Of a stretch of 64,000 nucleotides of DNA, positions 1 to 64,000 are shown piece after piece. The position numbers and the translations under genes were made by a program. The stretch is from assembly GCF_000381825.1 (NCBI RefSeq), contig NZ_KB907123.1, positions 1 to 64,000 of the forward strand, read 5' to 3'. The notes beneath the pieces are model-generated. The model was not told the DNA's origin and ran no database searches. It worked only from the letters and a program-made list of their open reading frames with translations. Source of the DNA: Thioalkalivibrio sp. ALJT (lineage in GTDB: Bacteria; Pseudomonadota; Gammaproteobacteria; Ectothiorhodospirales; Ectothiorhodospiraceae). Position 1 is the first letter of the stretch. The number at the start of each line of letters is the position of its first letter.

Positions 1-273
1 CACAGCGGGCTCGGCGGCTACACCCCGGAGCAGGTCTTTACGGGACGCTTTGAGGCCATCCGTACGCAGCGACAGCAGGTGCTCGATGCCCAGTACCGCA
101 ATCACCCCGAGCGCTTCGTCAAAGGGGCACCCGTCGCCGCCCGACCGCCGGAGGTGGTGACCATCAACCCGGTGTCACCCGAAGAGGCGGATGCCGGCGA
201 GTCCATGGTCGTGAATTTCCCGACCATGGGCGCAGCCAGGGCGAGGACGGAAAATACATTATCCTCCGTGTGA
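1..273 (+). mobile_element. IS3-family transposase, C-terminal fragment (cut by window edge)
   Basis: Frame 1 is open from the first base to a stop at 271-273. It encodes the tail of an IS3-type (rve) transposase, recognisable by the stretch GLGGYTPEQVFTGR and the ending HPERFVKGAPVAARPP followed by INPVSPEE. The N-terminal part with the DDE residues lies outside the window. The fragment overlaps the 3' end of the opposite-strand gene at 102-848, so the element probably inserted into and truncated that gene. I cannot see a terminal inverted repeat or target duplication. Confidence 0.8.
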
Positions 274-848
274 GGCGTCCGAAACAGGTTGACAGGTTCC
301 GGGATCTTTTTAAAATCCTCGAGATATGTGCTACGTAGCTGTTTCGCGAATGCGTCCGTCATTCCCTCAGCATAGGCTTCAGAACGAAGCGATGTGTGAT
401 GATCGCCAACTACCTTAGAGAGGGCCTGCTGTACCTCGGCGGCTTCGATTTGGCCATTTGCTTCTAGAATCGGATGAAGTTCTTCAAAGAATTCATTTCG
501 AAGCATTTGGAAGTAACCTGTTACGTTACCCAACAACCATCGTTTTTTGGATTCAGGCGGAAAAAGCGCAGGATTGTCGTTCAGATATTCAAGGAACTCT
601 TCCGCGTATTTTTCCAGCGTCTCGTGAGTTGTCCCACCGAGATTCTTTCGATACGTCTTGATTAGAGTTTCCCAAGGAACGTCCATTAGATCGGCGTTTC
701 CGTACACCATCACGCCTACCGGAGCGACCTTCGAAAGAGAAAATAGCTTCAGAGCTGAGTTGTAAATTTTCTGGTCCCCGATAGTGACCGCGCTGTCTGC
801 CGCGAGTGCTATTGCCGAGGCATTTGCAATGGCTACTTCAGCTGTCAT
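102..848 (-). CDS. Proteasome-subunit-like (Ntn-hydrolase) protein, 3' end disrupted by IS3 remnant
   Basis: The N-terminus has the pattern of 20S proteasome/HslV-like proteins: AIALAADSAVTIG, then a run KLFSLSKVAPVGVMVYGNAD similar to the buried strands of that fold. Length is 248 residues, but about the last 55 codons lie opposite the transposase tail (1-273), so the native C-terminus is probably lost. A GGGGAG ribosome site precedes the ATG at 848. The gene is visibly AT-richer than the chromosome around it and follows directly behind an attC site (888-947), so it reads as an integron cassette gene. The substrate is unknown. Peptidase activity is inference from family resemblance; I do not see a certain catalytic Thr1. 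Confidence 0.6.
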   Translation of the reverse strand: MTAEVAIANASAIALAADSAVTIGDQKIYNSALKLFSLSKVAPVGVMVYGNADLMDVPWETLIKTYRKNLGGTTHETLEKYAEEFLEYLNDNPALFPPESKKRWLLGNVTGYFQMLRNEFFEELHPILEANGQIEAAEVQQALSKVVGDHHTSLRSEAYAEGMTDAFAKQLRSTYLEDFKKIPEPVNLFRTPHTEDNVFSVLALAAPMVGKFTTMDSPASASSGDTGLMVTTSGGRAATGAPLTKRSG

Positions 849-887
849 ATCTGGGCTCCCCGTTCTTGTGATCCGTTGTACTCTGAC

Positions 888-947
888 GCATAACGTTTGC
901 CATCAGTCGCGCGAGGTACGAGCGTCGACTGGATGGCCTTGTTGGCC
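888..947 (-). other. Integron attC recombination site
   Basis: On the minus strand the site starts with R'' GGCCAAC (947-941), overlapping the stop region of the 949-1815 gene, and ends with R' GTTATGC (894-888). Between them GCCATC (899-904) plus AGTCG (905-909) pairs with CGACT (926-930) plus GATGGC (932-937), with G931 left unpaired as an extrahelical base and a 16-nt terminal loop. This order of boxes, stem and one bulged base is the hallmark of folded attC sites. R'' is also the exact complement of GTTGGCC at 1838-1832, where the same cassette would begin. Confidence 0.8.
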
Positions 948-1837
948 ATCATTTGATATTTATTGCAACAAAGTCACGGATTCTCATGTAGTCCCCGGCG
1001 CTATCTTCCGTCACGCTACGGTCACTATCTATTGCAAACCCGGAGGGCACACCATTGAAAGTGCCCGAGATGCGGGCCGCATCAATGCGAATTAGCAACA
1101 TCCAAAGCATAGAACTCCCAGACGGGTCTAGCGGATAATGCGCGAAACAGGTTGCAGAGGTAATGTCCAAAGTCAATCCACTAAAACCAGTGCCAACTTT
1201 CTCCGCGAATGCACCGGCGGCTTTCCCTGATGACAAATCAACGGTAATTCGCGCCATCTTGGCCGGCTTCTCAAATACCGAATGTAGTGACGTTAGATAT
1301 TTGTTTACAAAAATTTCGGGCGGATTATCTGCAATAACGAGAAGATAACGGGCAGATGAGGTCTTTGGATTTTGCTTCCCTACTAACACCTCCGGCTCTG
1401 GCACCAGAACCACAAGCCTGAGCAAATCAGCCATCAATTCTGCAGAGTTGCTAGAGGCGCGCGTATCTTGTCCTGAATTAGTCTTCTTGTAGCACTTTAG
1501 GAATTTGGCCTCTACGTAGTTCCTGTAACGCCATCCGTAGTTAGCCAATAACTTTGTGCCTATTTTTGATCCCCCATAATCCAAGAAAATATCGCAGTGA
1601 CGATTATTCCCACCTGATGGCAATGGTACCTTTTGAGTCGAATAAGCGTGCTCCAATTGAATGCGCTGAATTGGGTCAAGAATGTTTTTCGCATGAAGTG
1701 CATTCAGAAGTGAAAATGAGAAACAGCTTACAGCATTCGCCTCTCGCCGCACTTTCTGAAAGCCAAACCCAGCTACCGACTCAGGCAATATTGAAAAAGC
1801 ACTTTCTACAAGCACGCACTACTCCTTGTCTGGCCAA
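894..1837 (-). mobile_element. Integron gene cassette (about 944 bp)
   Basis: The cassette is bounded by TTGGCC at 1837-1832 and by the G of GTTATGC at 894 on the minus strand. It contains one gene (949-1815) and its own attC. Base composition is clearly AT-richer than the flanking chromosome, and gene direction matches cassette direction. No integron integrase gene is present on either side in this window, so the array is a remnant or its integrase lies elsewhere. Confidence 0.7.
949..1815 (-). CDS. Hypothetical cassette protein with PD-(D/E)xK-like motif
   Basis: A 288-residue protein starts at GTG 1815 behind a good AAGGAG site. I do not recognise the family. Around residues 72-105 it shows CDIFLDYGG and, about 25 residues on, NYVEAKFLK. 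An Asp followed by a Glu-x-Lys at this distance is the core of PD-(D/E)xK nucleases such as restriction enzymes. The rest is mixed alpha/beta without membrane segments. As the cargo of an integron cassette a nuclease role would be plausible, but this is inference from a short motif. Confidence 0.5.
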   Translation of the reverse strand: MLVESAFSILPESVAGFGFQKVRREANAVSCFSFSLLNALHAKNILDPIQRIQLEHAYSTQKVPLPSGGNNRHCDIFLDYGGSKIGTKLLANYGWRYRNYVEAKFLKCYKKTNSGQDTRASSNSAELMADLLRLVVLVPEPEVLVGKQNPKTSSARYLLVIADNPPEIFVNKYLTSLHSVFEKPAKMARITVDLSSGKAAGAFAEKVGTGFSGLTLDITSATCFAHYPLDPSGSSMLWMLLIRIDAARISGTFNGVPSGFAIDSDRSVTEDSAGDYMRIRDFVAINIK

Positions 1838-1865
1838 CAGTAGATTAGACAGAATCTGTCATATT

Positions 1866-2165
1866 GGTGATATACAGATTCTGCATATCATCCCGGCGTT
1901 CTCCTCTCGGCGGCACACTACCATCGGTAAACCATGCTTTTATCATGGTAGTGGGCGTCGCGTCGAGCAGCGGGGCGCCTAACGCGCCGGGACGAGCACT
2001 TTTCGGCTCTTGTTCAGGTTCTTACAGCGGCTCACCAGGCCAAGATAGGGGAGACCGCAGGGGCCGACGTTAAAGGCGTGCAGGTGGACTGATTCGGGGC
2101 GAGACATGGGAAGCGGGGGCGCGGGCGCGACAGAGCGCGGTGCTATACAGAATCGGTATATCACC
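1866..2165. repeat. 300-bp region bounded by 25-bp inverted repeats (MITE-like)
   Basis: The plus-strand 25-mer at 1866-1890, beginning GGTGATATAC, recurs in inverted orientation at 2141-2165 with 22 of 25 identical bases. Each copy is itself close to the palindrome GATATACAGAATCTGTATATC. Inside lies a hairpin with 9-bp arms (1916-1924 and 1945-1953). No gene is supported between 1816 and 2281. The structure could be a small non-autonomous transposable element or a pair of operator sites. I see no target duplication. Confidence 0.45.
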
Positions 2166-2281
2166 GTTGTCGCAGTGTGGCGTGACGGGAGGAGCAACCA
2201 CGCGTGGCCGGACAAACGTGCTTCCGGCGGGAGCTGTGGCGGCGTTCCCTGGTACGATCCGACCAGGCTAAATGGAGAGCC

Positions 2282-2698
2282 GTGTTGGAAACGCTCATAA
2301 CAGCGAATCAGGCGGCGGTGGTCTGCGGGATTCTTGAGGACGCCCAGGGGCGGATCTTTCTGGCGCGTCGCGGGGTCGATCAGGCGCTGGCGGGGTATTG
2401 GGAATTTCCCGGGGGCAAGGCGGAGCCGGGTGAGAGCCTGGAGGCTGCGTTGTGTCGCGAATTCCGGGAAGAGCTGGCGATGGAGCTCCGGGTGGGGGAA
2501 GAAATCGGGCGCACGCCGATTCCGGGTCATGGGAGCCTTGAGTTGGTGGCGCTGCAGGCCTGGACGGAAGACGAGAGCCCGGTGCTGACGGTGCACGATC
2601 GCTGGTGCTGGGTGTCACCAGCCGAGGCGCGCGGGCTCGAGTTGGCGCCTGCGGACATCCCGTTGCTCGAAGCCTTTATTGCTGCACGGTCCGAATGA
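2282..2698 (+). CDS. MutT-like Nudix hydrolase
   Basis: Starting at GTG 2282 behind GGAG gives 138 residues, close to E. coli MutT (about 130). The Nudix box is complete: G45, E51, then R59-E60-F61-x-E63-E64-L65. Before it stands GYWEFPGGK, typical of 8-oxo-dGTP pyrophosphatases, and the C-terminus carries the substrate-side run [14 protein letters not shown]. The family hydrolyses oxidised or modified nucleoside triphosphates in the cytoplasm. The stop codon overlaps the start of the downstream helicase gene (ATGA), so the two are translationally coupled. A start at 2204 is possible but has no family support. Confidence 0.85.
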
Positions 2699-5600
2699 GC
2701 CGGGATAACGCCGCCAAATCCCTGCCCGGGGGCGAATGGGTCGGCCTGCATGAACGGCTGGATACGCCGCGGGTACGGCAGGCGCTGGAAGCCCTGGGGC
2801 TGGAGGACCACGCCCGCTGGAGCCAGGGGCTGGAGGGCGACGACCTGGCGATGACTCTGGCAGCCGAACTGGCCCAGCGGCTGGCGGAGCGGGCGGGGGA
2901 GCTCCGCGAGAAGGGGCATGAGGACTGGACTCGGGCTGTGCAGATCTTGGCGGATGCGCTGGCGGCGGCCGAGCATCCGCTGTCGGGCATCGAGGAAGAC
3001 CTGCCGCAGCCGCCGTTTCGGCAGTTGTTGGAGGTGTGTTCCTCGGCTGCCGAACAGGTGGGGCAGCAGGAGACACCGCGGCCGGATATACCGTTGGCCC
3101 TGTCCAGCCTGCTCACGGGGTCCGATCGCACGCCGAGTCTGGTCACGCAGATCGAGAAGGAACTGGCCAGTGCGGAGCAGGCCGATTGGCTGGTGTCGTT
3201 CATCAAGTGGAGCGGGATTCGCGCTCTGCGCGAGACGCTGAAGCGCTTTACCGAGACGCCGACGGCGGATGGCTCGCCCAGGCTGCGGATCGCGACGACC
3301 TCGTACCTTGGGGCCACGGATCTGAAGGCGATCGAGTTTCTGCTGGGCCTGCCGAACACCGAGATTCGGGTTTCGTACGACACGCACCGCACGCGCCTAC
3401 ACGCCAAGGCCTACCTGTTCCATCGGAGCACGGGATTTGGCAGTGCCTACATCGGCTCGGCGAATGTCTCGCGCGTGGCGATGGATGAGGGGCTGGAGTG
3501 GACGGCCAAGGTCAGCGAATACGAGCTGCCGCACATGTGGCGCCAGATCGAGGCCTCGTTCGAGGCGCACTGGGCAGACCCGGCGGAGTTCGAACCGCTC
3601 ACCACGGATGACCTACCCCGCCTCCAACAGGCGCTGGAATCGGAATCCAGCGCAGGGCCAGCCGCGCAGAAAGACGCCACCACGTTCTTCGATCTGCGGC
3701 CGTATGCCTTCCAGCAGGAGATCCTGGAGGATATCCAGCGCGAGCGCCGTTCAGGGATCGACCGCCATCTGGTGATCGCCGCCACCGGGACCGGCAAGAC
3801 CATGATCGCCGCGTTCGACTATCGCCGGTTTGCACGCGAGCAGGCGGATAAGGGGCGCCCGTCGCTGCTGTTCATCGCCCACCGCGAGGAGATCCTGCGT
3901 CAGGCGATGGCCAGTTTCCGTCAGGTGCTGCAGGACAACGAGTTTGGCGACGTGCTGGTGGGCGGGGCACGCCCGAGTCAGGACCGCCATCTGTTCTGCA
4001 CGGTAGCGAGCTGGAATGCCCGAGACCTCGATCGCCTCGACCCGGCGCATTTCGATTACGTGGTGCTGGATGAGGCGCACCACAGTACCGCGGGGAGCTA
4101 CCAGCGCATCCTGGACCATGTGCGGCCCCAATGTCTGCTGGGCCTGACGGCGACCCCGGAGCGCACGGATGCCGACGACATCCGCCAGCACTTCGGCCAG
4201 CGTTACACCCACGAGATCCGCCTGCCGGACGCGATCGAACGGCGCCTGCTGGTGCCGTTCCATTACTTCGGCGTGGCCGACCACGAATCCGTGGACCTGA
4301 GGCGGGTGAGCTGGCAGCGCGGGGGCTATGACGCCCAGGAACTCGAAGGCGTGTTCACCGGTAACCAGGCGCGGGCCGACTGGGTATTGCGGCAGGCCCA
4401 TGAACATGCGACCGACCTGAGCTCGGTTCGGGGCCTGGGGTTTTGCATCAGCTGCGACCATGCGCGGTTCATGGCGGAGCATTTTTCGGCCAAGCAGGTG
4501 CCCAGCGCGGTACTGACCGGCGAGAGCCCGGACCACGAGCGGGAATCGGTGCAGCGCGACCTGCGCGAGGGGCGCATCCGCTTCATCTTTACCGTGGACC
4601 TCTACAACGAGGGCGTGGACCTGCCGGAGGTGGACACCCTGTTGCTGCTGCGCCCGACCGAGAGCCTGACGGTCTACCTGCAGCAGCTGGGTCGCGGGCT
4701 GCGGCTGCATGAAGGCAAGCCGCACCTCACGGTGCTGGATTTCGTGGCGCCGCAGGATCGGCGCTTTCGCTACGCCGCTCGGTTCCGGGCGCTCAGCGCG
4801 CGGCCGGAGAAGCGGGTGGATCACCAGATCCAAGAGGGCTTCCCCTGGCTACCCAGTGGCTGCCTGATCCACCTCGACCGGTTGGCCACCCAGCGGGTCC
4901 TCGACAACATCCGCGCGCAGATCAACCGCCAGCGACCGCAGATCGTGCGCGAGCTGAAGGGCTGTTTCCAGGAGGACATCGACGCCGCCAGCCTGCCCCA
5001 GATGCTGGACTGCCTGCATATGGACGATGCCGAAGACCTGCTGCGCAAGGATCTGCCGTCACGGCTGCGCGCGGACTGTGGCGGGGAGTCGGCCGAGGCG
5101 CTGCAGCCGTATGCCAACGGCCTCAAGCGTGGGCTGCAACGCCTGGTCCGCTGTGATGATCAACGGTTGCTGGAAACCCTGCAAAGCCATCTGGCGGAAT
5201 CCGCGGTGAACGTGGATGAGCTCAGCGAGGAAGAACGGCTCCGGCTGGCCCTGATCCACAGCACGCTATGGGGCAAGACGCGCCCGGGGAACGGCGACCT
5301 CTCGTCGGTGGACCGCTTCGTCCGCGAACAACGCCCGCTTTACCGGGATCTCCAGGAGGTCGCCGAATGGCGGCGCGAGCGCATGGTGCCGGCCAGCGGC
5401 ATCACCTTCCCGGACCAGACCGGGCCGCTGGAGCTGCATGCGTCCTACACCCGCGAGCAGATCCTGCTGGCGCTGGGGCTCGGGAGCCTGGAGAAGCCGA
5501 TTACTCAGCAGGAGGGTGTGCGGCATGTGCCGGAACGGCGAGTGGATGCGCTGTTCGTAACCCTGGAGAAATCCGAGCAGGAGTTCTCGCCCACCACCAT

Positions 5601-5895
5601 GTACGAGGACTATGCCCTCAACGAACGGCGGTTCCACTGGCAGTCCCAATCCGGCACCTCACCCACCTCGGAGACCGGGCAGCGCTACATCCACCACGAA
5701 CAGCTCGGCTACACCCCCATGCTGTTCATACGCCCGGCCAAGCGCGACGCCACCGGCCTGAGCCAGCCGTTCACCTTCTGCGGCCCCGTGCGCTACCAGC
5801 GCCATGAAGGCAGCAAGCCGATGAGCATCGTCTGGGAGCTGGATTACGAACTGCCCGCCCGCCTCCTGCACCTCGCCCGCCGCACGGTCCTGTAG
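2695..5895 (+). CDS. PLD-nuclease / superfamily 2 helicase / DUF3427 protein
   Basis: A 1066-residue protein starting at ATG 2695, four bases inside the Nudix gene. Order of parts: an N-terminal region without a recognised domain; a phospholipase D/HKD nuclease-like domain near residues 235-262 (LHAKAYLF then GSANVSR); a helicase core with Walker A AATGTGKT near 362-369, VLDEAHH near 457 and LTATPERTD; helicase C-terminal motifs with [14 protein letters not shown]; and a C-terminal DUF3427-type region. Such proteins are predicted to cleave and unwind nucleic acid, and they are often found in repair or conflict loci. The coupling to a Nudix enzyme suggests a joint role in handling damaged or modified nucleotides; this is inference. 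Confidence 0.8.
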
Positions 5896-5900
5896 CGCTC

Positions 5901-5930
5901 AGCGGCGGTTCAGGTGCCGACCGCTTTTTT
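5901..5930 (+). terminator. Rho-independent terminator after helicase gene
   Basis: AGCGGCGG (5901-5908) pairs with CCG-A-CCGCT (5917-5925), with one bulged A, and is followed by a run of Ts to 5930. It sits 6 bases after the helicase stop codon and faces the 3' end of the minus-strand nucleotidyltransferase gene. Confidence 0.6.
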
Positions 5931-5971
5931 CAGCTGATGGAAAGCCGGGCATTACTGTTCGGCCGCTTTGC

Positions 5972-6316
5972 TCAGAGGGCCTGTCCGTGGTCTTCGACGT
6001 CGCGGCGCAGTTCGTCGCTGGCCTCGGTCAGATCGACCAGATCGAAGGTGTAGAGCGTCCGCAGGTCCTCGATGCGGCCGCGCAGCCGGCCCCAGTCGCT
6101 GACGGAAACGTGCCGGGCCGGCACGATCGCCAGGTCGATGTCGGAGTTCCAGCGCGCCGTGCCACGCGGCCAGGAGCCGAACCAGATTACCCGGGCATCG
6201 TCGCCGAATTCCTCGCGCACGATGGCGGCGGCGTCATGCGCCAGCCCGGTCACTCGCTCGCGGGGCGACTGCGCCTTTTCGACCTTCGGGATGTTGGCGT
6301 AACCCGCGGTTTCCAT
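5972..6316 (-). CDS. Minimal (MNT-type) nucleotidyltransferase
   Basis: Starting at ATG 6316 gives 114 residues, the usual size of the minimal nucleotidyltransferase family. The active site is complete: GSWPRG (G47-S48), D59-x-D61 in NSDIDLAI, and a third acid D92 in FDLVD. An in-frame start at 6376 would add 20 residues that do not resemble the family. These proteins often act as antitoxins by AMPylating a HEPN-domain toxin, but no HEPN partner is visible on either side, so the gene is an orphan. It is divergent from the 6431 operon, with about 115 bases between them. Confidence 0.75.
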   Translation of the reverse strand: METAGYANIPKVEKAQSPRERVTGLAHDAAAIVREEFGDDARVIWFGSWPRGTARWNSDIDLAIVPARHVSVSDWGRLRGRIEDLRTLYTFDLVDLTEASDELRRDVEDHGQAL

Positions 6317-6385
6317 GCTCTGGCCGTCCCCTGAGTACAGGAGAACTATAGCATCCGGGGTTGCTGACAAACTCAACTGGCAGAG

Positions 6386-6405
6386 TGTAAAGTTCGATGT
6401 AAAGT
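6386..6405. promoter_or_regulatory. Direct repeat in divergent promoter region (operator-like)
   Basis: TGTAAAGT occurs at 6386-6393 and again at 6398-6405, twelve bases apart, in the 115-base gap between the minus-strand nucleotidyltransferase and the plus-strand 6431-8662 operon. The spacing is near one helical turn, so a dimeric regulator could bind both copies. The HTH protein at 7230-7865 is the nearest candidate. Function is inferred from position only. Confidence 0.35.
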
Positions 6406-6430
6406 GTCACCCCGCAAGAGGAACCATCCC

Positions 6431-7237
6431 ATGAGTCACCCGTCTGCCAGCATGCCGTTGTGCTATGCCCTGGCACAGGTGCGTTTCAATCCCGTTCCCG
6501 GAATGGCCGAGTACGTACCGCGGCTGCAGGACGCGTTGCGTCGCGAAGGGTGGCCCGAATTTGTGCCGCAGAAGTCTCAGAGCTTCGAGGTCAAGCAGGT
6601 CGAGGGACAGGAGCCCGCGGTTCGTTCTTTGGAGCGGGAACGCTGGGTATTCAGCAATGCGGAGGCCAGCGAAGGCTTCATCCTTCAGCCGGACAGCCTG
6701 GTCTTCCACACCACGGGTTACCGCGGTTTCAAGGAGTTACTAGGCTCCATGCTGCGGGGAATGGAACGGCTTCATGAGACGGTCGAGCTGCAGTTCATCA
6801 GCCGAGTCGGGCTGCGCTACCTGAACGTGGTCGACCCGGCATCAATGGGTGGCTCGGGGCTGGATGAGCTGGTTCCCGAGCGGCTGCTGGGTCTGTCGGC
6901 CTCGCAGGGTGCTGGCCTGCGGCACAGCTTTTCCGAGACGGTGTTCGAGCAGGATAAAACGACCGTGGTCAGCCGTGCTCTGGTGTCGCCGCGTGGCGTC
7001 GTATGGCCACCGGATCTCCAGCCGGTCATGCTGGAGGCGCAGGCGCGTTTCCGGATCCATGACCACACGGTGATCATGCTGGACAACGATGTCTACAGGG
7101 GCTTCCCGCAGCCACACATTCCGCTTGATAACCAGCGTCTGAGCGAGGTGCTGCGGGATGGCCACGACACGATCGGACAGATGTTCCGGGAAATGACCAC
7201 CGACAAGGCCCGGTCCATTTGGGGCGTTTATGAGTGA
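6431..7237 (+). CDS. TIGR04255 family protein
   Basis: A 268-residue soluble protein starting at ATG 6431 with AGAGGA upstream. The opening PLCYALAQVRFNPV, the central ISRVGLRYLN and the ending YRGFPQP...FREMTTDKARSIWG match the sporadically distributed TIGR04255 family, whose function is unknown. Its last codons overlap the start of the HTH gene at 7230 (ATGAGTGA), so translation is coupled. The patchy distribution of the family and its pairing with a regulator here fit an accessory stress or conflict system, but nothing in the sequence shows a catalytic site. Confidence 0.75.
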   Translation: MSHPSASMPLCYALAQVRFNPVPGMAEYVPRLQDALRREGWPEFVPQKSQSFEVKQVEGQEPAVRSLERERWVFSNAEASEGFILQPDSLVFHTTGYRGFKELLGSMLRGMERLHETVELQFISRVGLRYLNVVDPASMGGSGLDELVPERLLGLSASQGAGLRHSFSETVFEQDKTTVVSRALVSPRGVVWPPDLQPVMLEAQARFRIHDHTVIMLDNDVYRGFPQPHIPLDNQRLSEVLRDGHDTIGQMFREMTTDKARSIWGVYE

Positions 7238-7865
7238 GATAACGATGACCGAGTGCGAAGAGAAAACCGGTCCCGGGGTTTGGCGCACGGCGGCTCTCGC
7301 CGTTTCCATTACGGCCTTTTCTCCCTCGGGATATGCAATGCCGGGCACGGGCGGTGACGCCGATGCCCATTATCTGATCCACAAGGGCAACTGGGTCTAC
7401 GACGAGGCCATCGAGTGCTGGGCGCCGCAGGGAGTGGCCGACGCCATTGCGAACGAAGCGCCGGACGCTCCCCGGGTCCTCGCCGCGTTGCGCGAATCGC
7501 TGGGATTGTCGATCACCGACCTTGCTCGGGTATTCGATGTCTCGCGACCCACGATCTACGCCTGGATGAAAGGTGAAACCGAACCCCGCGCTGAGCTTTG
7601 GCCCCGCCTGCGGGAGATGGAACAACTGGCCAGCCTGGCACAGCAGTATTCGCTTTCCCGTCCGGCACGTCTGGTGCGCCGACCGGCTCTGGACGGAACC
7701 AGCCTGCTCGAACGGTTGCAGGCAGGACAGGAGATCGGTGAGGAGCACCTGCAGGCTCTGGCTGATCTTTCCCGTTACGAGGAGACACAGCGCGCAAAGC
7801 CCCGGGGTGGAGCAGCACGCCCTGCCGAGGATGTGGCAGCGGAATACGCTCGCCCGACCGGATAG
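7230..7865 (+). CDS. XRE-like helix-turn-helix regulator
   Basis: A 211-residue protein with a clear HTH at about residues 83-119: VLAALRESLGLSITDLARVF, then the recognition helix VSRPTIYAWMKG. Residues 18-40 are unusually hydrophobic for a regulator and resemble a signal peptide, which is odd. The C-terminal 40 residues are basic and Pro/Ala-rich. It overlaps the TIGR04255 gene by eight bases and is followed after 14 bases by the third gene. It is the likely regulator of this unit and may use the direct repeat at 6386-6405. Confidence 0.75.
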   Translation: MSEITMTECEEKTGPGVWRTAALAVSITAFSPSGYAMPGTGGDADAHYLIHKGNWVYDEAIECWAPQGVADAIANEAPDAPRVLAALRESLGLSITDLARVFDVSRPTIYAWMKGETEPRAELWPRLREMEQLASLAQQYSLSRPARLVRRPALDGTSLLERLQAGQEIGEEHLQALADLSRYEETQRAKPRGGAARPAEDVAAEYARPTG

Positions 7866-7879
7866 GGAGGTGAAAGGCA

Positions 7880-8662
7880 GTGAGAGACGCCTGGGACGGC
7901 AGGACAGGCTGGCGCCAGGGCACGGTCGTGCTTGCGCAGGAGCTGGGCGAGTCTGCGAAAGGCACGGACTGTGAACGTGCCGTCGTTATTTCTCACGACT
8001 GCGACCTCGCCAGCGCGCCCGACCGGGAGCCCGCGGTCGAAGTGATACCCGCTGAACCACTCGAACACCCCGACGGCAGCAATCAGAACGGCCGGAACCC
8101 GCGGGAGCTCCATCTTCGACTGGTCGATCAGGAAGGCAGCGGAGTTGGCTGGTTCCGCCTGCTGTCCCGCGACAAGTTGACCATCCGTAAAGAAGCCCTC
8201 CCGGCGGGCGCGCTCTCCGGTGACCAGGTCGACCCGCAACAACACCACGCGCTGCAGGACTGGCTGGCCGCGCGTTACCGTCGCCACGCGCTACCCGATG
8301 CGCTTGGAGAACGCCTCGCCGGCCTCTGGGATCACCTCCGTAGCAAGCTTCGAAAGAAGGGCGAGGAGATCATTGGGATATGGATAAACTACGATCCGCG
8401 AGAAGAACTGGCTCCCGGTGACCCGTACGAAATCGATCTCTACGTCGTGTTTTCGGTCGATGCCCCCGGAGCAAGCGAGGTGGCGGAAACGCTTGCGGAC
8501 GGACTCCGCCAGCGTCTTGAGGGCACAGAAAATCTGGTCCCGGGCGAATGCGAGGCCTTGTCGGAAGAGGCCTTCACCCTCCATGACCTCCGGACGACAG
8601 AGCAGCTCCGGTTCGAATACATCAGTAACCGCCTCGGACCGGATGCCCCGCGCGCAGACTGA
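7880..8662 (+). CDS. Unknown protein, third gene of the TIGR04255-HTH unit
   Basis: A 260-residue protein from GTG 7880 with a strong GGAGGTG site. I do not recognise the family. A distinctive segment near residues 34-43 reads AVVISHDCDLAS, with His, Asp, Cys and Asp close together as in a metal or nucleophile site, and EPAVEVIPAE follows. The C-terminal half has an Asp/Glu-rich run with FSVDAPGASEVAETLADGL. No membrane segments are seen. Close spacing to the HTH gene makes a three-gene transcript very likely. Confidence 0.6.
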   Translation: MRDAWDGRTGWRQGTVVLAQELGESAKGTDCERAVVISHDCDLASAPDREPAVEVIPAEPLEHPDGSNQNGRNPRELHLRLVDQEGSGVGWFRLLSRDKLTIRKEALPAGALSGDQVDPQQHHALQDWLAARYRRHALPDALGERLAGLWDHLRSKLRKKGEEIIGIWINYDPREELAPGDPYEIDLYVVFSVDAPGASEVAETLADGLRQRLEGTENLVPGECEALSEEAFTLHDLRTTEQLRFEYISNRLGPDAPRAD

Positions 8663-8902
8663 CGGAATCCCCCGGTGTTCGTTTGTTTGCCTAGCCTCTC
8701 ACAGAGTCGTTGAAGGACGATCGACGACGATGGTTCTATGCCGATCCCGAGAACATCGGCTGTGAGGAGGGGCCGGTTCACGTGGTGATGGCGGCGGCGA
8801 TCGAACCCGAATATTTGCGCATGCCCTCGCTGGTGTCCGGTCCTGTGCGGCCGTTGGGCGGATCCATGAAACATGCGGGCTGTTCGTACCGGGAGGCGCG
8901 GA

Positions 8903-9883
8903 TCAGGCCGACTGCAGCGCGGTTTTCTGCTCCCAGGCGAGGGCGTGGCGGACGATCTGGTCCAGGTCGGCGTATTGCGGTTCCCAGGCAAGGGCCTCGC
9001 GGATGCGCCCGGCGTCCGCCATCAGGGCGGGTGGGTCGCCTGCGCGCCGTGGGCCGAGGGTGACGGGGAAGTCCACCCCGCTGGCGCGTTTCACGGCGTC
9101 GATGACCTCGAGCACGCTGTAGGCGTGGCCGTAGCCGCAGTTGAGGATTTGCGATTCGCCGCCGCGGTCGAGGTGCTCCAGGGCGCGGACGTGGGCGCTG
9201 GCGAGGTCTTCCACGTGGATGTAGTCGCGCTCGCAGGTGCCGTCGCGGGTGGCGTAGTCGGTGCCGAATACGGCGATGCCGTCGCGCTGGCCGGTCGCGG
9301 CCTGGCAGGCGACCTTGATCAGGTGGGTGGCGTCGGGCGTGGCCTGGCCGAGCTGGCCCTGCGGGTCTGCGCCGGCCACGTTGAAGTAGCGCAGGCTGAC
9401 ATAGCGCAGGTTGGAGGCGGCGCCGAGGTCGGCCAGCATGCGTTCCGACATCATCTTGGAGGCGCCGTAGGGGTTGATCGGCTGCAGTGGGGCATCCTCG
9501 GCGACGCTGGCCCGGTCAGGGATGCCGTAAACGGCGGCGGTGGAGGAAAACACGAAGCGGCGTACGTCGTTGGCGGCGCAGGCCTGCAACAGGTTGAGGG
9601 TGTTGCGGGTGTTGTTGCCGTAGTACTTGAGCGGGTTGGTGACGGATTCGGGCACGACGATGTGCGCGGCAAAGTGGAGCACGCCGTCGAATCCGCGCTC
9701 GAGCACGGCGCCCAGGCGTTCGGTATCGGCGAGATCGCCCACCACCAGTTCGCTGTCGCCCACTGCCCAGGCGTGGCCAGTGCTCAGGTTGTCGTACACG
9801 GTGACCTCGTGCCCGGCCTTGCGCAGGTGTTGCGTAACGTGGCTGCCAATGTAGCCGGCGCCGCCTGTGACCAGCAGTTTCAT
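8903..9883 (-). CDS. galE: UDP-glucose 4-epimerase
   Basis: Starting at ATG 9883 behind AGGACG gives 326 residues, the usual GalE length. It is a short-chain dehydrogenase fold: NAD site TGGAGYIGS (residues 7-14), the catalytic Ser/Thr in VFSSTAAVYG and the catalytic Tyr139-x3-Lys143 in NPYGASK. It interconverts UDP-glucose and UDP-galactose (or the GlcNAc/GalNAc pair) in the cytoplasm and so feeds the polysaccharide genes that follow. The 240 bases at its 3' side (8663-8902) hold nothing I can support. Confidence 0.93.
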   Translation of the reverse strand: MKLLVTGGAGYIGSHVTQHLRKAGHEVTVYDNLSTGHAWAVGDSELVVGDLADTERLGAVLERGFDGVLHFAAHIVVPESVTNPLKYYGNNTRNTLNLLQACAANDVRRFVFSSTAAVYGIPDRASVAEDAPLQPINPYGASKMMSERMLADLGAASNLRYVSLRYFNVAGADPQGQLGQATPDATHLIKVACQAATGQRDGIAVFGTDYATRDGTCERDYIHVEDLASAHVRALEHLDRGGESQILNCGYGHAYSVLEVIDAVKRASGVDFPVTLGPRRAGDPPALMADAGRIREALAWEPQYADLDQIVRHALAWEQKTALQSA

Positions 9884-10105
9884 GTGTTCGTCCTGGAAAC
9901 GGTTCGTATGGGTTCGGGTTAATGTTGCGTTACAGGCTCCGGGGGAGCGCTGATGGGTTGCTGTTTCCCCGGGGCGGCGGCTGTGTAAGGCCATCCTGAC
10001 TCTTTACGGTGCCTGTGGTGCTGCGGTTTGCGGCTTGCTGCGGGATCGGCCTCGTAATGGTGGTCGATCCCGGCGGCAGCGCTATTTGCCGCAGGGATGA
10101 GCCGA

Positions 10106-10885
10106 TTAACCGGCGCTTCCCCGGGGTTCCACTCCGCGGTTGTGTTGCCAGTGATACCACAGAATACCGAGATATTCGTGCATGGCGAGCCAGCTGGTGC
10201 GCATGGCGTTGGCCCGGGGCTTCAGCATGCCGATTGAGAGGCCCGTCGTCGATGGCACAAACGCCCCCGTGGGGGCGGGGATGACCTCGACCCCGTAGTG
10301 TTCGAATGCGGCGCTTGCGCGCGGCAGGTGGTGCGCGTGCGTGACCAGCAGAACGTTCCGTGCACCCCGTTCGCGCAGGAGCTCGGCGGAGTACCGTGCA
10401 TTCTCGCGGGTGTCCCGTGCCCTGTTTTCCTGCAGGATTTCCGTGACGCCCCATTCTGTGAGTGCTTCGGCCATCCAGCGTGCCTCGGGTTCGCGGTCGC
10501 CTGCAGCGCCGCCTGTCGCGATGACGGGCAAACCGGTGCGTCGGTGCAGGGCTGCGGCGTAACGGAGGCGTACAAGCGCGAGGTCGTTGACCGTTTCTCC
10601 GGCGAACTCCACGGCGCCGCTGCGGTAGCCCGCGCCCAGAACCACGATCGCTTCAGCCGCCTCCAGTGCCGGTGCGTCCGGGGGGTGATACGGGTTCTGC
10701 AGGGGGGCAATGAGGGCGTGGCTTGCCAGGGGGGTGGAGAAGGCATAGAGGAGCAGCGCGCCGCTAAAGGCCAGCCAGCGGCCCACTCTGAAGCGCATCA
10801 GTGCGAGCCCCGCAAGAAGGACCAGCAAAGGGCCGGCCGGGGGAAGTGCCCAGCCGGCAAGAGAATGAAGGGGGAAAGATTCCAA
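10106..10885 (-). CDS. YdcF/ElyC-like DUF218 membrane protein
   Basis: A 259-residue protein with two N-terminal membrane segments (about residues 15-32 and 36-58) and a DUF218 domain: EAIVVLGAGYRSGA, then ATGGAAGDREPEARWM and LLVTHAHHLPRA. This matches the YdcF/SanA/ElyC family of envelope proteins linked to polysaccharide and undecaprenyl-phosphate metabolism. It is divergent from the export lipoprotein gene; the 298 bases between them (10886-11183) must hold both promoters, but I could not identify a convincing sigma-70 or sigma-54 box there. Confidence 0.85.
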   Translation of the reverse strand: MESFPLHSLAGWALPPAGPLLVLLAGLALMRFRVGRWLAFSGALLLYAFSTPLASHALIAPLQNPYHPPDAPALEAAEAIVVLGAGYRSGAVEFAGETVNDLALVRLRYAAALHRRTGLPVIATGGAAGDREPEARWMAEALTEWGVTEILQENRARDTRENARYSAELLRERGARNVLLVTHAHHLPRASAAFEHYGVEVIPAPTGAFVPSTTGLSIGMLKPRANAMRTSWLAMHEYLGILWYHWQHNRGVEPRGSAG

Positions 10886-11183
10886 CGGGATGCGGCGTCG
10901 GTGTGGCTTTGTCTGGTGTCAGTGTGGCGGTTCGGGCAAGATACGCGTACGGATTGCGTAACGCAGACGTTAGTCCGCCAGCCCGAGGCCAACTGGGGAT
11001 GCGTGGACGCCGTTCACCGTGCGGGCCTACCATCTCAACCTGATCGCGGGATACGGTGGCTGTGAGCGAGACGCTCCAGGACCCGCTGCGCCGATGCGCG
11101 CAGTACTCGTTCCGCTTTCCGGTCGGCTGACATCAACAACAACGATCATATTTCAAAGATCAGACTTCCCAGGGGGAACCGCA

Positions 11184-11813
11184 ATGTCCCTGTTGCACGC
11201 TCCGAAAACCGGACTCGGTCTGGCTGTCCTTGTACCCGCCCTGCTGCTGGTTGGTTGCGCTACCGTGGATCACCCGGATGCGCCATCTACCGTTGAGCGC
11301 ACGGTCCTTGAACAGTACGTGATCGGCCCGGGCGACTCGCTCCAGGTGTCGGTGCGCGGCAATCCGGATTTGTCCACCGGTGTGGCGGTGCGGCCGGATG
11401 GCCAGATCACCACGCCTTTGGTAGAAGATGTCCAGGCCAGTGGTCGGACGCCCACGGAACTCGCCCGCGTCATGGAGGAAGAGCTTTCTCACTTCCTGCG
11501 AGATCCGGTCGTCACTGTGATGGTGACCAGCTTCGCCGGGCCGTACAGCCGTCAGGTCCGGGTGATCGGGCAGGCCGCGGAACCGCAGGCCCTGCAATAC
11601 CGCGAAGAAATGAGCGTGATGGACGTGATGATCGCGGTCGGCGGCATTACGGACTTCGCCGCAGGCAATCGCGCGGTCATCATTCGCAATGAAGACGGTG
11701 AACGGCAGCAGTATCGCGTTCGCCTGGATGACCTGATCAATGGCGGCGATATCTCGGCCAATGTGGACATGCTGCCCGGCGACACGCTGATCATTCCCGA
11801 ACGCCGCTTCTGA
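11184..11813 (+). CDS. XrtA-associated polysaccharide export outer-membrane lipoprotein
   Basis: ATG 11184 is preceded by AGGGGGA and gives 209 residues with a lipoprotein signal ending LLLVGC (Cys25). The mature part begins a Poly_export domain, YVIGPGDSLQVSVRG, followed by SLBB-like sequence VRVIGQAAEPQAL and the end LPGDTLIIPERRF. This is the short Wza-like protein of exosortase A loci (TIGR03027 type), which helps carry the polymer across the outer membrane. It opens the plus-strand EPS gene set. A strong hairpin follows at 11901-11936. Confidence 0.9.
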   Translation: MSLLHAPKTGLGLAVLVPALLLVGCATVDHPDAPSTVERTVLEQYVIGPGDSLQVSVRGNPDLSTGVAVRPDGQITTPLVEDVQASGRTPTELARVMEEELSHFLRDPVVTVMVTSFAGPYSRQVRVIGQAAEPQALQYREEMSVMDVMIAVGGITDFAAGNRAVIIRNEDGERQQYRVRLDDLINGGDISANVDMLPGDTLIIPERRF

Positions 11814-11900
11814 TCCGGCCCGTGCGATGTCGTCATCCATCGTAGAGGCGGTGGGCGGGCATCCGGAGGCGCTGGCGGGGCCGTTTGACGCGTCCCGGAC

Positions 11901-11936
11901 AGCCGGTGTCCGCCAGTCTGATGGCGGACACCGGCT
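11901..11936 (+). terminator. Strong 14-bp hairpin between export gene and initiating transferase
   Basis: The arms 11901-11914 (AGCCGGTGTCCGCC) and 11923-11936 are perfectly complementary with an 8-base loop. The T-run after it is weak (GTTGCCTTTG), so it could act as a Rho-assisted terminator, an attenuator or an RNA stabiliser rather than a full intrinsic terminator. It ends 24 bases before the next gene's ATG. Confidence 0.6.
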
Positions 11937-11960
11937 GTTGCCTTTGCGGGGCCAATAGTG

Positions 11961-13355
11961 ATGCGGATCTTTGGCCACTATGTACGGCGGCGGGTGTTGA
12001 TGCTGGCGCTTGTGGAGCTCGCGCTCGCCTATCTTTGCCTCTATCTGGTTCTTACCCTGCCTCCGTTCCAGCCCGAGGCCCTGCACGTTCTGAACCCCGA
12101 GCTGCTGGCTGCGACCGTCGTGGTGCTGGCCTCCTTGATGCTGGCCGGCCTCTATGAAGCCGATTATCTGGCGACGCGCGGCACCGGCGGTTTCCTGTTT
12201 CGCATGATTCCGGCCCTTGTGGTGGTGGGGGCGCTTCTTCTGCTTTATGTCACCCTGGTCCCCACATCGGTGTTTACCGCCCCGGCCGTCGGGGGTGGCG
12301 TGCTGGCTCTGGTGGTGGGGCTGGTGGCGGAGCGATCCCTGTGGCGCACTTTTCTCGAGGCGGATGCGTTCAAGCGCCGCATTCTGGTGCTGGGTACCGG
12401 TAGTCGTGCCTGTGCGATCGAGACCATCCATCCCGACAAACGGCCCGAGGAATTGCCCTACCGGATTCTCGGCTACGTGGCGACTGCCGGGGAAAAGGAC
12501 TGTCCGGACGAGCTCCCGTGCCCGCTCCAGCTGGAACAGGGCACGCGTTTGCTCGATATGGTCCGCGAATACCGGGCCCACGAGGTGGTCGTCGCGGTGC
12601 GCGATCGGCGCGGCAACCTGCCGATCCAGCAGTTGCTGGATTGCAAGCTGCATGGCGTCGCTGTCACGGAACTCTCCACGTTTTTCGAACGCGAACAGCA
12701 GAAAGTACAGCTCGATTCGATGAATGCGAGCTGGCTGGTTTTCGGCGAAGGGTTTCGCCAGCACTGGATGCGCCAGGCGGTGAAGCGAACGTTCGATGTG
12801 GTCGCCAGTTCGAGCCTGCTGCTGGTGACCTTGCCCGTGATGCTGGTCACGGCCCTGGCGATCAAGCTCGAGAGCCGCGGCCCGGTTTTCTACTGGCAGA
12901 CCCGTGTGGGGCTGGCCAACGAGTCCTTCGATGTCTGCAAGTTCCGGAGTATGCGCGAGGATGCCGAGGTCGACGGTGTTGCCCGCTGGGCGGTGCGCAA
13001 TGACGATCGGGTGACGCGCGTCGGGCGCATCATCCGCAAGTTGCGGATTGACGAGTTGCCGCAGGTAATCAATGTCTTTCAGGGCAGTATGTCGTTCGTC
13101 GGGCCGCGCCCCGAGCGCCCGGTCTTCGTTCAGCAGCTCTCTGAAGAGATCCCGTATTTCCCTGCTCGGCACACGATCCGCCCGGGCATTACCGGGTGGG
13201 CCCAGGTTCGCTACCCGTACGGGGCCTCGGTCGAGGACGCGCGCCAGAAGCTGCAGTACGACTTGTACTATGTGAAGAATCACACCCTCTTTCTGGACAT
13301 GTTGATCCTGCTGGAGACCGTCAAGGTCGTGCTGTTTGGTCGTGGCGCCCGATAA
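11961..13355 (+). CDS. XrtA-associated initiating sugar-phosphate transferase (EpsB-like)
   Basis: A 464-residue polyprenyl-phosphate glycosylphosphotransferase of the WcaJ type (TIGR03013 subgroup). It has four N-terminal membrane segments, a CoA-binding-like middle region (RRILVLGTGSRACAIE) and the C-terminal Bac_transf domain from about residue 275 with KFRSM, DELPQVINVFQGSMSFVGPRPERP and RPGITGWAQV. It transfers the first sugar phosphate to undecaprenyl phosphate and so starts repeat-unit assembly. A GTG three bases upstream (11958) is an alternative start. Its 3' end overlaps the start of prsK. Confidence 0.92.
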   Translation: MRIFGHYVRRRVLMLALVELALAYLCLYLVLTLPPFQPEALHVLNPELLAATVVVLASLMLAGLYEADYLATRGTGGFLFRMIPALVVVGALLLLYVTLVPTSVFTAPAVGGGVLALVVGLVAERSLWRTFLEADAFKRRILVLGTGSRACAIETIHPDKRPEELPYRILGYVATAGEKDCPDELPCPLQLEQGTRLLDMVREYRAHEVVVAVRDRRGNLPIQQLLDCKLHGVAVTELSTFFEREQQKVQLDSMNASWLVFGEGFRQHWMRQAVKRTFDVVASSSLLLVTLPVMLVTALAIKLESRGPVFYWQTRVGLANESFDVCKFRSMREDAEVDGVARWAVRNDDRVTRVGRIIRKLRIDELPQVINVFQGSMSFVGPRPERPVFVQQLSEEIPYFPARHTIRPGITGWAQVRYPYGASVEDARQKLQYDLYYVKNHTLFLDMLILLETVKVVLFGRGAR

Positions 13356-15426
13356 CGCGTTGCAGGACCTGACGGCCGTTAACTATTTCATCGCCGCCGC
13401 GGCCTTTGTGGTGCTGGCGGCTCTGGCCCTGGTCCCGTGGCGGAAGCGGCCCGGCAGCTTCTGGGTGGCGGGGGCCTCGCTGCTTTCTGTGGTGTGGGCC
13501 CTTTACCTAGGGGTAGTGGCGCTGGATTCGCCGTTGACCCCCCTGAGCGGCGGCCCATTCGAAGTCCTGCGCAATGCTGGCTGGTTTGCGCTTCTGCTGG
13601 CCATGCTGACCGGGCGTTTTGATGAGGCCGGTCGCCTGTTCGGGCCGTTGCGGACCGTGACCGTCTCGATCATGGTCTTTCTCGCGTTGGCGCTGGTGTT
13701 GCTGGCCGTGCCGGCGGCACCGATTCTGGGGGCATGGCCCGCTGTTGCGGTGCTGGCCATGGCCGTGCTGGGCCTTGTGCTGGTCGAGCAGGCATATCGC
13801 AATACGCCGCCGCAGCGGCGCTGGGAGATCAAGTTCCTGGCGCTCGGGCTCGGGGCCGTGTTCGCCTTTGACCTGTTCCTGTTCGCGGATCTGGTGCTCT
13901 TTCAGGCGGTCGATGGGCCGGCCTGGCAGGCGCGCGGACTCGTCAATGCGATCGTAGTGCCCTTGATCGCGGTCTCTCTGGCGCGTCGACCGCTCCAGCG
14001 TGAAGCGCCCACCGTCTCGCGTCAGTTGCTCTTTCACACGGCGGCGCTCACCGGGGCCGGGTTCTATTTGCTGGCGGTGGGCGCTGCCGGGTATTACCTC
14101 CGCCACGTGGGCGGCGAGCTGGGGCCCTTGCTGCAGGTCACCTTCCTGTTCGGTGCCGTGGTCCTGCTGGCGGTGATTGTGACGTCGGGCAGCTTTCGTG
14201 CGCGGCTGCGGGTTTTTCTTTCCAAGCATTTCTTTCGGTACTCGTTCGATTACCGTCAGGAATGGTTGCGGTTTACCGGGACGCTCTCGGCAGAAGACGG
14301 TGAGCTGCCGCTGCGCCAGCGTGCAATCCTGGCGATTGGCGAGCTGGTCGAAAGCCCCGGAGGGCTGCTCTGGGTGCGCGACCGGGATGGTTCGTATCGT
14401 CTCGATGGCGTGCTGAACCTGGGCGACCCGGACTATGCCCCCGAGCCGCCGGAAAGCGATCTGGTTGAGTTTCTGGCGCGTACTGGCTGGGTCATCGACC
14501 TGGACGAGTACCGGCGCCAGCCGGAGGTTTATCAGCAGCCGCAGTGGCCGGACTGGCTCGTGGATAACCCGCGCCACTGGACGGTTGTGCCGCTGTTGAA
14601 AGGCGATTTTTTGCAGGGGTTTGTCGTCCTCGCGCGCCCGCGGGCACCGCGCAAGATCGAATGGGAGGAGCGCGATCTTCTGAAAACGGCCGGCCGTCAG
14701 CTTGCGGTGTATGTGGCCCTGGTTCAGACCGACGCGGCGTTGCTGGAGGCGCGGCAGTTCGAGGCGTTCCACCGGCTGGCGGCATTCCTGGTGCACGACC
14801 TGAAGAACGTCTCGGCTCAGCTTTCGCTGGTGTGTTCCAATGCGGAGCGTCACGCGGATAATCCGGAGTTTGTCCGCGATGCGTTCCGGACCGTGGCCAA
14901 TGCGCGCGAGCGGCTGGAGCGCACCCAGTTGCAGTTGCGTCAGGCGCGGCCGGCACCGTTGGTGGTGCCGCGTGCGGTGGATCTGGTGGCCCTGTTGCAG
15001 GAAGTCATCCGCTCAAGCGGGGATCTGTTGCCCGTCCCGCAACTGGATGCGCCGGAAGTGCTCATGGTGCAGGTCGACAGCGATGGCCTTCGCAATGTGC
15101 TGTTGCACCTGGTCCGGAATGCCCAGGAGGCGACCGACGATCACGGCTCCATCACGCTGACGTTGTATCCGGAGGGATCCTGGGCGATGGTTCTGGTTCA
15201 GGATAACGGGCATGGTATGGATTCCGAGTTCATGAAGAACCGCCTGTTTCGGCCCTTCCAGACGACCAAGGGGAATGCAGGGATGGGGATTGGTCTGTAC
15301 GAGGCGCGCGAGCGCATCATGGCGATGGGCGGCCGGATTGACGTGGAAAGCACGCCGGGCGTCGGGACATTGTTCACTCTGCGTCTACCGCTCGCGGGCG
15401 TGGATGGGTCAGTATCCCCAACATGA
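13342..15426 (+). CDS. prsK: PEP-CTERM system sensor histidine kinase PrsK
   Basis: About 694 residues. The N-terminal third has roughly eight membrane segments, followed by a GAF-like region with WVIDLDEYRRQPEVY. The kinase core has the phospho-acceptor box AAFLVHDLKNVSAQLSL (His near residue 486), the N-box NAQEATDDHGS, and the G-boxes DNGHGMDSEFM and GMGIGLYEARERI. It should sense an envelope or cellular signal and phosphorylate PrsR. The start is uncertain: GTG 13342 or TTG 13336, both inside the preceding gene. PrsR follows after 13 bases. Confidence 0.9.
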   Translation: MAPDNALQDLTAVNYFIAAAAFVVLAALALVPWRKRPGSFWVAGASLLSVVWALYLGVVALDSPLTPLSGGPFEVLRNAGWFALLLAMLTGRFDEAGRLFGPLRTVTVSIMVFLALALVLLAVPAAPILGAWPAVAVLAMAVLGLVLVEQAYRNTPPQRRWEIKFLALGLGAVFAFDLFLFADLVLFQAVDGPAWQARGLVNAIVVPLIAVSLARRPLQREAPTVSRQLLFHTAALTGAGFYLLAVGAAGYYLRHVGGELGPLLQVTFLFGAVVLLAVIVTSGSFRARLRVFLSKHFFRYSFDYRQEWLRFTGTLSAEDGELPLRQRAILAIGELVESPGGLLWVRDRDGSYRLDGVLNLGDPDYAPEPPESDLVEFLARTGWVIDLDEYRRQPEVYQQPQWPDWLVDNPRHWTVVPLLKGDFLQGFVVLARPRAPRKIEWEERDLLKTAGRQLAVYVALVQTDAALLEARQFEAFHRLAAFLVHDLKNVSAQLSLVCSNAERHADNPEFVRDAFRTVANARERLERTQLQLRQARPAPLVVPRAVDLVALLQEVIRSSGDLLPVPQLDAPEVLMVQVDSDGLRNVLLHLVRNAQEATDDHGSITLTLYPEGSWAMVLVQDNGHGMDSEFMKNRLFRPFQTTKGNAGMGIGLYEARERIMAMGGRIDVESTPGVGTLFTLRLPLAGVDGSVSPT

Positions 15427-15439
15427 TGGTGGAGGCGTT

Positions 15440-16795
15440 GTGAGTTCGTTGCCGAAGTTGCTGATTGTGGAAGATGACGATGGCCTGCGTAGCCAGCTTC
15501 GGTGGTGCTTCGATGGCTATGAAGTCCTTGAGGCGAGCGACCGCGCGGGTGCCATGACCCAGGTGCGCCGGCATGAGCCCGGAGTGGTCACGCTGGACCT
15601 GGGGCTGCCCCCGGACCCGGCCAATGCCTCCGAGGGGCTGCAGCTGCTGGAAGAGATCCTGGCCGAGGCGCCCGCGACGAAAGTGGTGGTTGTGACGGGC
15701 AACGATGATCGTGCGAACGCCCTGAAAGCGGTGTCGCTGGGTGCTTATGACTTCTACATCAAGCCGGTGGAGTCCGACCTCCTGCGGCTGATCGTGGATC
15801 GTGCGTCACAGCTTTACGAGCTGGAAGCGGAAAATCGGGCGCTGGCGCGGAATTCCCAAAGCCCGCTGTCCGGTCTGATCACCGCGGACCCCGGCATGCT
15901 CGAAGTCTGCCGCATGGTGGAACGTGTCGCGCCCTCGGATGCCACGGTGCTGCTGCTTGGCAGCAGTGGTACTGGCAAAGAGGTGCTGGCGCGGGCCCTG
16001 CACGATCTGAGTGATCGTGCAGGGGAGCGTTTCGTGGCGATCAATTGTGCGGCGATCCCCGAAAACCTGCTGGAGAGCGAGCTGTTCGGCTACGAGAAGG
16101 GTGCCTTTACGGGCGCGACTCGTCAGACCATTGGCAAGATCGAACACGCCAACAACGGGACGCTGTTTCTGGACGAGATTGGGGATCTCCCGCAGAGCCT
16201 GCAGGCCAAGTTGTTGCGGTTTCTGCAGGAGCGCAAGGTTGAGCGCCTGGGCGGGCGCGCGGAGATTCCGGTCAATGTGCGTATTATCGGGGCGACCAAC
16301 CAGAATCTGGAGGCCCTGATCCGCGAGGGCAGCTTCCGCGAAGACCTTTTCTATCGAATCAGCGAGATCAGTATTTCGATCCCCGAGCTCAAGGAGCGCC
16401 AGGGTGACGCGAGTCTGATTGCGCACGCGCTCCTGGACCGTTTCTCGCGCGAGCAGAAGAAATCCTATCGCGGCTTCACGCGTGACGCGACCGACGCCAT
16501 TGAACGCTACAACTGGCCCGGCAACGTGCGCGAGATGGAAAACGTGGTGCGCCGGGCCGTGATCATGGGAGACGGGCCGCTGATCACCTCGCGCGACCTG
16601 GGGCTTGACCACCTGAGCGAAGAGGCGCCATCCCCGCGTCTGCGCGAGATTCGCGACAATGCCGAACGCGAGGCGATTCTGCGCGCCATGGCACGTTGTA
16701 ACCAGAACATCGCTCAGGCTGCCGATCTCCTCGGCGTGACGCGGCCAACGTTATACAGTCTGCTCGACAAACTCGGATTGAGGGACGCAAGATGA
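15440..16795 (+). CDS. prsR: PEP-CTERM system sigma-54 response regulator PrsR
   Basis: Starting at GTG 15440 behind GGAGG gives 451 residues with the NtrC layout: a receiver domain with the phosphorylated Asp53 in TLDLGLP, a sigma-54 AAA+ domain with Walker A GSSGTGKE and the sigma-54-contacting motif GAFTGA (about residue 221), then a Fis-type HTH (IAQAADLLGVTRPTLYSLLDKL). It is the expected activator of RpoN promoters for PEP-CTERM genes, and a fitting promoter lies at 57309-57324. Its TGA overlaps the prsT start (ATGA). Confidence 0.93.
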   Translation: MSSLPKLLIVEDDDGLRSQLRWCFDGYEVLEASDRAGAMTQVRRHEPGVVTLDLGLPPDPANASEGLQLLEEILAEAPATKVVVVTGNDDRANALKAVSLGAYDFYIKPVESDLLRLIVDRASQLYELEAENRALARNSQSPLSGLITADPGMLEVCRMVERVAPSDATVLLLGSSGTGKEVLARALHDLSDRAGERFVAINCAAIPENLLESELFGYEKGAFTGATRQTIGKIEHANNGTLFLDEIGDLPQSLQAKLLRFLQERKVERLGGRAEIPVNVRIIGATNQNLEALIREGSFREDLFYRISEISISIPELKERQGDASLIAHALLDRFSREQKKSYRGFTRDATDAIERYNWPGNVREMENVVRRAVIMGDGPLITSRDLGLDHLSEEAPSPRLREIRDNAEREAILRAMARCNQNIAQAADLLGVTRPTLYSLLDKLGLRDAR

Positions 16796-19581
16796 CCGGC
16801 AAGATCCTGAAACAGATGACTGGCGGCGCCATCCCCCGCTTTGGATTGACTGTATTCGCGGTGCTCGCGCTTCTGATGGCCAGCGGGTGCGACAGCTTCG
16901 GCAGTGCCAGCGAGGCGGAGTACCTCGAGCGCGCCGAGCAGCGTATGGAAAGTGCCGATTACGCAGCGGCCATTATTGAATACCGCAATGCCCTGCGTCT
17001 GGAGAGTCGCACCAGTACCCGTGCCGCCCTGGGGCAGGCCTATTTGGCCGATGGTCAGTATGATGCTGCGGCCTCGCACCTGGAGCGCGCATTCAGCGCC
17101 TCCGAGTCGCAAGATCTGCTGCTGCCGTTGTCGCACGCCCTGTTTCAGCTCGATCGCTTCGCCGATCTTGCGGAGTTGCCGCACCCCGAAGGTCTGGAGG
17201 CGAAGAAGGCAGCCGAGGTCTTCGGGCATCAGGCGATCGCGCATATCCGTTTGGGCCAGATGGAAGAGGCGCGGGAGGCGCTGCAGGCTGCCCGCGATCG
17301 TGATCCGGAGCTCGCCTTGCTTCACCTTGGGGAGGCCTACCTGGCGCTCGACGATGCGGACATCGACGCGGCTAGCGATGCCGCGGGTCGCGCGCTCGAA
17401 CGGGATGGCGACCTCGCGCCCGCCTGGGCCCTGGTTGGCGACCTGGCGCACCGGGGCGGTGACCCGGACGCGGCCCTGGATGCCTATGATCGGGCGCTTG
17501 AGCGGCGTCCGTACCAGATTGCCGAGCGTCTCAAGCGTGGGCTGACCCATCTGGAACAAGGCCGCTATGAAGAGGCAGCGGCCGATGCGCAGTTCCTGCG
17601 CCAGGGGGCGCCGGATCATCCTGGTGGCCACTTCCTCCGGGGGCTGGTGCATTTCCAGCAGGAGGAGCTGTCGGAGGCGCAGCCTTACTTCGAGGAGGCA
17701 TTGTCCCGCAGCCGCAATTACCGGCCTGCCATGCCTTACCTCGCTGCGATCCTGCTGCACAATGGCAATCTCGCGCAGGCCGAGCACCATCTCGAGCGCC
17801 ACTCCGCCTCCGGCCCGGATACGGCCATGACGTACCGGCTCTGGGGGCGCCTGGAAATGCAACGGGGTGATCCGGAGGCCGCGCGCAGCCGTCTCGAACA
17901 GGCGCTCGAGCGCCACCCGGAAATGACGCCGGCGCTAGGCGACATGCTGGCGGGTCTTTATCTTGAGTCCGAGAACCCGGATCGGGGTGTCGAGTTCCTG
18001 CGTACTGCGCACAACGAGGGGCAGGGTTCACCGACCATGCGTCGCATGCTGGCACGGGCGCTGCTGGAGCGCGGCGAGGAGGACGAGGCGCATGAGCTGA
18101 TGGCCGCAGAGCCGGAGCAGGATCAGGTCGCCTGGGCCATGAGTCATATCGCCAACAGTCGCTACGCAGAGGCGCTTGAAGTGGCGCGGGCGATGATTGC
18201 CGATGATCGCCAGAACGTGCAGGGCTACAACATCAAGGGCGCCGCCTTGCTGGGGCTCAACCGAATTGAAGAAGGCCGTCTGGCCTTTCAGGAGGGGGCT
18301 CAGGCCAATCCGGAGAGTGTCTCCATCGCCATGAATCTCGGTGCGCTGGAAGTGCGTCTGGGCAACCTCGACGCCGCCCGCGAAGTGTTCGAGGATCTGC
18401 AGGAGATGTCGCCCGGACACGCGGCTTCGGCGATGCAGCTGGCAAGCATGGCTACGGCCGATGGCGATCACGAGGCGGCCCTGCGCTGGCTCGAGGGTGC
18501 GATGCAGCACCATCCGGAGGAGGTCGAGCCCGCGTTGATGCTGACGCGCCTGCCTCTGACCGAGGATCGTGCTCCCGTGGTGCTCGCGCTTCTGGAGGAG
18601 GCGCTGGAAAACCATCCGGAGCAGCCCGAGCTCCTCTCGACCATCGCCCATGTGCACGAGGCGCTGGGCCAGCACGCCGAGGCCCTTCCACCCCTGGAGC
18701 GGCTGGCGGATGTGAGCCCGGACGATGCAGATGTACAGTTTGCGCTGGCGCGTGTGCGTGCAGCAACCGGCGATGAGCCCGGTTCGACTGCTGCCTTGCG
18801 GCGGGTCCTGGAGCTGGACAGTTCGCATGTGACCGCGCGTCATGCGCTGACCCATCATCTGGCGGCTGCAGGTGAAGTCGATGCGGCGCGGGAGGTGTTC
18901 GCCCCCCTGCTGGACACGCACGGCGAGGAGCCCGGCGTGATCGCTCGCGATGCCTGGCTGCTTGCCCGTGAGGACGAGCACGCGGCCGCCGTGGCGCGTT
19001 ACACCGAGGCGCTGGAACAGGAAAGCTCGCGCCAATGGGTCGTCGAGCGCCACCAGTCGCGTCTGCAGGCCGGGCTGGGGGACGAAGCACTCCGCGACCT
19101 CGAACAATGGCTCGATGACAATCCGCAAGATCTCGGCGTTCGTCATCTGCTCGGGTCCGCCCAGCTGGGGCTTGACCGGGAGGATGCGGCACGGGAGACG
19201 TATCGCGCCATCCTGGCGCAACAGTCGGAGGACGTGGTCGCGCTGAACAACCTCGCCTGGCTGTTGCGCAAGGAAGAAACTGAAGAGGCGCTGGGTTATG
19301 CCGAGCGCGCGCGGGACCTGGCCCCCGAAGAGCCGGCGATCCTCGACACGCTGGGTGTCGTGCTTCTTTACAGTGACGACCCGGAGGCTGCCCGTGACGT
19401 ACTGGAAAGCGCCTACAGCGATGCTGCGACCACGCCCGGTATTGGCTATAACCTCGCCCGGGCGCTAGTCGCCACCGGTGACGAGGAGGCCGCCCGCGAC
19501 GTCCTCGATGCGGTCCTGAGCGCGGGTGACAGCTTTGCCGAGCGTGAGGATGCCTCCGCGTTGCGAGCGGAACTCGACTGA
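16792..19581 (+). CDS. prsT: PEP-CTERM system TPR-repeat lipoprotein PrsT
   Basis: A 929-residue lipoprotein with a signal ending LMASGC, followed by an almost continuous array of about 20-25 TPR-like helical pairs (for example SADYAAAIIEYRNALRLES and LAWLLRKEETEEALGYAERA). The size and the position right behind prsK-prsR match PrsT (TIGR02917). It probably forms a periplasmic scaffold for polysaccharide export or PEP-CTERM protein handling. Start ATG 16792 overlaps the prsR stop. A terminator-like hairpin follows. Confidence 0.92.
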   Translation: MTGKILKQMTGGAIPRFGLTVFAVLALLMASGCDSFGSASEAEYLERAEQRMESADYAAAIIEYRNALRLESRTSTRAALGQAYLADGQYDAAASHLERAFSASESQDLLLPLSHALFQLDRFADLAELPHPEGLEAKKAAEVFGHQAIAHIRLGQMEEAREALQAARDRDPELALLHLGEAYLALDDADIDAASDAAGRALERDGDLAPAWALVGDLAHRGGDPDAALDAYDRALERRPYQIAERLKRGLTHLEQGRYEEAAADAQFLRQGAPDHPGGHFLRGLVHFQQEELSEAQPYFEEALSRSRNYRPAMPYLAAILLHNGNLAQAEHHLERHSASGPDTAMTYRLWGRLEMQRGDPEAARSRLEQALERHPEMTPALGDMLAGLYLESENPDRGVEFLRTAHNEGQGSPTMRRMLARALLERGEEDEAHELMAAEPEQDQVAWAMSHIANSRYAEALEVARAMIADDRQNVQGYNIKGAALLGLNRIEEGRLAFQEGAQANPESVSIAMNLGALEVRLGNLDAAREVFEDLQEMSPGHAASAMQLASMATADGDHEAALRWLEGAMQHHPEEVEPALMLTRLPLTEDRAPVVLALLEEALENHPEQPELLSTIAHVHEALGQHAEALPPLERLADVSPDDADVQFALARVRAATGDEPGSTAALRRVLELDSSHVTARHALTHHLAAAGEVDAAREVFAPLLDTHGEEPGVIARDAWLLAREDEHAAAVARYTEALEQESSRQWVVERHQSRLQAGLGDEALRDLEQWLDDNPQDLGVRHLLGSAQLGLDREDAARETYRAILAQQSEDVVALNNLAWLLRKEETEEALGYAERARDLAPEEPAILDTLGVVLLYSDDPEAARDVLESAYSDAATTPGIGYNLARALVATGDEEAARDVLDAVLSAGDSFAEREDASALRAELD

Positions 19582-19612
19582 CAGGCGGAAGGCTGGTCAG
19601 CCAAACCCTCTG

Positions 19613-19646
19613 GCGGGCCCGCGTGCGGCGCGGCCCGCTTCCTTTC
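19613..19646 (+). terminator. Terminator after prsT
   Basis: GCGGGCC (19613-19619) pairs with GGCCCGC (19632-19638), followed by TTCCTTTCC. It marks the end of the prsK-R-T transcript; the remaining bases up to the convergent PilZ gene (19840) hold nothing else I can support. Confidence 0.5.
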
Positions 19647-19839
19647 CGGGGTAAAGCGAACGGGGTTGCGCGGGTCGGCTGGTCAGCCCTCCGGCGAGGC
19701 CCTGATTAACCGAGCCGCTCACTCCGGTAGCGCGAGATTTCCGAAACCGGGCGCTGCGCGCCGTCGGTCGTGATATTGCGGGTCGATTCCCGCGGCAGGT
19801 CGCGGTACCGGAGAAAATGCGGAGAAATCACCGTTATCT

Positions 19840-20418
19840 TCAGGAAGTGCCCGCGAATTGCAGGCCAGCGCGATCGTGCTTGCTGAACACCACGACGGCT
19901 TCGCGAATCTGATCTTCCGGCACGCAGATGTGAATGGCCGATCCAGGCGCAGGAGGGTTGGCTCCGCCCAATGTTGCGATGCGGGCCCCGCCTTTGGACA
20001 GATCGATCAGTCGGCAGCGGATCGTCGCGTCCTCGACCCAGGCCTGGGTCAGTTTGTCCACCCACTGGCGAGGCCAGCGGCGACGTTCGTTCTTGCCAAC
20101 CGAGTCCTGCGGGGAGGAAGCAGTATCGCCTTGCCGAGCATACTGCCAGGCGAAGGCTGCGCTCCAGTGTCCCTGTTCGGCGGATGTAGCGTAGATCTGG
20201 GCCTGGGCCTTGTCGCAAATGGGGGGCGTCCCCAGGTGTTCGATCACCGCTGCGACGAAACGCGAGGCGATCGAATCGTATTCTTCCTGGGTTGGCAGGT
20301 CCTGGTAGAGCTGGGCATGGATCTCGTTCAGGACTTCCAGCCGCCCTTCCCAGTCGCGGTCGACCAGGGTTGGCAGCCAGAACTCCGCGAGTTCCTGGGC
20401 GAGTTCGTTGTGGTTCAT
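19840..20418 (-). CDS. PilZ-domain c-di-GMP receptor protein
   Basis: 192 residues. The N-terminal 100 are helical and of no known family; the C-terminal half is a PilZ domain with both c-di-GMP motifs intact: RxxxR at R113-R117 in RRRWPRQ and DxSxxG at D139-S141-G144 in DLSKGGA. It should bind cyclic di-GMP and transmit that signal. Its place between prsT and the main EPS operon suggests post-translational control of polysaccharide production. It is transcribed towards prsT and divergently from the chain-length gene. Confidence 0.85.
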   Translation of the reverse strand: MNHNELAQELAEFWLPTLVDRDWEGRLEVLNEIHAQLYQDLPTQEEYDSIASRFVAAVIEHLGTPPICDKAQAQIYATSAEQGHWSAAFAWQYARQGDTASSPQDSVGKNERRRWPRQWVDKLTQAWVEDATIRCRLIDLSKGGARIATLGGANPPAPGSAIHICVPEDQIREAVVVFSKHDRAGLQFAGTS

Positions 20419-21024
20419 GCCTTGCTCACTCCCCCTTTAAACGGATTTTGACGCTTGATATTCGAAGCAATATCCGGGCCATGCAGAACAAGTCTCTGCC
20501 GAAGGGCAGCGATGATCAACGCCTGTACTCACGTTGAGGCTGAAGGCTTTTCGAGGTCGGGGGTGTTGCGCAACGGGTAGTGGCTTTGCCCGCAAGCCTG
20601 GCGGTATCGCATCCGGCGGGGTGGTTCGAAATCCTTTAATATATTGACAATTCAGATGGTTCTGGTTTCTTTCGGGCGCTTCCATGCGGCGCGTTGGGTG
20701 CGGGGCCGCCGCGCGGCAGTCACCGCGTATTCGACCGCACGCAAGACTGGTTCGAGCGCAGGCGTCTGCATTCGATCCGTTTTTTCGGGCCGGCTCATGG
20801 CGACGGGGCGTCTCCCGGGACACGCACAACTAACGGTCAGTCTGTAAACATTCCCGACATTTGTGGACAGAATCATGGAAACGCTTTTCAATGGGCCACA
20901 TCGTTGTGGCACCGTCTTACGATAGGGTGCGAAACTGACGAACGGCCGGTTCCCGGCGGCCTTTGGACGCCGGGGCTGGAGCATTAATGCCGCATAAGCG
21001 CGGTTAGCGGGAACTTCGGGCAGT
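20419..21024. other. 606-bp intergenic region upstream of the main EPS operon
   Basis: No gene is supported here. It contains a diverged copy of the intergenic repeat described at 56296-56647 (see 20567-20790), a TTGACA hexamer at 20645-20650 without a good -10 partner, an inverted TCTGT/ACAGA pair around 20837-20870 and a TGGCACC run at 20907-20913 that resembles a sigma-54 -24 box but lacks the -12 GC. The promoter of the 21025-39765 operon must lie in this stretch. Confidence 0.5.
20567..20790. repeat. Diverged copy of the intergenic hairpin repeat family
   Basis: Two blocks align in order with the element at 56296-56647: CAACGGGTAGTGGCTTTGCCCG near 20574 matches the block starting near 56375, and GTCACCGCG, CGCACGCAA and CGAGCGC near 20717-20765 match 56577-56620. 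The middle is poorly conserved. The outer 25-bp inverted repeats of the other copy are not recognisable here. Confidence 0.45.
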
Positions 21025-22575
21025 ATGGAAAAGATCGTTCAAGACCTTCTGCAGCATGCGCGCGCGACCTGGCGCCGGCGCTGGTGGATTCTGCCGGTCG
21101 CATGGCTGGTCTGCCTGGGCGGCTGGGCCTACGTGCACAGTTTGCCGGATGTGTACGAGTCCGAATCCCGGGTGTTTGTGAATACTCAGTCGGTGCTCGA
21201 CCCGCTCCTGCGCGGGATGACGGTGCGGCCAGATACCGAACAAAGTCTTCGCATGATCACCAGCACCCTGCTCAGTCGCGACAACCTGGAACAGATCGCG
21301 CGTGACAGTGACCTGGACGTGCTTACGGGCATCTCCGATCTGGATGAGCACGTAGAGAAACTTCGCGCCGGGCTCAACCTTGCGGGTGGGCAGCGGAACA
21401 ATATCTACCGCATCAGTTTCCGTCACCACAATCCGGACGTCGCACACCATGTAGTGCGCGAGACCGTGAACCTGTTCATGGAGCGCGGAATGGGCGATTC
21501 CCGCCTGGACATCACCACCTCGCAGCAGTTCATTGAGCGTCAGATGGAAGGGTACGAAAGCCAGCTGCAGGAGCAGGAAGCCAAAATCGAGCAATTCAAG
21601 CGTGACAACGCGCGTTTCCTTAGTGGTGACGGGAATTTCTACAGTCGGCTGGAGCGTGCGCGAGAGCGCCTGAGCCAGACGCAGCTGCAGGAGCGCGAAG
21701 CCCTGAGCCGTTTGCAGATCTTGGAGCGGCGCGCGGCAGAGGCTTCGGGGCCGGAGGCTGTCGCCCGTTACCAGAACCCGGAGCTGGATCGGCGGATCAA
21801 CGACCTGCAGGAACGGATCGACACCATGCGCCAACAGTTTACCGACGACCACCCGGATGTTGTCTCGGCGCGGCGCATCCTCGGTGAGCTGGAAGAACGG
21901 CGCGAACGCGAGGCCGAAGCATTTGCCGAGAACCCGCAGGCTCTTGAGGGTGTGGGTGCCAGTACGACGGACCCTTTGCAGCACGCCATTACCGAGACTG
22001 AAAGCGAGCTCGCATCGTTACGGACCCGCATCCAGGATTTCGAGGAGCGAGTGGCGACACTGGAACGGGATGTCGACCGTGCCCCGGCGGTGGAATCCGA
22101 ATTGACCGCGCTCACGCGTAACTACGACGTACTGCGCGACTCCTACCGTCAGCTTCAGAACCGTCGCGAGCAGGTGGTGATGTCGGGTGAGGTCGAAAGG
22201 CAGACCGACTCGGTGGATTTCCGCGTGCTGGAGCCGCCGCGTCGCCCGATGGAGCCGGCCTCGCCCGATCGGCCCTTGCTGGCCACGGGGGTGTTGCTGC
22301 TGGGGCTGGGTGCCGGTACCGGCTTTGCGTTCCTGCTTTCGCAGATGCGGCGGACGGTCGGTGACAGCCGCCAGTTGGCCGAGATCACCGGGCGGCCGGT
22401 TCTGGGTACGGTCTCCCGCGTGCGAACGCCCGTACAGACCCGCCGCCGCTTTTCCGAGCTATTGTTCTTCACGATGGGGATTGGCAGTCTGCTCGTCGTC
22501 TTCGCCACAGTGATGGCCCTGTATCTGACGGGTTCGGCCTACATCCTGGATGAATTGATCAGGCTGCTGCGATGA
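21025..22575 (+). CDS. XrtA-associated polysaccharide chain-length determinant
   Basis: A 516-residue Wzz/GumC-like inner-membrane protein (TIGR03007 type). A first membrane segment lies at about residues 20-37, then the Wzz domain begins with YESESRVFVNTQSVL. A long coiled-coil periplasmic part follows (about 170-400, rich in Glu/Arg/Gln), and the last third returns to the membrane with two segments (near 415-435 and 478-502). It sets polymer length together with the tyrosine kinase encoded next. It is the first gene of the long plus-strand operon. Confidence 0.92.
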   Translation: MEKIVQDLLQHARATWRRRWWILPVAWLVCLGGWAYVHSLPDVYESESRVFVNTQSVLDPLLRGMTVRPDTEQSLRMITSTLLSRDNLEQIARDSDLDVLTGISDLDEHVEKLRAGLNLAGGQRNNIYRISFRHHNPDVAHHVVRETVNLFMERGMGDSRLDITTSQQFIERQMEGYESQLQEQEAKIEQFKRDNARFLSGDGNFYSRLERARERLSQTQLQEREALSRLQILERRAAEASGPEAVARYQNPELDRRINDLQERIDTMRQQFTDDHPDVVSARRILGELEERREREAEAFAENPQALEGVGASTTDPLQHAITETESELASLRTRIQDFEERVATLERDVDRAPAVESELTALTRNYDVLRDSYRQLQNRREQVVMSGEVERQTDSVDFRVLEPPRRPMEPASPDRPLLATGVLLLGLGAGTGFAFLLSQMRRTVGDSRQLAEITGRPVLGTVSRVRTPVQTRRRFSELLFFTMGIGSLLVVFATVMALYLTGSAYILDELIRLLR

Positions 22576-22675
22576 GCTTGCATTCACCCAAGCATCTTCC
22601 GCTGCCAGGGTCGGTCGCCACGCCTCGCCCCGCATGCCGAAGCGGCCAGCCGCGTGCAACCAAGGGAAGTGCCGC

Positions 22676-23548
22676 ATGAGTATCATCGAGAAAGCCCTCG
22701 ACAAAAATCGTTCAAGGCAACCTGCTCCCGGGGTCGAACAGCCCGTGGCGGCCGCTCCGGGCCCGGAGCCCGAGTCGGCCCGTTCGCAGGAGGTGGCGAT
22801 CAATTTCGGCTGGTTGCGCAAGCAGGGGATTGTCGTTCCCGGGGAGCATCGCTCGGCGGCGGCGGAAGAGTTCCGCATGATGAAACGGCCGCTGTTGAAC
22901 AATGCGTTTGGCCGGCATACGGCCATGCAGGTCCCCAAGGGCCGGATGATCATGGTCACCAGCGCGCTCCCCAACGAGGGCAAGACCTTCACCACGACCA
23001 ACCTCGCACTGAGCATTGCGATGGAGGTGGATCGCACGGTGCTGGTGGTCGATGCCGATGTCGCCCGTCCCGCGATCCCTCGCACCCTCGGTTTCGAGGC
23101 CGATCTTGGGTTGATGGACGTGCTGACGGATCCGGACATCGAGATCCCGGACGTCCTGCTGCGCACCAACATCGACGGGCTTAGTGTGCTGCCGGCGGGG
23201 CGGCCGCATGGACGGTCGACCGAAATCCTGGCCAGTGATGCCATGTTGCAGCTGCTCGATGACCTGTATGCGCGCTACGACGATCGCGTGATCCTGTTCG
23301 ATTCCCCGCCGTTGCTGGCCACCAGCGAGCCGGGGGTGCTGGCCCATCATATGGGGCAGGTGGTGATGGTGGTGGACGCGGATAGCACGCCCGCCGCTTC
23401 GGTGGAGCGTGCCATGGAGCAGCTGCAATCCTGCGATGTGGTGCTTTCCATGTTGAATCGTGCCGCCCCCATGCCCGGATTGGGCTATGCAGGCGGGTAT
23501 TATTACGGGGGGCGAGAGCATGAGAGGGATGCGCGTGAAAAGGCCTGA
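22676..23548 (+). CDS. XrtA-associated bacterial tyrosine kinase (CpsD/CapB-like)
   Basis: 290 residues from ATG 22676 behind AAGGGAAG. It opens with the conserved SIIEKALDK. The ATP site is Walker A SALPNEGKT (about residues 95-103), Walker A' is VLVVDADVARPAI and Walker B is VILFDSPPLLA. The C-terminal GYAGGYYYGG is the Tyr cluster typical of autophosphorylated BY-kinases. It partners with the upstream chain-length protein (TIGR03018 type). The phosphatase domain encoded at 43733-45577 is a candidate for reversing its phosphorylation. Confidence 0.92.
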   Translation: MSIIEKALDKNRSRQPAPGVEQPVAAAPGPEPESARSQEVAINFGWLRKQGIVVPGEHRSAAAEEFRMMKRPLLNNAFGRHTAMQVPKGRMIMVTSALPNEGKTFTTTNLALSIAMEVDRTVLVVDADVARPAIPRTLGFEADLGLMDVLTDPDIEIPDVLLRTNIDGLSVLPAGRPHGRSTEILASDAMLQLLDDLYARYDDRVILFDSPPLLATSEPGVLAHHMGQVVMVVDADSTPAASVERAMEQLQSCDVVLSMLNRAAPMPGLGYAGGYYYGGREHERDAREKA

Positions 23549-25139
23549 CAAGTTCCACCCGGCGGGGCTTCGTCGGAAGCGGACACCGGGACTGCGCTGG
23601 CCATTGGCGGCCACGCTGAGTCTGGTCGCAGGTCCCGCTCTGGCGAGTGAATCGACCCCGGAACGAGAGCCTGCTCTGGCAACCGAGCCGGCGGCGCTAA
23701 GCGAGCCGACTCGGGTCGGTTACTTCGGCCTGGCCAGTGGCTGGGAGATCACCCCGCGCGTCACTGCCTCCGCGGAGCTTACCGACAACGCCACCCTTGC
23801 ACCCCGAGGCCAGGCGAGCTCGGATCTCATTCTTTCCGTGCGCCCCGGTATATCGCTGCGCCAGCAGGGCCCGAGCATGGAAACACGGGTCGATTACTCC
23901 CTCAATGCCCGGCGCTTTGTCAGCACCTCGCGCGAGGACCGTACGACGCACTTCCTGCGCGCCAGTAATGATTGGGAGATCGTGCCCAATACGTTCTTCC
24001 TGCAGACGCGCGCGAGTCGGACGGAGGATGCCGCCTCCCTGCTGGGGCCCGTCGGGATCGGATCGAGCACGCCGCGCGCCAACCTGCAGGAGTCCACGCG
24101 CTACAGCATTTCGCCGCTATTGCGAACGCGCTTTGGCAGCTTCGCCAATCAGCAAATTCGCTATACCTATGATGAAATCCGCTACCACCGCAGCCAGCGC
24201 CCCAACAACGACTCGCACCGTGTCGAATATACGCTGGACAGCGGAGCGGCGTTTAATCGCCCCTTCTGGCAGTTGGCCGCATTCTACGAGCAGGAGAACT
24301 TCGAGGACGGACTGGAAGGCGAGTTCGGGGAAGTCAGCGCCACCCTCGGCTATCGCTTCGGGCGTTCCCTGCGTCTGTTCGGCACCGCAGGTCGCGAATT
24401 CAACGACTTTGCCACGACCCGTGAAGATGACGATGGCAGCTTCTGGGAAGTCGGGGCCGGATGGGCGCCTACCCGTGTCACCAGTATTGATGCGCGCTAC
24501 GGCGATCGCTTCTTTGGCAAGACCCGTGCGCTTTCGGTGGAACATCGCAGCCGCCGATCGACCTACCGCCTGAGTTATAACGAGGGCATCGGTTCTACCC
24601 GCCAGCGCCGGGGTGCGCAATTCGATGCCCTGGCGGACGAGCTGGGTACGACGGTCGATGACTTGTTCGATCAGTTCACGCTGGACGAGATCGCCTTTTT
24701 GCTGGCGGTTTCGGGCCTGACCGAAGAGGCCCTGGTCGAGGACTTTTTCTTTAGCCAGTCCTTGCGTGGTGCCTGGCGCTACAACACCGGACGCAGTGTC
24801 TTCGGCGTGACGGCCTTCCGTACCCAGCGCGAGTCGGAAACCCGCAGCGGTCTGGGGCTGTTCCAGGACAACAACCGTCGTACGGGTGTGAATGCCTCCT
24901 GGGATTGGCAATACGGTCCCCTCACCACGCTCGATCTGTCCGCGGGTTATACCCGAACGCAATTCCTGGGCAGTGACCGCGAGGACGATCGCTGGAACCT
25001 GCGGATCGGGTTTGCGCAGGAGCTGTCGCCGGACCTTCGCTTCAGGCTGGTGTACCGCCATCAGCGCCGGGATTCCGACAGCGCTGCGAACGAATTCCGT
25101 GAAAACTCCATCATCGCGACTCTGACCAAGGAATTCTGA
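23520..25139 (+). CDS. XrtA-associated outer-membrane beta-barrel protein
   Basis: About 539 residues from ATG 23520 (overlapping the kinase gene by 29 bases), with a signal peptide ending GPALASES near residue 40. The mature part is a series of alternating strands ending in an aromatic residue (IIATLTKEF), the outer-membrane insertion signature. It matches the TIGR03016 group found in nearly all XrtA EPS loci, often likened to a polysaccharide secretin-type barrel. GTG 23535 and ATG 23529 are alternative starts. Confidence 0.85.
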   Translation: MRGMRVKRPDKFHPAGLRRKRTPGLRWPLAATLSLVAGPALASESTPEREPALATEPAALSEPTRVGYFGLASGWEITPRVTASAELTDNATLAPRGQASSDLILSVRPGISLRQQGPSMETRVDYSLNARRFVSTSREDRTTHFLRASNDWEIVPNTFFLQTRASRTEDAASLLGPVGIGSSTPRANLQESTRYSISPLLRTRFGSFANQQIRYTYDEIRYHRSQRPNNDSHRVEYTLDSGAAFNRPFWQLAAFYEQENFEDGLEGEFGEVSATLGYRFGRSLRLFGTAGREFNDFATTREDDDGSFWEVGAGWAPTRVTSIDARYGDRFFGKTRALSVEHRSRRSTYRLSYNEGIGSTRQRRGAQFDALADELGTTVDDLFDQFTLDEIAFLLAVSGLTEEALVEDFFFSQSLRGAWRYNTGRSVFGVTAFRTQRESETRSGLGLFQDNNRRTGVNASWDWQYGPLTTLDLSAGYTRTQFLGSDREDDRWNLRIGFAQELSPDLRFRLVYRHQRRDSDSAANEFRENSIIATLTKEF

Positions 25140-25142
25140 GGG

Positions 25143-26246
25143 ATGTACGAGGAATTCTACGGCCTGGCAGCGCGACCGTTCGCGCTCAGCCCGGACCCGC
25201 GTTTCTATTACGCGAGCAAGGGCCACAGCCGTGCCATGGCGTATCTCGAATACGGGGTGCAGATGGAGGAGGGCTTCATCGTCATCACCGGTGAGGTCGG
25301 AGCGGGCAAGACCACACTGGTGCGTGGCCTGTTCCAGATGCTGGACGACAAGCCGCTGGTCGCTGCACAGCTGGTGAGCACCCAGCTGGACGCGCAGGAT
25401 CTGCTGCGTTCCGTCTGCCTGGCCTTCGGGCTTGATGACGCCCCCAATCACAAGGCTGGCCAGTTGCGGCGCCTGGAGACATTCCTGAAGGACATCCGCG
25501 CCCGAGGTCAGCGCGCCTTGCTGGTGGTGGACGAAGCGCAGAATCTCGGGTCGGACGCGGTCGAGGAGCTGCGCATGTTGTCCAACTTCCAGGGCATCGA
25601 CGGGCCGCTACTGCAGAGCTTTCTCCTGGGCCAGCCGGAGTTTCGGAGCGTGCTCCAGAGCGAGAACATGCAGCAGTTGCGCCAGCGGGTCATCGCGACC
25701 TACCACCTGGGGCCGATGGATGCAGATGATACCCGGGCCTACGTCGAGCACCGTTTGCATCGGGTTGGCTGGGGGGAACGGCCGGACTTCGCCGACGATA
25801 TCTGGGAACGCATCCATCAGTACACTGGCGGGATCCCGCGCAAGGTCAACACCTTTTGTGATCGTCTGCTCCTGATGGGCTACATGGAAGAACGCACCCA
25901 CTTGGATGCGGCGCATGCGCAGGTGGTCATCGACGAGATCGAGGCCGACCTCGGAGACGATACCCGGCAGTCGCCGACCGCCGCCACAGCCCATGTCGAC
26001 CCCGGGCAGACTTCGTCGTCAGACGCCGCGGTGGCCAGCATCGCGGCGGAGGCGAGCGATGCCGCGGTCGAAAGTCGCCTGGCGCTGATGCGTGTCGAAC
26101 AGGACGTCGAGGCCCTGCACGAGCGCCTGCAGCGGATCGAACGCAATATCTCGATCAACTTCCGGTTGAATCAGGAGCTCCTGGCGACCGTGCGCGAACA
26201 GTTCGACCTGGAGCAGTCGTCCGAATCCGGGATGGGGGAGCGCTAG
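25143..26246 (+). CDS. XrtA-associated AAA ATPase (ExeA-like)
   Basis: 367 residues. The opening MYEEFYGLAARPFALSPDPRF is the ExeA/GspA signature, followed by Walker A GEVGAGKTT (residues 50-58) and Walker B LLVVDEAQNL (near 124-133). The C-terminal 100 residues are a helical, probably coiled-coil extension (VEQDVEALHERLQRIERNI). It corresponds to TIGR03015. The gene starts three bases after the beta-barrel gene. It probably energises assembly of the export machinery at the inner membrane. Confidence 0.92.
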   Translation: MYEEFYGLAARPFALSPDPRFYYASKGHSRAMAYLEYGVQMEEGFIVITGEVGAGKTTLVRGLFQMLDDKPLVAAQLVSTQLDAQDLLRSVCLAFGLDDAPNHKAGQLRRLETFLKDIRARGQRALLVVDEAQNLGSDAVEELRMLSNFQGIDGPLLQSFLLGQPEFRSVLQSENMQQLRQRVIATYHLGPMDADDTRAYVEHRLHRVGWGERPDFADDIWERIHQYTGGIPRKVNTFCDRLLLMGYMEERTHLDAAHAQVVIDEIEADLGDDTRQSPTAATAHVDPGQTSSSDAAVASIAAEASDAAVESRLALMRVEQDVEALHERLQRIERNISINFRLNQELLATVREQFDLEQSSESGMGER

Positions 26247-26259
26247 GCGCGGCAGGCTG

Positions 26260-27171
26260 ATGATGCATCCCGATGCCCAACCGGTAACGCATGCCCTGAC
26301 CGTGGATGTAGAAGACTACTTCCAGGTCTCGGCGCTCGCGCCCCAGATCCCCCGCGACTCATGGGAGACCCGCGAGTGTCGGATCGAGCGCAACATCGAC
26401 CGTATCCTGGATCTGTTCGAGCGCCGCGGCGCCAAGGCCACCTTCTTTACGCTGGGCTGGATTGCGGAGCGTTATCCGCATGTTGTGCGCCGCATCGTCG
26501 CGGCGGGCCACGAATTGGCCAGTCACGGCTATGGCCATGAGCGTGTGACCGATCTGAGCCCGAAGGCCTTTCGGGAAGACGTGACCCGGGCCCGTGGTCA
26601 GCTGGAGGACCTGGCGGGTGTTGCCATTCGCGGGTATCGGGCCCCCAGCTTCTCCATCGGGGCGGGCAACCTGTGGGCGCTGGAGGTCCTGGCGGAGACA
26701 GGTCACGAGTACAGTTCCAGCATTTACCCGGTACGGCATGACCATTACGGGATGCCGGATGCGCCGCGCGAGCCTCATCGCCCGCTGCCAGGCGGCATCC
26801 TGGAACTGCCGCCGGCGACGCTGCGGGTGGCGGGGCGCAATCTGCCGGCTGCCGGTGGCGGGTATTTCCGTCTGCTTCCTTATGCACTGTCGCGCCGGGC
26901 GCTTCGGCGCATTGAACGGGTGGATGCCATTCCGGCGGTGTTCTACTTTCACCCCTGGGAGATCGACCCGCTCCAGCCCCGCATCGCCGGCATTACGGCC
27001 AAGTCGCGGTTCCGCCATTACGTGAACCTGCATCGTATGGAGGCACGCCTGGAGCGTCTGCTGCAGGACTTCCGCTGGCAGCGGATGGATCAGGTGTTTG
27101 CCAAAGCGCTTGCCCCGCAGGCCGGAGACGCTGGACGGCCGGAGGATCGCGCCGGTGTATCCGTCGCCTGA
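26260..27171 (+). CDS. XrtA-associated polysaccharide deacetylase
   Basis: 303 residues of the NodB/CE4 type (TIGR03006). Motif 1 is LTVDVEDYF, motif 2 the metal-binding SHGYGHE and motif 3 RGYRAPSFS; PAVFYFHPWEID is the C-terminal His motif. No signal peptide is visible, so it probably acts on cytoplasmic or membrane-side intermediates by removing N-acetyl groups. ATG 26263 is an equally good start. Its end overlaps the FemAB-like gene. Confidence 0.92.
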   Translation: MMHPDAQPVTHALTVDVEDYFQVSALAPQIPRDSWETRECRIERNIDRILDLFERRGAKATFFTLGWIAERYPHVVRRIVAAGHELASHGYGHERVTDLSPKAFREDVTRARGQLEDLAGVAIRGYRAPSFSIGAGNLWALEVLAETGHEYSSSIYPVRHDHYGMPDAPREPHRPLPGGILELPPATLRVAGRNLPAAGGGYFRLLPYALSRRALRRIERVDAIPAVFYFHPWEIDPLQPRIAGITAKSRFRHYVNLHRMEARLERLLQDFRWQRMDQVFAKALAPQAGDAGRPEDRAGVSVA

Positions 27172-28231
27172 GGAACAAGGGGCGAGCCCGCAAGTGGATG
27201 CCAGCAGCCTGCAGGTGCGCAGCCTTACCGCTGTCGATCACGCACGCTGGGATGCCTTTGTCGAGCAGCGCCCCGAGGCAACCTTCTTCCACCGTGCGGG
27301 CTGGGCGACGGTCATGCAGCGCGCGTTCGGGCATGCGGTGCACTTTCTGCTGGCGGAGGCCGACGGCGCGATTCGGGGTGTATTGCCGCTGGTGCATGTG
27401 CGGTCGCGCCTGTTCGGAGATTCCCTCGCGTCCATCCCGTTCGGGGTCTACGGTGGCATTCTGGCCGACTCCCCCGCGGCCTTCGCGGCGCTGGATCGTG
27501 CGGCTTGCGCGCTCGCGGAGGAATTGCGGGTCGACTATCTCGAGTACCGCAATCTGGAGCCCCGGCACCCCGAATGGCCGACCAAGGACCTTTACGTGAC
27601 CTTCCGCAAGGCATTGGCGCCGGAAGTCGAAGCCAACATGAACGCGATCCCGCGGAAGCAGCGGCGCATGGTCCGCAAGGGCATCAAGGCCGGTCTGACC
27701 AGTACGTTCGATCCCGACCTGGAGCGTTTCTACCCGATTTTCGCGGCCAATGTGCGGCGCCTGGGTACACCGGTGTTCAGTCGACGCTACTTCGAGACGT
27801 TGCGGGAGGTCTTTGGCGACGACTGTCGCGTCCTGACCGCGATGCACGGGGACCAGCCGGTGGCCAGCGTAGTGACCTTCTATTTTCGCGATGAGGTCCT
27901 GCCTTATTACGGCGCCGGGACGCCGGAGGCGCGCCAGGTCGCTGGCTATGATTTTCTCTACTGGGAATTGATGCGCCGTGCCTGCGAGGATGGTTGCCGG
28001 GTGTTCGACTTCGGCCGCAGCAAGCTCGATACCGGATCGTACAGCTTCAAGAAGAACTGGGGTTTTGAGCCCCAACCCCTGTATTACGAGTACCACCTGG
28101 TGCGCGCCGACGCGATGCCGAATGTGAATCCGCTCAACCCCAAATACCGCTATTTCATCGCCGCCTGGAAGCGCCTGCCACTGCCGGTTGCCAACTGGCT
28201 CGGCCCCAGGCTCTCGCGCTCTCTGGGGTGA
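27155..28231 (+). CDS. XrtA-associated FemAB-like peptidyltransferase/acyltransferase
   Basis: 358 residues from GTG 27155, with GGAGG ten bases upstream. It shows the paired GNAT-like halves of FemAB proteins: FFHRAGWATVMQRAFG early, then KQRRMVRKGIKAG, and the ending DFGRSKLDTGSYSFKKNWGFEPQPLYYEY that is diagnostic for TIGR03019. The family transfers aminoacyl or acyl groups. In EPS loci the acceptor is unknown. The start overlaps the deacetylase gene by 17 bases. Confidence 0.9.
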   Translation: MYPSPEEQGASPQVDASSLQVRSLTAVDHARWDAFVEQRPEATFFHRAGWATVMQRAFGHAVHFLLAEADGAIRGVLPLVHVRSRLFGDSLASIPFGVYGGILADSPAAFAALDRAACALAEELRVDYLEYRNLEPRHPEWPTKDLYVTFRKALAPEVEANMNAIPRKQRRMVRKGIKAGLTSTFDPDLERFYPIFAANVRRLGTPVFSRRYFETLREVFGDDCRVLTAMHGDQPVASVVTFYFRDEVLPYYGAGTPEARQVAGYDFLYWELMRRACEDGCRVFDFGRSKLDTGSYSFKKNWGFEPQPLYYEYHLVRADAMPNVNPLNPKYRYFIAAWKRLPLPVANWLGPRLSRSLG

Positions 28232-28244
28232 TACAGGCCCTTCA

Positions 28245-29477
28245 ATGGATGATCTTCTCTATCTGGTGCATCGGATCCCATGGCCGCCGAACAAGGGCGA
28301 CAAGATCCGTTCATACCACATCCTGCGCTACCTGGCGCAGCATTATCGCGTGCATCTGGGGACGTTCATCGACGACCCGGCCGATGCGGCGTATCTGCCC
28401 GAGCTCGAACGCATCTGCGCGACGGTCTGTGCCCGACCGCTGCCGCGGCGGCGTGCCCAGTTGCGCGCGTTGACCGGCTTCCTGACGGGCCAGGCGCTGA
28501 CTGTCCCGTGGTATCGCGATCGAGTGCTGGAGCGCTGGGTCCGCGCAACCGTGAGCCGGCATGCAGTCACCCGCACCGTGGCCTTCTCCTCGGCCATGGC
28601 CCAGTATCTGCCGGCGGGCGAGGATCAAACCCGCGTGGTGGATTTCGTCGATGTCGACTCCGACAAGTGGACCCAGTACGCTCCGACACGGCGCTGGCCG
28701 ATGAGCGCGGTCTATCGCCGCGAAGGGCGCCGCCTGCTCGCATACGAGCGTCAGGTGGCAGGGGAAAGCGACGTCAGCCTGTTCGTATCGCCGTCCGAGG
28801 CCGAAACCTTTCGTCACCAGGCGCCGGGTGTGGCCGACCGGGTCCACGCATTGAACAATGGCGTGGATCACACCTACTTCGCCCCGGAGCATGTGCCCGA
28901 ATTCAACCCGTATCCCGCTGGCAGCCGGGTCATCGTCTTCAGCGGCGTCATGGATTACTGGCCCAATGTGGATGCGGTGGTCTGGTTTACCCGCGAGGTG
29001 TTGCCGCTGGTGCGCGCGGAGGTCCCGAACGCCCGGTTCGCGATCGTGGGCAGCCGCCCGACACCGGCCGTCTCGGAACTGGCGCGCCTGCCCGGCGTCT
29101 CGGTGACCGGTTTCGTCGAGGACATGCGCACCTGGATCGGTCACGCCGACCTGGCAGTTGCGCCCCTGCGCATCGCGCGGGGCGTGCAGAACAAGGTGCT
29201 GGAGGCGATGGCCCTGGCGCGCCCCGTGGTGGCCTCGCCCCAGGCCCTGGAGGGGCTCACGGTCAAGCGCGAATCCGAGGTGCTCGAGGCTCAAACGGAC
29301 CCGCACCACTTTGCCCGGGCGGTGTTGCGCGCCCTCGCCGAGGGTCCCGGCGAGCGCGGTCAACGTGCTCGCCAGCGCGTGGAGCGTGACTATGACTGGG
29401 CACGCAACCTTGCGCGTCTGGACGATTATTTGCAGCCTGCCGCCTCTGCGGCGGCGTCTGACGGGAAACTGGCATGA
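28245..29477 (+). CDS. XrtA-associated sugar transferase 1 (Stp1-like glycosyltransferase)
   Basis: 410 residues, GT-B fold (GT4-like). It begins LLYLVHRIPWPPNKGDKIRSY, the signature of TIGR03087 proteins, and has the C-terminal donor-site motif LDVA-type sequence LAVAPLRIARGVQNKVLEAMA with the Glu expected in E-x7-E. The start at ATG 28245 is chosen by family alignment; ribosome binding is weak, consistent with coupling to the upstream gene. Its TGA overlaps the xrtA start. Confidence 0.9.
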   Translation: MDDLLYLVHRIPWPPNKGDKIRSYHILRYLAQHYRVHLGTFIDDPADAAYLPELERICATVCARPLPRRRAQLRALTGFLTGQALTVPWYRDRVLERWVRATVSRHAVTRTVAFSSAMAQYLPAGEDQTRVVDFVDVDSDKWTQYAPTRRWPMSAVYRREGRRLLAYERQVAGESDVSLFVSPSEAETFRHQAPGVADRVHALNNGVDHTYFAPEHVPEFNPYPAGSRVIVFSGVMDYWPNVDAVVWFTREVLPLVRAEVPNARFAIVGSRPTPAVSELARLPGVSVTGFVEDMRTWIGHADLAVAPLRIARGVQNKVLEAMALARPVVASPQALEGLTVKRESEVLEAQTDPHHFARAVLRALAEGPGERGQRARQRVERDYDWARNLARLDDYLQPAASAAASDGKLA

Positions 29478-31033
29478 ATGGTGTAACGGCGATCCGGGGC
29501 ATGCTCCCCGCGCGTAACTGGTGGTGGCCCCTGGCCGCCCTGGTCCTGTTGCTGGCTGCGACCCTGGTGCTGTTCCAGACGAGCTATCTGTCCATGGTCG
29601 AAACCTGGAGCCGGTCCGAGACCTTCACGCACGGATTCCTCATTGCACCGATCGCCCTGTTCCTCGTCTGGCTCAAGCGGGGAGAACTGGTGGCGCTTGC
29701 CCCGGAACCCAACCAGCTCGCCCTGATTCCCCTGGCCCTGCTGGGTCTGGCGTGGGTCATGGCGGAACTGGTGGATGTCACCTCCGTGCGCCAGTTCGCG
29801 GCTACGTTGATGATCCCGGCGCTGGTCTGGCTGACGCTGGGTACGGCGGTTGTGAGGGTGCTGCAGTTTCCTCTGGCCTATCTGCTGTTCGCGGTGCCAT
29901 TTGGCAATTTCCTTGTGGAGCCCCTGATGGACTTCACGGCCGACTTCACCGTCTATGCGGTCCAGCTGACGGGCATCCCCATCTATCGCGACGGCTTGCA
30001 GTTCGAGCTACCGACCGGGAGTTGGTCGGTGGTGGAGGCCTGTTCGGGCGTGCGCTACCTGATTGCATCGGTCGCGCTGGGTACGTTGTACGCCTACATC
30101 ATGTACCGCAGCCTGTGGCGCCGCCTGGTCTTTGTCTCGCTGGCCATCCTGGTGCCGATTCTCGCCAATGGCCTGCGCGCCTACATGATCGTGATGATCG
30201 GCCATTTGAGCGGAATGGAGTATGCCGCGGGCGTCGATCATCTCATCTACGGCTGGATTTTCTTCGGTCTGGTGATCTTCCTGATGTTCTGGATTGGCAC
30301 GTTGTGGCGTGAGGATGACCCGCCCGCACCGGATCATGCCGACCCGAATGCACCGGTGCCGGCGACTTCCTCCCCGCGATTGGGCCGACTGGCTCGGGCG
30401 ACCCTGCTGGGGGTGCTGGTTGTCGCGGCCGCTCCGGCGTACAGCGAATGGATGAACCAGCGCGACCTCGGCCAGGTGGCGGGCCTGGGGGATGGTGCTT
30501 TTGCCGTGGGTGAATGGCAGTCTCCGGCAGACGAGACGCTCGAGGACTGGCGGCCCGGCTATCACTATGCCCGGGCCGAACGGGGTGGCTGGGTGTCCCG
30601 GACCTCGGCAGAGGGCGTCGCCGTAGGTGCTCACGTCGCGTACTACCGCCAGCAGCATCGCTACGGCAGCATGGTCGGCTGGGACAATACCCTGGCCGGG
30701 CGTGATCGCTCGGACTGGTCGCAGCGCCGTCTGGGATCGCTGACCCTGGACGACGGTGTTCGGGTCGAACGTTTCCGGTTGCGGGGTCCGGGTCGCGAGT
30801 TGCTGGTGTGGCGTCTGTACTGGGTCGGTGGTGCGCTTACGACCAGCCCCCATGAGGTCAAGGTGCGCGAGGCCCTGCAGCGACTGCTGGGCGGGCGCGA
30901 CGATGCCGCCTTGCTGGTCTTTTACGCCGAACATGATGGCAATCCCGATCGCGTCGAGACGGAGTTGCGCCGTTACGCCGAGCGGACGTTGCCAACCCTG
31001 CGCGAGCATCTGGACCAGGTGTACACGCAGTGA
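29474..31033 (+). CDS. xrtA: Exosortase A fused to EpsI domain
   Basis: 519 residues. The N-terminal 280 form eight or so membrane segments of the exosortase/EpsH family, with the catalytic Cys190 in VEACSGVRYL, Arg235 in NGLRAYM and His256 in DHLIYGWIFF. After a proline-rich linker (about 280-300) and a further membrane segment comes an EpsI-type domain (about 325-519). It should cleave C-terminal PEP-CTERM sorting signals at the inner membrane; the substrate candidate in this window is at 57380-58207. ATGA overlap with the upstream gene and GTGA overlap with the next one place it firmly in the operon. Confidence 0.95.
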   Translation: MNGVTAIRGMLPARNWWWPLAALVLLLAATLVLFQTSYLSMVETWSRSETFTHGFLIAPIALFLVWLKRGELVALAPEPNQLALIPLALLGLAWVMAELVDVTSVRQFAATLMIPALVWLTLGTAVVRVLQFPLAYLLFAVPFGNFLVEPLMDFTADFTVYAVQLTGIPIYRDGLQFELPTGSWSVVEACSGVRYLIASVALGTLYAYIMYRSLWRRLVFVSLAILVPILANGLRAYMIVMIGHLSGMEYAAGVDHLIYGWIFFGLVIFLMFWIGTLWREDDPPAPDHADPNAPVPATSSPRLGRLARATLLGVLVVAAAPAYSEWMNQRDLGQVAGLGDGAFAVGEWQSPADETLEDWRPGYHYARAERGGWVSRTSAEGVAVGAHVAYYRQQHRYGSMVGWDNTLAGRDRSDWSQRRLGSLTLDDGVRVERFRLRGPGRELLVWRLYWVGGALTTSPHEVKVREALQRLLGGRDDAALLVFYAEHDGNPDRVETELRRYAERTLPTLREHLDQVYTQ

Positions 31034-32226
31034 CCGCTGCGTCTTCCGCTTCGGTTTACGCCGTGCGGGACGGGCAGGATTCCCGGCCTCTGGTGGCACA
31101 CATCGTGTATCGCCTGGATGTGGGCGGCTTGGAGAACATCCTGATCGAACTGGTTCGCAACCTGCCACGTGATCGGTTTCGGCACGTCATCATTTGTATC
31201 GCGGACTACACGGATTTCAGCGTGCGGCTGCCGGAGGATGTCTCCATCCATGCCCTGCACAAGTCACCGGGGCTGGGGTTGGGGATGTTCCTGCGTTTGT
31301 GGCGGTTGTTACGGCAGCTGCGGCCGGATGTCGTACACAGCTCCAACCTGGCGGCGCTGGAGTGTCAGCCCGTGGCGGCCCTGAGTGGCGTGCCGGCGCG
31401 CGTCCACGCCGAACATGGCTGGGATATGGCGGACCTTGACGGCACGAACCCCAAATATCGGCATTTGCGGCGCTGGTTAAGCCCCTGGGTGCATCGGCAT
31501 GTCACGGTGTCGGCGCATCTCGCTCGTTATTTGACCGACAGCGCCGGGATCCCGCCGACGCGCGTCCGGCATATCGTGAACGGTGTGGATACTGAACGCT
31601 TCCACCCCACGGAGACGACAGCGCCGGCCGCAGGCCCCACTTTCGTGATTGGTACCGTGGGGCGTATGGCACCGGTCAAGGACCAGGCGACCCTGGTGAC
31701 GGCATTCGCGCGGTTGTGCGAATGTCTGCCCGCAGGGGCGCCCGAGCTGCGGCTGGTGTTGCTGGGCGCAGGCCCGGAGTCGGACCGCTTGCGCGAACAG
31801 GTCCGGGCGCTGGGGATCGCGGACCGTACCTGGATGCCGGGAAATCGCAGCGACATGCCGGAACAATTGCGGGCCATCGACCTGTTCGTATTGCCGTCGC
31901 TGGCCGAAGGCATCCCCGTGACCGTACTCGAGGCGATGGCCTCGGGGCTCCCCGTTGTGGCGTCGAACGTGGGCGGGCTGCCTGAACTCGTGGAGGATGG
32001 CATCACCGGCACGCTCGTCGAGCCGGGCGATGCGGAGGCCCTGGCCCGGGTGCTGGCGGACTACGCCGGCGATCGCGAGCGGGTCCGGCGCGAGGGCCTT
32101 GCCGCACGCGAGCGCGCGGTCCGGACCTTTGGCCTGGCGCGCATGGTCGATGCCTATGCCGGGCTTTATCAGGAATTGCTGGGGTATCCGATGCCCGAGC
32201 GTGATCCTGCCCGCCGGAGTCACTAG
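31030..32226 (+). CDS. XrtA-associated sugar transferase 2 (Stp2-like, GT4)
   Basis: 398 residues from GTG 31030, overlapping xrtA. It opens VAHIVYRLDVGGLENILIEL, the typical GT4 acceptor-side glycine motif of TIGR03088 proteins. The C-terminal donor site reads LFVLPSLAEGIPVTVLEAMASGLPVVASNVGGLPE with the E-x7-E pair. It adds a sugar to the lipid-linked repeat unit. The next gene starts two bases after the stop. Confidence 0.92.
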   Translation: MTAASSASVYAVRDGQDSRPLVAHIVYRLDVGGLENILIELVRNLPRDRFRHVIICIADYTDFSVRLPEDVSIHALHKSPGLGLGMFLRLWRLLRQLRPDVVHSSNLAALECQPVAALSGVPARVHAEHGWDMADLDGTNPKYRHLRRWLSPWVHRHVTVSAHLARYLTDSAGIPPTRVRHIVNGVDTERFHPTETTAPAAGPTFVIGTVGRMAPVKDQATLVTAFARLCECLPAGAPELRLVLLGAGPESDRLREQVRALGIADRTWMPGNRSDMPEQLRAIDLFVLPSLAEGIPVTVLEAMASGLPVVASNVGGLPELVEDGITGTLVEPGDAEALARVLADYAGDRERVRREGLAARERAVRTFGLARMVDAYAGLYQELLGYPMPERDPARRSH

Positions 32227-32228
32227 CC

Positions 32229-34139
32229 ATGTGCGGATTAGCCGGTATTCTCGCACCCCATGCCAGTGCTACGCCCGATCGCGGATTGTTGCAGCGCATG
32301 AATGCTGTGCAGTCCCATCGGGGGCCGGACGAAGCGGGTAGCCACCTGGAGCCGGGCGTCGCCCTGGCGCACCGGCGCCTTTCGATCATTGATCTTGCCG
32401 GAGGACAGCAGCCGCTTGCCAATGCGGCCGGTACGGTCGTGACGGTTTATAACGGCGAGATCTACAACTTTCCCGAGCTGGCGCAGGAGCTGCGTGCACG
32501 CGGCTACGCCTTTCGCACTCATTGCGATACCGAGGTGATCGTCCACGCCTGGGAGGAATGGGGCGAGGCCTGTGTGGAACGTTTCCGCGGCATGTTCGCC
32601 TTTGCGGTATGGGACCGTCGCCAGCAGACCCTCTTCCTGGCGCGCGATCGTCTCGGTATCAAGCCGCTGCACTATGCCCGCCTGCCGGACGGGCGCTGGT
32701 TGTTCGCCTCCGAGATCAAGTCGCTGCTTGTCTGCCCGGAACTGTCGCGTGACCTGGACCCGGCCGCAGTCGAGGATTACTTCGCCTTTGGTTATGTCCC
32801 CGACCCGCGCAGTATCTTCCGTCACGTGCACAAACTGCCGCCCGGGCACACCCTGACGCTGCAGCCCGGACAGCGCGAAGTCCGTCCCCGTGCCTACTGG
32901 GACGTGCACTTCGGGGATGCCCGCGCGCTGACGGCGGACAGCGCAACCGACGAGTTGCGCGCCCGTCTCACCGAAGCGGTGGAGATGCGTATGGTGTCCG
33001 AGGTGCCACTGGGTGCCTTCCTGTCCGGTGGGGTAGATTCGAGCGCGGTGGTGGCCACCATGAGCGGGCTGTCGGATGCCCCGGTCAATGCCTGCTCGAT
33101 CGGCTTCGGTGATCCGCGTTTCAACGAGAGCGATCATGCCCGTGCCGTCGCCGAGCGTTTCGGTGCCCGCCATTTTCTGGATCAGGTAGACGCCGATCGC
33201 CTGCGTCTGATTGACCCCCTGGCCTGCATCTACGATGAGCCGTTTGCCGACAGCTCGGCGCTGCCCACCTACGAGCTCTCGCGCCTGACCCGGCAGCACG
33301 TCACGGTCGCCCTGTCGGGTGATGGCGGGGACGAGACCCTGGCGGGTTACCGGCGCTATCGCGGTTTTCGCCAGGAAGAACACCTGCGTGCACGCCTGCC
33401 GGGCGGGCTGCGGCGCCCGCTTTTTGGCGCGCTGGCGGCGCTATACCCCAAGGCGGACTGGGCCCCGCGGCCGCTGCGTGCCAAGGCGACCTTCCAGGCC
33501 CTGGCACGTGACGCGGTCGAGGGCTACCTGCGCAGTGTGGCGGTGGTCGACGACGCCAGCCGGGCGCGACTGTTCAGCCACCGCATGCGCACCGATCTGC
33601 AGGGCTATCATGCCCGCGAGGTCCTGCAGACGCATGCGCAAAACGCCGCGCAGGAGGAACCGCTGGATTTCGTCCAGTACCTCGACATGAAGACCTGGTT
33701 GCCGGGCGATATCCTCACGAAGGTCGATCGCGCCAGCATGGCCCACGGCCTGGAGGTGCGCGTACCGCTACTGGACCATCATTTTGTCGAGTGGGCCGCC
33801 CGGGTTCCGGCGGATCTGCGGCTGCACCGGGGAGAGGGCAAGTATCTGCTCAAGCGCGCGTTCGAGCCGGACCTCCCGCACGAGGTGCTGTACCGCCGCA
33901 AGCAGGGGTTCGTGATGCCCATCGCCGACTGGTTCCGGGGCCCGCTGGCGGATTCCCTGCGCGATGCGGTGTGCGGAGAACGTCTGGCCGACTCGGGCTG
34001 GTTCGACCCCGACCGCCTGGCCCGTCTCGTCGCCGAGCATCAGTCGGCGCGTTCCGACCATTCGCGTACGCTCTGGGCGCTGATGATGTTCGAGTCGTTC
34101 CTGCGCCAGCGCGTTGACGTGGCCGCCACGGATATCTGA
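32229..34139 (+). CDS. XrtA-associated asparagine synthase-like amidotransferase
   Basis: 636 residues. Both halves are intact: the glutaminase domain with N-terminal MCGLAGIL (catalytic Cys2) and the synthetase domain with PP-loop LSGGVDSSAVVA and VALSGDGGDETLAGYRRY. It matches the TIGR03108 subgroup confined to exosortase A loci. It should use glutamine ammonia and ATP to amidate a carboxylate, perhaps of a uronic acid in the polymer. Compare the degenerate relative at 47074-48774. Confidence 0.92.
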   Translation: MCGLAGILAPHASATPDRGLLQRMNAVQSHRGPDEAGSHLEPGVALAHRRLSIIDLAGGQQPLANAAGTVVTVYNGEIYNFPELAQELRARGYAFRTHCDTEVIVHAWEEWGEACVERFRGMFAFAVWDRRQQTLFLARDRLGIKPLHYARLPDGRWLFASEIKSLLVCPELSRDLDPAAVEDYFAFGYVPDPRSIFRHVHKLPPGHTLTLQPGQREVRPRAYWDVHFGDARALTADSATDELRARLTEAVEMRMVSEVPLGAFLSGGVDSSAVVATMSGLSDAPVNACSIGFGDPRFNESDHARAVAERFGARHFLDQVDADRLRLIDPLACIYDEPFADSSALPTYELSRLTRQHVTVALSGDGGDETLAGYRRYRGFRQEEHLRARLPGGLRRPLFGALAALYPKADWAPRPLRAKATFQALARDAVEGYLRSVAVVDDASRARLFSHRMRTDLQGYHAREVLQTHAQNAAQEEPLDFVQYLDMKTWLPGDILTKVDRASMAHGLEVRVPLLDHHFVEWAARVPADLRLHRGEGKYLLKRAFEPDLPHEVLYRRKQGFVMPIADWFRGPLADSLRDAVCGERLADSGWFDPDRLARLVAEHQSARSDHSRTLWALMMFESFLRQRVDVAATDI

Positions 34140-34147
34140 CCCCCCCC

Positions 34148-35542
34148 ATGCCGAAGCCTGCCTCCGCAACCCGCGCGTCCGCTGTTTCCGCAGCCCCGCT
34201 CCTGCCGCAGCCGGACTGGCCGTTGCGCATGCCGCAATGGCTGGCGGGGCGGGTATTCTGGCCGTTACACGAGCGCCTGCGCGGGCGCGAGACGGCCGCG
34301 CATCTGCGGGCCCTGCAGCAGCGCGAACGTGCCGGGGCCGCGGATCTTCGGCAATACCATCAGGCCCGGCTGGATGCCTTGCTGGCGCATTGCGCGGCGC
34401 ATGTTCCCTGGTATCGCGAGGCGCTGGCGGGGCGGGTTCCCGATCTGGAGGCCTTTCCAGTCCTCGAGCGCGACACGGTGCGCGCGCGCGGCCGCGAGCT
34501 GCTGGCCGACAACGCTGCCGGTCCGCTGCTGCCCTCCAGCACGGGTGGCTCCACCGGACGCCCACTGGTGTTCTGGAGTGATCGCATCAAGGAAGCGCGC
34601 CACAATGCCCAGAAGCTGCGCTTTCGCGGCTGGTTCGGTATCCGGCCGGGCGATCGTCAGGTGGATTTCTGGGGTTCTCCGATCGAGCTCGACAAGGCCT
34701 CGCGCCTGCGTGTGATCAAGGATCGCTACTTCCTCAACCAGGTGGTGCTCTCGGCCCATGATCTGACCGCCGAACGCCTGCAGGCCTACGCGGCCTTCCT
34801 CGGGCGCTTCCGGCCGCGGCTGGTGTACGGTTATCCTACGGTGATCGTGCGTGTGGCGCAGACCCTGCGCGAGCATCCGCAGCTCGCCCGCGGCTGGCGG
34901 CCGCAGGCCGTGGTGTGTACCTCCGAGATGCTCTACCCCCAGGTGCGCGCTACCATCGCCGAGATCCTGCAATGCCCGGTCGCCAACGAATACGGCTCGC
35001 GTGATGCCGGCCTTATCGCGCACGAATGCCCGCATGGCCGCCTGCACATCGCTAGTGAACATGTGCACGTGGAGGTCGACCAGCCGGACGCGGATGGCAT
35101 CGGCGATCTGCTTGTCACCAACCTTGACGGGTATGCCATGCCGTTCGTGCGCTATCGCGTGGGCGACCGCGGCCGGCTGGGTACGGCCGGTACCTGCCCC
35201 TGCGGCTCGTCGTTGCCGACACTCGATCGCCTGGAAGGGCGGCGCAATGACTTCCTGGTGGGTGCCGAGGGCCGGCGGGTCCATGGCTCGGCCGCCAACT
35301 ACGTGATGCGCGAGTTGCCGCAGGTGGCCCAGTACCGCCTGGTGCAGCGTGCGGACCTCTCTCTCGATATCGAGGTGATCGCCAACGGGGCCTGGGGCGA
35401 TGCGCAGACTCGCACGGTCACCGCAGGGATGCACCGTATTCTGCATGCCGAGGTCCCGGTACGTCTGCAGCTGGTGGACCACATCGCGCCGTCGCCGTCG
35501 GGCAAGTATCGCTGGGTCGAAAGCGAGGCGCTGGATACATGA
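34148..35542 (+). CDS. CapK/PaaK-like adenylate-forming protein
   Basis: 464 residues related to phenylacetate-CoA ligase and CapK. It has the ATP-binding P-loop-like SSTGGSTGRPLVFW, the adenylate motif YGSRDAGLIAHECP and DLLVTNLDGYAMPFVRYRVGD. The last region holds the typical hinge lysine region SPSGKYRWVE. Such proteins activate acids as adenylates; in capsule loci they are thought to supply acyl groups. The acceptor could be the acyl carrier protein encoded at 43479-43736, which is inference. The start is eight bases past the previous stop. Confidence 0.85.
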   Translation: MPKPASATRASAVSAAPLLPQPDWPLRMPQWLAGRVFWPLHERLRGRETAAHLRALQQRERAGAADLRQYHQARLDALLAHCAAHVPWYREALAGRVPDLEAFPVLERDTVRARGRELLADNAAGPLLPSSTGGSTGRPLVFWSDRIKEARHNAQKLRFRGWFGIRPGDRQVDFWGSPIELDKASRLRVIKDRYFLNQVVLSAHDLTAERLQAYAAFLGRFRPRLVYGYPTVIVRVAQTLREHPQLARGWRPQAVVCTSEMLYPQVRATIAEILQCPVANEYGSRDAGLIAHECPHGRLHIASEHVHVEVDQPDADGIGDLLVTNLDGYAMPFVRYRVGDRGRLGTAGTCPCGSSLPTLDRLEGRRNDFLVGAEGRRVHGSAANYVMRELPQVAQYRLVQRADLSLDIEVIANGAWGDAQTRTVTAGMHRILHAEVPVRLQLVDHIAPSPSGKYRWVESEALDT

Positions 35543-36741
35543 AGATCCTCTACCACCACCGCACGCGGGGCGAGGACGCCCAGGGCATCCATATCCGGGC
35601 CCTTTGCACGGCCTTCCGCGAGCTGGGCCACGAGGTGCACATGGTGGCGCCGCTGCAGCGCCGGGCCGAGGCCAGCCCCGCTGCGACACCTGCCGGCGCC
35701 GATGCCGACGACAGGGACGCAAGGCCCACGTTGAAGGGTGTGCCCATCCCGTTCTGGTTCTACGAACTGTTATCACTGGCCTACAACGGCCCGGCATTCG
35801 TGCTGTTGTTGTGGGCGGTACTGCGCCACCGGCCGGCGTTCATCTACGAGCGCTACAGTCTGTTCAGTTTTGCCGGGCGTCTGGTGGCCTGGCTGACGCG
35901 GCGCCCCCTGGTGCTGGAGGTGAACGCCCCGCTCAGCCTCGAGCTGCAGACGCACGGGGATCTGGTATTGCGGCGGCTGGCGCAGCGCATCGAAGACTGG
36001 CTCTGCCGCCGTGCCACGCGAACCATCGTGGTCACCCAGGCCATGGCGGATATCTTTGCCGCGCGCGGCGTCCCGCGTGAGCGCCTGATGGTAATGCCCA
36101 ACGGTGTGGACGGGGCCCGCTTCAACCCGCAGGTGGACGGTCATTCCGTGCGTCAGCGCTACGTGCCTGCGCAGGCACGCGTGGTGGGTTTTGTCGGGTG
36201 GATTCGGCCCTGGCACGGCGTGGACGGACTGATCCACGCCTGCGCGGCGCTGGCACCGGCATATCCCGATCTGCACCTGCTCATCGTGGGAGACGGTCCC
36301 GCTCTTCCCGGGCTGCGGAAGCTGGCGGCGGATCTGGACCTTGTCGAACGCATCCACTTCACCGGCGCGGTGGAGCGCGATGCTATCCCGGCCCACATTG
36401 CCGCACTGGATATCGCCGTGCAGCCGGATGTCACCGACTATGCCTCCCCCATCAAGCTGTTCGAATACCTGGCACTGGGCCGCGCCGTGGTCGCGCCGGA
36501 CAAGCCCAACATCCGCGAAGTCGTGGATCATGACCGCAGTGCCCTGCTGTTCCCCGCGCGCGACTGGGACGCCCTGGCCGAACGCCTGAGCAACCTGCTG
36601 GCGGACGATGCGGCCCGGATCCGGCTGGGCCGCCGGGCCGCGGCGCTGGTGGAGGAGGGTGGCTATACCTGGCAGGCGAATGCGCGCCACGTGATCGCCA
36701 GTGTCTGCCCGTCGGATGCAACGGCACGGGATACGGCATGA
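35539..36741 (+). CDS. Glycosyltransferase family 4
   Basis: 400 residues, GT-B fold. The N-terminus MKILYHHRTRGEDAQGIHIR is the acceptor-side loop; the donor site shows VVGFVGWIRPWHGVDGLI and then DIAVQPDVTDYASPIKLFEYLALGRAVVAPDKPNIRE. The ATGA overlap with the upstream gene shows translational coupling. It should extend the lipid-linked oligosaccharide; the sugar cannot be told from sequence. Confidence 0.9.
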   Translation: MKILYHHRTRGEDAQGIHIRALCTAFRELGHEVHMVAPLQRRAEASPAATPAGADADDRDARPTLKGVPIPFWFYELLSLAYNGPAFVLLLWAVLRHRPAFIYERYSLFSFAGRLVAWLTRRPLVLEVNAPLSLELQTHGDLVLRRLAQRIEDWLCRRATRTIVVTQAMADIFAARGVPRERLMVMPNGVDGARFNPQVDGHSVRQRYVPAQARVVGFVGWIRPWHGVDGLIHACAALAPAYPDLHLLIVGDGPALPGLRKLAADLDLVERIHFTGAVERDAIPAHIAALDIAVQPDVTDYASPIKLFEYLALGRAVVAPDKPNIREVVDHDRSALLFPARDWDALAERLSNLLADDAARIRLGRRAAALVEEGGYTWQANARHVIASVCPSDATARDTA

Positions 36742-37940
36742 AGCTTCTCGTTCTGTCGCGGGTGTTCCCGAATGCTGTGCAGCCCACCTACGGGCTGTTC
36801 GTGCGCGAGCGCATGTTCCGCGTTGCTCAGCACATCCCGCTGGTTGTGGTGGCCCCGGTCGCCTGGTTTCCCGGCCAGGGGCTGATCCGCCGCTTCTGGA
36901 ATCCGCACTACCGGCCTCCGGTGCCGTACCACGAGGTACAGGACGGGGTCGACGTCTATCACCCTCGGTTCCTTTGCATCCCCGGCATTATGAAGTGGAC
37001 CGACGGTCCGTTTCTCGCCGTCAGCCTGCTGCGGCTGGTGCGGCGGCTCAAACGGGAGCAGGGTGTGACCGGCATCGATGCCCACTTCATCTACCCGGAC
37101 GGGGTCGCCGCCTGGTTGCTCGGGCGCTGGCTGGGTCTGACCCATACCATCACCCTGCGCGGGACGATCCTGCGCATATCGCGCACCCGGCTGGAGCGCC
37201 GTATGTCCGCTCGTGCCATGCACGCCGCCGCCCGCGTGTTCTCCGTTTCCGGCGACCTGCGGCGCATCGCCCTGGGCATGGGCGTGCGGGAAGACCAGGT
37301 GCAGGTGATGCCCAATGGCATCAACCTGGACTACTTCCACCCCGAGGACCGGACGACCTGCCGCCAGGACCTCGGCCTTCCGGTGGTTGCCAGGGTCCTG
37401 ATCACTGTCGGCGGGCTCAACGAGCGCAAGGGCTTCCACCGTGTGATCGAACAACTGCCGGCGTTGTTACGACGTTTCCCCGACCTCCATTACCTCTGCG
37501 TCGGTGGGGGCGGGCCGGATGGTAATGGCCAGGCCTGGCTCGAAGGCCTGGCGCGGGAACAGGGCGTACAGGACCGCGTGCACTTCACCGGCGCCGCGCC
37601 ACCCGACCGCCTGCGGTTCTACTACTCCGCAGCCGATGTCTTCGTGCTGGCCACCCGCTTCGAGGGTTGGGCCAACGTCTTCCTGGAGGCCGCTGCCTGC
37701 GGCCTGCCTACGGTCACCACGCGGGTTGGCGGCAACCCGGAGGTCATCCACTCGGACTGGCTGGGCCGTCTGGTCGAACTCGGGGACGGGGAGGCACTGC
37801 GCGAGGCCATTACGGATGCGCTGGAGACCGACTGGGACCACGACGCCATCCGGGACTACGCCCGCGACAACCGCTGGGAGGCACGCATCCCGGTCCTCGT
37901 CGAGGCGTTGAACGCGGCCCACCGCCAGCCTGCCCGGTGA
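36738..37940 (+). CDS. Glycosyltransferase family 4
   Basis: 400 residues, GT-B fold, beginning MKLLVLSRVFPNAVQPTYGLFVRE. The donor-side motifs are ILITVGGLNERKGFHRVI and VLATRFEGWANVFLEAAACGLPTVTTRVGGNPEVI. It overlaps the previous gene by ATGA. It is not a close copy of the neighbouring glycosyltransferase; together with Stp1 and Stp2 this gives four GT4 enzymes in a single operon. Confidence 0.9.
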   Translation: MKLLVLSRVFPNAVQPTYGLFVRERMFRVAQHIPLVVVAPVAWFPGQGLIRRFWNPHYRPPVPYHEVQDGVDVYHPRFLCIPGIMKWTDGPFLAVSLLRLVRRLKREQGVTGIDAHFIYPDGVAAWLLGRWLGLTHTITLRGTILRISRTRLERRMSARAMHAAARVFSVSGDLRRIALGMGVREDQVQVMPNGINLDYFHPEDRTTCRQDLGLPVVARVLITVGGLNERKGFHRVIEQLPALLRRFPDLHYLCVGGGGPDGNGQAWLEGLAREQGVQDRVHFTGAAPPDRLRFYYSAADVFVLATRFEGWANVFLEAAACGLPTVTTRVGGNPEVIHSDWLGRLVELGDGEALREAITDALETDWDHDAIRDYARDNRWEARIPVLVEALNAAHRQPAR

Positions 37941-37983
37941 TGCAGGCATCCATGTTCCCGGGGCAATAGCGAGAGGCCATCCA

Positions 37984-39765
37984 TTGACGCAAGGGGAAAC
38001 TGACCGGAGCGACAAAAGCGCAGAGGAACGGGCGCTGCTCGCCGCGTTGGTGTCGGATGTGCGTGTCGGGCTGCTGGCGCGGGTAGAAGCGGACGGGGCG
38101 CTCGTGGATGCCTGTCAGAATGCGACCACGCCGCGCGATCACTACGCGCCGGTCTTTCTGGCGCTGGCGCTGCATTCGTCCTGCGAGCGAGACGTCGCCA
38201 CTGAGGTTCTCGATCATTGGGCGAGCATCCCGGCGAAGCATCGCGGGCACGAGCCCTTCAACCGTCTGGGGCTTGGGTTGATGGCCCAGATGGAGGACAC
38301 CGAGCATCACTCGGCGGTCGCCGGGCGCCACGAGCATTGTCCACTGCGGTCGCGTTATCCCTCGAACAACTGGGGCTTGCTGGCGCAGGCGCTGCGCGTA
38401 CGCGAGGCGGAAAGCCCGCGACGGCTGGCGTGGGAGCGACGCCGCTTGCGGGCCCAGGTGCGGCGCTGGACGACCCACGAGGGAGGTTTCATCGACTTCC
38501 CGCGGCGGCCGAATGCGGAGCGCGGGATTGCGACACCGGTTGCCTACCACCTGAAATATCTGCTGTGTCTGCACCTTGCACTGGGCCGCGGCCCCGACCC
38601 TGAACTGGAGCGGGCCTTGATACGCGGCCTCGACTGGCTGCGCCTGTTCCTGACCGATGCCGGCTACTGCGGCGGTTTCGGGCGCAGCAATCATGCCCTG
38701 TTTGGTGATGCCTGCCTGCTCACGGTCCTGCATGGACTGCTGCAGCGCCCTGGTGCGTTGCGGCCGGATGCGGCGCAGGAGGTGCTTCGTGTCGCCCGCA
38801 ACATTCGCCAGCGCCTTGAGCGCCAGCGTCGCGACGATGGCCTCCTGTGGCTGACGCCTGGGGGCGGCTGCGGTGAAGCGGCCGGGTGGGATGGCTACAT
38901 GTTCCTCAGCGTGTACAACGCCTGGTTCGCCGGCCTGCTATCTACAACCCTGAACGGCCATCCCTGGCTCACAGGAACCTCTCTGCCGGACTGGACGCCC
39001 GCATGGAATCCGGAGCAGGGCATCCACGAAGACCGCGAGGCCGGTCTGCTGCGGTTTCGGGGCGAACGCGTGGACGCGCAGATCTCGACGCGCGGCCAGG
39101 CGGTCCAGGGATTTGGCCGCTCGATGGTGGACCTGCGTCAGGCGGCCGTGTGCCCGTTCCATCTGGAGGTAGACGGCCGCCCCGTCGTGGCGCCACCGGC
39201 TCGGATCAGTGCGGAGTCCCTCAAGAAACATCCGGAGCGTGCGGGCGGTACACCTATCGTGGAGTCAGCGGGTGCGTTGTTCGGCATGACTCGGCTTGAT
39301 GCCGTCACGATGGAGGCCGTCGATGCGGGGGTTGTGCTTACAGGTTCTGGAAGCCCGGTTCGCCTGACCCGCGCCCCGGAACGCACATTCGGGGATCGTC
39401 TGCGTGCCACCCTGGACTGGCGCCTCCTCGGCGGCCATCTCGGCCGTCAGCAAGGCGTACGTCCGCCGACCCTCCCGGGGCATCAGTGGGCCGCCCGACT
39501 GGAGATCGACGATTCGGAAGGTACCTTGCGTTACCTGCTGCGCCTGCATCCGCCCCCCTGCGAGCCAGATTCCCGCTGGCTCAACGCCGCAGGGAGTCGG
39601 CGCCTGCTACAGGATTCGGCGTCGGTCGGCGCCCCGAGCCTTTCTGCGCTTGGTCCTGCCGCCACCCACGCGGATCCACCGGCATCCTGGCCGCGTCAGG
39701 GCATAACCCGGCAGTGGGAGATCCGGCTTGTCGAGCCGGACTCCGGTTCTCCCGAGCAGGCCTGA
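37984..39765 (+). CDS. Putative glycan-active alpha-barrel protein, last gene of the main operon
   Basis: 593 residues with a likely TTG start at 37984. I cannot assign a family with certainty. The first 370 residues are helical with repeated aromatic patterns (PSNNWGLLAQALRV, NHALFGDACLL, GWDGYMFLSVYNAWFAGLL), as in alpha/alpha-toroid lyases and hydrolases. The last 200 are strand-rich, like the beta-sandwich of heparinase II/III-type lyases. There is no signal peptide, which is unusual for a lyase. It stands tail to tail with a secreted beta-helix protein. Confidence 0.5.
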   Translation: MTQGETDRSDKSAEERALLAALVSDVRVGLLARVEADGALVDACQNATTPRDHYAPVFLALALHSSCERDVATEVLDHWASIPAKHRGHEPFNRLGLGLMAQMEDTEHHSAVAGRHEHCPLRSRYPSNNWGLLAQALRVREAESPRRLAWERRRLRAQVRRWTTHEGGFIDFPRRPNAERGIATPVAYHLKYLLCLHLALGRGPDPELERALIRGLDWLRLFLTDAGYCGGFGRSNHALFGDACLLTVLHGLLQRPGALRPDAAQEVLRVARNIRQRLERQRRDDGLLWLTPGGGCGEAAGWDGYMFLSVYNAWFAGLLSTTLNGHPWLTGTSLPDWTPAWNPEQGIHEDREAGLLRFRGERVDAQISTRGQAVQGFGRSMVDLRQAAVCPFHLEVDGRPVVAPPARISAESLKKHPERAGGTPIVESAGALFGMTRLDAVTMEAVDAGVVLTGSGSPVRLTRAPERTFGDRLRATLDWRLLGGHLGRQQGVRPPTLPGHQWAARLEIDDSEGTLRYLLRLHPPPCEPDSRWLNAAGSRRLLQDSASVGAPSLSALGPAATHADPPASWPRQGITRQWEIRLVEPDSGSPEQA

Positions 39766-39899
39766 TAGCCCCACTATGCGCTTCGAGTGGCCGAACAAAG
39801 GCCCTCGCTCTCCCGCCACGCTCGCCCAAACCCGACAGGCTCCCGGGCATTTCCGCGTGATCTTCGGGCCTTCGGTGGTGAGAAAAGCCCTTCACAGTT

Positions 39900-41345
39900 C
39901 TACAGGTCGCTGAACAGGCGGCCGTGGCGGCGTTCCAGCTCGGTCGGCAGGTGGCAGGTGCCGGCGGAGTACTGGATGGCGCCCACGTCGGCGCGGCCCT
40001 GGCGAGGTTGCCCGCAGAAGTCGTGCTCGACTCGGGGTGGTTCCGAGCCCGCACCCAGCGGGCGGGCATCCGGATCGTTCAGACGCAGGTCGCCCAGCCC
40101 CGGCGCCAGGAGCCAGCGTTCCATCGGCCCATGGCGTTGCCCCAGGAAGCTGTCGTGTGCCCAGTCGGCCGTGCCCGCCACCGTCGCGCGGGTCCAGCGC
40201 GCAACGCGTTCGGGGATCCAGCTGGGGTAACGCTCCTGGTAATAGCTGATGCGCCGGGTCAATTCGTCGCGCAGGCTCGGCACATACGCAGCGCTGTCCA
40301 GCCATCCGGTGGCAATGTTGCCTTCGGTCTCCAGCTCGGCGTCATCGCGTGCCCAGATGGTACCGGTGATCAGGTTGTCCACCACCGTTGCATGTGTCTC
40401 CGGGAATCGCCCCTGGATGCCATAGGCATTGAAGACCGTATTGTTGGCGACCAGGGCGCCCTCGGCTCGATTGAGGTAAAGCCCCGGTTCCTGCGGACAG
40501 TTCAGGATGATGTTGTTGGTCATCCGACTGTTTACGCTTTCGGGGCAGGTTTCGCAGTCGCCAATGGCCCGCCGGTCCAGCACGCCCGGGCTGGTGCCGC
40601 CACCGCCCAGCGACAACCCAATGCGGCGCTCGCCCGTGTGGCGCCATTCGCAGATCACCAGGTTGCGATCGAACAGGGCATCGACTGCACCGCCCTTCAC
40701 AAAGCCTGGTGACCCGTGCCGGCCCGGGGAACCCTGGGCGATGTCGGCAATAAAGTTTTGCTCGATGCGCCAGCCCTGCCCGCCAACGATGTCGATGGCG
40801 ACCACCGGCCAGCGCGTAGTGTGGATAGCATCGTTCACGAATACGTTGCGCCGAATCTGCACATGGTCCGGGAAGCGCCGCGGGTCGCCCTCACCGTTGG
40901 CCTTGATCGCCGCGTGAAAGTTGCGAAAGCGGTTGCCTGCAACTACCACATGATCGGCCTCGCGCACGATATGCAGGGCGTGGTTGGCGCCGCGATCCCC
41001 GCGAAAGTCCAGGTCGCGGATTTCCCAGTGGGGGGCAAACAGCTTGATCGCAGTGGTCTGGCGCGAGTGGATCACCGCCGTACCCGGGATGCGTGCGCGC
41101 AGAACAATGGGTTCCGCCGCGGTACCGGCCGAGCGCAGGTTGATCCGTCCGTTCAGGCGGTAGTCGCCCGGGTGCAGCTCGATCACATCGCCGGGCTCTG
41201 CCTGATTCAGGGCCTGCTCCAGCTGCTGCGTATTGGCCACTGCGCGCGATTCGGCCGTGGCGGTCCCCCAGGCCACCAGGAGTGTCCCCAACAGCAGCAC
41301 ACCCAGGCCGCTGCGTGCCCCCGGCCTCAAAAGTCGGTCGACCAT
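39900..41345 (-). CDS. Secreted parallel beta-helix protein, polysaccharide lyase-like
   Basis: 481 residues from ATG 41345 behind GGAGGG, with a signal peptide of about 30 residues ending GTATAES. The body begins NTQQLEQALNQAEPGDVIELHPGDYR, the typical entry of chondroitinase-B/PL6-type beta-helices, and continues with repeated strand turns such as HVVVAGNRFRNFHAAIKA and SRMTNNIILNCPQEPGLYLNRAEG. It probably binds or cuts an acidic polysaccharide in the periplasm, for example to trim polymer. The catalytic Lys/Arg pair of PL6 cannot be assigned with certainty. Confidence 0.75.
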   Translation of the reverse strand: MVDRLLRPGARSGLGVLLLGTLLVAWGTATAESRAVANTQQLEQALNQAEPGDVIELHPGDYRLNGRINLRSAGTAAEPIVLRARIPGTAVIHSRQTTAIKLFAPHWEIRDLDFRGDRGANHALHIVREADHVVVAGNRFRNFHAAIKANGEGDPRRFPDHVQIRRNVFVNDAIHTTRWPVVAIDIVGGQGWRIEQNFIADIAQGSPGRHGSPGFVKGGAVDALFDRNLVICEWRHTGERRIGLSLGGGGTSPGVLDRRAIGDCETCPESVNSRMTNNIILNCPQEPGLYLNRAEGALVANNTVFNAYGIQGRFPETHATVVDNLITGTIWARDDAELETEGNIATGWLDSAAYVPSLRDELTRRISYYQERYPSWIPERVARWTRATVAGTADWAHDSFLGQRHGPMERWLLAPGLGDLRLNDPDARPLGAGSEPPRVEHDFCGQPRQGRADVGAIQYSAGTCHLPTELERRHGRLFSDL

Positions 41346-41463
41346 GTTGTATCCCTCCACTATTCGTGTGCCCGTATGGCGGCCCTGTTATCCGTTGCCT
41401 GCGGGGCGCAGCCACAATCCTGCTACTCTGACGTCTGTCTCGAACCCATACTGCCCGCAAGCC

Positions 41464-42441
41464 ATGGAGCCCACCCCTTATCGCCATTTACTGGAACGCC
41501 AGGCCCGGGTTGGTTCGCGGCGTTCGGTGGGCTGGTCCATCTGCGTATTCGCCAGCCGTGAGGGTGCGCGTATCCGGGATTGTCTATCAGCCCTGCAGCA
41601 GACCACCAGCACCTGGCCAGCGGTGGAACTAACGGTTGTGGTGAATGGGCCGGCACCCGCAACGGCCAGCGCCGCGCAGGAGGCCCTTGGAGGCTGGCGG
41701 CATCCGGCCCGGGTGGTGGAGATCGCCCTGGGAGACAAGGCCAATGCCTGGAATCAGTACATCCACGGCCTGCGACCCGAGGCCCGCTGGCACCTGTTTG
41801 TGGATGGCTATGTGGTCCCCGATACGGTGGGTCTGGGTGTCCTGCGCGAGCATTGTGAGGCGGCGCCCGCGGCACAAACGGCCGCCACGGGCATGCCTGC
41901 CGGCGCGCACGCCGGGGCGGTGCAGATGCGCGATTTCGTCATGCGCCACGGCGGCATCCTGGGCGGACTGCATGCGTTGCGGGGCGAGTTTGTCGAGCGT
42001 TTGGTGGCGCGCGGCCTGTTCCAGCCGTGGGGCCTGTACCGGGGCGACGGGCTGATCGGCTCGTGGGTCTGTCACGACCTTGACCCGTGCGTGAACCGCT
42101 GGGACAAGCAGCGCATCATCCCCGTACCCCAGGCCACCTGGCAGGGCGAGCGCCTCGCCCCGTGGTCGCCCCGCGACCTGCGCACCCACTGGCGGCGCAT
42201 GCACCGCCAGGCCCAGGGCCGGATGGAAAACCGGGCCATCAAGGACATCATCTACCGCGAAGGTTATGAGGGCCTGCCGGAGTCCGCCCGTGACCTGGTC
42301 GCCCATGCACTGGAGCTGGGGCCGGGCAGCAACGACCGCAGCCTGTTCCGTCGCTGGTTGCGAACCCGCGCCGCCCGCAGTCTCCGGCAGGCTGCCACGC
42401 CCGCCCCCGAAGCCTTCCTGCCTCGCGACGGGCTTGCCTGA
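41464..42441 (+). CDS. Glycosyltransferase family 2-like protein
   Basis: 325 residues from ATG 41464. The N-terminal half is GT-A like: SICVFASREGARIRDCLSAL, then LTVVVNGPAP and LGDKANAWNQYIHG. The usual DxD position reads WHLFVDGYVVPD, giving one aspartate followed by GY rather than a clear DxD. The C-terminal half is basic and Arg-rich. It is divergent from the beta-helix gene. Sugar and acceptor are unknown. Confidence 0.7.
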   Translation: MEPTPYRHLLERQARVGSRRSVGWSICVFASREGARIRDCLSALQQTTSTWPAVELTVVVNGPAPATASAAQEALGGWRHPARVVEIALGDKANAWNQYIHGLRPEARWHLFVDGYVVPDTVGLGVLREHCEAAPAAQTAATGMPAGAHAGAVQMRDFVMRHGGILGGLHALRGEFVERLVARGLFQPWGLYRGDGLIGSWVCHDLDPCVNRWDKQRIIPVPQATWQGERLAPWSPRDLRTHWRRMHRQAQGRMENRAIKDIIYREGYEGLPESARDLVAHALELGPGSNDRSLFRRWLRTRAARSLRQAATPAPEAFLPRDGLA

Positions 42442-42603
42442 GTCCTGCCGGCCCCCGCCATGAAGCATACGAAGCTGGCGCGAACACGCGTTTGACCCGT
42501 GCCCGCCTCCGCGAGGCTATCAAGTGGCGAATGCTGACCGGCTGCGGTTTGTGACAGTTTTGTGATACCTTGAAAAAACTTTTTTCTTCAGGTTTTTACT
42601 TTA

Positions 42604-43383
42604 ATGAGTGCTTTCGGTGAGGGACATGGGCCGGTTTCCCTGTTGTGGACCGGTGGATGGGATTCGACGTTTCGGTTGCTGCAGCTAGTCGAAGACGAAG
42701 GAAAAGTGGTTCAGCCCTACTATGTCGATGATCCGGAAAGGCCCTCGGCGACGATCGAGAAACGGACCCTCCGGGATCTGCGCTTGCGCATTATCGAAGA
42801 GGGACGCGCAGGCGCGGAACAGATAAAACCGCCCATCATCCTTGCACGGCCCACGCTCGACTCAGACGACCCCATTCTGAGCGCACATGCGGCGATCAAT
42901 GAAAACACCCGCCTGGGCAATCAGTACACCTGGCTGGCGAAGGCGGTAGAAAAAGCCGCTGTTCCTGCGGCAGAAATGAGCATCAAGAAAGGCCACCTGG
43001 CTCACTTGTTCGAGCCCTATCTCAAGGCAGAAGCGGGTGCCGGCGACGGAGCTTTCCGGTTGTCCGAATCTTCCGATCCTGTGCCTGTTCTGTTTCGGAA
43101 TTTTTCCTTCCCCTTGCTCGGGTGGACGTATGACGAGGTCAAGGATTATGCGGAACAAAAGGGCTGGAACGATGTTCTCTCCCGTACCTGGTTTTGCGCG
43201 AACCCCATCTTTTCGAGCAAGCCATGCGGGACTTGCACCCCGTGCGTTCAGTCCATCGAGCGCCCCAGTCGGCGGCCGAAAATCGGGGCGCTGGGCATAC
43301 TCCGGTACTGGCTTGTCGTAAGGGTTCGCCGCATTCTCCCCGCTGCGATCGCCTGGCGTTACCAGGAAGCGTTTCGGCGGTAA
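42604..43383 (+). CDS. QueC-like PP-loop ATPase (copy 1)
   Basis: 259 residues. The PP-loop is LLWTGGWDSTFRLLQLV (about residues 13-29), an S/TGGxDS-type ATP pyrophosphatase motif. Near the C-terminus FCANPIFSSKPCGTCTPC supplies four cysteines arranged as in the zinc site of QueC. The protein lacks other queuosine genes nearby and is clearly related along its whole length to the minus-strand copy at 50380-51147. QueC enzymes adenylate a carboxylate and add ammonia; here the substrate may be a sugar acid. The gene is a little AT-richer than its neighbours, with an A/T-rich inverted repeat (TTGAAAAAACTTTTTTC) before it. Confidence 0.75.
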   Translation: MSAFGEGHGPVSLLWTGGWDSTFRLLQLVEDEGKVVQPYYVDDPERPSATIEKRTLRDLRLRIIEEGRAGAEQIKPPIILARPTLDSDDPILSAHAAINENTRLGNQYTWLAKAVEKAAVPAAEMSIKKGHLAHLFEPYLKAEAGAGDGAFRLSESSDPVPVLFRNFSFPLLGWTYDEVKDYAEQKGWNDVLSRTWFCANPIFSSKPCGTCTPCVQSIERPSRRPKIGALGILRYWLVVRVRRILPAAIAWRYQEAFRR

Positions 43384-43384
43384 A

Positions 43385-43451
43385 GGAGACGCTGCTTGAA
43401 TCGCACGCAAAAGCGACTCGAGCGCGGACGTGCGATTCAATCAGCGTCTCC
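43385..43451. repeat. Compact 67-bp hairpin repeat between convergent genes
   Basis: The arms 43385-43407 and 43429-43451 pair at 22 of 23 positions around a 21-base loop. The loop CAAAAGCGACTCGAGCGCGG and the arm AATCGCACG recur in the element at 56296-56647. It sits between the ends of the QueC-like and acyl-carrier genes and probably works as a two-way terminator. Confidence 0.7.
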
Positions 43452-43478
43452 TGAAAAGCGCTTCCCGTTCTCGCGCGT

Positions 43479-43736
43479 TCAGCGCTTCTCGGCCTGTTTG
43501 AGCTCCACAAAAGCTACCAGCGAACCCACCGTGGCAAACAGCTCCGCGCCGACCTCGTCGTGCTCGATACGGATGTCAAAGCGATCCTCCATTGCGGCGA
43601 CCACGTAGGCCACTGCCATGGAGTCCAGTTCGGGTACATCGCCCATCAGGCGTGTGTCCGTGTTGAAGCGGCGCGTGCGGCCGCCCAGCTCCAGTTCCGT
43701 CTCGAGCATGTCCAGTATGTCCTGCTGAAGGCTCAT
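43479..43736 (-). CDS. Acyl carrier protein
   Basis: 85 residues, acidic and helical, the standard ACP size. The phosphopantetheine attachment Ser39 lies in PELDSMAVAYVVAAMEDRF. Its start overlaps the end of the ATP-grasp/phosphatase gene (ATGA), so the two are made together. It is not near fatty-acid genes, so it probably carries an acyl or aminoacyl group for decorating the polysaccharide. The loading enzyme may be the CapK-like protein (34148-35542) or one of the ATP-grasp proteins; that link is inference. Confidence 0.88.
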   Translation of the reverse strand: MSLQQDILDMLETELELGGRTRRFNTDTRLMGDVPELDSMAVAYVVAAMEDRFDIRIEHDEVGAELFATVGSLVAFVELKQAEKR

Positions 43737-45577
43737 CGCCCTCCCTCCGATTGTGCGGTGCCGATCGCGCTCAAGGCCTCTACACAGGGGCGCAGCCCTT
43801 CCAGGCAGCGGGCGACGGCTTCCGTGCCTTCTCCGTAGGGGTCGCGGATTTGCTGGCCATCGCGGGCAAACCGGTTATCCGGGTGCAGGCTGCCCAGCAG
43901 ATAGGTGCGCCCCGCAGCGTCGGGAAACTGTTGTTGCATGCGTACGCGGTGCAGCCGGTCCATGATGAAGATGAGGTCGGCCTGGCGGACCGTCTCCTGG
44001 TCCAGGCGTTGCGCCCGATGGGTCTCCAGCGATAGGCCGTAGTGCTCGGCGGCGGCGCGGGTGTCGGGATGGGCGGGCGTACCGTCGATCGCACACAACC
44101 CGGCAGATCGAACCGTTATCCCGCCAGCGTCGCCGCGCTCCCTCAGGAGCCGTTCCAGCCACGCGGCCGCAAATGCACTGCGGATGATATTGCCGTGGCA
44201 GACAAATAAGACGGAACGAGCCGTCCGGATGGTCTCTGCATCCGGCGCCCGAGGCCGGGCGCGCAGGCCCAGGGCTGCATAGCGCACCACGCCCCCGGCA
44301 CCGAGCCGCATGATGGGGCGCAGCGCGGCATACCAGCGCCACGGCAGTACCCGTCGTGCCACCTTGTTCCAGACCTGCGCGCTCACCTGACGGATCGCGC
44401 GGCCGAGGTCTTCCAGTGCCGGGCGGGGGTCGGACAGCTTCCAAAGGGCATCCCGCGTGCGGGGCGATACGCCATCCCAGAGGAACGTGCCGAAATCTGC
44501 CGCGGCCCGCCGCGCCGGGTACTCGCCGCTCACGGCCGCAGCAGCTGCCTCGGGCAGACGCAGCAGGTCCCCGGCCAGCCAGCGCATGCGCCGCCCCGGC
44601 GTGTAATTCGGTACTTCGGGGGGGGCTCCATGCGCCAACTGCCACTGATACCAGGGGAATGCGATACCGCATTGCAATGGCAGTGCGATGGAGCCCCAGT
44701 AGCGTCCGTTGATCTCCATCAGCGCGGTTCGCCCGGTCTTCGGGTCCTGGCGAAATTCCACCATCGCCACGCCCTCCCAGCCGAGCGCGCGCAGCAAACG
44801 CAGCGAGTGATCCAGCAGTACCGGGTCGGGCGCTTCGCTCAGGCTGCGCGCCGCCACTCCACCCGCGACCGGGTATTCCTTCAGGCGTCGGTGCTGGAAG
44901 GTCGCGATCGCTGCGCCGTCATGTAACAGCACCTCGATGCCGACCCCGTGCCCGGGCACAAACTCCTGCAGCATCCAGGCATCGCCGGCGCGAAAGTGCG
45001 AAGCCATCAGCGTGTCGAGCGCATCGCGATCCTCGAGGTAGCGCAGCCGCAGGCTCGTCTCCCGGCCCTTGTCGGCCGGTTTTACGATTGCCGGAAAGCG
45101 AAACCCCGCCAGGGTCGTGTCCAGATCGTCTGCGCCTGTCAGCACGCGTGTCTTCGGGATTGGCACCCCCGCCGCCTCCGCGGCCTCCAGCGTCCTGCCC
45201 TTGTCCAGTACCTTGCGGAAGGTTTCCGCCGGCGGGCATAGCAGGTGCAGCCTCGAGCGCCATTCCGTTTCGTGCAGGGCGAGCGCCGACAGCACCTCGT
45301 CCCCGGTGGGAATGATGGTGTCCACGCCGAACTCTTCGATTACCCGGGTGAGGTCTTCCCGGAATCGATCGGGCGAGAGTGCCGGTGGTCGCAGGTAGCG
45401 GTAGCCGGACAGCCACCGCGAGCGCATAGCCGGCGTACCCGGCATCAGCGATGCCGCGACCACGGGGATGCCGCGTTCGGCAAGGCAGCGGGCCAGTGGG
45501 ATCACCACACGCGGCGTGGCCCCGATGAGCAGGGTGCTGCCCTGTGCCGAGGTTCTGTCTTTGCGGCCGGGGTTCAT
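43733..45577 (-). CDS. ATP-grasp ligase fused to low-molecular-weight tyrosine phosphatase
   Basis: 614 residues from ATG 45577. Residues 1 to about 400 are ATP-grasp: KVLDKGRTLEAAEAAGVPIPKT, FPAIVKPADKGR, MLQEFVPGHG and the metal-binding MVEFR...LMEINGRYWGS. After a linker comes a complete LMW-PTP domain (456-614) with the CX5R loop C460-HGNII-R466 and the general-acid motif D579-P in RDPYGEG. The ligase would form an amide or peptide bond, and the phosphatase resembles Wzb, which dephosphorylates tyrosine kinases of EPS export. Fusing both in one chain is unusual. A start at 45661 is possible but unsupported. Confidence 0.88.
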   Translation of the reverse strand: MNPGRKDRTSAQGSTLLIGATPRVVIPLARCLAERGIPVVAASLMPGTPAMRSRWLSGYRYLRPPALSPDRFREDLTRVIEEFGVDTIIPTGDEVLSALALHETEWRSRLHLLCPPAETFRKVLDKGRTLEAAEAAGVPIPKTRVLTGADDLDTTLAGFRFPAIVKPADKGRETSLRLRYLEDRDALDTLMASHFRAGDAWMLQEFVPGHGVGIEVLLHDGAAIATFQHRRLKEYPVAGGVAARSLSEAPDPVLLDHSLRLLRALGWEGVAMVEFRQDPKTGRTALMEINGRYWGSIALPLQCGIAFPWYQWQLAHGAPPEVPNYTPGRRMRWLAGDLLRLPEAAAAAVSGEYPARRAAADFGTFLWDGVSPRTRDALWKLSDPRPALEDLGRAIRQVSAQVWNKVARRVLPWRWYAALRPIMRLGAGGVVRYAALGLRARPRAPDAETIRTARSVLFVCHGNIIRSAFAAAWLERLLRERGDAGGITVRSAGLCAIDGTPAHPDTRAAAEHYGLSLETHRAQRLDQETVRQADLIFIMDRLHRVRMQQQFPDAAGRTYLLGSLHPDNRFARDGQQIRDPYGEGTEAVARCLEGLRPCVEALSAIGTAQSEGGR

Positions 45578-45975
45578 CAGGCTCTCGTTTCGTCGTGCAA
45601 TCGGCTCACGCGGGTCATGATGTGCCTCCAGTCCCCTGCCGGAATTCGCGGATGACTGCATCCGAGAGGTCCCCTGGAAGGGGCTTGCCGAGGACAGGCG
45701 GGTCGCGCCATAACCCGCCGGGGGAAGTGTACTTCAGAACGATCGGATTCGCTGCCGGAGCGATCGCGGTGTCCCGGGAAACCCGACAGGTTCCTGGGGT
45801 TCGCGACCTGTTCGTGGCGATATCTGCATGTCCGTTTTACGTCGTCGGGGCTCGGTATGCTGCTCATCGGGGTGAAATCAAAATGGCCTGGCAGGGGCTT
45901 CAAGGAGGCCCTGTCAATGTGCCTGGGACGCTTCTCCGGTCGCTCAGTCTGCCCCGTTGTCGGCGCATATTGTGC
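45578..45975. other. 398-bp intergenic region with no supported gene
   Basis: Open frames across this stretch have no recognisable protein features and overlap in several frames. It may hold the promoter of the ATP-grasp/phosphatase-ACP pair. I see no clear promoter boxes, hairpin or repeat. Confidence 0.4.
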
Positions 45976-47073
45976 TCAGGCGGTGCCTGTGCGACGTGAC
46001 CACCAGCGGCCGGCCCGCGAGCGTCTGGCGGTTTGTACGGCCAGGCGGAGCGCGGAAGAAGGGGCGGGCAGGAGGTCGGCTGGAAGCTCCACCCCGAACT
46101 CCGCGAGCTGGCGTCGCTTGTCGTCGGTAAGGTAGCCGGCGGAATGGACCTGGACCATGGGAAGGTCCCACTTTGTGTTGCCCTCCATGAGCACGGGGCC
46201 GTTCGGGGTCAGCGCGATATCCCAGCCGATGGACGGTGTGCCCGAGAACGCCTTTGCCGCCCGCATACAGAGCCTTTTGGCCTCGTCGAAGAAGGGAACG
46301 GGCCTGCCGGTCAGACGTTCGCCGGAATCCGGGTGGGAGTCGAACCAGTCGCCGCCAAACTTGGGTTTCGTAACACCTCGAACCAGTTGCCCCGTGTCCA
46401 GATCGATGCCGACGGACAGGCCGCCCTTGTCCCAGTTGTCCGCGGCACTGTGGCTGCGCCCGAAGCGCATGATTGCGCAATCGACGTGGACCTCCCCCGA
46501 AGGCTCGCAGAAGGTGACCATTCGCAGGCTGTTGATGCACGTGGGGTTGATGGCTGCTATCTCGGCATGTTGCTCCAGGCATTCCTGGATCAGGTAGCCG
46601 TGATAAGCGGAATCGTCGAGTGAGTGTTCGTCTTCAGGGAGCGACCTCAAAAGCGGGTCGAGCTCATGGTGGCTGCCGCGAAAATGGTGTATCCCGTCGC
46701 CTTGTTGCCCGCCTCTGGGTTTGATGATCCAGTTGACCCGGGGAGTGTTCGAAAACAGGGGCTCGAAATCGGCCCACTGCCGCAGCGCGGTACCATCGAG
46801 GTGCTGGCCGAATACGGGGTGGTAGAGCCCCAGTGTTACCGGACTGGGGATGCCCAGCCCGGTTGCGATCTGGTGTATCAGCCACTTGTCCTTGAACACG
46901 TACTTTTGACCGCCGCGGTTCACCGCAGGGTGAAAATGCCGATGGATTTGCCGATGGGACATGAAATTCGCACACTCGGCAGACGGCCGATCCAGCAGGC
47001 GATACAGCTCGATTTCCCAGGTCTTGAAACCGCTGCCCAGGAGGCGCGTCTTGTGCATCGGATGGTTGGGCAT
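45976..47073 (-). CDS. Sugar-transfer-associated ATP-grasp protein
   Basis: 365 residues from ATG 47073 behind GGAGGATTGA. It fits the ATP-grasp_ST family: KYVFKDKWLIHQIATGLGIPSP, WIIKPRGGQQGDGIHHF (ATP-binding Lys and Gly-rich loop), YLIQECLEQHAEIAAINP, RMVTFCEPSGEVHVDCAIMRFG and the metal site VLMEGNTKWD. Such proteins occur in polysaccharide loci and probably ligate an amino acid or acid to a glycan precursor. The gene starts directly at the stop of the upstream asparagine-synthetase-like gene. Confidence 0.88.
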   Translation of the reverse strand: MPNHPMHKTRLLGSGFKTWEIELYRLLDRPSAECANFMSHRQIHRHFHPAVNRGGQKYVFKDKWLIHQIATGLGIPSPVTLGLYHPVFGQHLDGTALRQWADFEPLFSNTPRVNWIIKPRGGQQGDGIHHFRGSHHELDPLLRSLPEDEHSLDDSAYHGYLIQECLEQHAEIAAINPTCINSLRMVTFCEPSGEVHVDCAIMRFGRSHSAADNWDKGGLSVGIDLDTGQLVRGVTKPKFGGDWFDSHPDSGERLTGRPVPFFDEAKRLCMRAAKAFSGTPSIGWDIALTPNGPVLMEGNTKWDLPMVQVHSAGYLTDDKRRQLAEFGVELPADLLPAPSSALRLAVQTARRSRAGRWWSRRTGTA

Positions 47074-48774
47074 TCAATCCTCCGGGTGAGGGTGTGACCG
47101 GTCAACGGAACGTTCGAGTGTCGCCACGGTGAGCAGCCCACCAAGGCAATCCATATGTGCCTGCCCCATCTCGCGGCCCGGTTTGAGCGCGGATGACGGG
47201 TCTTTCAGGTGCAAGGCCTCGGGGAGCCATTCGGACCCGGCCAGGCGTTCGGCCGCCTGCTGGCGGAAGGTCGGGTCGTGGCGGGCAATGCGGGCAAAGT
47301 TGCCTTCGGCGGGTTGCAGGAACGGGCGGCCCGGCCAGGCGCGGTCAAGCAGGGGGCGCAACTGGCGCGCGATCGCCTTGCCACGGGAACGGGGCCTGGG
47401 GTCCAGAAGGGGCAGGCCGGTCTTGTCATACGGGATCGCGGCCAGGTTCGGGTCCAGCCGGTGGATGATGCGGCGATAAAGCCAAGAGCCCCGGCGCAGC
47501 TCCCAGGGCAGGTTCAGGGCAAAGTCCATCAATGCATGGTCGAGAGCCGGGGTGCGCACATCCAGATAGTTCTGATTCAGGCGCACAATGTTGTACACGA
47601 GCCGGCGGCTGCGGTTCTCCAGATAATGCCGCTGGCTGGCATCCAGCCCCGAACCGGCCTCCGGGTAGGCCGCGTGGATGTAGTCGGTCAGCAGTCGGAC
47701 CTCTTCGCTGTTGGCGGCAAATCCGAGCGCCGCCGCGTTGTAGCGCATGCGCGCCAGTTGCCCCTGTATCTGTACCTCCCGCGGCTGCTCGCGCAGGAAG
47801 GTTGCCTTGAACAGCAGGTCCTGCAGGAAGCCATCGACGGTTGCCGTGGAACCCGTTGCGGCCAGTCGACGGGCGGTACCCACCAGCCGCCAGTGGGCGA
47901 TGTTGAAATCGCCCGGGCCCAGTGACGGATCGAAGGTTGCCGCGTGCCGCATGTCTTCAGCCGAGTCGAACCGCTCGATCGGGCGACCAAGGTAACGGCC
48001 GATCTTCCGGGCGTAGGGCCACTCGACATTGCCGAGGTCGTGGCAATGAAAAAGCCGGGCGCTGTCGCGGAGCGCTGGGTGCAAGGCCAGGTTGCAGCGT
48101 GAATCCAGCCCGGCCGTGACGGGCATGGCGACCGAGGATGCCACCAGGCTGGTCGCCCCGGCCCGATGCGCCGACAGGAGTCGCTCGACCGCTGCATCCA
48201 GCCAGGGTTCGAGCGGCCCGGCAGGCGCCGTGGGTACGGGCGGGGGTGTCCAGTAGCGACTGCAGCGCGGTGCCGCGCCCGGGTGCGGGAAGCGGCAACG
48301 GCTGGCAGGTGGCAGGAGCGAGACGCCTTCCAGCAGGGTGCGGTGGCCCCAGGGGTTGTCCAGGAAGATGGTGGACAGGGTGCCAATCCGGTCCGGCCCG
48401 GGTGTTCGTGGCAGCAGTTGCGCCAGATCCGTCAGGCGCGAGGCCAGCCAGGTTTGTCCGTCCTGAACCGCCCAGTGTACCGGGATGGTACCCATCCGAT
48501 CCGTGACCACCTCCAGCCCCGCCTCGTCCCACAGGATCTGGAGCCAGGAGCCGTTGCGTTTCTCCGGGGCACACCCTTCACTCCCGGGCAGGTGCCGTTC
48601 CTGCACGAGTATGCCGTTGTGCAGACGTCCAACCCGGTATGTCTGGTGACGGGCATATATATGGAGACGGATGGCGCCCGTCGCAATACGGAGCCAGTCG
48701 TCGGCTTGCGCCGTATCGCCCCGGGGCGTGACCCCGGGATCACGCCCACCGCACACCCCCTGCAGGCTCAGCAT
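47074..48774 (-). CDS. Asparagine-synthetase-like protein lacking the glutaminase Cys
   Basis: 566 residues from ATG 48774 behind GAGGGC. The synthetase half is recognisable by the PP-loop PVTAGLDSRCNLAL and by LLEGVSLLPPASRCRF before it. The N-terminus begins MLSLQG, without the catalytic Cys2, so the glutaminase half is degenerate and the enzyme would need free ammonia or an amine from another source. It may join an amine donor to a carboxylate like beta-lactam synthetase relatives. It is coupled to the ATP-grasp gene downstream. Confidence 0.8.
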   Translation of the reverse strand: MLSLQGVCGGRDPGVTPRGDTAQADDWLRIATGAIRLHIYARHQTYRVGRLHNGILVQERHLPGSEGCAPEKRNGSWLQILWDEAGLEVVTDRMGTIPVHWAVQDGQTWLASRLTDLAQLLPRTPGPDRIGTLSTIFLDNPWGHRTLLEGVSLLPPASRCRFPHPGAAPRCSRYWTPPPVPTAPAGPLEPWLDAAVERLLSAHRAGATSLVASSVAMPVTAGLDSRCNLALHPALRDSARLFHCHDLGNVEWPYARKIGRYLGRPIERFDSAEDMRHAATFDPSLGPGDFNIAHWRLVGTARRLAATGSTATVDGFLQDLLFKATFLREQPREVQIQGQLARMRYNAAALGFAANSEEVRLLTDYIHAAYPEAGSGLDASQRHYLENRSRRLVYNIVRLNQNYLDVRTPALDHALMDFALNLPWELRRGSWLYRRIIHRLDPNLAAIPYDKTGLPLLDPRPRSRGKAIARQLRPLLDRAWPGRPFLQPAEGNFARIARHDPTFRQQAAERLAGSEWLPEALHLKDPSSALKPGREMGQAHMDCLGGLLTVATLERSVDRSHPHPED

Positions 48775-48808
48775 CTGCGCCCTCGCGCGTGTGGGTGACT
48801 TTGGCTGT

Positions 48809-50356
48809 TCATGACGAGGATGAAGCCGAACCTGCCCCGAACAGCTGATGCTTGCCCGTCAGTTTCAGTGCCCAGTGCCGTTTGATCAGCTTGCGCTCGA
48901 CGGCCATTTCCAGCGCTCGGGTCTCCGCGCCCAACGGTCGCCCCGACACGAACCAGAGGGCCAGCAAGACGAGCGCGTAGGCCGTGATACCCAGAGGAAT
49001 CAGGACCAGGAGCTGGAGGGCGCCGGCTGCGCTGCTGGTCAGTTCGGGCAACCACTGCCCGGTTGCCAGCAGGACTCCGAGCATCGTCAGTGACGCAACT
49101 ACCGGCCGCCACACGACGGCGAAGAAGTCCTGGCCGCGCATCTGCAGGAAGTGGGAGACCAGCATCACACCGAAGGGCAACAGCAGGCTTGACGCGAAGA
49201 CCTTGGACCACACCGCCACCTCGAGCCCGTAACCGGCCCATAGCAGATAGGCCATCAGGGGCAGGGTGATCAGGACATCCGCCAGGACAAAGATCCCGAC
49301 CCAATAGGGCTTGTTGAGCGCCATGAACAGTGAGAAGCGGTTGCCGTGCAGGATGCGCGTGGCGCCCAGTATGGCGAGCACCTGAACCAGCGGGATGGTG
49401 ACCAGCCAGTTTTCGCCCAGCAGCAGCCAGATCAGGGGTGCCGCCACGCCGACCATGCCGAGGGCGGCGGGTACGGTGAGCAGGGTGACCATGCCCTGGG
49501 CCAGCAGGTACCCGCGGCGCAGCCGCGGAAGATCGTGAGAGACCTTGGCAAAGCCCGGGAACACGGCGCGCATGATGGGGGCATAGAGTTCGGAGCTGGG
49601 CAGTTTTGCGATGTCGCTTGCGACGCGATAGGCCCCCAGACCGGCGGCGCCCTCCAGGCGGCCGACGATCCAGTCCGGGCCCCGGCCTTGCCCGTACATG
49701 GCCGCGTTGTTGAAGGTGACCCAGGCAGAGAAGCCAATCAGGTCACGCCACCCGGAGAGGCTGAGCCGGGGCCGGAACGGGTGCATGCCATAGCTGAGTG
49801 TCAGGCCGACGATCGCCGATGTCAGGGAGCCGAGGACCAGGGCCCAGTAACTTTGCAAGTAGAAGGCCATGGCAATCGTGACCACGACGGCCGAGGCCTT
49901 CTTGCCAAAGCCGAACAGGAATTCCTTACGGAAGGTCAGCTCCTTGCGAAAGGCAACGATCCCGATGTTCTCGAAGCCGTGCAGGAACGAGATCAAGGCG
50001 AAGGCATAGACGATCGCCTCCACGCGCGCATCGTCGAAGAAGGCGGCGGCATGGGGCGCGGCCAGGATCAGTGCCAGCGCCCCGAGAGACTGGTAAACGA
50101 GCTTGATGGTCCAGGCGGTATCGTAGTGGCGGCGCTCGGCCTTCTGGTCCCGGATCAGCGCGAGGTCCAGCCCGAAGGCGCCGATCGTTTCCACCAGCGC
50201 ATAGAGCGCAAAGGCCATGGCCACCAGGCCGAAATCTTCCGGCACCAGGATGCGCGCGAGGATGACGGTGCTGATCAGCCCCATGAAACGCTGAAAGGTG
50301 CGCAGCCCCATCATCCAGGCCGCGCCACTGGCCACCTTGTTGCCAAGATCCTTCAA
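48809..50356 (-). CDS. Lipid-linked oligosaccharide flippase (Wzx, MOP superfamily)
   Basis: 515 residues from a TTG at 50356, chosen because the family begins at KDLGNKVASGAAWM and because it lies 24 bases after the previous stop. It contains 12-14 hydrophobic segments and the typical ILARILVPEDFGLVAMAFAL and IVGRLEGAAGLGAYRVA runs. It moves undecaprenyl-linked repeat units across the inner membrane. It is the only flippase in the window. Confidence 0.88.
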   Translation of the reverse strand: MKDLGNKVASGAAWMMGLRTFQRFMGLISTVILARILVPEDFGLVAMAFALYALVETIGAFGLDLALIRDQKAERRHYDTAWTIKLVYQSLGALALILAAPHAAAFFDDARVEAIVYAFALISFLHGFENIGIVAFRKELTFRKEFLFGFGKKASAVVVTIAMAFYLQSYWALVLGSLTSAIVGLTLSYGMHPFRPRLSLSGWRDLIGFSAWVTFNNAAMYGQGRGPDWIVGRLEGAAGLGAYRVASDIAKLPSSELYAPIMRAVFPGFAKVSHDLPRLRRGYLLAQGMVTLLTVPAALGMVGVAAPLIWLLLGENWLVTIPLVQVLAILGATRILHGNRFSLFMALNKPYWVGIFVLADVLITLPLMAYLLWAGYGLEVAVWSKVFASSLLLPFGVMLVSHFLQMRGQDFFAVVWRPVVASLTMLGVLLATGQWLPELTSSAAGALQLLVLIPLGITAYALVLLALWFVSGRPLGAETRALEMAVERKLIKRHWALKLTGKHQLFGAGSASSSS

Positions 50357-50379
50357 CGCCCTTCGTCTCCCCTGGTCGC

Positions 50380-51147
50380 TTAGTAGCTGCGCAGTTTGCG
50401 TTTGCACCAGCGCTTGAAACGGTACCCGCGGGGCAGGCGTTCCAGGATGCGGACAAGCCGGCCATTCAGTCGGGCGCGCCAGGGCAGGCGATCGCCCACT
50501 CCCCTGGAAACGACCATCCGGCACGGCACGCAGAATCCGCAGGGTTGGCCGGAGCGCGTGGGCATATGGCAGAACCACGTCTGCTCCAGCAGGTCCAGGA
50601 ACCCGTGCTGCCGCGCATGGATGCGCATCTCGGCCTTGCCGATGTGCAGGGTGGGAAAGCTGAACAGGTTGAAGAGGCTCTCCGCCGTGGCTTCGTCCAG
50701 CGCCGGTTGAACGGGTTCCAGCCGATATTCGCGCTGGTCCGGGGGCAGATCGGGCGCCAGAAAGAAGAAGTTTTCATTGTACTGCACGCATACCTCGATG
50801 CCCTGCAGGCCATGCTGGCGCACCAGTTCCGCCAGCCAGATGTACTGTTCGCCGATGCCCCGTGTGCGTACCAGTTCGGCAAATTTTCTGCGTAACTCGG
50901 AGTCGGGGCGGGCGGCCCGTGCGTGCAGCACTCTCGGCTCGCCCAGAACGCCCTTGTCCGCGCGCTGGTTGATCTGGCGGCGGAGCTGCGCCATCGTCCG
51001 GGTTTCCTGCTCGATGGATTGCCGAGTCTCGTCGCGCACGTAGACCGGGGTGACCGATTCCCCGTGGTGCAGGACCAGGTCGAGCACGCGAAAGGTCGAA
51101 TCCCAGCCCCCGGTCCAGAATACGGTGCGCCGAGGCGGCGTACCCAT
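50380..51147 (-). CDS. QueC-like PP-loop ATPase (copy 2)
   Basis: 255 residues from ATG 51147 behind AGGAG. It shares with the copy at 42604-43383 the PP-loop VFWTGGWDSTFRVLDLV, the central QYIWLAELV, FNLFSFPTL and the cysteine set FCHMPTRSGQPCGFCVPC. A basic tail (FKRWCKRKLRSY) is unlike QueC. It heads the minus-strand run flippase, asparagine-synthetase-like, ATP-grasp. The pair suggests two related ATP-dependent reactions in polysaccharide synthesis. An earlier in-frame start at 51195 is possible. Confidence 0.75.
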   Translation of the reverse strand: MGTPPRRTVFWTGGWDSTFRVLDLVLHHGESVTPVYVRDETRQSIEQETRTMAQLRRQINQRADKGVLGEPRVLHARAARPDSELRRKFAELVRTRGIGEQYIWLAELVRQHGLQGIEVCVQYNENFFFLAPDLPPDQREYRLEPVQPALDEATAESLFNLFSFPTLHIGKAEMRIHARQHGFLDLLEQTWFCHMPTRSGQPCGFCVPCRMVVSRGVGDRLPWRARLNGRLVRILERLPRGYRFKRWCKRKLRSY

Positions 51148-51312
51148 GGTGGTCGCTCCTGACGTCGCATTCTGTGAAGCGGTCGATTCCTGCACCCCCC
51201 GGCCCCTCCGGCTATCGGCTCCCTGGTGCCCGGATTGTCGGGTCGCAGGGGCTGCGCTGTATGATTCGGCCTACTGTAATGCAGAAGGGTGGCTCCGGTG
51301 TCTGGAACCAGC

Positions 51313-52473
51313 ATGCCGCCGTCTGTTCAACGTTACCTGAAAGAGGGGGCAGCCTTGCAACTGCGTTTTGTTGGCGATGTTCGCCTGATGCGGGACCGGA
51401 CGGCTATGCCCGGGGCTGTGGGGCCCGGCCCGTTCGGTCGCGTGCAGCCGCTTCTGGACCACGCGGATGTCCTGAGCGGCAATCTGGAATGCTTCTTTAC
51501 CCATGATATGGAAAACCGGCAGGGGCACTGGAAGCACAACAAGGTACTGCGGGTGCCACCTGCCATGTGCAGCAGCCTGGTGGACGCCGGCTTTGATGTG
51601 CTGAATCTTGCCAACAACCATGTCATGGACGGTGGCGCCGATGGGCTGGAAACGACCATCCAGACCCTGGATCAAAACGCGTTGCCCTGGATGGGCGCGG
51701 GGCGGTCTCTCGGCGAGGCGGTCGCCCCTGCATTGCTCGAGCGCGAAGGAAAGGTGATTGCGTTTCTCGCGGCAGGCGACAACTCGCAGGACTATGCCGC
51801 GCCCGAAGGGCCGGGCGTGGCCCCGATGGAGCCGTTTGCCGATTTGCTGGCGCGCACTCGCCAGGCCGCCGAGGGCGCGGATCTGGTCGTGGTGCAGTTG
51901 CATGCGGATCTGGAGTTCAGCGAGGCGCCGGCACCCTATCGCGTCAGGCTGAGTCGGCAGTTGATCGACCACGGGGCCCACCTGGTCATCCAGCACCACC
52001 CGCATGTGGTTCAGGGGGTCGAGGCATATGGCGGGGGGCTGATTGCCTATTCGCTCGGGAACTTTGTCTTCAACGTGCATGGAAATTCGTATCAAAGTGG
52101 CTACCCCGATGCCCGCTACGGGTGGGTATTGTCGGTAGAAGTCGACTTCGCGGAGGATGGGCCCCGCGTGCGGGGATGGCATATGGAACCGGTCTGGATT
52201 GCCGAGGATCATCGCCCGGAGCCCCCCGCTCCGGAACGGCGCGAGGCGGCGCTGGTGGAGTTTCGTCGTCGCTGCGAGCTGTTAACGGACAAGCGCGCAA
52301 TGCGCCGTGCCTGGCGCCAGCGGAGCTGGCGCGAGGCACGCTACCACGCGCTCATGGCGTACTACACGCTGCGGCGAGGCCGCCCGCTGACGGCGATCGC
52401 AGACCTGCTCGGTCTGCCGCTGCGCCCACGCAACCGACACTGGCTTCTCGGGGTGCTGGGTCTGGGCCGCTGA
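51313..52473 (+). CDS. CapA-like metallophosphatase-fold protein
   Basis: 386 residues from ATG 51313 (or GTG 51289). It belongs to the PGA_cap/CapA family: LRFVGDVRLMRD, NLECFF, LANNHVMDGG, IQHHPHVVQGVE and YSLGNFVF supply the Asp, Asn and His residues of the metal site. CapA takes part in poly-gamma-glutamate capsule synthesis or transport, and relatives occur in polysaccharide loci. No signal peptide is visible. Divergent from the QueC-like copy 2 with a 165-base gap. Confidence 0.85.
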   Translation: MPPSVQRYLKEGAALQLRFVGDVRLMRDRTAMPGAVGPGPFGRVQPLLDHADVLSGNLECFFTHDMENRQGHWKHNKVLRVPPAMCSSLVDAGFDVLNLANNHVMDGGADGLETTIQTLDQNALPWMGAGRSLGEAVAPALLEREGKVIAFLAAGDNSQDYAAPEGPGVAPMEPFADLLARTRQAAEGADLVVVQLHADLEFSEAPAPYRVRLSRQLIDHGAHLVIQHHPHVVQGVEAYGGGLIAYSLGNFVFNVHGNSYQSGYPDARYGWVLSVEVDFAEDGPRVRGWHMEPVWIAEDHRPEPPAPERREAALVEFRRRCELLTDKRAMRRAWRQRSWREARYHALMAYYTLRRGRPLTAIADLLGLPLRPRNRHWLLGVLGLGR

Positions 52474-52636
52474 ACGCACGCCAGGGCGGCTTGTGGAGCG
52501 GGGCAGCAGGTTGGGTTTCCCGTGCGTGGCGCCTCTGTGGCGGTTGCGGGCAGGGCGTCGGCGTTCAGGAGGCCCTTGCGGCCGCGCGCGACTCCTGGAA
52601 TTGCCGTGTGGGTCAGCGGATGCCTTGCGGGAGCCA

Positions 52637-52654
52637 CTGGAGCGGTCGCTCCAG
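52637..52654. terminator. Perfect hairpin between convergent genes
   Basis: CTGGAGCG (52637-52644) and CGCTCCAG (52647-52654) form a perfect 8-bp stem with a GT loop. It lies between the ends of the CapA-like and GT2 genes. There is no T-run, so it is at best a Rho-dependent or two-way stop. Confidence 0.4.
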
Positions 52655-52680
52655 CATCCGGTAGCGAAGCCTGCCGCTCA

Positions 52681-53688
52681 TTAGGGAAGCCGCCCGGTGA
52701 GTCGCTGGCCAGTCCAGGACAGGCCGGACAGGAACAGGTAAGGCCACGTGCGCCAGTAGGTGGGCTGGTTGCGCCCCGCTTCAAGAAAGGACGGCGCGGC
52801 TGCAGCCCGGTCTCCACTATGGAACAGGTTGTAGCCCATGGAGAAATGCAGGCCAAAGCGCCTGTTGCGAAGCTCGCGCTGCGTGATTCCCTGACCGTCG
52901 GGGCTGTTGAGCCCCCACGTCTGGATCGCGGTCTCCAGGACCGAGGCCGCGTAGTTGACCGGTGCCCATTTTCGGGTCGCGCTTTGCGGGTGGCGCCGGT
53001 ACAGCGCGAAGGAACGCGCCAGGGTTAGAACGGGGCTCAGCCGCGAGGCGCGCAGCCAGTAGTCGTAGTCCTGGGCCAGGCGCAGGTCCTCGCGGAATTG
53101 GCCGACGGTTTCCACCAGCTCCCGGCGCATGACCACGGCCCCGGTCCACACGATGGTGTCCAGCAGCAGGCGGTGGTAGATCCAGCCGGAGCGCTCCGGG
53201 TCCAGGGCCTGCGGGTCTTCCTCTCCGGTTTCGCGGGCGAAGGCGCCCGGGGCGCGCCACATGCCGTTCTCGTCCGGGCTCCAGAGCGCGAACTCACTGG
53301 CCACCATGGCGCATTCGGGATGTGCCCGCAGGCATTCGATCTGGGCCTGCAGCTTGCCGGGCAGCCAGACATCGTCCCCATCCAGAAAGGCTATCAGGTC
53401 CCCGCGTGCCGCCCGCAGGCCCACGTTGCGGCTGGCTCCTGCGCCGCTCGAGGGCTGCGCGGTTTGCAGTAGTTGCACCGGGCCCTGAAAACCGCGTGCC
53501 ACAGCGGCCGTATCGTCTGTAGAGCCATCGTCGATGACGATAATCTCCAGATGGGGATAGTCCTGATCGACGATGCTCTGCAAGGTCTCTTCCAGGAAAT
53601 CCGCGCAGTTGCACGCCGGTACGATCACCGACACAAGGGGGCTGTCCGTCAGGACCGGCCAGAAGGGAGCAGGAGGGTTGCTTGGCAC
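52681..53688 (-). CDS. Glycosyltransferase family 2
   Basis: 335 residues, GT-A fold. Nucleotide-sugar motifs: VSVIVPACNCADFLEETLQSI, IIVIDDGSTDDT, and the metal-binding DGDD in LIAFLDGDDVW, then LAQDYDYWLR as the catalytic ED-type region. It starts 13 bases after the O-glycosylation ligase stop, so the two are co-transcribed. The sugar is unknown. Confidence 0.92.
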   Translation of the reverse strand: MPSNPPAPFWPVLTDSPLVSVIVPACNCADFLEETLQSIVDQDYPHLEIIVIDDGSTDDTAAVARGFQGPVQLLQTAQPSSGAGASRNVGLRAARGDLIAFLDGDDVWLPGKLQAQIECLRAHPECAMVASEFALWSPDENGMWRAPGAFARETGEEDPQALDPERSGWIYHRLLLDTIVWTGAVVMRRELVETVGQFREDLRLAQDYDYWLRASRLSPVLTLARSFALYRRHPQSATRKWAPVNYAASVLETAIQTWGLNSPDGQGITQRELRNRRFGLHFSMGYNLFHSGDRAAAAPSFLEAGRNQPTYWRTWPYLFLSGLSWTGQRLTGRLP

Positions 53689-53701
53689 GTCCAGAAGCTC
53701 C

Positions 53702-55150
53702 TTAGCGTAACCGGCCGGGATCCATGATGGTGCCGCCGGTCGCAGGCGGGGTGCCGGGGGGCGCCGGCGGAGGCTCGGGTTTCTGTTCGGCCGTCTGCGC
53801 TGCAGGGGCGTACCGGACAGGAGACTGCCTCACGGGGGTGGTGGTTGGCATCGATTCCAGGAGTTCACGGCGCAGCACAATGGCCATGGCGATAAAGGCC
53901 AGGTAGAGGTCGAAATACGCCAGACTCAGGAAGGCCCCGGCAATCATGTAACCGATCAGCCCGATCGCAAGTGCCCATGCCCATTCGGCAATCCACAGGG
54001 TCTCCTCCCGCCGTCGGCCTTCACGACTCAGGCGGAACAGCGTCAGCAGGGTGAAGCCGATTAGCATCAGGAACAGCGCGAGCCCGACGAAACCATGCTC
54101 GCCCAGCATCTGGAAGTAGATGCTATGTGCGGCGATTGGCCCGCTAACGACCGGGTTGTCGCGATCCAGATAGCTGAGCCAGATCTCGGGGGGTAGACGC
54201 TGGATGCTCATGCCGGAGCCGGTGAGGGGGTAATCCATCGCCACGTTCCATGAGACGTTCCAGGCATCCAGGCGCCCAATGGCGGATGCATCCTCTTCGT
54301 AGTGGATCAGGGTATCGATCTGGTGCTCGATCTTGTCGGGGACCGTAAAGCCGATCACTGCGATGGCCAGCAGGCCGGTTGCAATCATGGTGCCCTTGTA
54401 GCGCATCTTCAGGAAGATGAGCGGGAAGGTAATGGCCAGGGCCACCCAGGCGCCACGGGAGTGGGTGCCAATGATCGAAATCAGATGGAACCAGAAGCCC
54501 AGGTACAGGCCCAGACCGATCAGCTTGTGGTGGCGCTCGTAAAGCGGGAAGTAAAAGGGCAGTTCAAAGCGCCCCTGGTATACCTGGCGGGCCAGGACCA
54601 GCACCAGGGGAAGCGTCATCACCAGCGCGAGGCCGATATCCGTATTGCCCCGGATGAACGAACCCGGTGGGCCCAAAACCATGCCGCCGAAACCGCTCGC
54701 AAGGGTGTACGGACCGCCCTTGAAGCCGAAGAAGGCGATGGACAGCGTGATCACGGCGAGCACGGCCATGGTTCGCACCTTGCCAAAGACCAGCATGGGT
54801 GCGATCAGCGTGAACAGCATGATCTTCATCACGGTGTCCCAGCGCTGGAGGGCCACCTCGGGCTGCCACGCGAAGAACAACGAGATGATGGTGATGTGCC
54901 CGAACAAGATCACCATCAGTACGCTTTCCCGTGTCAAGGGGAGCGTCCGGCGGTCCTTGTTCAGCACAAGTGCGGCCAGGGTGGCGAGCCCGACGGCCAT
55001 TGCCACCGGCATCGTCTGCAGGAACCCCCAGGTCAGGCGGTGGGGGTTCATCAGTCCTACCCAGTACCACATGGCGATACCGACCCATGGTCGCCAGAGG
55101 ATGAAGGGCAGCGAGCCGAAGATCAAAAGGGCAAACAGGATGTCGCGCAT
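53702..55150 (-). CDS. Putative O-glycosylation ligase, exosortase A-associated
   Basis: 482 residues with about ten membrane segments and a Wzy_C-type ligase region: GTHSRGAWVALAITF and GSGMSIQRLPPEIW, then HSIYFQMLGEHGFVGL. It begins MRDILFALLIFGSLPFILWRPWVGI, the signature of TIGR03097 proteins that accompany exosortase A. It is predicted to attach glycan to PEP-CTERM proteins, which are often Ser/Thr-rich, on the outside of the inner membrane. The last 50 residues are a Pro/Ala-rich tail. Confidence 0.9.
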   Translation of the reverse strand: MRDILFALLIFGSLPFILWRPWVGIAMWYWVGLMNPHRLTWGFLQTMPVAMAVGLATLAALVLNKDRRTLPLTRESVLMVILFGHITIISLFFAWQPEVALQRWDTVMKIMLFTLIAPMLVFGKVRTMAVLAVITLSIAFFGFKGGPYTLASGFGGMVLGPPGSFIRGNTDIGLALVMTLPLVLVLARQVYQGRFELPFYFPLYERHHKLIGLGLYLGFWFHLISIIGTHSRGAWVALAITFPLIFLKMRYKGTMIATGLLAIAVIGFTVPDKIEHQIDTLIHYEEDASAIGRLDAWNVSWNVAMDYPLTGSGMSIQRLPPEIWLSYLDRDNPVVSGPIAAHSIYFQMLGEHGFVGLALFLMLIGFTLLTLFRLSREGRRREETLWIAEWAWALAIGLIGYMIAGAFLSLAYFDLYLAFIAMAIVLRRELLESMPTTTPVRQSPVRYAPAAQTAEQKPEPPPAPPGTPPATGGTIMDPGRLR

Positions 55151-55186
55151 GAGCGTAGTGGCGACCGGAATCGCGCCAGAGAAATA

Positions 55187-56158
55187 TCAGACTACGGTAA
55201 CCGGATGGCGGGTGTTGCGCACCAACTGCGCAAGAAATTTCACTGGATTGCGTGACCAGGGCGTAAAACGAGGTAGCTGGAAACGGTCGGACTGGACGGC
55301 GCTGCTGCCCATGGATGTCGAAACGGCCGCACTGAAGCCGGCATCGCGCACGAAGCCTACATCGCGTGCCGTGTAATCCTGGCCGGGCCTCCCGTTCGGG
55401 TAGGCGAACAGATCCACGGACTGCCCCGTAATCGCCTGCAGGCGCTGACGCCCCTGGGCAATCTCCGTGGCCGCGGTGCGGGCATCTTCCTGAGCCAGGA
55501 TGGGGTGCGACAGCGTATGGCCGCCGATGGTCATGCCCGCCTCTGCCAGCTCGCGCACCTGCTGGTCCGTCATCATCAGGTCATCCGGCAGGTCGGCTCC
55601 GATGTGCCGGGCAATGGCCTCAACCGACCCTTCGCGCTCCTGGCGCGGGCGCCACTTGATCTCGCGGATGATGTCGCGAATGGCCTGTCGACGGCTTTCT
55701 GCATTCGAGAGGGTATATGTTCCCAGCCCTTCCGCGCCCAGATCCAGTGTCCCGTTCGGTGCCCGCCGGATGGTCTCGATCAGGGTGTCGTTGAACATGC
55801 GACCGCCGTTCAGATAGCCCGCGGCAATGAAAAAGGTGGCCGGGAGTCCATGGCGTTGCAGCACGGGCAGTGCATGCAGTCGGTTGTCGGCATACCCGTC
55901 ATCGAAGGTGATGGCGGTGGCGCGGGGTGGCAGGGTCCCGGTCTCGAGGTGGTGCAGCGCTTCGGGTAGCGCCAGCACGCTGGAGTGTCGGGAAAGCAGT
56001 TCCATCTGCCAGTCGAACGTGGCGGTGTCCGGTGCATCCGGTCTGAGCGGGTCGGGGGTGGGCAGCACCTGGTGGTACAGCAGGATCGACAGGCGCTGGC
56101 CGGGTTGTACCCATGGCCAGAGCTGCTGGACGCCGAATAATGCGGTTTGCTGAAGCAT
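55187..56158 (-). CDS. Polysaccharide deacetylase (second)
   Basis: 323 residues, NodB/CE4 type. It has AITFDDGYADNRLHALPVL (D-D pair), the metal site GGHTLSHPIL and the Arg/Pro region LFAYPNGRPGQDYT. It is different from the XrtA deacetylase at 26260 and lacks a signal peptide. It starts the three-gene minus-strand set with the O-glycosylation ligase and the GT2 gene. Confidence 0.9.
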   Translation of the reverse strand: MLQQTALFGVQQLWPWVQPGQRLSILLYHQVLPTPDPLRPDAPDTATFDWQMELLSRHSSVLALPEALHHLETGTLPPRATAITFDDGYADNRLHALPVLQRHGLPATFFIAAGYLNGGRMFNDTLIETIRRAPNGTLDLGAEGLGTYTLSNAESRRQAIRDIIREIKWRPRQEREGSVEAIARHIGADLPDDLMMTDQQVRELAEAGMTIGGHTLSHPILAQEDARTAATEIAQGRQRLQAITGQSVDLFAYPNGRPGQDYTARDVGFVRDAGFSAAVSTSMGSSAVQSDRFQLPRFTPWSRNPVKFLAQLVRNTRHPVTVV

Positions 56159-56295
56159 CTCTGTCGAATCGTTTTGGTGGAGGGTTTGTGTCGCGGTCTG
56201 TCCGCACCAGTGTGCGCGTTGTTGCCGTGTTTTCCCAGCGTCTCCCTGGGGCTTGTCCGTGTGGCTGCTGACGGCCCTTCCGGGGCCGCATCCCG

Positions 56296-56647
56296 TTAAG
56301 GAAACGCTGATTAAATCGCACGTCCGCGTTGGCGCCCCCCAGTTTCTGGAGACAAGCGTTCCGAGACAAGGCGCCTCAAACAGCGGGTAGTGGTTCTACC
56401 CGCCCGTTTCTGATGGATTCGGGGCGCAACGCAGGATCGGGCCATATATATTCAGAATCGGGGGGGGGCACCAACCCCACAAGCTATTGAAAGAAGGGGG
56501 TCGGCCGCCCGTTGTTGATCAAAAACGGGCGCGCGCAAAGCGTTGCGGTTCACCTGTAGCAGAGTGACTGCACGGCCGTCACCGCGCATTAAACGCACGC
56601 AAAAGCGACCCGAGCGCGGACCTGCGATTTAATCAGCGTTTCCTTAA
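56296..56647. repeat. 352-bp element with 25-bp perfect inverted repeats (MITE-like)
   Basis: The left arm 56296-56320 (TTAAGGAAACGCTGATTAAA and on) is an exact inverted copy of 56623-56647. The outer TTAA could be a target duplication. Inside are a hairpin CGGGTAGTGGTTCTACCCG near 56380 and a right-hand block (56577-56622) shared with 20717-20765 and with the 43385-43451 hairpin. No gene fits inside it. The family of related elements lies only between genes of this locus. Confidence 0.6.
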
Positions 56648-57285
56648 TGCTACCGTTTGATCACATTTTTGTGACGGGTGGCGATTGGTATGGTGGCGGC
56701 GCGCGTCTTGCGGCGACGAATTCGTATTGCCTCGGCGAGCGCGGTCAAGAACAGCCGTGTGTAGGCACATGGACGCGATGGCTGGAATCGACTCCGGTTC
56801 GGGCCTGGAGCGCCGCGCTACGCAGAGCCTTTGAATGTACCGGTTATGGAAGAGGGGTTTCGTGCGATTGCCCATGTGCCGGGTCCCGGTTTCTCCGGAA
56901 CGGTTATCTGCGGCGACTGGGCCTCGGGCGCTCTGCGCGCGGAAGCCATTGCCAATGTGCGTTTTTGTCTGCGGCGCTGGCGCGACGGCCTGAGCAGGGA
57001 AGCGACAGGACAGAGTCAGCTTGGCTTTTCCGCACCCGCGGCCTTGCATGCGGCTGTATCTCTTTGCGTGGGCAAAGGGGTTCCTGCTTGGAAACGGCGA
57101 TCAGCCCGTCTTCGATCTCCAATGAGAGGATGATCAACGCCCCGCGCCAACGGTTTGCAGATTGGTGGAGCCAAGTGCTCCGCTGAAGCTTTCGGGCGTT
57201 GCTCTGAGGGGGGGGGAGGAGGGGAGGGGTCGAAAATCTTTACACTCGCCCGCTCGGGCGTTTGGCAAACTCCTCGAAAAATCTC
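56648..57285. other. Intergenic region upstream of the PEP-CTERM gene, no supported gene
   Basis: Open frames exist but show no protein-like composition or ribosome site. The region contains a G-rich run around 57208-57230 and a small hairpin (CGCCCGCTCGGGCG, 57247-57260). It may carry PrsR enhancer sites for the promoter at 57309-57324; I could not identify them. Confidence 0.4.
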
Positions 57286-57307
57286 ATCTATCAGTACCTT
57301 GATAGAT
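57286..57307. promoter_or_regulatory. Perfect 8-bp palindrome next to the sigma-54 promoter
   Basis: ATCTATCA (57286-57293) and TGATAGAT (57300-57307) are perfect inverted repeats with a 6-base spacer, ending directly before the -24 box of the sigma-54 promoter. This is a plausible operator for a dimeric regulator or a hairpin; no binding protein is known. Confidence 0.4.
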
Positions 57308-57308
57308 T

Positions 57309-57324
57309 TGGTCCGGTTTGTGCT
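57309..57324 (+). promoter_or_regulatory. Sigma-54 (RpoN) promoter of the PEP-CTERM gene
   Basis: TGGTCCGGTTTGTGCT matches the sigma-54 consensus TGGCACG-N4-TTGCW at both invariant dinucleotides: GG at 57310-57311 and GC at 57322-57323 with exactly ten bases between. Start of transcription would be near 57334, about 46 bases before the ATG. Control of a PEP-CTERM gene by RpoN with PrsR is established for exosortase A systems, and prsR lies in this window. Confidence 0.65.
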
Positions 57325-57379
57325 AGCGGTTTCAGTGCGGCCCGCGTAGGTCGGAACCAACTGAGGCAGGAGAGCAACT

Positions 57380-58207
57380 ATGCAGACCAAGACCAAGGTA
57401 GTGAGCCTGGCGGTGGCAGCCGCCGTGACCTTCGCCGCAGCACCCGCGAGCGCGGCGCTTGTGAACACCTGGGATTACAGCTATTCGCTGGAGTGGATTA
57501 CTTCCGGGCCGGGTGCGCCGACTTTCGTCGAGGGCCTCCCGGGCGGTGACAAGGGTACGCAGGTGATCACGGATAGCCTCCTGAGCTGGGGTGGCACCGG
57601 CGACCTCCAGAATCCTACTAGTTCCAGCGTTAATCGTAGCGGGCTGGAGATCACCGGTTCACCCGCCACGGGTTCGGTCAACACCGGAGATTCCGTCACC
57701 ACGAGTGCGGGCGTGACGCATTTCAACAATCCGATCATGCTCCAGTTCTTGCTGCTGGAGACCGCCACTCTTGCGGGCAGCTTAACCCTGACGCCGACCG
57801 ATCCGGCGGGCTCGCAGCAGTCGCCGATCACGTTCGAGCTCGCGACGTCATTTACGGAAACGCCAAATACTGCGCCGTGCGGTTTTGATGTGGAAACCGT
57901 CTGCGATGACATCTTCATTGTGGATATGGGCACTGATCCGTTGGCGCAGTCGTTCTCGCTGGATGGCATCATGTACGACATCAGCTTTATGGCGGAGGGT
58001 CTGGGCCCGCTGGATGCGGATACCTGTGCGGCAGCGGGTGAGGCAGCGGGGTGTTCCGGTCTGACCACCCCTGAAGAGGCATTCACTACGGCGAACTTTG
58101 GTTTCCAGATCACCCAGGCGGAGGTGCCGAACCCGGCGATGCTCACGCTGTTCGGTACGGGCCTGCTGGCCCTGGGCGCTGTGGCGCGGCGTCGTAACAA
58201 GGTCTGA
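57380..58207 (+). CDS. THxN-type PEP-CTERM sorting domain protein
   Basis: 275 residues from ATG 57380 behind AGGAGA. The N-terminal signal peptide ends APASA (residue 25). The mature chain is Ser/Thr/Gly-rich with the signature THFN at 113-116, as in THxN-family PEP-CTERM proteins. The C-terminus is a sorting signal: VPNPA (249-253), a hydrophobic segment and RRR (270-272). The usual motif is VPEPS, so Glu is replaced by Asn. It is the likely exosortase A substrate: exported, cleaved at the motif and possibly glycosylated by the O-ligase at 53702-55150. It stands alone between a sigma-54 promoter and a terminator. Confidence 0.92.
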   Translation: MQTKTKVVSLAVAAAVTFAAAPASAALVNTWDYSYSLEWITSGPGAPTFVEGLPGGDKGTQVITDSLLSWGGTGDLQNPTSSSVNRSGLEITGSPATGSVNTGDSVTTSAGVTHFNNPIMLQFLLLETATLAGSLTLTPTDPAGSQQSPITFELATSFTETPNTAPCGFDVETVCDDIFIVDMGTDPLAQSFSLDGIMYDISFMAEGLGPLDADTCAAAGEAAGCSGLTTPEEAFTTANFGFQITQAEVPNPAMLTLFGTGLLALGAVARRRNKV

Positions 58208-58232
58208 ACGAGGCCGTTTGGTCGAGCGGGGA

Positions 58233-58260
58233 GGGGAGCCTTGTGCTCCCCTTTCTTTTT
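58233..58260 (+). terminator. Rho-independent terminator after the PEP-CTERM gene
   Basis: GGGGAGC (58233-58239) pairs with GCTCCCC (58245-58251), followed by TTTCTTTTT. It is a standard intrinsic terminator and makes the PEP-CTERM gene a single-gene transcript. The next 245 bases hold nothing else I can support. Confidence 0.9.
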
Positions 58261-58506
58261 GACGCACTTTTTTCGATCCGCGATGCCGCTCCGGCCGTTA
58301 TGAGGGGTCTTGGTTACCGGCCGTTATCCGTCGCCGGCCGCGAACAGCGACAGGCGGTGCCCGAGCGGTGCGCAACGTACCCTGGTGCTGTACCCGCTTC
58401 TGGGTGGGATTTGCGGCGATCAGTTCTTCCTGCGGCCCTGTGATGGGCTGACATCCCGGATCATGAAGCCCTTGGAGTGGTGTATGGCGGTCATCGGGGG
58501 TCACGA

Positions 58507-60060
58507 ATGAAATGGCAGGGCCGTTTCCTGCAACACCCCCGCTTGACGATGGCGCTGGCCGTGTTCGGCGCGCTCGTCGGCGGGTTTGTCTTTCGCGCTT
58601 TGTTGCCCGCTGAGAACTGGTTCTGGTACGACGAGATCTACGGAGCGACCTTCGCCTCCGGGACCCTGTACGAAGCGCTGCTGGGGACGCTGCGCTTTGA
58701 TCTGCACCCGCCGCTGTATTACCTGCAGTTGTGGTTGTGGGCCCGGGTGGATGCCGGAGATACGTGGCTGCGGTTGAACTCTGCGGCGTGGGGCCTGGTC
58801 GCGGCGGCGCTCGCCTGGCGCGTTGCGCGGCAGTGTCTGGGTGAGCGAGAGGCGTGGATTGCGTTGTGGCTGATGCTGGTCGTTCCGGCTGCTGTCGCAA
58901 CGGCGCAAGACCTGCGCATGTATTCGATGCTGATGGCTCTGGCGCTGCTGTCGTCCTGGGGCGCACTTCTCTGGTTTTCTCCCGGGGTTGCGGCTCGTAC
59001 CGGCGCCTGGATGCTGGCCCTGGCAGGTGTAGCGGCGGCCTACACCCATGCGACCGGTTTGCTGATCCCGATGGCGGCGGCCGTGTTTTCGTTGTTGCTG
59101 TGGTGGAAGATGCCAGCGCATCGGGTGACATTGCGAGGGTGGTTGCTGGTGCAGGGGCTGGTAGCGGCCGCTGTGCTCCCGGCGGTCCTCAACAGCATGA
59201 TCCGGTCGGTTGGCCACATGACGGTCCCGGATGGGGCTGTGGTCTTCGGCACCCTGGTGCGTCTGCTCCTGGATCAAGCGGCGGTGCAGCACCCTGCCTT
59301 GCTGGTGCTGGGCATACTTCTCCTGGTGGGCAGTTTCCTCGGCGCCTGGTGGTCGTCTCTGCGCTGGATGTTCGTGGCGTATGTTCTGTTTCCGATCCTT
59401 TTTTTGCTCGCCGTGAGCTATTTCGTGCGGCCTGCCTGGCATTTACGTGCGTTGTATCCGTTAACGCCGTTTCTGGTGATCGGGGGCGCCGTGGCATTGG
59501 CACGGCTGGGCGATGCGCTTGCGAGAATAGCCCCCCTGCGAGGGGCCGCATCGGCTCCCGCGTTGCTGATGGCCGTGCTGCTGGGTGTACTCGCCGCGTG
59601 GAACGCAGGGTTGGTGGAGAAGACGCATCGTTATCCCGCGGCGGTCGAGTTTGTCCAGCGTCATCTGGCTCCGGGTGACATCGTCTGGGCACCGGATTTC
59701 GTCACGGCCTGGGCGGTCAAGCGGTACTGGATTGGACCGCAGTGGGGTTCGATCACTCGGATCCAGGGTGAACCGTCCAGTGAGCAATGGCGCCGGATTT
59801 ATGATCGGCTGGGTGATACGTGGCTTGCTCGCCTGGGGTTGGCGCCCGAGGCCCGCTCGATTCCTGCGCAAGGTACTCATATCGTCACGGGCCACAATGT
59901 CGATGACATGCTCCTGGCGCATCCTCGGATTTGGGTTGTCGGCACCCCGACGGAATCGTTGCGCGCGACGTTGAGGGAGGAGGGGTATGCGGAGCGGGGC
60001 GCCAGGGACTTTCGTGGTGTCGCAGTGACCGAGTTTGGACGGTCACCGGCCTCCAACTGA
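58507..60060 (+). CDS. GT39-like membrane glycosyltransferase
   Basis: 517 residues from ATG 58507 with about 10-12 membrane segments. The first outside loop reads FWYDEIYGATFASG with the paired acids used by polyprenyl-phosphate-sugar transferases (PMT/ArnT fold), followed by the conserved HPPLYYLQLWLW and later DLRMYSMLMALALL. It should transfer sugar from a lipid carrier on the periplasmic side. In an exosortase locus the acceptor could be the PEP-CTERM protein or the polymer; this is inference. Confidence 0.85.
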   Translation: MKWQGRFLQHPRLTMALAVFGALVGGFVFRALLPAENWFWYDEIYGATFASGTLYEALLGTLRFDLHPPLYYLQLWLWARVDAGDTWLRLNSAAWGLVAAALAWRVARQCLGEREAWIALWLMLVVPAAVATAQDLRMYSMLMALALLSSWGALLWFSPGVAARTGAWMLALAGVAAAYTHATGLLIPMAAAVFSLLLWWKMPAHRVTLRGWLLVQGLVAAAVLPAVLNSMIRSVGHMTVPDGAVVFGTLVRLLLDQAAVQHPALLVLGILLLVGSFLGAWWSSLRWMFVAYVLFPILFLLAVSYFVRPAWHLRALYPLTPFLVIGGAVALARLGDALARIAPLRGAASAPALLMAVLLGVLAAWNAGLVEKTHRYPAAVEFVQRHLAPGDIVWAPDFVTAWAVKRYWIGPQWGSITRIQGEPSSEQWRRIYDRLGDTWLARLGLAPEARSIPAQGTHIVTGHNVDDMLLAHPRIWVVGTPTESLRATLREEGYAERGARDFRGVAVTEFGRSPASN

Positions 60061-60307
60061 CTGTATACCGGGTTCCGGAGCTCCTGTCGTAAGCAGTGCG
60101 ACCGGCAGCGGGTCGCGTCTTGCCTCGGAGAACCGGCGGGCGGCAGCCGCGGGCGTATTCATGCGTTCGTGGTTCCTTGTGCTTGCAACAGGCGTTGGCG
60201 TGCAGATGCGCGCGAGCGGAGGGCTCCCTCCCCGGGGCACGGCCGGGACCGGCGTTCCCGGGGCGTTGGCTTGTGCGAGACTAAAGCGTTTTCGGGTTGG
60301 GGTTTCG

Positions 60308-61399
60308 ATGTACGACTGGAGGTTGTCACGAGTTTCGCTGGAAGAGGCCCGCGCGCTGTGGCCGGCGCTGGACATACGTGAGCCCGGTGTCCCCTTCCTG
60401 ACGTATGCCTGGTTTGACTGTTTGCGGCAGGCCGCTGGTGGCCGGGTGAGGGCCGAACCGGTACAGGTGACGGGGCCGGCGGGCCAGGCGGCGTTTGCGG
60501 CGTTGTACCGGCGGCGGGCGTTGCGGTCCCGCGTGATCCCTGTGCGTGTTGTGCACCTGAACGAGACGGGGGATGCGAGCTACGATCGCCTGACGCTGGA
60601 ACACAACGGGCTCGCCGGGCAGGCCGGGCGAGGGCCGCAGGCATTGCACGAGTTGCTGCGGGATTTGCTGCAGCAGGATCCCGGCTGGGATGAATTCTCG
60701 CTGGGATGGCTGGCGGCTACGCGGTGGACCGGCCTGGAGCCGGCCCTGGAGGGCCTGGACTTGCGGCCGGTGGTGGCGGATCGCAAGGCCTTTCACTATG
60801 TCGACCTGCAGGGGATGTCGGGGCCGGACGACTATCTGGCGGGGCTCAGCAGGAACACGCGCTACCAGATCCGTCGGGCCATGCGCGGGTACGGCGGCGA
60901 GGCTGCGCTGAAGGTCGAGCCGGCCGCGAGCGTGGAGCAGGCGCTGGAATGGTTTCGGGCCATGGTGAACTGGCACCAGGCGGAGTGGAATGCTCGTGGC
61001 AAGCCGGGTGCCTTTTCCGACCGCTTCATGCGCGACTTCCATGAATGCCTGATAGCCCGGGGGACGACTGACGGGCTGGCACAGGTGCTCAGGGTCCAGG
61101 GCGCGGACGGGCCCGTCGGGTATCTTTACAACTTGGCGGCGGGTGACTACGTCTGCAATTATCAGAGCGGGTTTCGTTACCGTGATGACCCGAAGTTGAA
61201 GCCGGGTCTGGTGTGTCATGCGCTGGCGATCGGCCGCGCGGCGGCTCTGGGTTTTGCACGCTACGACTTTCTGATGGGTGACAGTCAGTACAAGCGCAGC
61301 CTGGGGAATGGCCAGGGGGAGATGGTGCAGGTGCGACTGCAACGGCCGCGCTGGCGATTCCGGCTGGAACGGGTATTGCGGCGCCTTGTGCGGCGATGA
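60308..61399 (+). CDS. CelD/BcsL-like GNAT acyltransferase
   Basis: 363 residues from ATG 60308. The C-terminal half has the Acetyltransf_6/CelD pattern: SRNTRYQIRRAMRGYGG, then GYLYNLAAGDYVCNYQSGF and KPGLVCHALAIGRAAALGFARYDFLMGDSQYKRSL. Relatives acylate polysaccharides or aminoacylate glycan precursors. It differs from the FemAB-like protein at 27155. Its stop overlaps the start of the next gene (ATGA). The 250 bases upstream (60061-60307) hold no supported feature. Confidence 0.85.
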   Translation: MYDWRLSRVSLEEARALWPALDIREPGVPFLTYAWFDCLRQAAGGRVRAEPVQVTGPAGQAAFAALYRRRALRSRVIPVRVVHLNETGDASYDRLTLEHNGLAGQAGRGPQALHELLRDLLQQDPGWDEFSLGWLAATRWTGLEPALEGLDLRPVVADRKAFHYVDLQGMSGPDDYLAGLSRNTRYQIRRAMRGYGGEAALKVEPAASVEQALEWFRAMVNWHQAEWNARGKPGAFSDRFMRDFHECLIARGTTDGLAQVLRVQGADGPVGYLYNLAAGDYVCNYQSGFRYRDDPKLKPGLVCHALAIGRAAALGFARYDFLMGDSQYKRSLGNGQGEMVQVRLQRPRWRFRLERVLRRLVRR

Positions 61400-64000
61400 G
61401 TCTTGCTCCCTCGGGCGTGCGGGTGCCCTGGTCCCGGGGTGCCTGCGGGGGCGGGGCCCTGGTCGCGCTGGCCATCGCGCTGTATGTGACGCTGCTGCCG
61501 TTCCAGTTTGATGATACGGGGCTTGCTCAGGCCTGGGAGACGTATCGCAGCATGACGCTGACGGCGCCGGGGATCGGTGCCCGGCAGCAGTTTGTCTCCA
61601 ATGTGCTGCTGTTCCTGCCGTTGGGTTTCTTTCTGGCTGCGTGGATCGGGTTTGCCGCTACGCGGTTCCGAACGGTGCTGCTCTCGGTGCTGGTCGCGGC
61701 GGTGCTGGGTCTGATGGTCACCGCTTCGGTGGAGTTTCTGCAGGTCTGGCTGCCCTATCGGTATCCGGCGGGGGCCGACATCCTCGGTAACTTTACTGGT
61801 GCGTTGCTGGGGGCCATTGGCTGGTTTGTGCTCCGGGAACGGCTGGCCCTGGCCCTGCATGCCCTGGGTCAGGGGGGCGTGCGGGCACTGCAACGGGTGC
61901 TCCCGGCCTATTTCGGGGTTTATCTGATCGTCGGGCTGCTGCCGTTTGACCTGGTGCTTTCGGTGGACGAGCTGAGGACGCGCCTGGCCTCGGACGCATG
62001 GGGCTGGTGGACGGCTGGCGGGGCCTGTGTCGGAGGCTTCGAGTGCCAGGCCCTGCTGTTTGCGATGGTGCTGTTGAGCCTGCCGGTGGGCCTTATGGTG
62101 GGACTCTGGGCCAGGGGCAGAGGGCACAGCCCGTGGCTGGCGCTGATGCTGGTCGTCCTGCTGGCGGCGCTGGTGGAAGCGGCCAACCTCCTGACCTGGT
62201 CGGGCACGGCCGAAGGTCGCTCGGCACTGGTGCGTGCGCTGGGCATGATGGGCGGTCTGGCCCTGGCTCGGGTGCTGCCGATTCATCCGCAGCGGCTCCT
62301 CCGCACGCTGCAATGGGTGCGTTTGCCCGTGTTGCTGGTGATGGTGCCGCTGTACGTAGTGGCCCTGGCCGGCGTCAATCACGGGTTCGGGCCGTACGGG
62401 CTGGATTTCGACGCCGCGTCCGAACGGTTGGCGGGGTTGCGGCTGTGGCCATTTTTCTACCATTACCAGGTTGCGGAGGCGGCCGCCCTGCGCAGTGTGG
62501 TATTGCATCTGGCGATGTATGCCCCGCTGGGTGTGCTGTTGTGGCTGGCGTGGGTGCCGCATGGACGGCGCTGGCAGGCTCTGCTGGCTCGGGCGGCGTT
62601 GAGCGGGTTGGTGGTCGCTCTGGTGGTCGAGGCCGGGAAGCTGCTGGTGGTGGATGGTGCGCGCCCCGATACCACCACGTTGCTGCTGGCGGCCCTGGCA
62701 GCGAGCGGGACGGCCGGGGTACTGGTCTGGCTGCGATGGGCGCTGACCGTAGCCCCCGGCGACGCACCGCGCACGCCAGAACCGGAACCATCCAGCGCTG
62801 TCGCGTCGGCGGACAGGGGTGGCGTCTGGCGTCCGGGGTGGCGCCAGATCCTGTTTTTGACGCCGGGTCTGTGGGCGCTCTGGCTGGCGGCAGGCTGGCC
62901 GGTGGGCGCGGCTCCTCTGGTGACGGGGCTGCTGGCTTATGCGGCGTTGCTGGCGTGGAGGCCTCAGGCCTGGCTGTTGGTGGTGCCCGTGGCGATCCCG
63001 CTGCTGGATCTGTCTCTTTATACCGGGCCGTTGCGGGTGTCGGTGCTGGATTTGGTCCTGCTCGTGACCGTGGCGGTCGTGCTGGCGCGCGGGTCGGGGT
63101 GGCGACAGCCGGCCGCGTTATCGCCCGGCGTGCGCTGGGCCTGGCGGTTGCTGCTGGTTTCGACCGCAGTGGCGCTGGTCATGGCCTGGGGGCCGTGGCC
63201 ATACCTGGGGCCCATCGCCGTGGCGCCGTATCTGACCGACTGGGATGCGTTGCGGGTGGCACGCGGGGTCTTCTGGGCGGCGGTGCTGCTGTGGCTCCTG
63301 CAATGGGGCCCGGAGTCGCCGCGGGCGGCGGTGCGCCGCTGGTTTGTCCCCGGCGTTGCCCTGGGGCTCGTGGCCGCGCTGCTGGTCGTACTCAGGGAGC
63401 GCGTGGTGTATCCGGGGCTGCTGGATTTTGACAGTCGTTATCGCATCTCTGGCTGGTTTGGCGAGATGCAGGTGGGTGGGCCGACTATCGAAACCTTTCT
63501 GGTGCTGGCCCTGCCGCTGGCTCTGGCGTGGTGCTGGACACGACGTTCCTGGCTGGCGTGGATCGCCGGGGGGCTGCTCTTCGTGGGCGGTGTTTATGCG
63601 GTCGCGATGACCTATTCGCGGGGCGGCTATGCCGGTCTGGCGGTTGCCCTGGTGCTGTTGCTGGTCGGCCTGGTCGCTGCCTGGCGCGGGCGCCGCTCGT
63701 TTCCCGGGCCAGCCGCATTGGCTGCCGGGGTGGCGCTGGCGCTGAGTGCCGCCGCGTTGCCGGCCATGCTGAGCGGGTTTGCGGAGCAACGCCTGGCACA
63801 GGTCGGTCAGGGCCTGGAGGCGCGCATGGACCATTGGCATCTCGCGCTGGATCTGCCCGGGGGGCATGCGGTCCACTCGCTGCTGGGTCGAGGGCTGGGC
63901 GAGTTTGCGCGGGCCTATCGGGATGCGCACGCAGAGGCGGGGTTGCCGGCGAATTTCGCCTTCGGTGACGGGCGGTTACGCCTCGGGCCGGGAGACTCGT
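61396..64000 (+). CDS. VanZ-like / O-antigen-polymerase-like membrane protein, cut by window end
   Basis: Open from ATG 61396 to the last base (868 codons, no stop). It is almost entirely membrane segments. The N-terminal 450 residues contain VanZ-type sequence, LYVTLLPFQFDD with NVLLFLPLGFFLAAW, and the pattern seems to repeat (near YLIVGLLPFDLVLS and HLAMYAPLGVLLWLAW). The C-terminal part looks like a Wzy/WaaL polymerase or ligase: AVAMTYSRGGYAGLA and LLGRGLGEFARAY. A VanZ-Wzy fusion of this size is unusual. It would act in polymerising or transferring the polysaccharide. Confidence 0.8.
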   Translation, partial: MSLAPSGVRVPWSRGACGGGALVALAIALYVTLLPFQFDDTGLAQAWETYRSMTLTAPGIGARQQFVSNVLLFLPLGFFLAAWIGFAATRFRTVLLSVLVAAVLGLMVTASVEFLQVWLPYRYPAGADILGNFTGALLGAIGWFVLRERLALALHALGQGGVRALQRVLPAYFGVYLIVGLLPFDLVLSVDELRTRLASDAWGWWTAGGACVGGFECQALLFAMVLLSLPVGLMVGLWARGRGHSPWLALMLVVLLAALVEAANLLTWSGTAEGRSALVRALGMMGGLALARVLPIHPQRLLRTLQWVRLPVLLVMVPLYVVALAGVNHGFGPYGLDFDAASERLAGLRLWPFFYHYQVAEAAALRSVVLHLAMYAPLGVLLWLAWVPHGRRWQALLARAALSGLVVALVVEAGKLLVVDGARPDTTTLLLAALAASGTAGVLVWLRWALTVAPGDAPRTPEPEPSSAVASADRGGVWRPGWRQILFLTPGLWALWLAAGWPVGAAPLVTGLLAYAALLAWRPQAWLLVVPVAIPLLDLSLYTGPLRVSVLDLVLLVTVAVVLARGSGWRQPAALSPGVRWAWRLLLVSTAVALVMAWGPWPYLGPIAVAPYLTDWDALRVARGVFWAAVLLWLLQWGPESPRAAVRRWFVPGVALGLVAALLVVLRERVVYPGLLDFDSRYRISGWFGEMQVGGPTIETFLVLALPLALAWCWTRRSWLAWIAGGLLFVGGVYAVAMTYSRGGYAGLAVALVLLLVGLVAAWRGRRSFPGPAALAAGVALALSAAALPAMLSGFAEQRLAQVGQGLEARMDHWHLALDLPGGHAVHSLLGRGLGEFARAYRDAHAEAGLPANFAFGDGRLRLGPGDS

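Follow-up and report, generated by a model that had tools for sequence, protein, structure and literature searches.

The QueC fold is familiar from enzymes that make a tRNA and DNA base and, since 2025, also from the conjugation of this base to proteins of defence systems. Cap9, the QueC-like ligase of type IV CBASS, keeps the residues for CDG recognition, acts on a CD-NTase and represents a reuse of the fold for conjugation (PMC11996544, PMC13329287). QatC of the qatABCD defence system has a QueC fold with a remodelled substrate site, spans ~400 aa with long N- and C-terminal extensions and is accompanied by QatB. WbpG/PseA-type N-acetyl sugar amidotransferases (PF06508 cluster 5, TIGR03573) are PP-loop enzymes of polysaccharide loci with an SGGxDSxY loop, a CxxC(x)6CxC arrangement and a length of 300–400 aa.

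The window, i.e. the whole analysed stretch of 64,000 nt from Thioalkalivibrio sp. ALJT, harbors an exopolysaccharide locus of the exosortase-A type, set in a Thioalkalivibrio-type genome. In line with the first-pass annotation, the locus contains two related QueC-like PP-loop proteins, PPa and PPb, supported by their open reading frames and sharing 33% identity over 215 aa (BLASTP, E 5e-36). The relevant features are:

29474..31033, +, exosortase A (XrtA), which fixes the locus type
32229..34139, +, XrtA/PEP-CTERM system amidotransferase (TIGR03108)
42604..43383, +, PPa, QueC-like PP-loop protein, 259 aa (ORF, BLASTP, motifs)
43479..43736, -, acyl/peptidyl carrier protein (ACP; PF00550)
43733..45661, -, ATP-grasp (PF15632) fused to a low-molecular-weight protein tyrosine phosphatase (PF01451)
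45976..47073, -, sugar-transfer associated ATP-grasp ligase (ATPgrasp_ST; PF14397, E 1.4e-45)
47074..48774, -, AsnB-like protein (weak Asn_synthase, GATase_7 and macrolactam-cyclase matches)
48809..50578, -, Wzx/MOP-type polysaccharide flippase (PF13440, E 1.6e-65); start codon uncertain, as called it overlaps PPb
50380..51147, -, PPb, QueC-like PP-loop protein, 255 aa (PF06508, 24.9 bits)
51289..52473, +, CapA/PGA_cap-family protein (PF09587), related to the lasso-peptide epimerase MslH
52681..53688, -, GT2 glycosyltransferase (profile match)
53702..55150, -, exosortase-A-associated O-glycosylation ligase (TIGR03097, E 4e-117)

The start of PPb was set at the ATG at 51147, which is preceded by a ribosome-binding-like stretch (GGAGCG); the mechanical open reading frame extends to a GTG at 51195. 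As originally noted, both proteins contain WTGGWDSTFR, a G-x-Q-Y-x-W-L-A block (GNQYTWLA in PPa) and four cysteines spaced C-x9-C-x2-C-x2-C (C198/C208/C211/C214 in PPa). PPb scored above the 22-bit Pfam cut-off for QueC, whereas PPa, with 13 bits, fell below it; AlphaFold pLDDT values were 94 and 92, respectively. PPb evolves under purifying selection (dN/dS 0.11–0.13). PPa is GC-poor (0.58 vs. ~0.66 in its surroundings), a search for a close orthologue found none, and a phmmer comparison with PDB sequences gave no match. In PPa, Tyr176 replaces a near-invariant lysine of the family, and given this missing residue its activity could be altered.

Both proteins are members of an uncharacterised branch of the QueC superfamily, the 'TGGWDS branch', which is widespread but rare (167 loci in one collection). 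In a class-wide search, only two of 274 genomes carried the branch, which limited co-occurrence statistics to carriers and the order. Residue and motif counts refer to 100 branch members and 20 true QueC sequences. PF06508 was matched by 98/100 members (E ≤ 1), and a search with the branch profile ranked QueC structures first. Structural matches of PPb were Cap9 (Z 12.3), QueC (10.7) and QatC (9.8), and Cap9 was also the best match of PPa (Z 12.3). In the PP-loop, TGGWDS with its first serine changed to threonine, the aspartate, serine and second glycine were present in 100/100 members, under a search pattern that favoured WTGGWD. Y35, E47 and P164 as well as C192, C202, C205 and C208, none of them part of the search pattern, were invariant (100/100). 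Active-site loss, which would count against a new modification enzyme, is therefore not what the family displays, the PP-loop aspartate and serine and all four cysteines being retained; judged by its residues, the cysteine site is predicted to bind zinc. Large apparent fusions in four loci (L053, L096, L099, L102) seem to reflect read-through of an upstream frame in GC-rich sequence rather than genuine domains.

Canonical QueC shares with the branch the fold, the position of the PP-loop, a conserved lysine after a Pro-Leu strand and a similar zinc cysteine spacing (C-x8 in QueC, C-x9 in the branch), at a profile–profile identity of ~13%. However, it has SGGxDS in place of TGGWDS, and the branch lacks both its queuosine operon and its YxQxHxxE, VPxRN and YPDC motifs. 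YxQxHxxE, VPxRN and YxDC were found in 0/100 branch members vs. 20/20 queCs, i.e. all three motifs recognising the queuosine precursor (7-deazaguanine) are lost. A genuine queC elsewhere in the genome, as anticipated by the first-pass annotation, is present next to queE on another contig; the annotated window block contains no queuosine genes. Nor do homologues lie mostly in queuosine operons, which would count against a new role: queuosine families are absent from the 25 commonest neighbour families of branch loci. Canonical queC was missing from 16 of 50 carrier genomes, including named isolates, e.g. Pontibacter vulgaris and Fodinibius sediminis, which speaks against CDG as the substrate. 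Four MAGs among these also lacked the QueD family (PF01242), but this family is too common to serve as decisive evidence. Nitrile chemistry, mentioned initially as part of the QueC reaction, is not supported for the two proteins beyond their ancestry. The branch is separate, has members in more than ten phyla, is devoid of the base-recognition motifs and does not figure in the clusters that a 2026 survey described for the QueC family.

The branch also differs from the remaining described systems. Cap9 resembles PPa and PPb in its PP-loop ATP site and zinc cysteines, but the branch has neither its CDG-recognition residues (Y/FxQ(x)5E in 3/100 members, YxDC in none) nor a CD-NTase partner, none being encoded in the window block. 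PPa and PPb are without the extensions and the QatB of the QatC system, no qatA/B/D neighbours were found, the window neighbours being glycan genes, and the padloc QatC profile matched only 9/100 branch members (best 8e-4). The branch cysteines are ordered differently from those of WbpG/PseA-type enzymes, and no TIGR03573/NCBIfam match was among the 25 families listed for the 100 members.

The genes between PPa and PPb encode, as first described, an amide-ligase block consisting of the ACP, the ATP-grasp/phosphatase fusion, ATPgrasp_ST, the AsnB-like protein and the Wzx flippase. The AsnB-like protein is probably not glutamine-dependent, as its PP-loop is degenerate (TAGLDSR) and Cys2 is missing. 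PPb, Wzx, the AsnB-like protein and CapA form a set conserved in three genomes, but ligases vary among the three sister loci, so that no fixed partner set emerges. Likewise, the two copies do flank the block here, as had been pointed out, yet mark no fixed block ends, since two sister genomes have the second copy beside the first, with the CapA gene in between.

Across the branch, amide-forming enzymes are frequent neighbours: operons contained ATPgrasp_ST (7), TupA ATP-grasp (3), PGA_cap (4) and glycosyltransferases, with a Mur ligase and FemAB as further neighbours. Accessory ATPgrasp_ST within 10 kb was ~50-fold enriched (4 observed vs. 0.08 expected; 49 genomes). Glycosyltransferase, flippase, CapA or ATPgrasp_ST genes occurred in 26 of 56 long loci, whereas for the other 30 no glycan gene was recognised within 10 kb; the common function may therefore be broader or different. 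The idea of a new ATP-dependent glycan modification finds partial backing in the amide-forming neighbours and the exopolysaccharide locus, but the association of the branch with glycan genes holds for about half of the loci.

With base recognition lost and a gene setting of surface sugars and amide bonds, the enzymes probably attach something to surface sugars. More specifically, we propose, at a probability of about 0.5, that PPa and PPb are ATP-dependent carboxylate–amine ligases acting on sugar acids or amino-acid decorations of exopolysaccharide or its precursor. The PP-loop would bind ATP, a carboxylate would be converted to an acyl-adenylate under release of pyrophosphate, and an amine (amino acid, amino sugar or ammonia) would attack the acyl-adenylate to yield an amide; for PPa and PPb, we infer the adenylation, the amide product, the substrate and the order of steps. 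In this locus, the carboxylate would most likely be that of a hexuronic acid or of an amino-acid decoration of exopolysaccharide or its carrier-bound precursor. The same decoration pathway would involve the ATP-grasp, AsnB-like, carrier and CapA proteins. ATPgrasp_ST/TupA ATP-grasp and AsnB-like envelope-polymer ligases have the same proposed job, joining carboxylates to amines in glycan decoration, but are neighbours or partners here and no homologues, the ATP-grasp fold being unrelated and AsnB-like proteins forming another PP-loop family. No paper on PP-loop proteins together with ATP-grasp polysaccharide ligases turned up in a literature search.

Among other readings, the least unlikely is a simple amidotransferase that would perform the first step of QueC, converting a uronic acid carboxylate with ammonia into a primary uronamide, a partner supplying glutamine nitrogen. 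QueC uses ammonia as its nitrogen source (PMC13329287), the enzyme is small and single-domain, and sugar-acid-making dehydrogenases are present in several branch loci; still, no glutaminase or HisH/HisF-type partner was found in the annotated window block, and the neighbours are amino-acid-joining ligases rather than ammonia donors. It is improbable, too, that a small carboxylic acid is joined to a protein amine (e.g. of a carrier, of the AsnB-like partner or of a protein of the phage tail) in a Cap9-like modification of an N-terminus or carrier, even though Cap9 is the closest structural match, an ACP adjoins PPa and phage copies (L133, L134) lie close to tail or structural genes. Cap9's CDG-binding signature is missing from 100/100 members, no small partner protein is conserved across branch loci, and the operon neighbours show no systematic defence context: padloc on 138 of them gave only scattered matches, several to generic helicases.

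Equally improbable is chemistry on a soluble metabolite (e.g. an amide-type osmolyte or secondary metabolite), with the exopolysaccharide linkage being incidental in a subset of loci. The half of loci devoid of glycan genes, the many carriers that are named halophiles or soda-lake MAGs and the EamA exporters adjoining tandem copies would fit, but the ATPgrasp_ST enrichment, the retention of PPb-Wzx-AsnB-CapA and the phage copies, which point to surface or virion chemistry, argue against it. That PPa and PPb are additional queuosine/7-deazaguanine enzymes, with true QueC function or using CDG, is hardly credible despite the fold and the PF06508 match, given the missing recognition motifs, the canonical queC-queE pair and the carriers without queC, four of them also without QueD.

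If sugar acids are ligated, as the carboxylate–amine ligase proposal holds, surface polysaccharide biosynthesis would include an extra ATP-dependent step, amidated glycans would become predictable from genomes, and phages would gain another possible tool to change surface chemistry. More tentatively, and with considerable doubt, the branch may constitute a new class of enzymes, the QueC fold serving to adenylate the carboxylates of sugar acids in surface-glycan precursors and to link them with amino acids or amines. Such enzymes would be interchangeable decoration modules, often present in several copies, that phages also carry (in one instance fused to an ATP-grasp-like partner) and that alter surface or virion glycans. 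Plasmid records yielded no match to PPa, PPb or a Bacteroidota member, and phage records none to the Bacteroidota member. In favour of the carboxylate–amine ligase proposal, one phage protein fuses a RimK-like (ATP-grasp-like) domain, a weak assignment by Pfam (E 0.0024, below the cut-off), to a branch domain. A UDP-glucose/GDP-mannose dehydrogenase gene adjoins this fusion, whose partner also lies next to the PP genes in two further loci (L049 and L029).

The window, part of a 2.66-Mb genome, contains an exosortase-A (XrtA) exopolysaccharide locus, where, as the first-pass annotation had proposed, two related QueC-like PP-loop proteins, PPa and PPb (33% identity, E 5e-36), lie around an amide-ligase block. 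Genes, called as the longest non-overlapping ORFs, included the following:

42604-43383, + strand: PPa
50380-51147, - strand: PPb
exopolysaccharide locus: XrtA, XrtA amidotransferase, chain-length protein, XrtA deacetylase, glycosyltransferases and PEP-CTERM protein
exopolysaccharide locus: XrtA-associated O-ligase

Between PPa and PPb are encoded an ACP, an ATP-grasp ligase fused in one protein to a low-molecular-weight protein tyrosine phosphatase (43733-45661), a sugar-transfer associated ATP-grasp ligase (ATPgrasp_ST), an AsnB-like protein and a Wzx flippase. Another carboxylate-activating enzyme, a PaaK/F390-like AMP-forming ligase, is encoded elsewhere in the locus (34148-35542), and a CapA/PGA_cap protein (51289-52473) has MslH, the lasso-peptide C-terminal Trp epimerase, as its top NCBIfam match; CapA/PGA_cap genes directly adjoin a QueC-like gene in several loci.

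Scanning 84,980 species genomes with both proteins revealed 167 relatives, the best 80 of which were retained and examined as loci; they span Pseudomonadota, Bacteroidota, Balneolota, Bacillota, Chloroflexota, Verrucomicrobiota, Planctomycetota and others, with named halophiles and organisms from soda-lake sediments numerous among the carriers. The gene is accessory, since it occurs in 12/47 genomes of the order and 2/274 sampled from the class, and copies are tandem or paired in 11/80 loci (maximally four, in L029). W10, G13, D15, S16, Y35, E47, Q100, P164, C192, C202, C205, P207 and C208 (PPb numbering without the initial Met) are invariant in 100 members. As loci were fetched with search patterns containing WTGGWD or GxQYxWLA, the letters of these motifs are partly selected, yet Y35, E47, P164 and the cysteines lie outside the patterns.

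Pfam QueC matches 98 of these 100 members at E<=1 (best 8e-8) and TIGR00364 matches 71 at E<=0.1. Among PDB sequences, the family profile ranks B. subtilis QueC first (E 4e-4); in a profile-profile comparison with 20 queC sequences it aligns over 195 columns (E 1.5e-7), with the PP-loop, a Lys and four cysteines, a predicted zinc site, co-aligning. AlphaFold models (pLDDT 94 for PPb, 92 for PPa) both match Cap9 best (Z 12.3 each), followed for PPb by QueC and QatC (Z 10.7 and 9.8) and for PPa by a tied group of PP-loop enzymes; in Foldseek, Cap9 was the sole PPb match <1e-3.

The motifs YxQxHxxE, VPxRN and YPDC, which define canonical QueC in a 2026 survey of PF06508 (PMC13329287), were found in 0/100 members versus 20/20 queCs of relatives. 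None of the clusters described there, of which 7, 8 and 10 are archaeal, combines a TGGWDS loop with the present motif set (PMC13329287). A genuine queC was expected elsewhere in the genome, and indeed a normal copy adjoins queE on a different contig, as in 22/25 relatives. Canonical queC is absent from 16/50 carrier genomes, and in four of these, each a MAG, the QueD family is missing too.

PP-loop enzymes characteristically adenylate a carboxylate with ATP, whereupon a nitrogen attacks. We consider it roughly an even bet (probability about 0.5) that the PPa/PPb branch comprises amide ligases: the carboxylate would attack the ATP alpha-phosphate, yielding an acyl-adenylate and pyrophosphate, and a nitrogen would then attack the acyl-adenylate. 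The retained PP-loop supports the adenylation half, and conserved aromatics around it (W10, W14, W103, W190, F191) would be in keeping with a pocket for a sugar or for adenine. Nothing in the present evidence argues for nitrile formation, for which the amide would have to be activated a second time.

Glycosyltransferase, flippase, CapA or ATPgrasp_ST genes accompany the PP gene in 26/56 loci of >=15 kb, about half of loci giving no context; the commonest Pfam families among 138 operon neighbours were glycosyltransferases, ATPgrasp_ST (7), polysaccharide flippases, PGA_cap (4) and TupA ATP-grasp (3). Leaving out a conserved strong copy (E <1e-85), 49 carrier genomes hold 16 accessory ATPgrasp_ST genes, four of them <=10 kb from a PP gene (0.08 expected). 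Within the order, ATPgrasp_ST lies within 10 kb of 9/14 PP loci, six of the nine being a single orthologous arrangement. Amide formation, on sugar acids or on amino-acid decorations, is backed by the amide-bond-forming and sugar-acid-producing partners; a uronamide-forming amidotransferase seems unlikely, and a soluble metabolite as substrate improbable, as does protein conjugation.

A FemAB-type protein and a Mur ligase/peptidyl-tRNA hydrolase fusion adjoin other copies, the latter being encoded after the QueC-like gene in two exopolysaccharide loci of Marinobacter (L061:10815-12788, Pfam-tested; L075:6127-8001, its homologue). Five IMG/VR contigs encode relatives. Three (L135-L137) represent one phage of ~134-145 kb from three metagenomes, in which a terminase adjoins the PP-domain gene and a UDP-glucose/GDP-mannose dehydrogenase gene precedes it (dehydrogenase and PP-domain genes, L135:2516-5660); the 601-aa product of the PP-domain gene joins an N-terminal RimK-like part (Pfam E 0.0024, below cut-off; PDB RimK E 0.04) to a C-terminal PP domain. 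In L049 the gene that directly follows PP encodes this N-terminal domain (BLASTP E 7e-13), which is also encoded next to L029's four copies (profile E 6e-7). A large zinc-carboxypeptidase-domain protein directly precedes the PP gene in viral L133 (2097-4940), whose following genes resemble holin and lysin by sequence, and in Oceanobacillus L041 (7509-9893).

The closest named relative for the PP locus is Thioalkalivibrio sp. ALJ7. Two sister genomes are syntenic there, keeping PPb, Wzx, AsnB-like, CapA, glycosyltransferase and O-ligase genes; the ATP-grasp genes vary from strain to strain. Purifying selection acts on PPb (dN/dS 0.11-0.13). PPa has a low GC content and shares just ~36% identity with the sisters' second PP copy, which adjoins CapA, and therefore looks like an exchanged module. 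A third PF06508 paralogue, with an SGGIES loop and a CxxC pair, lies ~107 kb past the window's end (C3:171281-171850) and has a counterpart in ALJ7 (C11:311042); it is neither queC nor a TGGWDS-family member, and perhaps belongs to the survey's cluster 4.
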